Source: Thermoplasmata archaeon (GTDB taxonomy: Archaea; Thermoplasmatota; Thermoplasmata; Lutacidiplasmatales; UBA184). From it: DNA of 38,571 bases. The translations under genes were made by a program, and so were the position numbers. The DNA lies in the NCBI GenBank assembly GCA_021826685.1, contig JAKAYT010000010.1:1-38571 (forward strand), given 5' to 3'. Positions 1 to 38,571 of the stretch are shown piece by piece; positions within the stretch are counted from its first letter, which is position 1; each line of letters begins with the position of its first letter. The notes under the pieces are model-generated. The model searched no databases and was not told the origin of the DNA. It worked only from the letters and a program-made list of their open reading frames with translations.

Positions 1-1003
1 CAGCGAGCCGGCCGCACTTCGAGCAGGTCTGGGTCGTGCCCTTCGTGGGGACCTCGACGTATCGCCCGGAGCGGCGTGCCTCCTTGTACTGAGACATCTG
101 GCGGAGCATCCCCCACCCGGCATCGGCGGTCGCCTTCGGGAAGCCACCCCCCATGTGCGATCGTATATCCATGTCCTCGAAGGCGATGAGGTCGTGGGCT
201 CTCGCCCACCCGGTCGTGACCTTGTGCGCGAAGTCCCGACGCTGGTCCCGCACCTTGGCATGGCATCGCGCCAGCCGCGTCCGTGCCTTCTCGCGCCGAT
301 GCGATCCCCTCTTCCGACGGGAGACGACCCGCTGGGCCCTTCGCAGCTGGGACTCCGCACGGCGCAGGAGCTTCGGTGGCTCGATGACCAGCCCGTCGGA
401 GAGCGTGGCGATGTGGGAGAGCCCGAGGTCCACCCCGACCGGGCTCGCAGGCGGCGGCGTCGGCGTAGGCGCCGGGTCGGCCACCTCGTAGGTGAGGACG
501 GCAAACCAGCGGTCGCCTTCCCGTTCCACGGTGCAGGTCTTGTTCCGGCCCACAGGAGGAGCACGATGTACCTCGATGGGCAGATCGCCGACCATCGACA
601 GATGGAGCCGCCAAGTTCCGTTCCGCCCCGAGACGACGGCTCCCGACCCGTTCGAGTCCGGGTAGGTGAGGGAAGTGATCTCTCGCTTGAAGCGGGGGAA
701 CCCGGGACGGCCGCCCTCTTTCACCCTCAGGAAGAAGTGCTTGAAGGCGTCGTCGAGCCGAGCGAGCGTCTTTTGGGCCACATGTCCATAGACTCGACCG
801 ATACCTTCTTTGTCGTAGCCGCGCCATCGAGCGAGGTCTCGGCACTGGTCCACGTAGGACCGGGACTTCTTCGTCTTCCGCCACGCATCGATGCGCTGTT
901 CGAGGGCGTGATTCCACAGGAACCGCAGTTCCTCGAACTGCCGAAGGAGTTCTCTCTCTTGACTCGGAAATGGATAGAGGCGGTACTTGAACGCTTGATG
1001 CAT
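1..1003 (-). CDS. tnpB: TnpB/OrfB-like RNA-guided nuclease of the IS200/IS605 family, 3' part truncated by window edge
   Basis: Manual minus-strand translation from ATG at 1003: MHQAFKYRLYPFPSQERELLRQFEELRFLWNHALEQR...GVDLGLSHIATLSDG...FEDMDIRSH...TKGTTQTCSKCGRL; N-terminal helix-turn-helix, RuvC-I (GVDLGL), RuvC-II (FEDMDI) and start of the zinc ribbon (CSKCG). Not in the ORF track because it has no stop in the window. Confidence 0.93.
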   Translation of the reverse strand, partial: MHQAFKYRLYPFPSQERELLRQFEELRFLWNHALEQRIDAWRKTKKSRSYVDQCRDLARWRGYDKEGIGRVYGHVAQKTLARLDDAFKHFFLRVKEGGRPGFPRFKREITSLTYPDSNGSGAVVSGRNGTWRLHLSMVGDLPIEVHRAPPVGRNKTCTVEREGDRWFAVLTYEVADPAPTPTPPPASPVGVDLGLSHIATLSDGLVIEPPKLLRRAESQLRRAQRVVSRRKRGSHRREKARTRLARCHAKVRDQRRDFAHKVTTGWARAHDLIAFEDMDIRSHMGGGFPKATADAGWGMLRQMSQYKEARRSGRYVEVPTKGTTQTCSKCGRLA

Positions 1004-1056
1004 CTTCGGAGGTAGCACCGCCCCCACGCCTCCGGAGGGTATACGAGGCTCGCTAA

Positions 1057-1076
1057 CCCCCCATTGAAATGGGGGG
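1057..1076. repeat. Perfect 8-bp inverted repeat ccccccat-tgaa-atgggggg, 54 bp upstream of the tnpB start; candidate subterminal hairpin of the IS left end
   Basis: Direct reading: ccccccat (1057-1064), loop tgaa, atgggggg (1069-1076). Confidence 0.5.
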
Positions 1077-1441
1077 CTTGCGCTCGCCGACACCGTCACG
1101 GCCGGCGGAACCTCGAGACGGGTGCGCTTTGGTCGGCGCGCACCGAGCGGTGGATGCATCGACCTAATTCGAGGCTCCCTTCAGCTTCCGGCCGATCGGG
1201 AGGGAACCAAGGTCCCGAACGTGATCCCGAGAGCGACGCCATGCGCGGGGTGTGTACGCGGACGGCCCGCAGCGCTCCGGGACGGGGGCCCCGATAGGCG
1301 TGGGAGGACGCCGCCTCGGCGCCCCGCACCGCTCCGACTCGTCGCGGGTCGGTGACCGCGAGGGAGAGAGGAGGGGGGCCTCCGCTTCCCCTTCTGGGGG
1401 CCGGTCGAAACTCCCAATAGGCCCCTCGTCTCAAAGCTGAC

Positions 1442-2731
1442 GTGGAGAAGGTCGACGTGGTCGTCGTCGGCGGTGGGCTCGCCGGCGCCTCGGCCGCCTA
1501 CGCCGCGGCGAAGTCCGGTGCGCAGGTCGTTCTTGCCGAGCGCGGCGCTCGGGCCGGCTCGAAGAGCGTTTCGGGGGGGCTATTGTATACGCACGCGCTC
1601 GCGAAGCTATTCCCGGGCTTCTGGGAGGAGCGACCCAGTCCCGTCGAGCGGGCGATCACCCGCAACGTGCTCACTTTCCTGACGCCGACCCAAGCGACCT
1701 CGGTCGATTTCTTCGATGGCGCCTTTGCACGACCTCCGTTCAACTCGTTCAGCGTCCTGAGAGCCACCTTTGACCCGTGGCTCGTGGCGCACGCCGAGCG
1801 GGCGGGGGCGACGGCGGTCTACGGGGCCCGGGTCGACGGACTCGTCCGGGAGGGGCACCGAGTCGTCGGGGTCCGGCTCGGCTCGGAGGAGCTGCGCGCG
1901 ACCGTGGTCGTCCTCGCGGAAGGGTTCAACTCGCTCGCGGCCCGCGACGCCGCACTCGAGCCGGACGTGTCGCCCGATACGGTGGGGATCGGCGTGAAGC
2001 AGGTCATCGGACTCCCGAGCGGCGAGATCGAGCGACGCTTCCAGCTGCGCGGAATCGAAGGTTTCCAGATGACCGCGACGGGCCTGCCTTCGGGAGTCGA
2101 AGGAGGCGGATTCCTCTACACTAATCGGGAGTCGCTCTCGATTGGCATGATCCTCAACCTGCGGTCGGCGGTCGACCACGGGGTTGCGATGTACGAGGTC
2201 CTGGAGGAGTTCAAGCAGCACCCCCTCCTTGCCCGATACCTCGAGGGAGGTACCCTGCTCGAGTACAGCGGCTGCATCGTGAACGAGGGGGGATTTGACG
2301 CCGTTCCGCCGCTTCTCGGCGACGGTTTCCTGCTCACGGGCTCGGCGGCCCAGATGTTCCTGAATGCGGGACTGACGTTGCGCGGCATGGACTTCGCAAT
2401 CGAGTCGGGCCGAATCGCGGGCGAAGTGGCGGGCTCCGCCGCCAAGGCGCAGGACGGATCAGCGTCATTCCTGCAGCGTTACCACACCGCTCTTCGGTCG
2501 TCGTTCGTTCTAAAGGACCTGAGACGGCATCGGGGCTACCCGAAACTCTTCGCGACCCCTCGACTCTACGGGATCTACCCCGAGATGATCGGGGCCCTGC
2601 TCCATCGCGCGTACTTCGTCGACGGGTCCGACCGGGAGCACCTGAGCGCCTCGCTGCGGTCCGTTCGGAACGGTCGCGTGTCCAACCTCACCCTCGCCCG
2701 GGACCTGTGGAAGGCCATGCGGACGTTGTAG
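1442..2731 (+). CDS. fixC: FixC-like electron-transfer flavoprotein:quinone oxidoreductase (FAD, geranylgeranyl-reductase superfamily)
   Basis: GTG start; VDVVVVGGGLAGASAAYAAAKSGAQVVLAERGARAGSKSVSGG (Rossmann FAD motif plus FixC-type GSKSVSGG); neighbours etfAB and fixX. Confidence 0.88.
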   Translation: MEKVDVVVVGGGLAGASAAYAAAKSGAQVVLAERGARAGSKSVSGGLLYTHALAKLFPGFWEERPSPVERAITRNVLTFLTPTQATSVDFFDGAFARPPFNSFSVLRATFDPWLVAHAERAGATAVYGARVDGLVREGHRVVGVRLGSEELRATVVVLAEGFNSLAARDAALEPDVSPDTVGIGVKQVIGLPSGEIERRFQLRGIEGFQMTATGLPSGVEGGGFLYTNRESLSIGMILNLRSAVDHGVAMYEVLEEFKQHPLLARYLEGGTLLEYSGCIVNEGGFDAVPPLLGDGFLLTGSAAQMFLNAGLTLRGMDFAIESGRIAGEVAGSAAKAQDGSASFLQRYHTALRSSFVLKDLRRHRGYPKLFATPRLYGIYPEMIGALLHRAYFVDGSDREHLSASLRSVRNGRVSNLTLARDLWKAMRTL

Positions 2732-2800
2732 GCAGGCCCATACCGGTGACCCGACAGCTCGCCGTGCTCTTCTCCTCGGAGAACGCGTCGGTTTCTCCTC

Positions 2801-3751
2801 TCAGCCGCCGAGCGCCTTGGTGAGAGCTGGGACCACCTGGTAAAGGTCGCCGGTCACCCGGTAATCCGCTTGGGCGAAGATGGGCGCGTTCGGATCCTTG
2901 TTGATTGCGACCACCACCCGAGAGGAACGCATACCGACGAGGTGCTGGACCGCACCCGAAACACCGATCGCAACATAGAGCTTCGGATGCACGCGGTGGC
3001 CGGTGAGGCCGATCCAGTGGTCGTCGGTCAGCCAGCCGGCTTCGGCGGCGAGCGGCCGGGTGCATCCGACCTCCGCCCGGAGCGCCTTGGCGAGGGCTTC
3101 GACGATCGAGAGGTCCTCCTTCTTCTGAAGGCCTCGCCCGATCGTGACGATCCGCTCGGCCTTCTCGATCTCCAGTTGGCCCCCTGCTTTCGGGCGACCC
3201 TCCATCCGATCCGTCAACGGGACCGTCGCCGGCATCGGATGCGAGGATCGTTCGGTCGAGGCCGAGGGAGCAGCCGGCGGAGCGGCTACCCCCGACATCA
3301 CGGCAACGATCGCCGGGCGACGGACGATGCGTTCGACGGCGACGGCGTTGCCGCTCAGCGCCTCCCGGTCGACCCGGATCCCATCGGCTTCAAGCCGGAG
3401 GCCCGTCACGCCGGTGGTCGCGGGAAGGTCGAGCGTTCCGGCCAGTCGTCCCGCGATCTCCCGACCGCGCTTGGTCGAGCCCATGAGGATGAGGGTCGGA
3501 GCGAGATCGGACACTAGGGCGCTCAACGCTTCGGCCACGACGTGCGGGTCGGAGCTCGCCGCACCCTCGAGCACGTGGATCCCATCGGCTCCCCCTGCCG
3601 CGAGCCGCTCGGTCACCTCCGACGGGCTCCCCGGCAGGACCACCGCAAGTACGCTCCCCGCTCCCTCGCCGACAATCGAGCGCGCGAGGTGCACGAGGGC
3701 GACGGCGAGATCGGGCTCTTCCGAGACGCACAGGACCCGCTCGCCGTTCAT
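2801..3751 (-). CDS. etfA: Electron transfer flavoprotein alpha subunit
   Basis: MNGERVLCVSEEPDLAVALVHLAR...; C-terminal FAD-domain motif GLTGHRVHPKLYVAIGVSGAVQHLVGMRSSRVVVAINKDPNAPIFAQADYRVTGDLYQVVPAL; 4-nt overlap with etfB. Confidence 0.95.
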   Translation of the reverse strand: MNGERVLCVSEEPDLAVALVHLARSIVGEGAGSVLAVVLPGSPSEVTERLAAGGADGIHVLEGAASSDPHVVAEALSALVSDLAPTLILMGSTKRGREIAGRLAGTLDLPATTGVTGLRLEADGIRVDREALSGNAVAVERIVRRPAIVAVMSGVAAPPAAPSASTERSSHPMPATVPLTDRMEGRPKAGGQLEIEKAERIVTIGRGLQKKEDLSIVEALAKALRAEVGCTRPLAAEAGWLTDDHWIGLTGHRVHPKLYVAIGVSGAVQHLVGMRSSRVVVAINKDPNAPIFAQADYRVTGDLYQVVPALTKALGG

Positions 3752-4539
3752 GGGAGCACCCCCTCTTCTTTCAGGGCGTCCCGCAAATGCGCCGCGAGCT
3801 CGTCCGGATTCGCCCCCGTAATCGCCTGCTGCTTTCGCGGGATCTCGGGAACGGCGACCCGCTCGATCACGACGACGGGCGCGAGACTGTCGGCCGGGAC
3901 GTCCAGGTCGGAAGGGCCGGTGACCCGTACTTCCTTCTTGGAGGCTTTCAGGTTCGCCATAAACGTCGGAAGCCGCGGCGTGTTGATCTCCTGCCCCACC
4001 GAGACAACGACGGGGTATCGAGCGTGCACGACCTCGACCTCTTTCTCCAGGTCCCTCTCGACCACGACCCCATCGGGGACGATCGTGAGGCGGCGCGCGT
4101 AGGCGATGTCGCCGCATTTCAGCTCGCCGGCAATGCGGGGACCCACGAGACCGGCGAAATGGTCCGTGCTGCCTTCCCCCAGTAGGAAGAGGTCGAACCC
4201 CCCAAGCTTCCGGGTCGCGGCCGCGAGGAGCCGGGCCACGGCGCGGGTGTCCCATTCCGCCCAGTGTTCGCCCGTGACCAGGATCGCCTCGTCCGCCCCG
4301 ATCGCTACTGCCTCCCGAAGCGCCTCGCGCGCCGCAGGACCGCCGACCGAAACCGCGGTCACGACGCCCCCGTGGTGCTCCCGGACCCTCACGGCTTCTT
4401 CGATGGCGTTCTTGTCGAAGTCGCTCGTTTTGCGTGGCGCCGAGTCGACACGGACAAGGCCGGTTGCCCGATCGGCGCGCGCGAGGCCGACGTCGATTCC
4501 ATGTTTCACCGCGACCCAAATCCTCAGTTTCTCTGCCAT
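3748..4539 (-). CDS. etfB: Electron transfer flavoprotein beta subunit
   Basis: MAEKLRIWVAVKHGIDVG...DKNAIEEAVRVREHHGGVVTAVSVGGPAAREALREAVAIGADEAILV; typical EtfB layout, adjacent to etfA. The annotated ORF extends upstream without support. Confidence 0.94.
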   Translation of the reverse strand: MAEKLRIWVAVKHGIDVGLARADRATGLVRVDSAPRKTSDFDKNAIEEAVRVREHHGGVVTAVSVGGPAAREALREAVAIGADEAILVTGEHWAEWDTRAVARLLAAATRKLGGFDLFLLGEGSTDHFAGLVGPRIAGELKCGDIAYARRLTIVPDGVVVERDLEKEVEVVHARYPVVVSVGQEINTPRLPTFMANLKASKKEVRVTGPSDLDVPADSLAPVVVIERVAVPEIPRKQQAITGANPDELAAHLRDALKEEGVLP

Positions 4540-4612
4540 GACCTCAACCTCCGGTTTCCTATCCCGAGAATTCTTTCCCTCGAACGGGCCGCTCGCTCGT
4601 GACCGGCACCGG

Positions 4613-5629
4613 TCAGGGGCCTCCTGCGACCGTCGGTGGCGAAGGGAGGACCACCGGCGACGGCGGGCCCATGGGCCCCTCGCCCGAGGGAAGAAGCGTG
4701 ATCGCCCTCGGCCGCCAAGTGGACCCATCCCAGGCCCGAAGCGTAATCTCGCGGGCGCTTTCGACCCGAGAGCGGTTCGGGACCTCCGCGAGCAGGATCC
4801 CTCCGTCTCCGAGCCGGTGGAACAGGTCGCTCGTATGAATGGTGAGGACCGATCCGTTCCAGAGGGCGCGGCCCGAGTGGATTGGCCCATGCCCCCGGAT
4901 GATCACCCGACACCCGATCGCGTCTAGGAACTCGTGGGCCTCGCGAGGTCCGTAGGCGAAGCCGATCGCGCGGTCCTCGTATCCGACGTCGGGATCGCTC
5001 CAAAGGAGGCCCTCGAGCAACGCTAGATCGGTCGCCTTCCACTGCGCGGGATCGTAGCGGTCGGGCGGGGGCAGACCCCCGTGGACAAGGAAGACGCCGT
5101 TCACCGTGCGGCCCGCCAGCGGAAGCCGTTCGAACAGATCCATGAACCGACCCCAGAGCCTCAGGGCCTCTTCCCGAGGGTAGATCCGTCGGAGCTCCCG
5201 CAACAGCGTCGGTCCCGGCACGGGCAACTGTCGGCTCGCTTCGTGGTTGCCGCGAAGGAGGATGACACGGTCGGGGTCGTACGCGGCCCACGCCAGCAAG
5301 TACGCCGCGTTCCACACCGAACCGCCCGGGAGCGCGGCCGGATCCGGCTCGGCGCGAGTCGCCCGATGGATGTAGTCGCCGAGTCCGACGAATCGCTGAG
5401 GAGGCGCGGCGCGTCGCGCGAACGCCATTGCCGCCGCGACCGACGGCCAGTCGCCGTGGCTGTCCCCGATGACCTGGAGCGGGACGTCGGAGGGGATTTC
5501 CGCGAGAGTCGGCCAGGGTCGTCGATCGAACGCTTCGGCAACCTCTTCGAGAAGGCCGCGGATCGACGAGGCCGGTGCGCCGATGAGCGCTTTCGGGTCG
5601 GACCGGACTTGGTCGGCCCATTCGCTCAT
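4613..5629 (-). CDS. PPP-family serine/threonine protein phosphatase-like metallophosphoesterase
   Basis: Motifs GDSHGDW, GLGDYIHR, LLRGNHE, HGGLPP and RGHGPI of the PPP phosphatase fold. Confidence 0.87.
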   Translation of the reverse strand: MSEWADQVRSDPKALIGAPASSIRGLLEEVAEAFDRRPWPTLAEIPSDVPLQVIGDSHGDWPSVAAAMAFARRAAPPQRFVGLGDYIHRATRAEPDPAALPGGSVWNAAYLLAWAAYDPDRVILLRGNHEASRQLPVPGPTLLRELRRIYPREEALRLWGRFMDLFERLPLAGRTVNGVFLVHGGLPPPDRYDPAQWKATDLALLEGLLWSDPDVGYEDRAIGFAYGPREAHEFLDAIGCRVIIRGHGPIHSGRALWNGSVLTIHTSDLFHRLGDGGILLAEVPNRSRVESAREITLRAWDGSTWRPRAITLLPSGEGPMGPPSPVVLPSPPTVAGGP

Positions 5630-5663
5630 CGGACCTTCGCGCGTGCCGCCCGAAGCTTGCGCC

Positions 5664-7502
5664 CTAAAAGAGCGGCTGGTAAGGCCGGGTGAAGAGGCGC
5701 CAGTTGCCCGTCGCCGGGTCGTAGACCGAGTTGACGAAACACTTCCAGCGCTCGTCGTCGACGTGCGGGAAGTCGGCGCGATAGTAGTAACCGGGCCAGC
5801 GGGTCTCCTCGCGGAACAGCGTATGTCGGAGCACGGCTTCGGCGGTCCAGACGCGGTGCTGGAGCTCCCAGGCTCGTTGCAACTGGTGGAGGTCTCGCGC
5901 GATCAGGTGCGGGAGGTCCTCCTTGAGGGCGGCGAGGTGATGGAGACCTCGCTCGAGGAGCGCCCGGTTGGTCGTGTAGTTCGCGCTGACCCCTCCTCCG
6001 TACTCGTCCATGATCTTCTCGAGCCGGTTCAGAGCATGGTCGGGCTGGAGGACCTGAGGGTTCACCGTGCCGGCCGTTACCACCGAACGTTGCGAGCCCA
6101 CCTCGAGCGGAGCGTAAACGGTCGTGCGAATCGACTGGACCTGAGCGTCCGTCACGGTCGGAAGGTCGGGATGATCCCGGACAAAGGCGACCGCGGCTTT
6201 GCCCGCGAGGCGGCCCTCGGAGTACGAGCCGCTCGAGAACTTATGCGCCGACCCTCCGATGGTGTCGCCGGCACCGAACAAACCCGCGATGGTCGTCATA
6301 CGATTGTAGCCCCACTGGTATTCCGACGGGGCGACGTCCCCCGGTCCGCTCGCCCACGCTCCCGCGCAGACCGCATGGGACCCCATCACGTACGGTTCGG
6401 ACAGGATGAGCTCGGAAGGTTCGTTCTTGGGTTCGATTCCCTGCGATGCCCATGTGACGGCCTGACCGATCGTCATGTTGAGGAAGTCCTCCCAGCCGAT
6501 GGCTTCCTTTTCGGGGGTGTTGAGAACGCGTTCGGTGTGGAGGAGGATCGGCCCGCGTCCCGCCAGAATCTCCTGGAGCATGAGGTGATTGCGCAGGCAG
6601 GTGGGCATGGGCTTCGCGTCGGCGTACGCCCCGACACGCTCCCTCAGCTCCGGGAGGCGAGAGGTCTCGTAGCTCTCCCCGGCAGAGTTGGAAGCGACCG
6701 CCTTCAAGAGTAGGAACCACGCGCCGACGGGGCCGTACCCGTCTTTGAACCGGGTCACGACCAGACGATTCTCCATCTGGGTCATCTCGGCGCCCATCTG
6801 GATCAGCAGTGCGTAGGCCGATCCGGTCGCCCAGGGGGGATACCACGTGCGCCCCGAGCCTTCGCCCGCCGAACGGGGTCGGTAGATATGCGAGGCTCCG
6901 GCGGCGCAGACAATCACGGCCTTGGCCCGAAACACGTAGAACGACCCGTCTCGAACGTTCACTCCGACCGCGCCGGCGACACGTTTCGGGTCGCTCGCGT
7001 CCGGTAGGAGGTGCGTTACCATGATCCGTTCGTACACCTCCGAGGCGGCCTTGCGGGTCGCCTCGGCGATGATCGGCTTGTAGGACTCGCCGTGGATCAT
7101 CACTTGCCAGCGACCCTCGCGGACGTAGCGGCCGGTCTGCGGGTCGGTAAAGATGGGCAGCCCCCACTCCTCGAACATGTGGACGGTCGAGTCGACGTGC
7201 CGGGCGATATCGTAGACCAAGTCTTCTCTCGAGAGGCCCATGAGGTCGTTGCGAACGTACCGCACGAAGTCCTCAGGCTGGTTCTCGTTCCAGCGCATTC
7301 CCATGTAGCAGTTGATCGCGCTCAGGCCCTGCGCCACCGCGCCGCTGCGCTCGATTGCCGCCTTCTCCGCGACGACGATTTTCAGATCGCGTCCCCAGTA
7401 GCGTGCCTCGAACGCAGCGCCGCAACCTGCGAAGCCGCCTCCGACGATCAGGATGTCGGAGTCGACCGTGTGGACCGGAACGGTGGTCGGACTTTCTCCC
7501 AT
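5664..7502 (-). CDS. aprA: Adenylylsulfate (APS) reductase alpha subunit
   Basis: DSDILIVGGGFAGCGAAFEARYWGRDLKIVVAEKAAIERSGAVAQGLSAINCYMG...; AprA signature N-terminus and length; directly downstream of aprB. Confidence 0.95.
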   Translation of the reverse strand: MGESPTTVPVHTVDSDILIVGGGFAGCGAAFEARYWGRDLKIVVAEKAAIERSGAVAQGLSAINCYMGMRWNENQPEDFVRYVRNDLMGLSREDLVYDIARHVDSTVHMFEEWGLPIFTDPQTGRYVREGRWQVMIHGESYKPIIAEATRKAASEVYERIMVTHLLPDASDPKRVAGAVGVNVRDGSFYVFRAKAVIVCAAGASHIYRPRSAGEGSGRTWYPPWATGSAYALLIQMGAEMTQMENRLVVTRFKDGYGPVGAWFLLLKAVASNSAGESYETSRLPELRERVGAYADAKPMPTCLRNHLMLQEILAGRGPILLHTERVLNTPEKEAIGWEDFLNMTIGQAVTWASQGIEPKNEPSELILSEPYVMGSHAVCAGAWASGPGDVAPSEYQWGYNRMTTIAGLFGAGDTIGGSAHKFSSGSYSEGRLAGKAAVAFVRDHPDLPTVTDAQVQSIRTTVYAPLEVGSQRSVVTAGTVNPQVLQPDHALNRLEKIMDEYGGGVSANYTTNRALLERGLHHLAALKEDLPHLIARDLHQLQRAWELQHRVWTAEAVLRHTLFREETRWPGYYYRADFPHVDDERWKCFVNSVYDPATGNWRLFTRPYQPLF

Positions 7503-7517
7503 TTTCCCTCCCGGTCG

Positions 7518-7964
7518 TCAGCCCCCAGCCGCCTTCTTGGGCAGGGTCGGAAGGGCTTCCACCGCCAGGTAGTCCGGTTCATACGCGAGCAGCTCGCTCG
7601 AGACCGTTTCCGCCGTGGGCTCGGGGGAATCCTGCGGAGCTCGGATCGAACCCCACGGGGTCGTTCGGATCGGGAACGTGAACTCCTTGACCTCCCCGCT
7701 GCGCATGCGGATCTTCCAGTCGATGCGATCGGTGGTTCGGGTCGGCATCACCAAGTGACCGAGCGGAGCGAAATCGGCGTACCCCCGGACCTCGATCGCG
7801 GCCTCGGGGCATGCCTTGACGCACGCGTAGCACTCCCAGCACATCGACGGCTCGATGTTGTACGCGCGACCCTGACCGGTATCGATGTGCATGATGTCGC
7901 TCGGGCAGATCTTCACGCACTCCATGCATCCTTTGCACTTGTCGGTCAGAACGTAGGTCGGCAT
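7518..7964 (-). CDS. aprB: Adenylylsulfate reductase beta subunit (two [4Fe-4S] ferredoxin)
   Basis: MPTYVLTDKCKGCMECVKICPSDIMHIDTGQGRAYNIEPSMCWECYACVKACPEAAIEVRGYADFAPLG; AprB signature. Start taken at the internal ATG 7964. Confidence 0.95.
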   Translation of the reverse strand: MPTYVLTDKCKGCMECVKICPSDIMHIDTGQGRAYNIEPSMCWECYACVKACPEAAIEVRGYADFAPLGHLVMPTRTTDRIDWKIRMRSGEVKEFTFPIRTTPWGSIRAPQDSPEPTAETVSSELLAYEPDYLAVEALPTLPKKAAGG

Positions 7965-8066
7965 CGAACTCCTTGTCGCGGGCGGAGCATCCGACGGCCT
8001 GCGGATGAACGGCCGAACGCCCGTGACATGCCTCGAACGGTAGGTGTGGCCTATGAAAACGCTTTC

Positions 8067-8082
8067 GACAATTGTCCAAATT
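8067..8082 (-). promoter_or_regulatory. Related motif (minus strand AATTTGGACAATTGTC) in the fixX-aprB intergenic region
   Basis: Shares TTGGACAA core with the two copies above; contains perfect palindrome GACAATTGTC; located in the 164-bp gap upstream of aprB. Confidence 0.35.
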
Positions 8083-8128
8083 AGGATCGCGGACGCCGCG
8101 TGCTCGATCGACGGGCTCGGCCCTTTGG

Positions 8129-8422
8129 TCACCCCAGTCGATATTGGACGCCCTTCCCACCGGCCGGGTACGCCCAGATGAGCGCGCGATTCCCCATCGA
8201 CTGGCAGGCCACGCGGCATGCCCCCGTCTCGATACAGCTCTCATAGCTGATCCTTAGCCGCTCGCTTTCCCAGTGGTAGACCTCGGCCGGGCAAACCTGG
8301 ATACAGGGCTTCTTCTCGCACGTCCGGCAGAGCGCGGGGTCCGAGAGGGTCAAGTGCGACGCCGAGTCGGTGTCGAACGCATCCGACCCGAGACGTTCGG
8401 CGGTGCTCGCTCGTCCGGCCAC
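8129..8422 (-). CDS. fixX: FixX-like ferredoxin partner of ETF:quinone oxidoreductase
   Basis: LCRTCEKKPCIQVCPAEVYHWESERLRISYESCIETGACRVACQSMGNRALIWAYPAGGKGVQYRLG; FixX-type cysteine pattern and YPxGGKGVxYRxG C-terminus. Confidence 0.92.
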   Translation of the reverse strand: MAGRASTAERLGSDAFDTDSASHLTLSDPALCRTCEKKPCIQVCPAEVYHWESERLRISYESCIETGACRVACQSMGNRALIWAYPAGGKGVQYRLG

Positions 8423-8438
8423 TTCCGCCCTCCCGCGT

Positions 8439-8618
8439 CTATATTGGGTGGATCGCAGCCTCGACCTTGCGGAGGGTCTCCGCCGATAGCTCGGGCGTGT
8501 TGTGGGCGCAGCGGAGATGGTCTGTCACGCGTTCGACGACCTCGCGCGGGGTGTTCGCACGTAGGGCCCATTCGCACGAAAATCCCAGAGACTTACACTC
8601 GAATGCCACAGCCGACAT
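8439..8618 (-). CDS. DUF1059-like small protein
   Basis: MSAVAFECKSLGFSCEWALRANTPREVVERVTDHLRCAHNTPELSAETLRKVEAAIHPI; C...G..C...A...E...H....H pattern resembling DUF1059. Start placed at internal ATG. Confidence 0.7.
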   Translation of the reverse strand: MSAVAFECKSLGFSCEWALRANTPREVVERVTDHLRCAHNTPELSAETLRKVEAAIHPI

Positions 8619-8723
8619 CGTCCTCTTCGAGGGGCGCGCCCACGAGCGTCGACCCGACGTAGGCGGCAAATCGCTCTGCGAGATAACCTCTGCTCCGACG
8701 CCGGCGCGCCAGGCTTACCTAGC

Positions 8724-9659
8724 GTGCCGCCCTGGGCCAACGGTATGGCACGCCCACCCGACGAGGACACGCCGATGGCTCTTCCGATGGTCGGCGGCAC
8801 GAGACCCCGACCCTTGCGAGACGATGGAGGGTTCTCGATCGGTAAGCTCGACCGTTCGCGGATCCGTTCGGTCCTCGCCGTCCTTTCGGGAAAGGGTGGT
8901 GTCGGCAAGACGTTCGTAGCGGCCCTGCTCGCCTCGGAGTTCCACCGGGGCGGGGCATCGGTGGGCGTGCTCGACGCGGACATCACGGGTCCGTCGATGG
9001 CCCGGGTCTTCGGGGTCGCCAGCGTCCCCCATCTGACTCCCGACGAAAAGAAGATCGAGCCGATGCGCTCGGCCGGTGGCGTCTACGTGATGTCGATGGC
9101 TTCGGTCACGGCATCGACTCAGATCCCCTTGATCTGGCGCGGGCCGATGATCAACGGTGCGATTCGCGGGCTCTTCAAGGACACCGCATGGCCGGACCTC
9201 GACTACCTCGTGGTCGATCTCCCGCCGGGAACGAGCGATGCTCCGATGACCGTCTTCCAATCCTTCGAACCGGACGGGGTCGTCATCGTAACCGCGCCCA
9301 CCGAGCTTTCCGCAGAGGTCGTCGGTAAGGCGTCGGCGATGGCCAAAACGTTCTCCGCGCCGATACTGGGGCTCGTCGAGAACATGGCGTATCTCACCTG
9401 CCCGCACGGGGACCGGATCGATTTGTTCGGACCGTCGCGCGGCCCGGAGTTCGCCACACGCATGGGAATCCCCTTCCTTGGGAGCATCCCGATCCTACCG
9501 GGGCTCCCGGCGCTCGCGGACTCCGGTCGAGTCGAAGAGGTGCGCTCCTCCGAAGCCTCTCTGATCGCGAGCCGCATCCGAATGCTGCTGGATCGCGTGC
9601 GGGCCGCACGAGACCGAGCCGGCGACTCTGGGCACGCGACTCCCTGGTCGGAGGCGTGA
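8724..9659 (+). CDS. Mrp/NBP35-family P-loop ATPase (ApbC-like Fe-S cluster carrier)
   Basis: VLAVLSGKGGVGKTFVAALLASEF...VGVLDADITGPSMARVFG...DYLVVDLPPGTSDAPMTVFQ; deviant Walker A and Mrp motifs. Confidence 0.92.
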   Translation: MPPWANGMARPPDEDTPMALPMVGGTRPRPLRDDGGFSIGKLDRSRIRSVLAVLSGKGGVGKTFVAALLASEFHRGGASVGVLDADITGPSMARVFGVASVPHLTPDEKKIEPMRSAGGVYVMSMASVTASTQIPLIWRGPMINGAIRGLFKDTAWPDLDYLVVDLPPGTSDAPMTVFQSFEPDGVVIVTAPTELSAEVVGKASAMAKTFSAPILGLVENMAYLTCPHGDRIDLFGPSRGPEFATRMGIPFLGSIPILPGLPALADSGRVEEVRSSEASLIASRIRMLLDRVRAARDRAGDSGHATPWSEA

Positions 9660-9663
9660 GCGG

Positions 9664-9903
9664 GTGGGCGCTCCCGGTTCTCTGACCCCGAGCGTCACCG
9701 TCCTCCGGCGCGACGGGGACCCCTTCGAAGCCGAGCGGTTCGAGGACGGTGGGACCGTGGATGATCCGCGGCACGTCGCGATCCTCCACAAGCTGTTCTA
9801 CGATAGTACCGTCGACCTGGGGAGCCTCGTGCGCATCGACGGGCGGGTCTACATCTGCACCCGTGCAGGGTGGAGGGCCGTCACGGACGCCTCGGAGCGC
9901 TGA
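9664..9903 (+). CDS. Uncharacterised 79-aa protein
   Basis: GTG start, fits tightly between mrp-like gene and dsrE-like gene (TGATG overlap); no recognised domain. Confidence 0.55.
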   Translation: MGAPGSLTPSVTVLRRDGDPFEAERFEDGGTVDDPRHVAILHKLFYDSTVDLGSLVRIDGRVYICTRAGWRAVTDASER

Positions 9904-10259
9904 TGGGTCACCTTGGGATCCTTCTCTTCGCGTCGCCCGTCCAGCATCGGATGCCCGAGATCGCGCTGAATCTCGCGGAAGCCGCCGGACGCCAAGGCCA
10001 TCGGGTAACCGTGTTCTTTCTCGGGGATGCGGTCTACTGCACGGGCCGGGCGCTAGCGCTCACGGATCCCGAGGGGGTCGCTCATCGGTTCTCGCAACTC
10101 TCCTCGTCGGCCTCGTTGGTCAACTGCAGTACGTGCGCTCGATTCCGCGGCTTGGGAGACGACGCGCTGATTGGAAATGCGCGAAACGGGACCCTCGAAG
10201 ACTTGGTCGAGCTGTTCGCCGGGGCGGACCGCTTCCTCGCGCTCACGGAGGAAACGTGA
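9903..10259 (+). CDS. DsrE-like sulfurtransferase subunit (DsrEFH/TusBCD-like trio, first member)
   Basis: MGHLGILLFASPVQHRMPEIALNLAEAAGRQGHRVTVFFLGDAVYC...VNCSTCARFRGLGDDALIGNARNGTLEDLVELFAGADRFLAL; DsrE fold with CSTC cysteines. Confidence 0.8.
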   Translation: MGHLGILLFASPVQHRMPEIALNLAEAAGRQGHRVTVFFLGDAVYCTGRALALTDPEGVAHRFSQLSSSASLVNCSTCARFRGLGDDALIGNARNGTLEDLVELFAGADRFLALTEET

Positions 10260-10618
10260 CCCTCGCCCCGATACTTCTCTGGATACGGCGGCCTCCGTAC
10301 ACGACGGCCCACTTCGCCGAGGCGGTGCGCATCGCGGGTATGGCCGCCGCGCTCGACCAGCCCGTACGATTTCTCTTCATCGCCGAGGGAGTGCGCGTGC
10401 TCGCGCGCGGTCAGGCGGGCTACCGACTTGGCCCCCCCGTGCAGCGGATGCTGCAGGAAGTCGTGTCCGAGGACCGGCCGGCCCTTGTGCACGCCCCCTC
10501 GCTCCACCACCGGGGAATCGCCCGCGACGACCTCGTGGAGGGCGTTGCGGTACGTCTGATCGAAGACGACGAGGCCGCGCGGTCGCTCGTTGAGGCGGGA
10601 AGGACGGTGACGATGTGA
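10256..10618 (+). CDS. DsrF-like protein (DsrE/F family), lacking cysteine
   Basis: GTG start overlapping upstream stop; VTLAPILLWIRRPPYTTAHFAEAVRIAGMAAALDQPVRFLFIAEGVRVLARGQAG...; position and length as DsrF. Confidence 0.68.
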   Translation: MTLAPILLWIRRPPYTTAHFAEAVRIAGMAAALDQPVRFLFIAEGVRVLARGQAGYRLGPPVQRMLQEVVSEDRPALVHAPSLHHRGIARDDLVEGVAVRLIEDDEAARSLVEAGRTVTM

Positions 10619-10941
10619 CCGGACCCCGGGGAGAACCGCGTTCTTGGGTCCTCGTGCGCCAGGGTCCGCTCGCGTCGGAAGAGCGAGCGGTTCTCGCCTC
10701 CCTACGACTCGCCGCCGAGGCAGACCACCACGACCTCGTCACGGTCCTGCTCGGCACGGCGAGCTACGATGCAGAATCGTCCGACCCCGCGGTCGCTCGG
10801 AGCGGTGAGGAATGGGTCCTCGAAGACGACGCGAACGGGCGAGGGATCCGCCGCTCGACCGGCCGCCCGGGCCGCACGGTCTCGTACGATGAGCTCGTAG
10901 AAGCGATCATGACCGCGGAGCGGGTGATTCAGCTACCATGA
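10615..10941 (+). CDS. DsrH/TusB-like small protein, lacking cysteine
   Basis: GTG start overlapping upstream gene; about 108 aa; third member of a translationally coupled trio; assignment mostly by position. Confidence 0.5.
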   Translation: MTGPRGEPRSWVLVRQGPLASEERAVLASLRLAAEADHHDLVTVLLGTASYDAESSDPAVARSGEEWVLEDDANGRGIRRSTGRPGRTVSYDELVEAIMTAERVIQLP

Positions 10942-11639
10942 ACGGGGACCGTCCGGGAGTCTTCCTGCCGCTTCCCATGCACTCTGGCGATCCTGCTGCC
11001 CCGGGAGACCGGGCTCCGACCCGCTCTCCCGTGAAGATCCGCGTTGTCTACGTGCTCTACCGGGATCCAAACCCGCTCGAGTTCCCCGACCGACCCGAAA
11101 AGCTGGCCGGACCGCTCTTCCACGCGGCCGGGGTCCTCCTGCGCGAGGACGATGAGTTCCTCGCCCTCGGCGAGATCGCGTTCGCGGAGGAGAACCGTCC
11201 CCTCGCCCAGCGCTACGGAGCGGACCTCTTCCCGGCGTATCGCAACGTCCTAACGATACCGAAAGCGGCCATCATCGTACGATGGGACTTCTCGGAGCCG
11301 TCCGAGGACCGGGGGCCGCCTTCGCCCGACCGGGACTTGATATTGGACAAACGTAAAGCCGAAATAGCCCAGCCGCCTCTCCCCATGCGGGAGAGTCGCA
11401 CGGTGACCGAACAGAACGAACATACCCTCCTCGATGCGCGGGGCCTTTTCTGTCCGATGCCGATCCTCAAGGCGAGCGCGATGATCGAGACGCTGCAACC
11501 CGGGGAGCGACTCGAAGTCCTTGCCGATGACCCTGCGGCTCCTTCGGACTTCGAGGCGTTCTCGAAGCGCACCGGCCATCCGCTGCGAGAGCACAGCGAG
11601 GACTCCGGAACGTATCGATTCGTGCTGGAACACAAGTAG
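10938..11639 (+). CDS. tusA: TusA-type sulfur carrier at C-terminus, with an uncharacterised N-terminal region (fusion, or a shorter tusA starting near GTG 11402)
   Basis: C-terminus LLDARGLFCPMPILKASAMIETLQPGERLEVLADDPAAPSDFEAFSKRTGHPLREHSEDSGTYRFVL with CPxP motif; open reading frame continues uninterrupted from 10938. Confidence 0.85.
   Translation: MNGDRPGVFLPLPMHSGDPAAPGDRAPTRSPVKIRVVYVLYRDPNPLEFPDRPEKLAGPLFHAAGVLLREDDEFLALGEIAFAEENRPLAQRYGADLFPAYRNVLTIPKAAIIVRWDFSEPSEDRGPPSPDRDLILDKRKAEIAQPPLPMRESRTVTEQNEHTLLDARGLFCPMPILKASAMIETLQPGERLEVLADDPAAPSDFEAFSKRTGHPLREHSEDSGTYRFVLEHK
11342..11354 (+). promoter_or_regulatory. Second copy of ATTGGACAAACGT, upstream of the TusA domain coding region
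   Basis: Exact 13-mer match; lies within the open frame upstream of the CPxP domain. Confidence 0.35.
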
Positions 11640-11662
11640 AGTAGGAGGAACAAAACAGAACC

Positions 11663-12118
11663 ATGACGGCGGGAGCAGTGGCGGGACGAGCGACAGAAAC
11701 AGTAGAACGGGCGAAGCAGGAGGGGAAGAAGTCCCTGATCCTCGTGGTGTCGAAGGGAGGGGCGGACATGGCCTATCCGTCCTTGATCCTCGCGACCACC
11801 GCGCGGGCCCTCGGGATGGATGCCCACATGTACTTCACGTTCTGGGGAATGCAACTCCTGACCCCTGAGGGTCGGAAGAAGTCGATGGACGTCTTCCCTC
11901 CGGAGATGCAGAAGGCGATCGCGGCAAAGTTCCCGACCGTCGAGCAATTCATGCAGCAAGCGAAGCAGGCGGGCGTCCACATCCACGCTTGCTCTCCGAC
12001 CATGGACATGTTCGGAATGACGAAGCAGAGCCTCGTGAACGAGGTCGACGACGTCATCGGTGCCAGCACGTATCTCGAGCTCGCGTCGAGGCCCGACGCG
12101 GTCACGCTCTTCATCTAG
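11663..12118 (+). CDS. DsrE-family protein, DsrE2/DsrE3-like
   Basis: KSLILVVSKGGADMAYPSLILATTARALGMDAHMYFTFWGMQLL...GVHIHACSPTMDMFGMTKQSLVNEVDDVIGASTYLELA; single ACSPTMDMFG cysteine typical of DsrE2/E3. Confidence 0.87.
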   Translation: MTAGAVAGRATETVERAKQEGKKSLILVVSKGGADMAYPSLILATTARALGMDAHMYFTFWGMQLLTPEGRKKSMDVFPPEMQKAIAAKFPTVEQFMQQAKQAGVHIHACSPTMDMFGMTKQSLVNEVDDVIGASTYLELASRPDAVTLFI

Positions 12119-12141
12119 AGCGCGAGCCGGGGAAGGGGTCG

Positions 12142-12573
12142 ATGTCTTCCCCCTCGACTTCTTCCCCCGAACAGATGGCCATTGTCCTCACGGAGAGCGC
12201 TACCGACAAGCTCCTTCCCTTCGCGACGCTCGTGAGCGGGGCGATAGCGATGGGGTTCCGCGTGGACGTCTTCGCGAGCTACTGGGGGTTGAGCGCCTTT
12301 CGTAAGGGGCCGTCCGCCCCGGTAGTGAGCCCAGGGCATGGCGAGCTCGGCGCGCGCCTGGAGCGGTCGTTGACCACGCCGAAGGCCCCCTCTTGGAGAG
12401 GGATCCTGGAGATGGCGAAGTCGCTCGGCGAGCTTCACATTTATGCGTGCTCTCAGTCGATGGAGATTCTCGGATTCCAGAAGGAGGAGCTCGATCCTCT
12501 GGTCGAAAGCGTCACCGGGGTGGCAACGTTCATCGACACCACCCGGTCCGCACAAATTACCTACTTCATATGA
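12142..12573 (+). CDS. Second DsrE-family protein, DsrE3-like paralogue
   Basis: MAIVLTESATDKLLPFATLVSGAIAMGFRVDVFASYWGLSAF...LHIYACSQSMEILGFQKEELDPLVESVTGVATFID; paralogous to the preceding gene. Confidence 0.84.
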   Translation: MSSPSTSSPEQMAIVLTESATDKLLPFATLVSGAIAMGFRVDVFASYWGLSAFRKGPSAPVVSPGHGELGARLERSLTTPKAPSWRGILEMAKSLGELHIYACSQSMEILGFQKEELDPLVESVTGVATFIDTTRSAQITYFI

Positions 12574-12842
12574 CCGGATCCGATGGGCCCCCAACGACGC
12601 CGACCGCCCCGCCTACCCGGATGGTGGTCGATGCCCGAGGGAGCTGGTGTCCGGGCCCTCTGATGGAACTCGTCCGAGTGATCAAAGAGGAGCCCGTCGG
12701 TACTGAATTCGAACTCCTGTCGAGCGACGAGGGGTCCCGAAAAGACATTCCGATCTGGCTCAACAAAGCCGGCCACCAGTTGGTCGAGCTCCGGCCGGAT
12801 TCTGGGTTCGACCGGTTCATTGTCCGCAAAACGCATGAGTGA
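12570..12842 (+). CDS. tusA: TusA-like sulfur carrier (CPGP type)
   Basis: VVDARGSWCPGPLMELVRVIKEEPVGTEFELLSSDEGSRKDIPIWLNKAGHQLVEL; CPxP motif; ATGA overlap with upstream gene. Confidence 0.9.
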   Translation: MTGSDGPPTTPTAPPTRMVVDARGSWCPGPLMELVRVIKEEPVGTEFELLSSDEGSRKDIPIWLNKAGHQLVELRPDSGFDRFIVRKTHE

Positions 12843-12859
12843 GGAGCGGGAGGAAAACG

Positions 12860-14008
12860 ATGGCAAAACGAGTGGTGATCTTGGGAGGAGGAATCGGCGG
12901 AACTACGGTGGCGAACCGAATTCGCAAGGCGCTCGAGGGCGAGGTCGCAACGGGCCAAGTCCAGCTCGCGCTGATCGACCGGGAGGGGATCCATGCGTAT
13001 CAGCCGGGATACCTCATGGTCGTTTTCGACAAGATGCGGCCGGAAGAAGTCCGACGCGAGGAGGCACGTCTCCTCCACCGATCTATTCAGCTGATCAAGG
13101 GTGAGGTCGAGAAGATCGACTCCCCCGCGAACAAGATCCTGCTCAAGGGCGGTACGGAGGTCGCGTACGACATCCTCGTGGTCGCGAGCGGTTCGGTCAT
13201 CCATCCCGAGCTCATCCCGGGTTTCATCGAGGGAGCGCACAGCTTCTACGATCTCGAGAATGCTCAGAAGCTGCGCACGGCGCTTCACGGCTTCACGGGA
13301 GGGAAGATCGTCGTCTCGGTTGCGGGCATGCCCTACAAGTGCCCGGTCGCTCCGCTGGAGGTCACGTTCCTGCTCGACGACTACCTTCGAACGCAGGGAA
13401 TTCGGGACAAGACCGAGATTCACTATACCTACCCCATCCCGAAGGTCTTTGGGATCGACACGGTCGCGCAGCCGATGCAGCGCCTCATGAGCGAGCGCGG
13501 CATCCAGATCCACGTCCCGTTCAACGTCGACAAGATTGACCCTGCGGGGAAGACGATCAAGGGCGTCGAGGGGGACGTGCTGCCCTACGATCTGCTCATT
13601 GCCATACCCCCGCACCGCGGGGCCGACTTCGTCGGGGCGTCGGGGCTCGGCGATAAGGGCAACTGGATCCCGACCGACCGCTACCTGCTGCGGGCCGAAG
13701 GCAAGCAGAACATCTTCGTCCTCGGGGATGCGACCAACATCCCGATCTCCAAGGCCGGCTCGACGGCGGACTACGAGGCCGAGACCGTGACGCAGAACGT
13801 TGCGGCCCTGGCCCGCGGCGAAGCCCCGACGTCCCGCTACGAGGGGCGGGTCTATTGCTGGATCCTGACCGGGCTCGCACAGGCGACGTACATCAAATTC
13901 GACTATCTCCACCCCCCGCACCCTCCGACCCCCTCGTTCGCGCACTACTGGAACAAAGTGATCTACAACCGTACGTACTGGGACCTCACCGCCCGGGCGC
14001 TGTTCTAG
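12860..14008 (+). CDS. sqr: Sulfide:quinone oxidoreductase-like FAD flavoprotein
   Basis: MAKRVVILGGGIGGTTVANRIRK...HAYQPGYLMVVF...YDILVVASGSVIHPELIPGF...VAGMPYKCPVAPLEVTFLLDDYLRTQGIRDKTEIHYTYPIPKVFGI...ENIFVLGDATNIPISKAGSTADYEAE; SQR/FCSD family; downstream DUF1641. Confidence 0.85.
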   Translation: MAKRVVILGGGIGGTTVANRIRKALEGEVATGQVQLALIDREGIHAYQPGYLMVVFDKMRPEEVRREEARLLHRSIQLIKGEVEKIDSPANKILLKGGTEVAYDILVVASGSVIHPELIPGFIEGAHSFYDLENAQKLRTALHGFTGGKIVVSVAGMPYKCPVAPLEVTFLLDDYLRTQGIRDKTEIHYTYPIPKVFGIDTVAQPMQRLMSERGIQIHVPFNVDKIDPAGKTIKGVEGDVLPYDLLIAIPPHRGADFVGASGLGDKGNWIPTDRYLLRAEGKQNIFVLGDATNIPISKAGSTADYEAETVTQNVAALARGEAPTSRYEGRVYCWILTGLAQATYIKFDYLHPPHPPTPSFAHYWNKVIYNRTYWDLTARALF

Positions 14009-14018
14009 GAGGAACATC

Positions 14019-14717
14019 ATGCCGGCGTCCCCCCCCTCCGCGCCGCCTTCGGCGGCCTCGCCCCCGACGCCCTCCACCGCCGACTCGCTCGCCGCGCTCC
14101 AGACTCTCGGAGAGCGCCTCGCGCGCTGGCAATCCGACGGAACGCTTGAGAGGCTCTTTTCGCTCGCCGAAGGCGCGGTCGGGATTTCGGACGCGGTCAC
14201 GGACCGTATGCTTGAGTCCGCGGGCACGACCCTCGTCGGAGCCCTGTCTCTACTCGACTGGATCTCCCAGGACGAGCGGCGGCGGGACGCGGTGCTGTTC
14301 CTCATAGACCGGCTCGCCGAGTGGAAGGAGACGGGAGCTCTGGACACCATCGTCACGCTCGCCGAAGGCGCGGTCGGCGTCGCCCAGGCGACCACCGATC
14401 AGATGGTCGCCCACGCCGGCGCTTCCGCGGTCGGCTGGATACAGTTCGTCGAGTCGCTGCCTCCCAAGGAGGAGATCGAGCCCTTGGTCCGCGCCGCCGT
14501 GCGCGCCGGCCCGGTCCTCGGAACCCTGGCCGAGTCCACTTCGGGACTCGGCGACCCGGCCGCGCGGGAGAAGGCGCTCGCCGAGGTCCCGAACATCTCG
14601 GGGGTATTCGCCCTCGGTCGTGCCCTGCGGGACCCGGAGACGCAGCGCGGGCTTCAGGCGATCCTGCTCCTCCTGAAGCAGCTGGGCCGGTCGTGGGGCG
14701 CCGCTCCACCGCGCTAG
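14019..14717 (+). CDS. DUF1641-like protein associated with SQR, containing an internal duplication
   Basis: Repeated units LFSLAEGAVGISDAVTDRM and IVTLAEGAVGVAQATTDQM; NISGVFALGRALRDPETQRGLQAILLLLKQLG C-terminus typical of DUF1641. Confidence 0.78.
   Translation: MPASPPSAPPSAASPPTPSTADSLAALQTLGERLARWQSDGTLERLFSLAEGAVGISDAVTDRMLESAGTTLVGALSLLDWISQDERRRDAVLFLIDRLAEWKETGALDTIVTLAEGAVGVAQATTDQMVAHAGASAVGWIQFVESLPPKEEIEPLVRAAVRAGPVLGTLAESTSGLGDPAAREKALAEVPNISGVFALGRALRDPETQRGLQAILLLLKQLGRSWGAAPPR
14161..14377. repeat. 22-bp identical direct repeat cgctcgccgaaggcgcggtcgg at 14161-14182 and 14356-14377
   Basis: Direct reading; offset 195 nt = 65 codons, in frame within the DUF1641-like gene. Confidence 0.85.
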
Positions 14718-14721
14718 GGCG

Positions 14722-15108
14722 ATGGCCCCAGTTTCATTTCCTCCATCGGGCGATCGGCCTCCCGCGTGCCGCATCGGCCCGGACCTTTGGTACCGGCGCG
14801 AACCGGATGGAACGTACGTCATCGGGCTCACCGAGGAGGCCCAACGGCGGGCGGGGCGCCTCGCGCAGTACCGGGGACCCGAGCCGGGCCGTACGTACCT
14901 GCGCGACGAGACCGTGGCCTCGATGGAGTCGGAGAAGTGGGTCGGTCACTTGGCGCTCCCCGTAGATGGAACGGTCGTGGAGACCAACCCGGTGGTGGAA
15001 ACCGACCCGGGGACCATCAACCGCGACCCCTACGGCACGGGCTGGCTCTACCGAGTGCGACCGCGCACCCCGGGACTGCTCGAAGCGGGGACCGAGGGCA
15101 CCGGGTGA
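14722..15108 (+). CDS. lbpA: Lipoyl-carrier protein, GcvH-like / LbpA
   Basis: YVIGLTEEAQRRAG...ETVASMESEKWVGHLALPVDGTVVETNPVVETDPGTINRDPYGTGWLYRVRP; ESEKW lipoylation site and GcvH-like fold, next to lipoate ligase. Confidence 0.87.
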   Translation: MAPVSFPPSGDRPPACRIGPDLWYRREPDGTYVIGLTEEAQRRAGRLAQYRGPEPGRTYLRDETVASMESEKWVGHLALPVDGTVVETNPVVETDPGTINRDPYGTGWLYRVRPRTPGLLEAGTEGTG

Positions 15109-16142
15109 GCGGGCCGGTCCCGGACGGATCGTCGCCCTTCCGTCCCGAACTTCCCGTCTGGCGCAGGATCGACCTCGGTCGTTGCTCGCCGCTGAGAGCC
15201 CAGACGTTCGTCGAAAGCGTCGCTCAGTTCGTCGGGGCCGGCGAGGTGCCCAACACCCTGTTGTTCGCCCGGCCGGATTCCCCGTACGTCTCCTTGGGAT
15301 TCCATCAGTCCTTCGCCGAGGAGGTCGACCCGCAGTTCGTTGCCCGTCGCCGGATCCCGGTGATCCGACGGGTCGAGGGAGGGGGAACGACCTGGCTCGA
15401 CTCGGACCAGTGGTTCTACCAGCTCGTGTACCGCGACGAAGGGGCCGGAGGGCCCGGGGACCTCGCTCGCTTCTTGCGTCCCGTCGCCGAGGCGGCGAGG
15501 GGGCTAGGGCTGACTCTTACGGTGCGTCCACCGAGCGATCTGGTCGTAGGAGAGCGGAAGATTTCGGGCAACGCGGGCGGCGACTGGGACGGTGCCCACA
15601 TCCTCGTTGGAGGGATCCTGGGTCGGGCGGACCGGCAGAACATGGCGGACCTATTACGACTCCCGCATCCCGGAATCCGTCCGATCGTGCGTGCCGAACT
15701 CGCGCGATGGGTCACCTCCTGGGTCGACGAGACCGGACATCTCCCCGAATGGACGGCGTTCGCCGACGCGGTCACGACGGCGTTCGGCGCGGCGGGCCTC
15801 TTTGGCACGCGCTCCGCCGATCCGTCCGAGGCCGAGGAGGCGCACTTCCGCCGGGAAACGGTGGCCCGCCACCAAGCGACGACATGGCGCGAGCTCCCCC
15901 CACTACCGCGAACGGCGAGCTCCGTGGAGCGGCGACTGCGGGTGGCCGGCCCGCACGGGATCCTCGTTCTTGCAGGACCGGGGTCGGAGGAGCGCCGTAT
16001 CGCGATCGTGGACGGCGCCGTGGTACGCGCCGGTTACGCGCTCGGCCCGTCACTCGAAGCGGTCGCTCGGCCCCTTCCCCGGGAGTCTTCCGAGCTCGCG
16101 GAGCTGGCGACGGCCGTGCGCTCGATCACGGGGTTCGACTAG
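15105..16142 (+). CDS. Lipoate-protein ligase (LplA-like, sulfur-oxidation-linked)
   Basis: GTG start overlapping lbpA stop; RIPVIRRVEGGGTTWLDSDQWFYQLVYR...GERKISGNAGGDWDGAHILVGGIL; LplA motifs RR..GGG and RKISG with C-terminal accessory domain. Confidence 0.85.
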   Translation: MSGPVPDGSSPFRPELPVWRRIDLGRCSPLRAQTFVESVAQFVGAGEVPNTLLFARPDSPYVSLGFHQSFAEEVDPQFVARRRIPVIRRVEGGGTTWLDSDQWFYQLVYRDEGAGGPGDLARFLRPVAEAARGLGLTLTVRPPSDLVVGERKISGNAGGDWDGAHILVGGILGRADRQNMADLLRLPHPGIRPIVRAELARWVTSWVDETGHLPEWTAFADAVTTAFGAAGLFGTRSADPSEAEEAHFRRETVARHQATTWRELPPLPRTASSVERRLRVAGPHGILVLAGPGSEERRIAIVDGAVVRAGYALGPSLEAVARPLPRESSELAELATAVRSITGFD

Positions 16143-17262
16143 CGGTCGTAGGCGCGAGCTCTGCGGCGGCCAGGATCGAAGCTGCGAGGTCGGCGGCCGT
16201 CGCACCGACCAGCTCGACGCGGTTCTGGCTGAGCCAGCCCGCGACGGACTCCCGGAGCGAATGCTCATCGAGGATCTGGTCCGCGAGGCTTCGTTCGAGG
16301 TCCGCGAGCGGCGCGTCAAACGGCATCGTGAAGAAGTCGCCCGAGATCTCGACCTCCTTCACCCGGCCGCCGCCGTGCAAGAGCGTGATGCGAACAAGCT
16401 TTGCGGCCTTGCGATCGTACCGGGCGAGGAAGGTGTCGTGCGCGATCTTGAGTGCCCGTCCCTCGTACGGGGCGCCCGACAGGCCCGGGTGGGAGCGATC
16501 CTTCCGGTACGTCCAGTCGTCCCGGGTTCGTGAGATTTTGAGCTCGGCCAGGGACTCCGCCTCCTCCGCGGTCAGCGCGCCGGGTACCCACGAGACCCCC
16601 AGCGATCGCGCGAACTCCTCTCGCAGGGTTTGAGCGACGAACCCCCGCTCGGGAAGGCGACCGGTCTCGGCGCGGATCGATGTGAGCCACTGGGACATCC
16701 CGCTCGCGAGCTTCCCGCGGAATTTCTCGTCCGGGACCCGTAAGACCCGGCTCATCGCGGGGACGTCGAGGTCGAGCAAGAGGTCCCCCACCAGTATCCA
16801 CGACCCGTGCAGTTGCATGGCCCCGTTCGCGCTCAGCTTCCGGCCGCGGGAGGTGAGGTCGTTGATGCCGGCTCGCTCCGCGGCGACACCGAGCCTACGT
16901 AGCGCGGCCGCGACGGGCGCGAGGTGCCGCTCGTAGAAGGCGGCAACCCCCCCGTCGGTGCCCGGAGCGCCGGGCGGGAGCACGAGCATGTAGTCGAGCT
17001 CCCACGGGCCGTCGAGAATCGCCCCCCCGCCGACGGCCCGACGGACGACCGGGATCCCTTGGGCGCGGCAGTAGGCGAGGTCGAGCTCCCGCTCGGCCTC
17101 CTGATGGTAGCCGACGTTCGCGAACGGACGTTCCGGGTAGAGGACGAGAGCCGTCGGGGGCGAACGGCCGGCGGCAACGGGCCGAGCGAGGGCGACGAAC
17201 ACGTTGACCATCGTGGCGCCGTCGACCGCTCCGAGGTCGAGCCAGCGCCACGCCGCGCTCAC
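16126..17262 (-). CDS. Second lipoate-protein ligase with C-terminal accessory domain
   Basis: GIPVVRRAVGGGAILDGPWELDYMLVLPP...SRGRKLSANGAMQLHGSWILVGDLLLDLDVPAMSRVLRVPDEKFRGKLASGM...; C-terminal ...ISGDFFTMPFDAPLADLERSLADQ; LplA+LplB-like layout. Confidence 0.88.
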   Translation of the reverse strand: MSAAWRWLDLGAVDGATMVNVFVALARPVAAGRSPPTALVLYPERPFANVGYHQEAERELDLAYCRAQGIPVVRRAVGGGAILDGPWELDYMLVLPPGAPGTDGGVAAFYERHLAPVAAALRRLGVAAERAGINDLTSRGRKLSANGAMQLHGSWILVGDLLLDLDVPAMSRVLRVPDEKFRGKLASGMSQWLTSIRAETGRLPERGFVAQTLREEFARSLGVSWVPGALTAEEAESLAELKISRTRDDWTYRKDRSHPGLSGAPYEGRALKIAHDTFLARYDRKAAKLVRITLLHGGGRVKEVEISGDFFTMPFDAPLADLERSLADQILDEHSLRESVAGWLSQNRVELVGATAADLAASILAAAELAPTTASRTP

Positions 17263-17283
17263 CGTCCCCTCGGTTTCGAATCG

Positions 17284-17676
17284 CTAGAAGGAGATGACCG
17301 AGTCCGCGTCGAGCGCGAGGTCGGCGAGCGTCGCCGAACCGACGAGCTTGACGCCGTCAATGAGGTCGGTCGGCGGAATGTCGCAGAGGTCGCGGCAGCT
17401 CTCCGCGCACGCCAGGAACTTGACGCCGTTCTCGCGCGCCATGTCGATGAACATCTTCAGGTTTCCCCCCTTCTTGAGAGGGACGGATTCGGCCCCTCCC
17501 TTGCGAAGGAGCTCGGGCGCGTGCATCAAGAAGTACATCGTCGTGTCGATCTCCATGGCGGCCATGAGCGCCGCGGTGTAGAACGGGGCGTACGTCTTGT
17601 CGGGGTCCTCCGGCCCGGTCGTCATTATCATCAGAATCTTCTTCCCGGCGGGGTCCGCCGGCGTGCTCGCGCTCAT
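17284..17676 (-). CDS. DsrE-family protein
   Basis: KKILMIMTTGPEDPDKTYAPFYTAALMAAMEIDTTMYFLMHAPELLRKG...NGVKFLACAESCRDLCDIPPTDLIDGVKLVG; DsrE/F fold with CAESCRDLC. Confidence 0.85.
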   Translation of the reverse strand: MSASTPADPAGKKILMIMTTGPEDPDKTYAPFYTAALMAAMEIDTTMYFLMHAPELLRKGGAESVPLKKGGNLKMFIDMARENGVKFLACAESCRDLCDIPPTDLIDGVKLVGSATLADLALDADSVISF

Positions 17677-17698
17677 CGTTCGCTGCCTCCGAAACGCC

Positions 17699-18148
17699 TC
17701 AGGTTTGGCACCGCATACAACGGATGTTGTCCTTCTCCAGGATCTCTTTGAAACGCGCGAGCGCCGCTTCGCCCCGGAGCAGCGACCCAATTTCGCTCGG
17801 ATCGGACGCGGTCATCGCCACTATCCACCCTCGGCCGTAGGGGTCGGTATTGAGGAGCCCGGGGTCCTGCTCGACCTCCGCGTTCGCCGCGATCACGGTG
17901 CCCGTCACCGGTGCCATCACCGGGCCCGCCCACTTGCCGCTCTCGACCGTCGCGATCGGTTTCCCGCGTTCCCGCGGAGTGCCCGCCGCCTTAATCCGAA
18001 CGTGGAGGATTTTGCCCGCCCGGGTCTGCGCCGGATCGGTAAGGCCGACCCACAGGCGATCTCCCTCGACTTTGACCCAGGTCATCTGGGTACGCTCAAT
18101 GAAGTAGGCACGGTCGTCCGGGAATTCGCAGCCGTTCAGAATCGCCAT
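17699..18148 (-). CDS. lbpA: Lipoate-binding protein LbpA (GcvH-like) of the sHdr operon, with C-terminal CMRC tail
   Basis: MAILNGCEFPDDRAYFIERTQMTWVKVEGDRLWVGLTDPAQTRAGKI...IATVESGKWAGPVMAPVTGTVIAANAEVEQDPGLLNTDPYGRGWIV...NIRCMRCQT; ESGKW lipoylation site; directly downstream of shdrB2. Confidence 0.93.
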   Translation of the reverse strand: MAILNGCEFPDDRAYFIERTQMTWVKVEGDRLWVGLTDPAQTRAGKILHVRIKAAGTPRERGKPIATVESGKWAGPVMAPVTGTVIAANAEVEQDPGLLNTDPYGRGWIVAMTASDPSEIGSLLRGEAALARFKEILEKDNIRCMRCQT

Positions 18149-18158
18149 CGTTATCCTC

Positions 18159-19094
18159 CTAGGCAAAACCTCGCGAGCGCAAGAAGAGGTCGGGTCGCGA
18201 GAAATTGTCCCGGAGTCGAGCCTCGGCCACGCTAGCGCCGAACGCGAGGCTCATGAGCTGGGTGAAGTACACCACCGGACGCAGTACTTCCTCGCCGTAC
18301 GCGGCACGGATCCGATCCAGGTGGTTCTCGATGTTGATTTGGCCCAGCGGGCAGATGGTGGCGACCAGATCGGCACCCGCGCGACGAGCCTCGTTGAGGA
18401 TCGACGCGCTAAACGCGACCGCAACATCGAGGTCGCTCAGCGCGTGACCACCGCCACAGCAGATCGTCTTCGCCGAGAAGTCGGTGAGGACCTTCGCTCC
18501 GCACGCCTCGAGCAGTTCGTCCAGAAAATGCGGATGCTCCGGGTCATCGGCCCCCGGCGTTCTGCCGGCCCCGGTGTAACGCTTCGGCCGAGTGTAGAGA
18601 CAGCCGTAGTACGGAGCCACCGTGAGGCCGGTCAATGGTCGTCGCACGGCCGCCCGTACCCGTTCGGGCCCGGCCCGGGTGTGGATGAACTCGAGCACGT
18701 GTTGGACCGATGCTTCGCCGTCGTACGTTGGCGCTCCTCCTTCCTCCAGGGTCGCGTTGATGCGGCCGCGGGTCGCCGGCTCGCGGACCGCGTCGTTGGC
18801 CCGCGCGAGCGAATAGACGCAACCGTTGCAGGCCGCCACGACCTGGTGGCGCCCCATCGACCGGGCGAGCGCGAGGTTGCGGGCGGGGAGAGCGACCGAG
18901 ACGTCCTGGCTCAGGTTCTTGACCTCCGTCGCGCCGCAACAGTTGTAGTCAACGATCCGATCGAGCGAAAGGCCGAGTCGACGGAGCACCTGCTGGGCGG
19001 TGACCTCGTAGGCCTTCCCGAGCCCATCGAGCGAACAACCCGGATAGTACGCCGGAACGCTATCCGTCGGCCCGCGCGAGACGCCGGCGCTCAC
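18159..19094 (-). CDS. shdrB2: Heterodisulfide reductase-like subunit B2 (two CCG-type motifs)
   Basis: AYYPGCSLDGLGKAYEVTAQQVLRRLGLSLDRIVDYNCCGATEVKN...ACNGCVYSLARAN...GCLYTRPKRYTG...KTICCGGGHALSD; GTG start at 19094 overlapping shdrC2 stop. Confidence 0.93.
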   Translation of the reverse strand: MSAGVSRGPTDSVPAYYPGCSLDGLGKAYEVTAQQVLRRLGLSLDRIVDYNCCGATEVKNLSQDVSVALPARNLALARSMGRHQVVAACNGCVYSLARANDAVREPATRGRINATLEEGGAPTYDGEASVQHVLEFIHTRAGPERVRAAVRRPLTGLTVAPYYGCLYTRPKRYTGAGRTPGADDPEHPHFLDELLEACGAKVLTDFSAKTICCGGGHALSDLDVAVAFSASILNEARRAGADLVATICPLGQINIENHLDRIRAAYGEEVLRPVVYFTQLMSLAFGASVAEARLRDNFSRPDLFLRSRGFA

Positions 19095-19768
19095 GGGGAG
19101 TGCCCTCCCCTTCCTCCCGCAGCGCTCAGCGATGCGCGCCGGCGGCGTTCGTCCTCCTTCAGCTTCTCGCGCAGCACGTTCCCGAACTGTCGCCATCCGC
19201 GAGTCCGGTGGGCGAGAGGCCCGGTTCGGAGCCGGCCGCTCCGCAGCAGCTGGAAGCCCATCTTGAGCATCTCGCCCGCCGGCATCGTCCTCCCTTCCAA
19301 GCGTTCGTACGTCCGGAACAGGCTCGCTTCGTCGAGGACCCCCCGGCGAAGCAGGTTCTCCGTGTAGGCCCGGTCGAACCGGTCGGCCGGGCTCTCAGGG
19401 GCGCCGCCGGTGAATTCGAGATAGCTTCCGATCGTGTGGATGACCTCTTCGACTTTGACGCCCTTCGGACAGCGCTCGACGCACTTGTTGCACGAGACGC
19501 AGCGCCAGATCGTAGTAGCGTACTTCCGCAGTTCCTCCTCGTAACCGACCTGGGCGAGGTAGATGAAGTAACGCGGATTGAACTCGTTTAACCCATAATC
19601 GGTGTGAAGGCAACAGCCGGCCGTGCACGTCCCGCACTGCCAGCAGCGCGAGATCGTGTCGCCCTGAGGCTGGCTGCGGACCCAGTCGAGGATCCGCACG
19701 TCGAGGTCCGTCTGGACGCGCGAGCGCAGGAACGTGTTCCAGTCACCGGAGACGTCGATCCCCTCCAT
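19091..19768 (-). CDS. shdrC2: Heterodisulfide reductase-like subunit C2 (two [4Fe-4S])
   Basis: ISRCWQCGTCTAGCCLHTDYGLNEFNPRYFIYLAQVGYEEELRKYATTIWRCVSCNKCVERCPKGVKVEEVI. Start uncertain (ATG 19768, or a slightly upstream alternative start). Confidence 0.9.
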   Translation of the reverse strand: MEGIDVSGDWNTFLRSRVQTDLDVRILDWVRSQPQGDTISRCWQCGTCTAGCCLHTDYGLNEFNPRYFIYLAQVGYEEELRKYATTIWRCVSCNKCVERCPKGVKVEEVIHTIGSYLEFTGGAPESPADRFDRAYTENLLRRGVLDEASLFRTYERLEGRTMPAGEMLKMGFQLLRSGRLRTGPLAHRTRGWRQFGNVLREKLKEDERRRRASLSAAGGRGGHSP

Positions 19769-19808
19769 CTCGAGCCGGTCGGAGCGATCGACGGTGACGA
19801 GTGACTTC

Positions 19809-20546
19809 TCAACGATCGGCAAGGGTAGGGCGCCTCCGGACGCCGAGTAGCATCGTCGCGAGAGGGAACGGACCCGGAAGGAGACGCTCGATGCCGCCTC
19901 CCTGGAAACTTCGGTCGGTCGCCTCCCCCAGGCGGCCCGCGTAACTGAGGGCGAGGAGCACGTCGACCCCGGCGAACGTTTGCGAGGGGAAACCGAGCGC
20001 ACCGAGCTGGAGCCGAATCTCGCCGAGCCGTGCCTGGGTCGCCGCGTAGCTTTCGGGGTCGGACCCCCCGAACGCCGCGAGGATCCCGGTCCGCCGTGCC
20101 GGGTTCCATACCCAACGCGCGAGGAGAGCGATCCGGTCGGGGGCGGCGGCGTGGAGGAGCTCGCTCGCGAGGTCGATCCCCACGTCGGCCGGTGCGCCGT
20201 CGAACCTCCGGGCTACCGCCGGAAGGTCCGACGGGCCCAACCGACCCCCGTGCGCATCCCGCAGGATGGCGCGCACGGCCGCAGGGTCGGTCCGTGCGAC
20301 GAGGTCTGCGCGCCACGGGCGGGTCGAAACGACCCCGCCGAGAACCGACCGGAACGCCGCGGGGAATCGGTCCGCCGGGAGGCGTTCGAGCTCGCGCACG
20401 GCGGCTAGTTTCGCCTCGACCGATGCCTCGAGGCGGTTGACTTCGCCCACCCCGCACGGCAGCACGCGCTCCCGGAATTCTTGCGCGACGCGGCTAGGGT
20501 CCGCTCCGGTAGAGCGAATCGTCCGTGAGGTTTCAGTTGCGAGCAT
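19809..20546 (-). CDS. Conserved 'hyp' protein of the sHdr operon (sHdrH-like)
   Basis: About 245 aa, located between shdrA and shdrC2 exactly where the hyp gene sits in the canonical C1-B1-A-hyp-C2-B2 order; assignment mainly by synteny. Confidence 0.75.
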   Translation of the reverse strand: MLATETSRTIRSTGADPSRVAQEFRERVLPCGVGEVNRLEASVEAKLAAVRELERLPADRFPAAFRSVLGGVVSTRPWRADLVARTDPAAVRAILRDAHGGRLGPSDLPAVARRFDGAPADVGIDLASELLHAAAPDRIALLARWVWNPARRTGILAAFGGSDPESYAATQARLGEIRLQLGALGFPSQTFAGVDVLLALSYAGRLGEATDRSFQGGGIERLLPGPFPLATMLLGVRRRPTLADR

Positions 20547-21570
20547 ATTGGTATGCGCGGAGGGCCGCGCCCATCCCCTCGGTCACGGAGTCAGGGATCG
20601 CCTTCGGCCCGGTCGCCGCGCCCGCGAGGAACACGCCGGGCAGCCCGGAGTCGACGGGGTTCATGTCCGAGAGATTCGGGGTGAGGAACCCCTCGGGGCC
20701 GACGGGGACGCCGAAGAGGGCGGCCGCCTCTTGGGTCCCGGTGCCGGGCTCCATGCCGCTCGCGAGGACGATCATATCGAACGGAACCTCCGTCGGGCGG
20801 CGGAGGATCGTATCCTCTCCGGTCGCGAGCAGTTGGGAGCCTCCCTCGGCGATCGTCACCTGACCAATGCGTCCCCGGATGAACTTGACCCCGTACTCTT
20901 GCATCGACTTCCAGTAGAGGTCCTCCCACAGGCCGTAGGTCCGAATGTCCATGTAGTAGACGTATGCGTCGATCTCGGGATGCTTCTGCCGGATCTCGAC
21001 CGCCTGCTTGATGCTCACCGCGCATCCCATTCGGCAGCACCAAGGGTTCCCGACTTGGAGATCCCGGGACCCCACGCAAAGGATCCAGGCAATTCGTCGG
21101 GGCGGTTTACCGTCGGACGGACGGAGCACCCGGTCGTCATGGATCATCCCTTCGAGTTCCTTGAAGTCAAGAACGTCCGGGTAGCGGCCGTATCCGTACT
21201 CGAACTTGCGCCGAGAATCGAAATGGTCGAAGCCGGTCGCCAGGACCACGGCACTGACCTCCTGGGTCTCGAGCGCATCGCCGGTCTTCAGCGTGACGCG
21301 GAACCCTTTCGGAAGGCGCTCCGCTTTCGTAACGGTCGTCGATCGATGGAGCTCGACCCTCGGATTTCCCTCGACCTTGGCGATCAACGGCCCGAGAATC
21401 TCGTCCGACGGGCGCAGGTCCGGAGCCAGGAGCGAGTAGTGCCAGCGCTTCGGGTTGCCTCCGAGGTAGGCCTCCCGCTCGACCAAGATCGTCGGCGCAC
21501 CGAGCTCCGCGATCTCCGCCGCCGCGCTCAAGCCGGCCGGACCGGCTCCGAGCACGAGGATCGGATTCAC
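20533..21570 (-). CDS. shdrA: Heterodisulfide reductase-like subunit A (short sHdrA flavoprotein)
   Basis: VNPILVLGAGPAGLSAAAEIAELGAPTILVEREAYLGGNPKRWHYSLLAPDLRPSDEILGPLI...ILCVGSRDLQVGNPWCCRMGCAVSIKQAVEIRQKHPEIDAYVYYMDIRTYGLWEDLYWKSMQEYGVKFIRG; GTG start 21570. Confidence 0.94.
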   Translation of the reverse strand: MNPILVLGAGPAGLSAAAEIAELGAPTILVEREAYLGGNPKRWHYSLLAPDLRPSDEILGPLIAKVEGNPRVELHRSTTVTKAERLPKGFRVTLKTGDALETQEVSAVVLATGFDHFDSRRKFEYGYGRYPDVLDFKELEGMIHDDRVLRPSDGKPPRRIAWILCVGSRDLQVGNPWCCRMGCAVSIKQAVEIRQKHPEIDAYVYYMDIRTYGLWEDLYWKSMQEYGVKFIRGRIGQVTIAEGGSQLLATGEDTILRRPTEVPFDMIVLASGMEPGTGTQEAAALFGVPVGPEGFLTPNLSDMNPVDSGLPGVFLAGAATGPKAIPDSVTEGMGAALRAYQYARN

Positions 21571-22853
21571 CGAGAACGCCCCCCCGCGCCGGCGGGGGCA
21601 GCCGGAGCCTCGTCCGGAAGGACTTGGCCCTTGTTGATCGCGAAGTACGTCTCGATTTCCCCGTGGGCAGGGTGGAGCAGTTCGGGCGCCTGACCGTTCT
21701 TGAGCGCCTGAAGATACTCCCGGAACTCGGCCTTCGCCGCCTTCCAATCGATACCCATCTTCGTCATCAACGCCTCCGCCGAGGCCGCATGCCAGTGGAC
21801 CTGGGCGATCTTGTACGGATGCGCTCCCATCGCGAGTGCCGCGAACTGTACATCGGAGAGTACGGGGAGCATGTACGGGAGCCCGTGGGCCTTCCCGATC
21901 CATTGGCTCTTGTCGAGCGTGGTCACGCAACCCGTGTCGCTCGTGATGGCGACATCCGCGTGCGCCTCTTCGACCATCGGGCGGATCTTCCGTAGGTTCG
22001 CGAACGACCGGCTGAACTCGCGCTCGCTCAGGATGTGACGGAAACCAAACCCGCAGCAGTCGTACCACGTTGAGTAATCGGCGACCTTGGCCCCGAGCGC
22101 CATAAGTATCCCCGAGGGGACGGCCGGCCGCTGCCCGGCATAGATGGCCTCATCGTAGACGGCGTCCTCGGGCACCATCTTGTAGTAGTGGCAGGGTTCG
22201 TGCACGGTCGCGACGATTCCCTCGACCGTGTGCTTTTGGCGGGCCAAGATCTCGGGCGCCATGACGTGGACCCACTCGGAGTAGTGGACGATCTCTTCCG
22301 GCAGCACCAGCTCGCGGCCCATCTTCCCCAAGACGTCGCGGACCTTCGCGCGAACCGTCGCGTTCTCGACGAGGAGTTTGCGCATCTCCTTGTAGTCCCC
22401 GTAGCTGGTTCCGCAGTGGATGAGGGGAAAGTGACCCGTTTCGTAGGCGCGGTGGAAGTTTCGGGCGGCTACGGCGGCCAGAGCGACCGGGTTCGAAGTG
22501 GCCGTCCCGTGGTAATTCCATGCTGTACAGGAAGTCTGGTGCGGCTCGTTGAGGTACGTGCGGCCGGTCTCGTTCATCAGCCAAAGCAGAGAGGAGGGGT
22601 AGCCGGGGATGTTGCCGCACTGTCCGCATGACTTGTGATGCCAGAGTCGGTCGGTAGGGATCCGCTTTTTCCATCCGAAGAGTGTGGAAACCTCGACGGG
22701 CCGATTCTCCGGACGGATCCGATGGATGACGATCTCGCCGGCGGCCTCCAAGCGTTCCATCTCCTCGCGGACGTCGACCACCTTCTTCCCGGTGCCCTTC
22801 TGATGCTGGTTCCTCTCTTGGACGACCTTGCGGATTTCGTTTGCGCTCAACAT
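21567..22853 (-). CDS. shdrB1: Heterodisulfide reductase-like subunit B1
   Basis: LWHHKSCGQCGNIPGYPSSLLWLMNETGRTYLNEPHQTSCTAWNYHGTATSNPVALAAVAARNFHRAYE...VHEPCHYYKMVPEDAVYDE...YDCCGFGFRHIL; sHdrB1 signature. Confidence 0.94.
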   Translation of the reverse strand: MLSANEIRKVVQERNQHQKGTGKKVVDVREEMERLEAAGEIVIHRIRPENRPVEVSTLFGWKKRIPTDRLWHHKSCGQCGNIPGYPSSLLWLMNETGRTYLNEPHQTSCTAWNYHGTATSNPVALAAVAARNFHRAYETGHFPLIHCGTSYGDYKEMRKLLVENATVRAKVRDVLGKMGRELVLPEEIVHYSEWVHVMAPEILARQKHTVEGIVATVHEPCHYYKMVPEDAVYDEAIYAGQRPAVPSGILMALGAKVADYSTWYDCCGFGFRHILSEREFSRSFANLRKIRPMVEEAHADVAITSDTGCVTTLDKSQWIGKAHGLPYMLPVLSDVQFAALAMGAHPYKIAQVHWHAASAEALMTKMGIDWKAAKAEFREYLQALKNGQAPELLHPAHGEIETYFAINKGQVLPDEAPAAPAGAGGRSR

Positions 22854-22863
22854 GGACAGTCCC

Positions 22864-23700
22864 CTATCCCCGGAACGTGGCCACCGGGCCGCGCATACCT
22901 TCGAGCTCTGTCCGGAACCGTTCTCGGGCCTCTTCGAACTCCTCGCGTCGCTCCTCGATGATATCGATCAGCATTTCCGTAAGGTCGGGATCGAGGCCCC
23001 GAAGCATGTCGAGGACGCCGGTCTCCTCGTAGATTCGGAACAGCTCGAGGGATGTCTGTACCGAGACCTCCCATGACGATCGGGTCGTCTGCAGGACGTC
23101 CGAGGGGATCGCCCGGCGCATGATGTCGGCCCCGACGCCCCACGCCCGGTCGGAGCCCGTTGCGAACGGCCCCCAGTCCCGGAAGAAATCCGGCTGGATC
23201 ATATCGGACGAGACCTGCGTCCCGACCGTCATCAACAGCGTGAGCGATCGCCCAAAGGGCGCGAGGGTCTTGCGGGTCGAGGCAACCCCGTGGGAGACCG
23301 AGAGCTCGCGCATGACGCTGATGATCCCGGCGATGTCGTTGCCAAAGCGGCAGCGCATGTTGCAGGTGTAACACTGGCAGCATGCCCAGATCTTCTCCTG
23401 GAGGGCGTCCCAGAGGGTCGTCGCGTCGCCGGTCTCTGCGATCTGAAGCATCTCGCGAGGGGAGAAGTCGTAGAATCGGGCCGCCGGACATCCGGTCGTA
23501 CATTCCCCGCAGTTGAGGCAGCCAAGGACGAACTCGTGGTAGCGCGGATCGGCGTGAAACTCCCTGAAGATCGTCTCCGAGAGCGCGCGCTCCTCGGGTG
23601 AGGCACGACGGCGGCCGGTCAGCTCCATCGCGGGCGGCGCCGCCGACTCTTCCTCAGTGAGGGTGAGCGCACGTTGCGGAAGATGGGCGACGATGGTCAT
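22864..23700 (-). CDS. shdrC1: Heterodisulfide reductase-like subunit C1
   Basis: VLGCLNCGECTTGCPAARFYDFSPREMLQIAETGDATTLWDALQEKIWACCQCYTCNMRCRFGNDIAGIISVMRELS; first gene of the operon. Confidence 0.94.
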   Translation of the reverse strand: MTIVAHLPQRALTLTEEESAAPPAMELTGRRRASPEERALSETIFREFHADPRYHEFVLGCLNCGECTTGCPAARFYDFSPREMLQIAETGDATTLWDALQEKIWACCQCYTCNMRCRFGNDIAGIISVMRELSVSHGVASTRKTLAPFGRSLTLLMTVGTQVSSDMIQPDFFRDWGPFATGSDRAWGVGADIMRRAIPSDVLQTTRSSWEVSVQTSLELFRIYEETGVLDMLRGLDPDLTEMLIDIIEERREEFEEARERFRTELEGMRGPVATFRG

Positions 23701-23715
23701 GCGGCCCTAACCTGG

Positions 23716-23728
23716 ACGTTTGTCCAAT
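23716..23728 (-). promoter_or_regulatory. Candidate operator, ATTGGACAAACGT, upstream of shdrC1
   Basis: 13-mer identical to 11342-11354 (+); 16-28 nt upstream of shdrC1 ATG; flanked as GGAC-gttt-GTCC inverted repeat. Confidence 0.4.
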
Positions 23729-23770
23729 GGGAAGACCGTGATAAGGATTTGCACGGCGTCGGCGGGGCGG

Positions 23771-24412
23771 TCAGTGCCGGTAGCGTCGGCCCTGGGCAGG
23801 GGACCTACGAGCCGTACGCGGCGGTTCGGCCGCCATCCCCACCGGGTGGCCGGGCCGTTCCTTGTGCACCCGCGCGATCGACATGGGAACGACGCGATCC
23901 ACTTTGGGGATTGCGGTGACCGCGCGAACGAGCCGGTCCGTTGCCGCTGCCGAGACGGTCGAGGCGAGCGCCAAGAGCTCGTGCGAGCCCGCTAACTGGA
24001 ACAGATAACACACGCTTGGCTCCCGGGCGATGGAGTGGGCCAGTTCTTCGCGCCCGTTCTCGGAGAGGCGACGGGGAACGATGCGGAGGGCCACGCAATC
24101 GGGAGAACGGCCCAACGCCGCCAGGCCCTGGACGCTGACGAGGGGGACAAATCCTTGGAGAACCCCCGAGCGCTGGAGCGCCCGTACCCGAGTGCTGACC
24201 GTCGTCACGCTTGCTCCGACGGACTTCGCCACTCGACGTAAGGACGCTCGGCCATCGGCCTGAAGCGCCGAGAGGATCGCGACATCCAGCCGGTCGATCG
24301 GTTCGACCGGTAAGCGATGGCGGCCCCGCCGTACGAGCGGTGGGCGTGTAGCGCGTTCCGCTCCGCGCGGATAGAGTCCGGTCCGGAAAGCGTGGGAAGC
24401 GCGAGCCGTCAC
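23771..24412 (-). CDS. Lrp/AsnC-family transcriptional regulator
   Basis: IDRLDVAILSALQADGRASLRRVAKSVGASVTTVSTRVRALQRSGVLQGFVPLVS (winged HTH) and C-terminal RAM-like domain CYLFQLAGSHELLALASTVSAAATDRLVRAVTAIPKVDRVVPMSI; GTG start 24412 overlapping upstream stop. Confidence 0.85.
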   Translation of the reverse strand: MTARASHAFRTGLYPRGAERATRPPLVRRGRHRLPVEPIDRLDVAILSALQADGRASLRRVAKSVGASVTTVSTRVRALQRSGVLQGFVPLVSVQGLAALGRSPDCVALRIVPRRLSENGREELAHSIAREPSVCYLFQLAGSHELLALASTVSAAATDRLVRAVTAIPKVDRVVPMSIARVHKERPGHPVGMAAEPPRTARRSPAQGRRYRH

Positions 24413-24723
24413 GCGGGGTCGACTCCGTCCGATGGCGGCGCCTCGTCCTCGACCGTTGCTCGGAATCCCCGGCCCTCGCGGTACTCCCGGAACGGCGGCT
24501 CGATGTCCGTGCGTTCTTCGTGGAGCTCTTCGCGTTGGAAGCCGCAGCGTCGGCAGGCGTAGAGGGCGACCATCTCGGAGTCTGCGACCCGGCGGTATCC
24601 GATCTCGCCACATCTTGGACACCGCTCGTCGCCGCGCGAGCCGAACTTGAGCACTTTTTCGTTCATCTGACGATCGAACGTCGCGGGGTCAATGGGGGAA
24701 GGGTCCGCAGGGCGGTCCGCCAT
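24409..24723 (-). CDS. Small zinc-ribbon protein
   Basis: KFGSRGDERCPRCGEIGYRRVADSEMVALYACRRCGFQREE (CxxC...CxxC), TFS/RPA12-like ribbon. Confidence 0.72.
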   Translation of the reverse strand: MADRPADPSPIDPATFDRQMNEKVLKFGSRGDERCPRCGEIGYRRVADSEMVALYACRRCGFQREELHEERTDIEPPFREYREGRGFRATVEDEAPPSDGVDPA

Positions 24724-24876
24724 CGCTCTGGCTCGCGTATGCGCCCTTGCCCATATTACCTGCGCTCCGGGAGGGCTCGCAGATCATCGAGCAAAGGTCC
24801 CCCGATCGGAGCGCGCGGTGGGGTTGCTTGGTATCCGTCCGAACCAGCGGCCGCCGGCTCAAGAACCATCGCCACG

Positions 24877-26043
24877 TTATTCGGTGATGAGTACGTCGCC
24901 TCGAGCGAGGACTCGATAGACCTCCGGCCGCAGGAGTTCCTTGGGAAGCGCCTCGCCCTTCGCGATCGCCGTACGGATTCGGGTCTGGCTCGTGTCGAGG
25001 CGGGATGACACCGGGTGCGTGCACGTCCGGGCCGTCGCCATCCAACCGCAATCCTTGCAAAAGAACGTCTCTTCGTATCGTACCGGTACGACGTCGATCG
25101 GATACTCGTCGAAGATCCGCTGGCAGGCGAAAGGTTCGTAGTACTTTCCGATGCCGGCTTGGTCCCGTCCCACGATATAGTGGCTGCAGCCGAAGTTCTT
25201 ACGGATGATCGCGAGGAAGAGGGCTGCTTTGGGACCCCCATACCGCATCGTGATGCTCAAAGCGGCGAGCAGGACCCGATGGGCGGGATAGTAGTTCTGA
25301 ATGAGCGCCTGGTAGGCTTCGGCGATGACCGCCGGCCGGTAGTCGCCCTTCTTGAGACGCCCGAGGACCGGATGCACGAACAGCCCATCGATCTCTTCCC
25401 GCTCGAGCGTGCACCGCTGAAGGTACTCATGAGCGGTATGCGGCACGTTGCGGGTCTGGTAGGCCGCGACGTTGGACCAACCTCGTCGCGCGAACTCATC
25501 CCGGACCTCCGCGGGAGTCTTTTCCAGCGGGCCCGTGGGGAGCTCCAGCCGTCGCAGGAGTACCAAGGGACCCGCGAGGGCAACTTCACCCTGGGCCTGA
25601 AGGTCCGCGACATTCGGATGTTGCGGATCCGTCGTTCCGTACACCTGCTCGGCGACTCGGTGCCGGTCGTAGCGGAACTTCTCCTCGACTCGGACGATGG
25701 CGAACAGGCGCCCCGACGGGTCCGTGAGGCCCACTTCGTCCCCCGCCCGCACCGACTCCACGACGCGGAGGTTCTCCTTCCCCGTAGGTGCGAGCAGGAT
25801 TGGGATCGTCCACGGGAGACCGTCCGGTAGGCGACCCCGCTCCACCACCGCCTCGACGGCTTCCTTTCCCTGGAAACCGTCCAGCGGACTGTAGGCGCCG
25901 ATCCCGATCTTCTCCGCATCGTAGATCGCATCGATGAACGGGGAGAGCGTTAGGAGGTCGCGGGACTCCGACTCGCGTCGTTGTCGCTCGGACGGCGTGC
26001 TCTCACGGTTGATGAGCCGCCCGCCGTGAGGTAGAGGAATCAC
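24877..26043 (-). CDS. sat: Sulfate adenylyltransferase (ATP sulfurylase)
   Basis: [15 protein letters not shown]...GAYSPLDGF...[20 protein letters not shown]...[16 protein letters not shown]...[35 protein letters not shown]...[21 protein letters not shown]-type and GRD motifs. Start GTG 26043. Confidence 0.95.
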
Positions 26044-26224
26044 GGCCCGTGGGAGCCAAGTCGGCGACTTAATCCTTCGCCCGTTCCGTGCACGGGCACT
26101 CCGTCGAAGACCGGTGCAGACCCGGGTGGCCCCGCCGAGGATGGCGCGAAGAACAACGGTCGCAGGGGCTACGTCGGTCGGATCCGAACCCGCCACCCTT
26201 TTCCCCGGTCGGTGCTACAGCACG

Positions 26225-28258
26225 ATGATGGCCACGACGGAGCTCGACCGTACCTGTGTCAACACGCTGCGATTCCTTGCGATCGACTCGGTCGAAAGGG
26301 CCAAGTCCGGTCATCCCGGCCTACCGTTGGGCGCGGCGCCGATGGCCTACGTCCTCTGGGACCGGTTCCTCCGCCACAATCCGGCCGATCCGCACTGGCC
26401 GAACCGGGACCGCTTCATCCTGTCGGCGGGCCACGGCTCGGCATTGCTCTATGCCCTCCTCCATGCTACCGGATACGATCTCCCGCTCGGAGAGCTCGAG
26501 CGGTTCCGCCAATGGGGGAGCCGGACTCCCGGGCATCCTGAGTATGGAGTGGTCCCGGGGGTTGAAGCAACGACGGGGCCGCTAGGACAGGGCTTCGCGA
26601 TGGGAGTCGGGATGGCGATCGCAGAGCGACACCTCGCGTCGACGCTCAACCGCAAAGGATGGCCGCTGGTCGACCACTATACCTACGGCATCGTGTCCGA
26701 TGGAGACCTGATGGAAGGGATCGCCTCGGAGGCGGCTTCGTTAGCGGGCCACCTGGGTCTTGGCAAGCTCATCTATCTCTACGACGACAACCACATCTCC
26801 CTCGAGGGTCCGACGAGCTGGGCGTTCACCGAGGATGTTCCGCGTCGTTTCGAAGCGTACGATTGGCAGGTGCTTCGGGTGGAGGACGGTAACGACCTCG
26901 ACGCGATCGACGCCGCACTGCGCGGGGCTCGGGCCGACTTGCGGCACCCCTCGCTCATCTGCGTGCGGACCCACATCGGCTACGGCAGTCCCGTACAGGA
27001 CACGCGAGAGGCGCACGGAGAGCCCCTGGGGCCGGCCAACCTCAAAGCAACCAAGGAGAAGTTGGGATGGCCTTTGGAGCCTACGTTCTGGTTCCCGTCC
27101 GAGGCCCGCGAGCACTTCCGTCGGGCGCTCGAACGGGGGAGCTTGTGGCAAAGTGAGTGGGAGTCCCTTCGAGCGGGGTTCCGGACACAGGACCCGGTGG
27201 CCGCTAGGGCCTTCGATGCCCAGATTTCCGGCGACCTTCCCCCCGGTTGGGACTCGGGGCTTCCCATCTTCCAACCGGCCGGTGGACCGATCGCCACCCG
27301 CGATGCGTCGCAAAAGGTACTTGCCGCGCTCTCCCCTCGGCTGACGGCGCTGGTCGGCGGGGCGGCGGATCTGTCCCCATCCACGAAGACCGTACTGCCC
27401 GGCACTCCCGATTACGCGGCGGAGGACGGGAGCGGCCGCAACTTCCATTTCGGCGTGCGAGAGCACGCGATGGTCGCCGTTCTTAACGGAATGGCCCTCC
27501 ATGGGGGGCTGCTTCCCTACGGAGGCACGTTCCTCGTCTTCTCCGACTACGCGCGCGGGGCGTTGCGGCTCGCGGCCCTCCAAAGGACGCACGTGATCTT
27601 TGTCTTCACGCACGACAGCATCGCGATGGGCGAGGACGGTCCCACGCATCAGCCCGTAGAGCACCTCCTGAGCCTTCGCGCGATCCCCGGTTTCACGGTC
27701 TATCGCCCGGCGGATGCCAACGAGACGGCGGCCGCGTGGCGTCTCGCGGTGACGCGACGGGAACCGGCGGCGCTCGTGCTGACCCGCCAAAAGGTTCCGG
27801 TCCTCGATCCCGCGACCTATCCGATCGCGAGCGGCGTAGCCCGAGGTGGCTATGTTCTGTCGGATCCCCCCAGCGGTGATCCCCAGGCGATCCTCATCGC
27901 CACCGGGTCCGAGGTCTCCATCGCGCTGGAAGCACAGCGCCAGCTTGCGGAGGCGGGAACCCGCTCGCGCGTCGTGTCGCTCCCCAGCTGGCGGGTCTTT
28001 GACGAACAGCCCTTGTCCTACCGGGAATCCGTGCTTCGTCCCGGGATCCCAAAGATCTCCGTGGAAGCAGGGGTTACCCTGGGGTGGTCCCGTTACGTCG
28101 GGTCGAGCGGCCAGTCGGTCGGTGTGGACCGGTTCGGCGCATCGGCACCCGGACCGGTCGTCCAGCGTGAGTTAGGGATCACCGCGGAGCACGTGGTCGA
28201 ATGCGCGCGGAAGGCCCTCGCCGAGGAGGAATCGCGTTACCATGGCGCGCCTCAGTGA
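26225..28258 (+). CDS. tkt: Transketolase
   Basis: [46 protein letters not shown]...[19 protein letters not shown]...[10 protein letters not shown]...[20 protein letters not shown]. Confidence 0.96.
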
Positions 28259-30998
28259 ACTCGTAGCGCACGGCCAGTCGCCTTGGCTGGATTACATCCG
28301 ACGCAGTCTGCTAACGAGCGGCGACCTGAAGCGGATGATCGAGCAGGACGGGATCACCGGCGTGACCGTCAACCCCACGATATTCGATAAGGCGATATCC
28401 GGGAGCCACGACTACGACCGGGCGCTGACGCAGCTATTGAGCCATGATCCCCAGCTTTCCCCCGCCGAGCTATACGAGCGATTGGCGATCGAGGACGTCG
28501 CGCTGGCCGCGGAGATCCTCCGCCCGGTCTACGACCGCACGGGGGGAAGGGACGGATTCGTCAGCCTCGAGGTCGCTCCGGGACTCGCGCACGACACCGC
28601 GGGAACGATCGCGGAGGCCCGCCGGCTCTGGGCGGAGGTCCATCGGCCCAACCTTCTGATCAAGGTCCCCGCAACGAAAGAGGGGATCCCGGCCATCGAG
28701 CAACTCATCTCGGAGGGGATCAACGTGAATGTGACGTTGATGTTCTCGATCGAGCATTACGAGGCCGTAGCCCAGGCGTATCTGCGGGGCGTCGACCGGG
28801 CGTCGGACCCGTCGCGCGTCGCCTCGGTGGCATCGATCTTCGTCAGTCGCATCGACACCGCCGTTGACCGCGAGCTGGACGCGCGGAAGACCGCGGACGC
28901 CGCGGCGCTCCGGGGGACGGTGGCGCTCGCGAGCTGCCGCATCATCTACGCTCGGTTCCAGGAGCTCTTCCGCGGCGACGCTTTCGCTCGGCTGCGATCG
29001 AGAGGGGCCGCCCCGCAGCGGGTCCTCTGGGCGAGCACCAGCACGAAGGACCCTCGGTACCGCGACACCCTCTACGTCGAGGCCCTCGTGGGACCCGATA
29101 CGATCGACACGATCCCGCCCGCGACGCTCGCCGCCTTCGAGAACCACGGGGTCGTTAGGGGAGATAGCTTGGCCGCCGAGGTTCCTGCGGCACGCGAGGT
29201 GCTGGCTCGGGCCGCGAAGGCCGGGATCGACCTCCGGGCCATCACGGAAGGGCTTCAGGTCGAGGGCGTCGCGGCGTTCGCAGAGTCCTACGCCCACCTC
29301 TTGAACTCCCTTGCGACGAAGAAGGCTGCGCTCCTCGCGGGCGCGGTAGATCCGACGGCGTGGAGTCTCGGCCCGGACATGGACCGGGTCTTGTCGCGGT
29401 GCGACGCTTGGCAGAGCGCTCGCGTGGGCGAACGGTTCTGGCGGCAGGATCCGACGCTATGGCCGGCCGCTCCCCCGAGCGATGTGGCCGAACGGATGGG
29501 ATGGCTGCACCTCCCCGAAACGATGCAGGAGGCGATCGCGCCGCTCCTCGAGTTCTCCGAGGAGATACGGTCGGAGGGGGTCCGGGATGTGGTCGTGCTC
29601 GGCATGGGCGGTTCTAGCCTCGCACCCGACGTGCTCGGGAAGATCTTTGGTGAGCGGCCCGGTTACCCCCGGCTCTCCGTGCTGGACAGCACGCATCCGG
29701 ACGCGATTTCCGCGCTCGCCGGCCGTCTCGATCTGACCCGTACGCTGTTTCTGGTCTCCAGCAAGTCCGGAACGACGCAGGAACCGCTCTCCTTCCACCG
29801 GTACTTCCGCGAGGCAGTTCGTACTGCCGGAGGAGATGCGGCTCGGTCCTTCGTCGCGGTAACCGACCCCGGGACTCCGCTCGAGAAGCTCGCGGATCAA
29901 GAGAACTTCCGTCGGGTGTTCCGCGCCCTGCCCACGGTCGGTGGGAGGTACTCCGCGCTCACGATGTTCGGTCTCGTCCCCGCCGCGTTGATCGGGATCG
30001 ACGTGCGGGCCTTGCTCGATCGAGCGTGGACGATGGCCGAAGCATGCGCACCGTCGATCCCGGTCCAGGACAACCCCGGCCTTTCGTTGGGGGCCGTGCT
30101 CGGCGAACTGGCCCTGCGCGGGCACGACAAACTCACCTTCTACGCGTCGCCGGGATTCGCCGCATTCCCTGTATGGCTCGAACAACTGGTCGCCGAGAGC
30201 ACCGGCAAGATCGGAAAGGGGATCGTGCCCGTGGTCGACGAGCCGTTCGCTTCCCCCGATCGATACGGAGCGGATCGCCTCTTCGTCGAGATCCAAGAGG
30301 GACCCCATCCCGATGCCGCCCTGGCCGCACATACGGCCCGACTCGAGAGTTCTGGGTTTCCTATCGTGCGCCTGCGGGTTCCGAGCCGGGAGGAGATCTC
30401 GGAGGAGTTCTTCCGGTGGGAGATGGCGGTCGCCAGCGCCGGAATGATCCTCGGGATCGACCCGTACGACCAACCGGATGTCGAGCTCGCGAAAGAGCTC
30501 GCGCGCCAGGCGATGGCCGGGCCCGCCACCACCGGGACCGCCGACGGGACGATCACGGTATCCGCCCTCGACGCGACCGCGCTCGGGCCCGCGGTCGACG
30601 CCTGGACGCGCTCCGGCCGCCCCGGCGATTACATTGCGATACACGCCTACCTCGCCCCCCGCCCGGATACGTCGGTCGCGCTCGCACAGCTTCGCAAGGG
30701 CCTTCTGGACCGGGTCCACTTGGCGACAACCGTGGGATATGGACCGCGCTTCCTCCACTCGACCGGTCAGCTCCACAAGGGCGGGCCGAACCTCGGCCTG
30801 TTCCTGCAGTTGATCGACTCTCCGGCCCACGACCTGCGCGTTCCCGGGACCGACTACTCCTTCGGACAGCTCATCCGGGCCCAAGCGCTCGGGGACTACC
30901 GCGCGCTTCGTCAGAAAGGAAGGCGCGTGCTGCGGGTCGACCTCGGTCCGGATGCTCGCATGGGCCTAGGACTCGTCCAGGAAGCCCTGCATGTCTAG
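28242..30998 (+). CDS. Bifunctional transaldolase / glucose-6-phosphate isomerase fusion
   Basis: N-terminal Tal ([69 protein letters not shown]) fused to Pgi ([56 protein letters not shown]). Confidence 0.96.
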
Positions 30999-31605
30999 GA
31001 TTTCCCTGCTCCTCTGGGACGTCGGAGGAGTGCTGCTCTCCAACGCATGGGATCGGGACGCCCGCGCCGCGGCCGCGGGGCGCTTCGGTCTCGACCGCAC
31101 GGAGTTCGAGCGCCGACACGCTCTCGTCGAAGAGGATTTCGAGACCGGCCGGATGGATTGGGAGGGCTACCTGGACGCGACGGTCTTCTACGTCCCGCGG
31201 CGCTTCTCGCGGGAGGAGTTCCGGCAATTCATGCGCGCGCAATCGACCGCGAACCCGGACGCCATCGCTCTCGCGCGATCCCTGAGGGAGCAACGGTCGT
31301 ACGTGATGGCGACGCTCAACAACGAGTCGCGTGAGCTCAACGACTACCGGATCCACGCCTTTGGCCTCCGGGACCTCTTCGATGGTTTCTTCAGCTCCGG
31401 CTACACCGGCCGACGTAAGCCGGCGCCGGAGGCCTACCGACTCGCGCTCGACGTCACCCAGAGGACTCCCGAGGAGAGCCTCTTGTTGGACGACCGCCGC
31501 GAGAACATCGAAGCGGCGGCGCGTCTCGGCCTTCACACCTTGATGGTCCAAGATACGGGACGGCTGCGAGAGGAACTCGCCCGCATGGGCGTCCGGTCTG
31601 GATAA
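30991..31605 (+). CDS. HAD-superfamily hydrolase
   Basis: LLLWDVGGVLLSNAWDR (motif I DVGGV), ATLNNES, SGYTGRRKPAPEAYRLAL, LLLDDRRENIEAA. Confidence 0.88.
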   Translation: MSRISLLLWDVGGVLLSNAWDRDARAAAAGRFGLDRTEFERRHALVEEDFETGRMDWEGYLDATVFYVPRRFSREEFRQFMRAQSTANPDAIALARSLREQRSYVMATLNNESRELNDYRIHAFGLRDLFDGFFSSGYTGRRKPAPEAYRLALDVTQRTPEESLLLDDRRENIEAAARLGLHTLMVQDTGRLREELARMGVRSG

Positions 31606-31616
31606 GGAGGAAAACG

Positions 31617-32525
31617 ATGGAAATCGGAATGGTAGGTCTCGGGAAGATGGGCGGAAACATGACCGTACGGCTCGTGCGGGGCGGCCACACGGTCGTGGGA
31701 TTCGCGCGGAAGAAGGAGGTCGTCGATGCGGTCGTTCGGCAGGGCGCCAAGGGCGCGGATTCCCTCGCGAACCTGGTCGCCCAACTCAAGCCCCCCCGCG
31801 TCGTGTGGCTGATGATCCCCTCCGGTGACCCGGTCGATCAAACGATCACCCAGCTCCACGCTCTTCTCGCGCCGGGTGACTTGATCGTGGATGGAGGAAA
31901 CTCATACTATCGGGACACGCTCCGTCGGTCGACGTTGGTGACGAGCTGGGGCCTGCGCTACGTCGATGTCGGCACGAGCGGCGGGATCTGGGGCCTTACG
32001 GAAGGGTATTCCATGATGGTGGGCGGAGCGGACGCCGACGTCGAGCGGATCCGCCCGGTCTTGGAGACGCTGGCGCCGGGACCCCAGCGGGGCTGGGGTC
32101 ACATGGGACCCGTGGGGTCGGGGCACTTCGTGAAGATGGTCCACAACGGGATCGAGTACGGCATGATGCAGGCTTACGCCGAAGGATTCGCCGTGTTGCA
32201 AGGGAAGACCGAGTTCGCTCTCGACCTCCATCTGATTTCCGAGGTCTGGCGCTACGGGAGCGTCATCCGCTCCTGGCTTCTGGAGCTCACCGAAGAGGCG
32301 CTCGCGGAGAACCCGACGCTGAAGGGAATCGAGCCGTGGGTTGCGGACTCCGGGGAGGGGCGCTGGACCGTGGTCGAGGCGCTCGACCTCAACATCCCCG
32401 CGCCGGTGATCACGCTCGCGCTCCAGCAACGGCTGCGCTCCCGGGAAGGGGACCCGTTCTCCGAGCGTCTCCTCGCGATGATGCGCAACAAGTTCGGTGG
32501 TCACGAAGTCAAGCGGGAGACGTAG
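31617..32525 (+). CDS. gnd: 6-phosphogluconate dehydrogenase, decarboxylating (short form)
   Basis: MEIGMVGLGKMGGNMTVRLVRGGHTVVGFAR...LIVDGGNSYYRDTLRR...DVGTSGGIWGLTEGYSMMVGG...GHFVKMVHNGIEYGMMQAYAEGF. Confidence 0.96.
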   Translation: MEIGMVGLGKMGGNMTVRLVRGGHTVVGFARKKEVVDAVVRQGAKGADSLANLVAQLKPPRVVWLMIPSGDPVDQTITQLHALLAPGDLIVDGGNSYYRDTLRRSTLVTSWGLRYVDVGTSGGIWGLTEGYSMMVGGADADVERIRPVLETLAPGPQRGWGHMGPVGSGHFVKMVHNGIEYGMMQAYAEGFAVLQGKTEFALDLHLISEVWRYGSVIRSWLLELTEEALAENPTLKGIEPWVADSGEGRWTVVEALDLNIPAPVITLALQQRLRSREGDPFSERLLAMMRNKFGGHEVKRET

Positions 32526-32526
32526 G

Positions 32527-33987
32527 ATGCCCTCGGGAGATCCCGATCCCCACCTCTTCGTGGTGTTCGGCGGCACCGGCGACCTCATGCAGCGCAAGCT
32601 CCTGCCGGTGCTCTATCGGCTGCGCGCGAGCGGAAGGCTCCCGGCCGGGAGCCTCGTGCTCGGCGTCGCGCGTCGCCCGATGAACGACGCCGCATTCCGA
32701 GCGCTCGCCGAACAAGCGCTCGCGGAAGCGAAGGCTGGATCGCCGGAGGACATCGCGTCGTTCTGCAACTCGACGCTGTTCTACCAGTCGACGCCCGACG
32801 CTTCGCCCTCGAGCTTCGCGGCGCTCCAACAACGGATCGAGAATGTGGAACGCGACCACGGGCTCCCGGGAAACCGGATCTTCTATCTCGCGCTTCCGCT
32901 GGGGGCGTTCGCCCCGACGATCTCGGGCCTGGGTGCGTCCGGTCTCCATCAAGCTCCCGGATGGGTCCGTCTCGTGATCGAGAAACCCTTCGGACGGGAC
33001 CTCGCCTCCGCCCAGCAGCTCAACCGCCTCCTCCACCGCTATTTCGAGGAGAAGCAGGTCTTCCGAATCGACCACTACCTGGGCAAGGAGACCGTCCAGA
33101 ACCTGCTGATCTTTCGGTTCGCGAACATGTTCATCGAGTCCCTGTGGAACCGCGAGCACATCGACCACGTCACCATCACGGTGGCCGAATCCCTCGGCGT
33201 CGAAGGTCGGGGCCAGTACTACGAGTCCTCCGGTGCGCTGCGGGATATGATCCAAAACCACGTGACCCAACTGTTGACGTTGATCGCGATGGAACCCCCG
33301 GCCACCCGCGACGAGGACTCGATACGGAACGAGAAGGTGAAGGTGCTCCAGAGCATCGTTCGGCTCTCCGAGGGCGACGTCGTACGCGGTCAGTACGTGG
33401 CGGGTACGAGCGACGGCGCGCCCGTCGTGGGCTACCGCGAGGAGCCCGGGATCGATCCGCGATCGAACACGGAAACGTTCGTCGCGCTCCGGCTGAAGAT
33501 CGCGAACTGGAGGTGGCAGGACGTGCCGTTCTTCCTGCGCACAGGCAAGCGTCTTCCGGCGAAGATGACCCGGGTGATCCTGACGTTCAAGGCCCCGCCG
33601 GTCTCGTTCTTCCAGACGGCCTCGGAGTACCACTCCAACCCGGACCGGATCTCGATCCTCATCCAGCCGGACGAAGGGTTCGAGCTCGCGTTCGAAGTCA
33701 AGGTGCCGGGTCGCGAGATGCGCGTGCAGACCCATCGCATGCGGTTCCAGTACGCGGACGCGTTCGGGGAGCTACCGGACGGTTACGAAACCCTGCTCGT
33801 CGACGTCATGCTCGGAGACCCCACCCTCTTCGTGCGCGCCGACGAGGTCGAGGAGTCCTGGCGCCTGTACGACCCGCTGCTCCAATCGCCCCCGCCCTTG
33901 GCCCTCTATCCCGCAGGGACCTGGGGACCGGAAGTGGCACAGAAGCTCGCACTCGACTGGGGGCAACGTTGGTACTACTCGGCGTAG
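32527..33987 (+). CDS. zwf: Glucose-6-phosphate dehydrogenase (bacterial Zwf type)
   Basis: FVVFGGTGDLMQRKLLPVLYRL...RLVIEKPFGRDLASAQQLN...FRIDHYLGKETVQNLLIFRFANMFIESLWNREHIDHVTITVAE; Zwf signature RIDHYLGKE. Confidence 0.97.
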   Translation: MPSGDPDPHLFVVFGGTGDLMQRKLLPVLYRLRASGRLPAGSLVLGVARRPMNDAAFRALAEQALAEAKAGSPEDIASFCNSTLFYQSTPDASPSSFAALQQRIENVERDHGLPGNRIFYLALPLGAFAPTISGLGASGLHQAPGWVRLVIEKPFGRDLASAQQLNRLLHRYFEEKQVFRIDHYLGKETVQNLLIFRFANMFIESLWNREHIDHVTITVAESLGVEGRGQYYESSGALRDMIQNHVTQLLTLIAMEPPATRDEDSIRNEKVKVLQSIVRLSEGDVVRGQYVAGTSDGAPVVGYREEPGIDPRSNTETFVALRLKIANWRWQDVPFFLRTGKRLPAKMTRVILTFKAPPVSFFQTASEYHSNPDRISILIQPDEGFELAFEVKVPGREMRVQTHRMRFQYADAFGELPDGYETLLVDVMLGDPTLFVRADEVEESWRLYDPLLQSPPPLALYPAGTWGPEVAQKLALDWGQRWYYSA

Positions 33988-34793
33988 CGCGCGAGCCCCG
34001 CGTCTATCCGGACCTATCGCGCGCCAGCAATGCCCTTGCGCGCGCGCTCGCTTCGTTCGCGGCCCGGGCCGTCCAGGAGCGGGGCCGCTTTGCCTGGGTC
34101 ATCTCGGGCGGTCGTACCCCCACGGAGCTCTTCACCCTGCTGCGCGGGCCGTTCCGCCGACGGCTCCCGTGGAAGGAGACCGAGGTCTTCTTCGCGGACG
34201 AACGATGCGTCCCCCCCGACCGGCCCGAGAGCAATTTCGGAATGGCCTGGACATCGTTCCTGTCGAAGACGCCGATCCCGCGCTACCGCGTCCACCGGAT
34301 GTTGGGCGAGTTTCGGCCGCCGTCGGAGGCCGCCCGCCGCTACGGCCGGCAGATCGGTCCTCTGCCCCGGCGCGGGACCGACCCACTCCCCCGGTTCGAT
34401 CTGGTCCTCCTCGGGATCGGGCCGGACGGCCACACCGCCTCGCTCTTTCCCGGCCAGCCCGCGGTGCGAGAGGAGCGACGCGCGGTCGTGGCCGTCCGAC
34501 GAAGCGGCCAGCCCCCCTTCGTGCCTCGGCTCACGCTGACGCCCCCCGCCCTCTCCTCGGCGCGAGAGATCTGGTTCCTCGTCGCCGGGGAGGACAAAGC
34601 CCGGATCGTGGCCCGGATCTTCCGAAGCGGGCCCCACGGGGACCCTCGGCTCCCGGCGAGCTGCGTCGAACCGTACGGCCGCCAGCTCTGGTTTATGGAT
34701 CGGCTAGCGGCCGCCGAGCTTCCCGCGGTTCGGTCGCGCCGGGGTCCGGGACATCGGGACCGGGGCCGTCGGAGGGCTAGGGCTAGCCCATAG
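33969..34793 (+). CDS. pgl: 6-phosphogluconolactonase (PGL / NagB-like)
   Basis: AWVISGGRTPTELFTLL...WKETEVFFADERCVPPDRPESNFGMAW...FDLVLLGIGPDGHTASLFPG; start uncertain (possible TTG 33969). Confidence 0.92.
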   Translation: MVLLGVAREPRVYPDLSRASNALARALASFAARAVQERGRFAWVISGGRTPTELFTLLRGPFRRRLPWKETEVFFADERCVPPDRPESNFGMAWTSFLSKTPIPRYRVHRMLGEFRPPSEAARRYGRQIGPLPRRGTDPLPRFDLVLLGIGPDGHTASLFPGQPAVREERRAVVAVRRSGQPPFVPRLTLTPPALSSAREIWFLVAGEDKARIVARIFRSGPHGDPRLPASCVEPYGRQLWFMDRLAAAELPAVRSRRGPGHRDRGRRRARASP

Positions 34794-35456
34794 GCGCGTT
34801 CCCCCCGCGATCGCGCTACGATTGTCTCCGCGCTCGGCGTGCGGAGGGAGTTCCTTGAGGTGTCGCTGGTTCCCGCCACCGATCACGATGTAGTCGGGCT
34901 CGAGCGCCGCGTAGAGGGTTTCCGCCACTGCGAAGACTTCCTTTCGCCACTTTCGTCGACCCATTCGCTTGAGGGCCGCGTCGCCCACAAAGTCCTCGTA
35001 CGTCTTCCCCTTCTTGTAGGGGAGGTGCGCGAGCTCCATGGGAGCGATCGTACCGTCGAGGATCATTGCCGTTCCGAGACCGGTGCCGAGACCGAGGAAG
35101 AGCATGCGGCCTCCCCGGTAGCTTCCGAGGGCCTGCATCGCGGCGTCGTTGATGATGCGGGTGGGTCGATGGAGCGCGGATTCGAAGTCAAAGCCCAGCC
35201 ATCCGGGCCCGAGGTTGTGAGGCTCCCCTACGATGCGGCCATGACGGACCGGTCCCGGATACCCGATCGCTACCGCGTCGTAGCTCCGACCGAGGAGACG
35301 CCCCGCAAGCTTTCGGATCATCTCGTGCGGTGTCATCGTCGGACCTGAGACGATCTTGATCTCGCTCGCCCGACCGGAAAACGCCGCCTTGACATGGGTC
35401 CCTCCTACGTCGAGAACCAGCACGCGCCGGGGTCGGATCGATCGCTTCGCTCGCAC
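34704..35456 (-). CDS. ROK-family kinase, polyphosphate-glucokinase-like
   Basis: VLVLDVGGTHVKAAFSG...YDAVAIGYPGPVRHGRI...RIINDAAMQALGSYRGGRMLFLGLGTGLGTAMILDGTIAPMELAHLPYKKGKTYEDFVG; lacks the CxCG zinc motif of sugar-ROK kinases, PPGK-like. Confidence 0.82.
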   Translation of the reverse strand: MRAKRSIRPRRVLVLDVGGTHVKAAFSGRASEIKIVSGPTMTPHEMIRKLAGRLLGRSYDAVAIGYPGPVRHGRIVGEPHNLGPGWLGFDFESALHRPTRIINDAAMQALGSYRGGRMLFLGLGTGLGTAMILDGTIAPMELAHLPYKKGKTYEDFVGDAALKRMGRRKWRKEVFAVAETLYAALEPDYIVIGGGNQRHLKELPPHAERGDNRSAIAGGTRLWASPSPPTAPVPMSRTPARPNRGKLGGR

Positions 35457-35635
35457 GAGGGAACGTCATTCCGCGGCTCGGAAGTAGTTTCCGGGCCGCC
35501 CCGCGGTCTTCCGTTACCCGAATTCGAAACGCGCCGCGCTCCGGCCCCGTCTCGGAGGGTACCGCTTTGCGGTCCCACCCCGGGTCGTCCGATCCGCGTC
35601 CAAAGAGACCGGCACGCGCGGGCCGCGAACCGGCG

Positions 35636-36709
35636 CTACGATCGGCGAGAAGTCCCTTGCGGGTACGCCTCGACCCGGTGATGCCGATGCAGGATCTCCA
35701 TCGTTCGATCGATCGGCAACGCCTCGATCGTCCGATCCCGACTGTGCACCGTGGTCGCGCAGAAGAGCGAGTTGTACACCGCCTCTTCCGTGGCCTCGAT
35801 CGCCGCCCAGAAGAGCGGGTCGAGGTCGGCGTTCGGAAGGAGGGACCGCCGATCCCCGGTGGTGGAGAACCCGATGGCGTAGTCTCCGCTTCCGTTTGAG
35901 CCGGCGGCGCCCGTACGCCCGATCCCGAGCATGGTCCGCGCCGCCACCCGGCGCAGATTGCGCGCGTCCAGCGGGGCATCCGTCGCCACGACGACCACGA
36001 CCGAGCCGCGCGACGGAGGACCCCGGGGTCGGGGAAATTCTTGGCCCAGTTCTCTTCCGACCGGGGCTCCCGCGATCGTGAGCAAGCCGCCGTAGTTTGT
36101 CTGGACGAGGACACCGATCGTGTGTCCGCCCATCGATTGCGGGAGGCGTCGGGACGACGTGCCGATGCCTCCTTTGAACCCGAGCGCGACCGTGCCAGTA
36201 CCTCCGCCTACCGTTCCTTCGTCCGGAGGCGTATCGACTGCACGTTGGAGCGCGGAGAACACGTCGTCCCGGCCCACCGCCCGAGCGCGGGCGTCGTTCA
36301 GCCACCGATCGTTCGTTTCGGCGACGAGCGGGTTGACCGACTCGACAGATTCGTTGCCGGGCTGGTCTAGGATGTAGTCGATCAGCGCGTCGGCGACCCG
36401 CGGAACGTTCAGCGTGGACGTCAGCAGAATCGGAGTCTCGATCTCGCCGAGCTCCTCGACCTGGGTGAACCCGAACGGCTTGCCGAATCCGTTGAAGCAA
36501 TGAACGGCCCCCGGGACCGGGTCTCGGGTCACATTGCCCGGGCGCGGGACGATGGCGGTCACGCCCGTACGGATCGAATCTCCCCGGAGGACCGTGGCGT
36601 GGCCGACCTGGACCCCCTCGACGTCCGTGATCGCGTTCCACGGCCCAGGATCGAGGGTGCCGAGCGAAACTCCGAGCTCCCGGGGTCGGGCGCGCCCTAG
36701 GTCCGTCAT
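35636..36709 (-). CDS. DmpA/BapA-family (peptidase family S58/P1) aminopeptidase
   Basis: WNAITDVEGVQVGHATVL...VRTGVTAI-like segment, VHCFNGFGKPFGFTQVEELGEIETPILLTSTLNVPRVADALIDYI...GTVGGGTGTVALGFKGGIGTSSR...GVLVQTNYGG. Confidence 0.9.
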   Translation of the reverse strand: MTDLGRARPRELGVSLGTLDPGPWNAITDVEGVQVGHATVLRGDSIRTGVTAIVPRPGNVTRDPVPGAVHCFNGFGKPFGFTQVEELGEIETPILLTSTLNVPRVADALIDYILDQPGNESVESVNPLVAETNDRWLNDARARAVGRDDVFSALQRAVDTPPDEGTVGGGTGTVALGFKGGIGTSSRRLPQSMGGHTIGVLVQTNYGGLLTIAGAPVGRELGQEFPRPRGPPSRGSVVVVVATDAPLDARNLRRVAARTMLGIGRTGAAGSNGSGDYAIGFSTTGDRRSLLPNADLDPLFWAAIEATEEAVYNSLFCATTVHSRDRTIEALPIDRTMEILHRHHRVEAYPQGTSRRS

Positions 36710-36751
36710 CCCTCACGGGAACGGGCATTGCCGAGATGAACCTGGCGCCCG

Positions 36752-37223
36752 CTAGTTGAAGATCCGGTCGACGTTCCCCGACCAGCCCGACCCCGGGATC
36801 GCGAGCGCGAAGGAGACCTCTCCGATCCCATCCTCCGGATCGTTCGAGGCGAACGGCGCGGGGCTCGCCGGGACCGATGTCGGGTTCCACGTGGCATCAG
36901 ATAGGCTGAACCCGGTCGTGTTGGTCGGGATGCTCGTCGGCGTGCACGGTCCGGCCGTGTTGGCATTCCGGAATTCGAACTCCCCGTCGATGGTGGCCCC
37001 GGGGGTGTTGTTGAAGGCGTCCCCGACCTCGGTGGAATTCTGCCGCCTGCAGGTATTGCTCGGGGAGGAACTGAGGAAGACCTCGACATCGACGTTCCGA
37101 CTATTCTCATAGTAGAAGATAGGCGCCAGCACCCGCGACCAGGACGATCGCAACCACCCGGATAGCGCGTCGCGGGTGGCGGGAGGGCGCGGTCCCCGAC
37201 GGCAGCGTACGTTGCGCCGGCAT
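36752..37223 (-). pseudogene. Membrane-anchored/secreted protein of unknown function, apparently frameshifted after its N-terminal hydrophobic segment
   Basis: Frame A from ATG 37223: MPAQRTLPSGTAPSRHPRRAIRVVAIVLVAGAGAYLLL-stop; frame B immediately continues IFYYENSRNVDVEVFLSSSPSNTCRRQNSTEVGDAFNNTPGATIDGEFEFRNANTAGPCTPTS... Confidence 0.5.
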
Positions 37224-37408
37224 TGCCGATGTAGGGCCAGGAATTTCGCCCGAGCCGGCGACCGCGGGGACCCGCACGCCACAGCACGCACCGAACCCAC
37301 TCCCCGGTTTCAGCGGATTACCACAACCCGGGGCACGCATCGACGATCCCGGGCCTCTGGGCCACGCGCGGTGTTTCACCGTGATCTTTGGCGTACGGGT
37401 TCCGAGGA

Positions 37409-38571
37409 CTAGCGTTGGAAACTGGAGCCGCTCTGGAACTGCGTGATCCTCTCTCGGGTCAGGACCCCGTTGAGCGTTCGAGGTTTGCCGGAAGTGAAGA
37501 CCAGCACGGCGTCGGTCTCTTCCTGGTCCATGACTCCGAGAGCCGCCAATACGTTCGTGTCGGGATGCACCGGCGGAGGATTCTCGCGGAGAATCTCGCG
37601 GACCGATACCAGATTCTGTTCCGAGGGGGGGATCTCTAGAACGTCGACCATCCGGACTTCGCCGAGCAGGTCGATCCCTCGCATCACCGCGAGGATGGGG
37701 ACCGGAGCATCTCGGAGCATCGCGGCCGCGGACGCGACGTTGGTCTCCGGACTGACCGTGCCCACGTCCTTGGCTACGACGCTCGCGACCGGGACGTGCC
37801 TCAGGTACTCCGAGAAGTACTCGGTCGTATGGCTGGGCGAGTCGAGGCGGTTGGGAACTTGCTCGTGGTACAGGTGATAGCGGCCGGTGAGGAAGTACGC
37901 GACGAAGATGGCGACCATCGCGGGAACGAGAAGCGCCTCGGACCCGGTCATCTCCACCACCATCAGGATCACGGCGATCGGCGCCTTGGAAACACTTCCG
38001 AAGAACGCCATCATTCCGATCACGGCGAAGGCGGCGAAGTCCGCACCGGTCACGAGGCCGGGTAATGCGACGGTCATGAGGCCGGCCACGGCGAAGCCGA
38101 TGAGGGCGCCGGTGACCACCCCCGCCCCGAATAAGCCGGCGCTTCCCCCGGAGCCCACCGTGAGCGAGGTGGCGCCGATCTTGAGTATAATCAACGCGAC
38201 GATGATCGCGAGCAGTATCGGCGTGAAACTGTTCTGAAAGACCAGCCACTGAACGAACCCGTAGCCGATGCCGATCGAACCGATCGCGAGGAGGTGGTTC
38301 TCCTGCGGGAAAAGGTAGTAGGCGGCCGCGAAGATCACACCGACGATGGCGACGCCGAATGCCGGTCGAGCGTAGCGTGGGATCCGGGATCGCGCGAACC
38401 ATCTACGCGATCCATAGAACCAGACGACGTACAGGACTCCGAAGCCGGCGCATATCCCCCCGAGAAGGGCATAGACGGGAAGCTGCTCCGGGGTGAAACC
38501 GAGACCGGCGGGGGTCACGAACTCCGAGCCGAAGCCGTCATAGATCCCGAAGATGGAGTAGGAGATGACCG
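37409..38571 (-). CDS. CLC-family chloride channel/antiporter with C-terminal CBS domain pair, N-terminus outside window
   Basis: Open frame extends to window edge (VISYSIFGIYDGFGSEFVTPAGLGF...); TLTVGSGGSAGLFGAGVVTGALIGF, GMMAFFGSVSKAPIAVILMVVEMTGS, then two CBS motifs (TVSPETNVASAAAMLRDAPVPILAVM; VHPDTNVLAALGVMDQEETDAVLVF). Confidence 0.92.
   Translation of the reverse strand, partial: VISYSIFGIYDGFGSEFVTPAGLGFTPEQLPVYALLGGICAGFGVLYVVWFYGSRRWFARSRIPRYARPAFGVAIVGVIFAAAYYLFPQENHLLAIGSIGIGYGFVQWLVFQNSFTPILLAIIVALIILKIGATSLTVGSGGSAGLFGAGVVTGALIGFAVAGLMTVALPGLVTGADFAAFAVIGMMAFFGSVSKAPIAVILMVVEMTGSEALLVPAMVAIFVAYFLTGRYHLYHEQVPNRLDSPSHTTEYFSEYLRHVPVASVVAKDVGTVSPETNVASAAAMLRDAPVPILAVMRGIDLLGEVRMVDVLEIPPSEQNLVSVREILRENPPPVHPDTNVLAALGVMDQEETDAVLVFTSGKPRTLNGVLTRERITQFQSGSSFQR

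Follow-up and report, generated by a model that had tools for sequence, protein, structure and literature searches.

APS reductase (AprBA) is known with two membrane partners, QmoABC and AprM. QmoABC joins AprBA to the quinone pool as a separate redox module, while in the aprMBA loci of SOB Apr lineage I the partner gene lies directly upstream of aprB in a region that also carries sat. The role of AprM is only postulated, and outside Qmo systems the exchange of electrons between AprBA and the membrane has been left unresolved (PMC3779200, PMC2211403). Two loops of AprB have been tied to the identity of the partner: for Qmo, a charged one close to Cys-B13, and for AprM, an acidic one that lies between strands 8 and 9 (PMC2211403).

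ETF proteins operate in several other systems that resemble parts of the locus described here. In beta-oxidation, electrons pass from a dehydrogenase to ETF, then to an Fe-S flavoprotein (ETF:ubiquinone oxidoreductase) and finally to quinone. FixABCX/EtfABCX, known from A. vinelandii and T. maritima (structure 7koe), has four subunits, including a FixC with the ETF-QO quinone domain. In bifurcating FixABCX, FixX carries two [4Fe-4S] motifs (PMC6085437), and in T. maritima EtfABCX the shuttle domain of EtfAB delivers electrons to FixC by way of FixX (Feng et al., as related in PMC9232219); the EtfB motifs associated with bifurcation are DGDTAQVGP and RxFxG (PMC9232219). ETF has also been recruited to prokaryotic sulfur oxidation: type II sHdr is defined by a fused shdrB3 together with etfAB in one syntenic cluster, while the definition of type I does not include etfAB (PMC11582611). 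The published account of the Lutacidiplasmatales names a sulfite oxidase rather than Apr, and no description of ETF or FixCX as a partner of AprBA was found in the part of the open-access literature that was searched.

The aprBA locus and its setting

The window, that is, the whole stretch of DNA analysed here (38.6 kb), is a complete contig (C43) of a 1.39 Mb MAG that consists of 60 contigs and is 90% complete. The host organism is an archaeon of the class Thermoplasmata; the nearest named AprA sequences come from uncultured "Thermoplasmata archaeon" MAGs and have at most 93% identity to the AprA of the window. The family of this organism is labelled f1, and 103 of its genomes were compared. 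The genomes of the window's clade belong to uncultured archaea, many of them of acid mine or soil origin.

Profile and solved-structure searches bore out all of the genes, strands and gene order that the first-pass annotation had assigned to positions 1442-8422: fixX, aprB, aprA, a PPP phosphatase gene, etfB and etfA follow one another on the minus strand, with fixC convergent on the plus strand. The relevant features are listed below, where 7koe denotes the T. maritima EtfABCX structure (chain C of which matches FixC and chain D of which matches FixX).

1442..2731, plus strand: fixC; 7koe_C E=1.6e-62, 2gmh (ETF-QO) 5.8e-22; best models PRK10015 and FixC
2801..3751, minus strand: etfA; PF00766/PF01012, 7koe_B E=1.1e-37
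3748..4539, minus strand: etfB; PF01012, member of the Apr-linked EtfB clade
4613..5629, minus strand: PPP-type metallophosphatase (calcineurin-like); PF00149 E=4.5e-19
5664..7502, minus strand: aprA, APS reductase alpha subunit; TIGR02061 929 bits (cut-off 642)
7518..7964, minus strand: aprB, APS reductase beta subunit; TIGR02060 177 bits (cut-off 136), PF12139
8129..8422, minus strand: fixX, a 97 aa FixX/EtfX-type ferredoxin; Fer4_ETF_QO, 7koe_D E=5.3e-18; adjoins aprB upstream
16126..23700, minus strand: sHdr cluster in type I order (hdrC1-B1-A-hyp-C2-B2), with an LbpA-like GcvH, DsrE and lipoate ligase
24877..26196, minus strand: sat, ATP sulfurylase; PF01747 2e-77, PUA_2

The stop of etfB overlaps the start of etfA. 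FixC has a FAD domain and a ubiquinone-binding domain (ETFQO_UQ-bd PF21162, 31.5 bits, cut-off 27.7). The phosphatase translation contains GDSHGD, GNHE and HGG motifs, and the position of this gene beside aprA is conserved. ATP sulfurylase (Sat) converts APS to sulfate and ATP, or the reverse. Because the sHdr cluster, LbpA-like proteins, lipoate ligase, DsrE/TusA proteins and sat are encoded on the same contig, it is a sulfur-oxidation island. A search of the MAG for FlpD (PF02662) gave no match.

Conservation of the neighbourhood and absence of AprM and QmoC

The window proteins were used to scan the loci, including as much as 10 kb of flanking sequence per side, of the 80 best-matching AprA relatives among GTDB representatives. 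Among these relatives, fixX is directly upstream of aprB at 18 of the 22 loci of the window's clade; at one further locus it lies ~8 kb away on the etfBA side, and the remaining three, all from soil MAGs, have no fixX. Either etfBA or fixC, or both, are present at 14/22, and short contigs explain some of the missing copies. Two main arrangements occur: etfBA and fixC lie downstream in one (fixX-aprBA-phosphatase-etfBA><fixC) and upstream in the other (etfBA><fixC, then fixX-aprBA). In the g7 lineage (L019-L021), the gap between fixX and aprB is only ~10-20 bases, which suggests that these two genes are co-transcribed. Other variants include G161 (L012, L115), where fixX is beside etfBA and apart from aprB, and G080 and G165, where etfBA-fixC is ~18 kb from aprBA and adjoins sHdr. 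As the same gene set recurs at aprBA in ~20 f1 genomes in differing arrangements (a whole-genome scan agrees), its linkage to aprBA is more than chance. The adjacency that the first-pass annotation saw in one genome is common to several genera.

An AprM profile built from the surveyed aprBA loci identified aprM directly upstream of aprB at 54 of the 57 named outgroup loci; of the other three, one lies at a contig edge and two, both from Thermoproteota, have aprB inverted. The aprM-bearing outgroups include Proteobacteria, Nitrososphaeria, Marsarchaeota and others, as well as Sysuiplasma-type Thermoplasmata. The same profile matched at 0/22 loci of the window's clade, and a genome-wide search of the 103 family genomes found AprM in none of those with aprA. 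Weak profile matches in two aprA-negative genomes, G021 (46 bits) and G380 (35 bits), were not counted. QmoC scored above the cut-off in 2 of 49 genomes searched, both outside f1, and in no f1 genome searched (all of which were aprA-positive and which included the window's MAG). Raw QmoC matches within f1 were rejected as Qmo: they fell below the cut-off and were mostly short, and many coincided with HdrC-type ferredoxin domains in sHdr. QmoABC and AprM had been reported as missing from the window; this holds, and it extends to the whole genome for AprM and for QmoC, the Qmo subunit searched.

In a quick tree (LG+G4), the AprA sequences of the window's clade (SH-aLRT 99) are nested inside the aprM-linked clade (SH-aLRT 99). 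Loss of aprM, with a fixX/ETF module taking over its place, is the parsimonious interpretation. Alignment of AprB indicates that the Qmo loop is missing from all clade members (CKGCM-----ECV) and that the first cluster-binding cysteines have changed from CDGCG to CKGCM (or CQGCM). The putative AprM-type loop between beta strands 8 and 9 is two residues shorter in the clade (TDR--IDW versus EEKGMISW), where equating this region with the published AprM loop is our reading of the alignment. Because soil loci without fixX carry the same AprB changes, loop loss, as judged from these sequences, tracks the loss of AprM and not the gain of FixX. This soil subclade has aprBA without AprM, FixX or Apr-type ETF.

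One of the known systems closest to the locus is aprMBA. The two have AprBA of the same clade, sat in the region and, immediately before aprB, a gene for a partner; in contrast to aprMBA, the locus has fixX plus etfBA/fixC instead of aprM, and its AprB appears to lack the acidic AprM-docking loop. As in QmoABC-linked AprBA, a redox module distinct from AprBA would connect it with the quinone pool, as proposed here, but the window's clade lacks QmoC as well as the Qmo loop of AprB, and ETF/FixCX would replace the HdrA-like Qmo.

EtfB, FixX and FixC beside AprBA

Apr-linked EtfB forms a separate clade in the EtfB tree (SH-aLRT 99), with the signature EGSTDHFxGxVGP and no NAD motif. Among the 103 family genomes, it is found in 21/33 genomes with aprA and in 1/70 without; within the aprA genomes, it is found in 21 of the 25 that have fixX and in none of the 8 that do not. 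The Fisher p values for these co-occurrences (~1e-12) are descriptive only, as they ignore shared ancestry. G260, which alone has Apr-type EtfB in the absence of aprA, was treated as an exception, given that its contig stops directly after etfB. Apr-type EtfB was not detected in four genomes that have both aprA and fixX (G057, G101, G239 and G290), which may be due to short contigs. The MAG encodes another EtfBA and FixC on contig C22 (32-37% identical), and this second set has an acyl-CoA dehydrogenase gene, one of six, on either side. No such gene adjoins the Apr-linked EtfB in the window.

Apr-linked ETF looks dedicated to Apr in these comparisons, and FixCX less strictly so. Five aprA-negative genomes also encode a FixX from the subfamily of the Apr-linked one, and in four of the five FixC is present as well, which shows that FixCX is not strictly Apr-specific. 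In one of the five, G177, only sat fragments lie near fixX, which suggests pathway loss. FixC was discarded as a sign of dedication to Apr, since its Apr-linked and unlinked copies did not fall into separate groups in the tree.

In the Apr-linked FixX, the cluster motif is CIETGAC: Thr66 replaces one cysteine of the second cluster in the alignment. Relatives have Leu or Val at this position, and Cys is absent from every member of the FixX subfamily, including the aprA-negative ones. The other FixX of the MAG, on contig C35, keeps the canonical cysteines. It is possible, if speculative, that Apr-linked FixX carries a [3Fe-4S] cluster.

Proposed electron route and its alternatives

From gene content, linkage and alignment we infer, with rather more confidence than doubt, that a dedicated ETF chain, probably non-bifurcating, has replaced AprM and that it runs from AprBA through EtfAB and FixX/FixC to quinone in the sulfite-oxidising direction. 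Specifically, AprBA would convert sulfite and AMP to APS; two electrons would exit via the surface cluster of AprB to EtfAB; EtfAB would pass them to FixX, and FixX to FixC, which would reduce quinone. Sat would then convert APS to sulfate and ATP, and the sHdr cluster is a candidate source of the sulfite. The path and order of these transfers, their direction and the protein contacts that they imply are all predictions. The setting with sHdr and sat suggests that the direction is sulfite oxidation; sulfate reduction would require the same chain in reverse. The logic is that of the beta-oxidation chain, except that the dehydrogenase would be APS reductase. A route from AprBA to ETF/FixCX was the central proposal of the first-pass annotation, and comparative genomics supports it, with QmoC and AprM absent from the aprA-positive family genomes searched and linkage widespread.

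Electrons could instead pass directly from AprB to FixX/FixC (Fe-S to Fe-S) and on to quinone, with EtfAB feeding FixCX from another donor and lying off the sulfite path. Such a transfer would suit the position of fixX, which stands upstream of aprB exactly where aprM is otherwise found and in the g7 lineage is separated from aprB by ~10-20 bases; it would also suit G057 and G101, which retain fixX-aprB and in which Apr-type EtfB was not detected. We nevertheless consider it unlikely: Apr-linked EtfB is found hardly anywhere except with fixX-aprBA, no acyl-CoA dehydrogenase gene is next to the window etfB, and in G161 fixX sits with etfBA and not with aprB.

The earlier annotation had also named sHdr/LbpA as a possible donor, and this part of it fared less well. 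If EtfAB-FixCX served sHdr-LbpA, aprBA would be a mere neighbour in the sulfur-oxidation island. The two systems do lie in the same window, etfBA-fixC adjoins sHdr genes in G080 and G165, Apr-type EtfB and sHdr co-occur in 17/22, and type II sHdr carries an etfAB that is assumed to serve it (PMC11582611). However, sHdrB1 (at least 80% identity) is present in 21 of the 103 family genomes, and its distribution departs from that of the ETF genes in both directions: G205, G209, G275 and G287 keep the etfBA-fixC-fixX-aprBA cluster without sHdr, while G332 and G263 have sHdr without Apr-type ETF. Furthermore, hdrC2 and hdrB2 of the window are separate ORFs rather than the fusion that characterizes type II, and the order of the cluster is that of type I. 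Because four genomes keep the cluster without sHdr and the window sHdr has type I order, AprBA is the better-supported donor, and service to sHdr in place of Apr seems decidedly improbable. ETF/FixCX may have a role that is shared between Apr and sHdr. What the locus has in common with type II sHdr is the use of ETF in prokaryotic sulfur oxidation; here, the ETF genes follow aprBA even where sHdr is absent.

A bifurcating or confurcating FixABCX that works with NADH, ferredoxin and quinone, and for which Apr is an additional donor or acceptor, would account for the presence of all four homologous subunits and for T. maritima EtfABCX being the closest solved relative of EtfA, FixC and FixX. We regard this as very unlikely. 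Apr-linked EtfB has neither the RxFxG NAD motif nor SPT, and DHFxGxVGP stands where the DGDTAQVGP of the b-FAD site is expected; and FixX has one cluster Cys fewer. The locus has the ETF-QO quinone domain of FixC in common with FixABCX/EtfABCX; it differs in that the genes are wrapped around aprBA and in that the presumed donor is AprBA and not NADH. Given the missing EtfB motifs, Apr-linked ETF is more likely a simple shuttle, and NADH bifurcation by it is improbable. The APS/sulfite couple (~ -60 mV) fits acceptors of the flavin and quinone type, and bifurcation would therefore not be required. Hardly credible is a general ETF set for fatty or amino acid oxidation that lies beside aprBA by accident: acyl-CoA and similar dehydrogenases are the usual partners of ETF/FixCX and related FixCX occurs in aprA-negative genomes, but on C22 the MAG has another ETF set, flanked by acyl-CoA dehydrogenase genes, and the linkage to aprBA survives rearrangement across several genera.

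The presence of AprBA without both of its known membrane partners, and with genes for EtfAB, FixC and FixX in their place, points to a previously unrecognised electron route from sulfite to the respiratory chain. The broader proposal, on which we are evenly divided, is a third class of APS reductase partner, in which AprBA would be the primary dehydrogenase of an ETF-FixCX chain with a remodelled, possibly [3Fe-4S] FixX, and in which AprM would have been replaced in one archaeal family. With ETF/FixCX, a well-understood chain, in the place of AprM, the question of how AprBA exchanges electrons becomes testable with purified proteins. If the route from AprBA through EtfAB to FixCX is correct, it would extend ETF to a dehydrogenase of inorganic sulfur, electrons from sulfite would enter the respiratory chain along a route of the type used in fatty-acid oxidation, and Thermoplasmata from acidic sites would have a route for sulfite oxidation.

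Further aprBA loci

In two other Thermoplasmata families (f19 and f31), aprBA was found at loci L107-L111 and L113, in most cases with sat alongside. Neither aprM nor QmoC was detected near aprBA at these loci, and yet loop alignment indicated that AprB there retains an insertion in its AprM-type loop. The AprA tree also placed with f19-type AprA the product of a second, divergent aprBA copy in genome G161:
L132:17208-19450, second aprBA copy (65% AprA)

The aprBA loci of the soil subclade (L022, L024, L026, L089-L092 and L096) carry no aprM, no fixX and no Apr-type ETF (that with the EtfB clade linked to aprBA and fixX in f1, the family of the window's organism). Upstream of aprBA, most of these loci encode two further proteins, a conserved one that is NmrA-like and NAD-binding and a small one that resembles DUF1059; both family names were assigned by eye.

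Long ETF reading frames, and further genes of the window

Four loci representing part of f1 (L149, L152, L153 and L162) contain ORFs of at least approximately 600 aa in which EtfB and EtfA are seemingly joined in a single frame; these ORFs have near-canonical NAD and SPT bifurcation motifs. Genes in the window itself include:
2-1159, transposase of the IS605 OrfB/TnpB type, bordering the end of the contig
4613-5629, PPP-type phosphatase, retained next to aprA in most loci of the window's AprA clade
26114-33987, pentose phosphate gene run, including transaldolase and phosphoglucose isomerase fused as one ORF

Possible pathway remnant in G177

Genome G177 carries a split sat match:
L155:3262-4423, sat match in two pieces
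An orphan fixX/fixC pair lies close to these pieces and aprBA is absent, a combination that looks like pathway loss.
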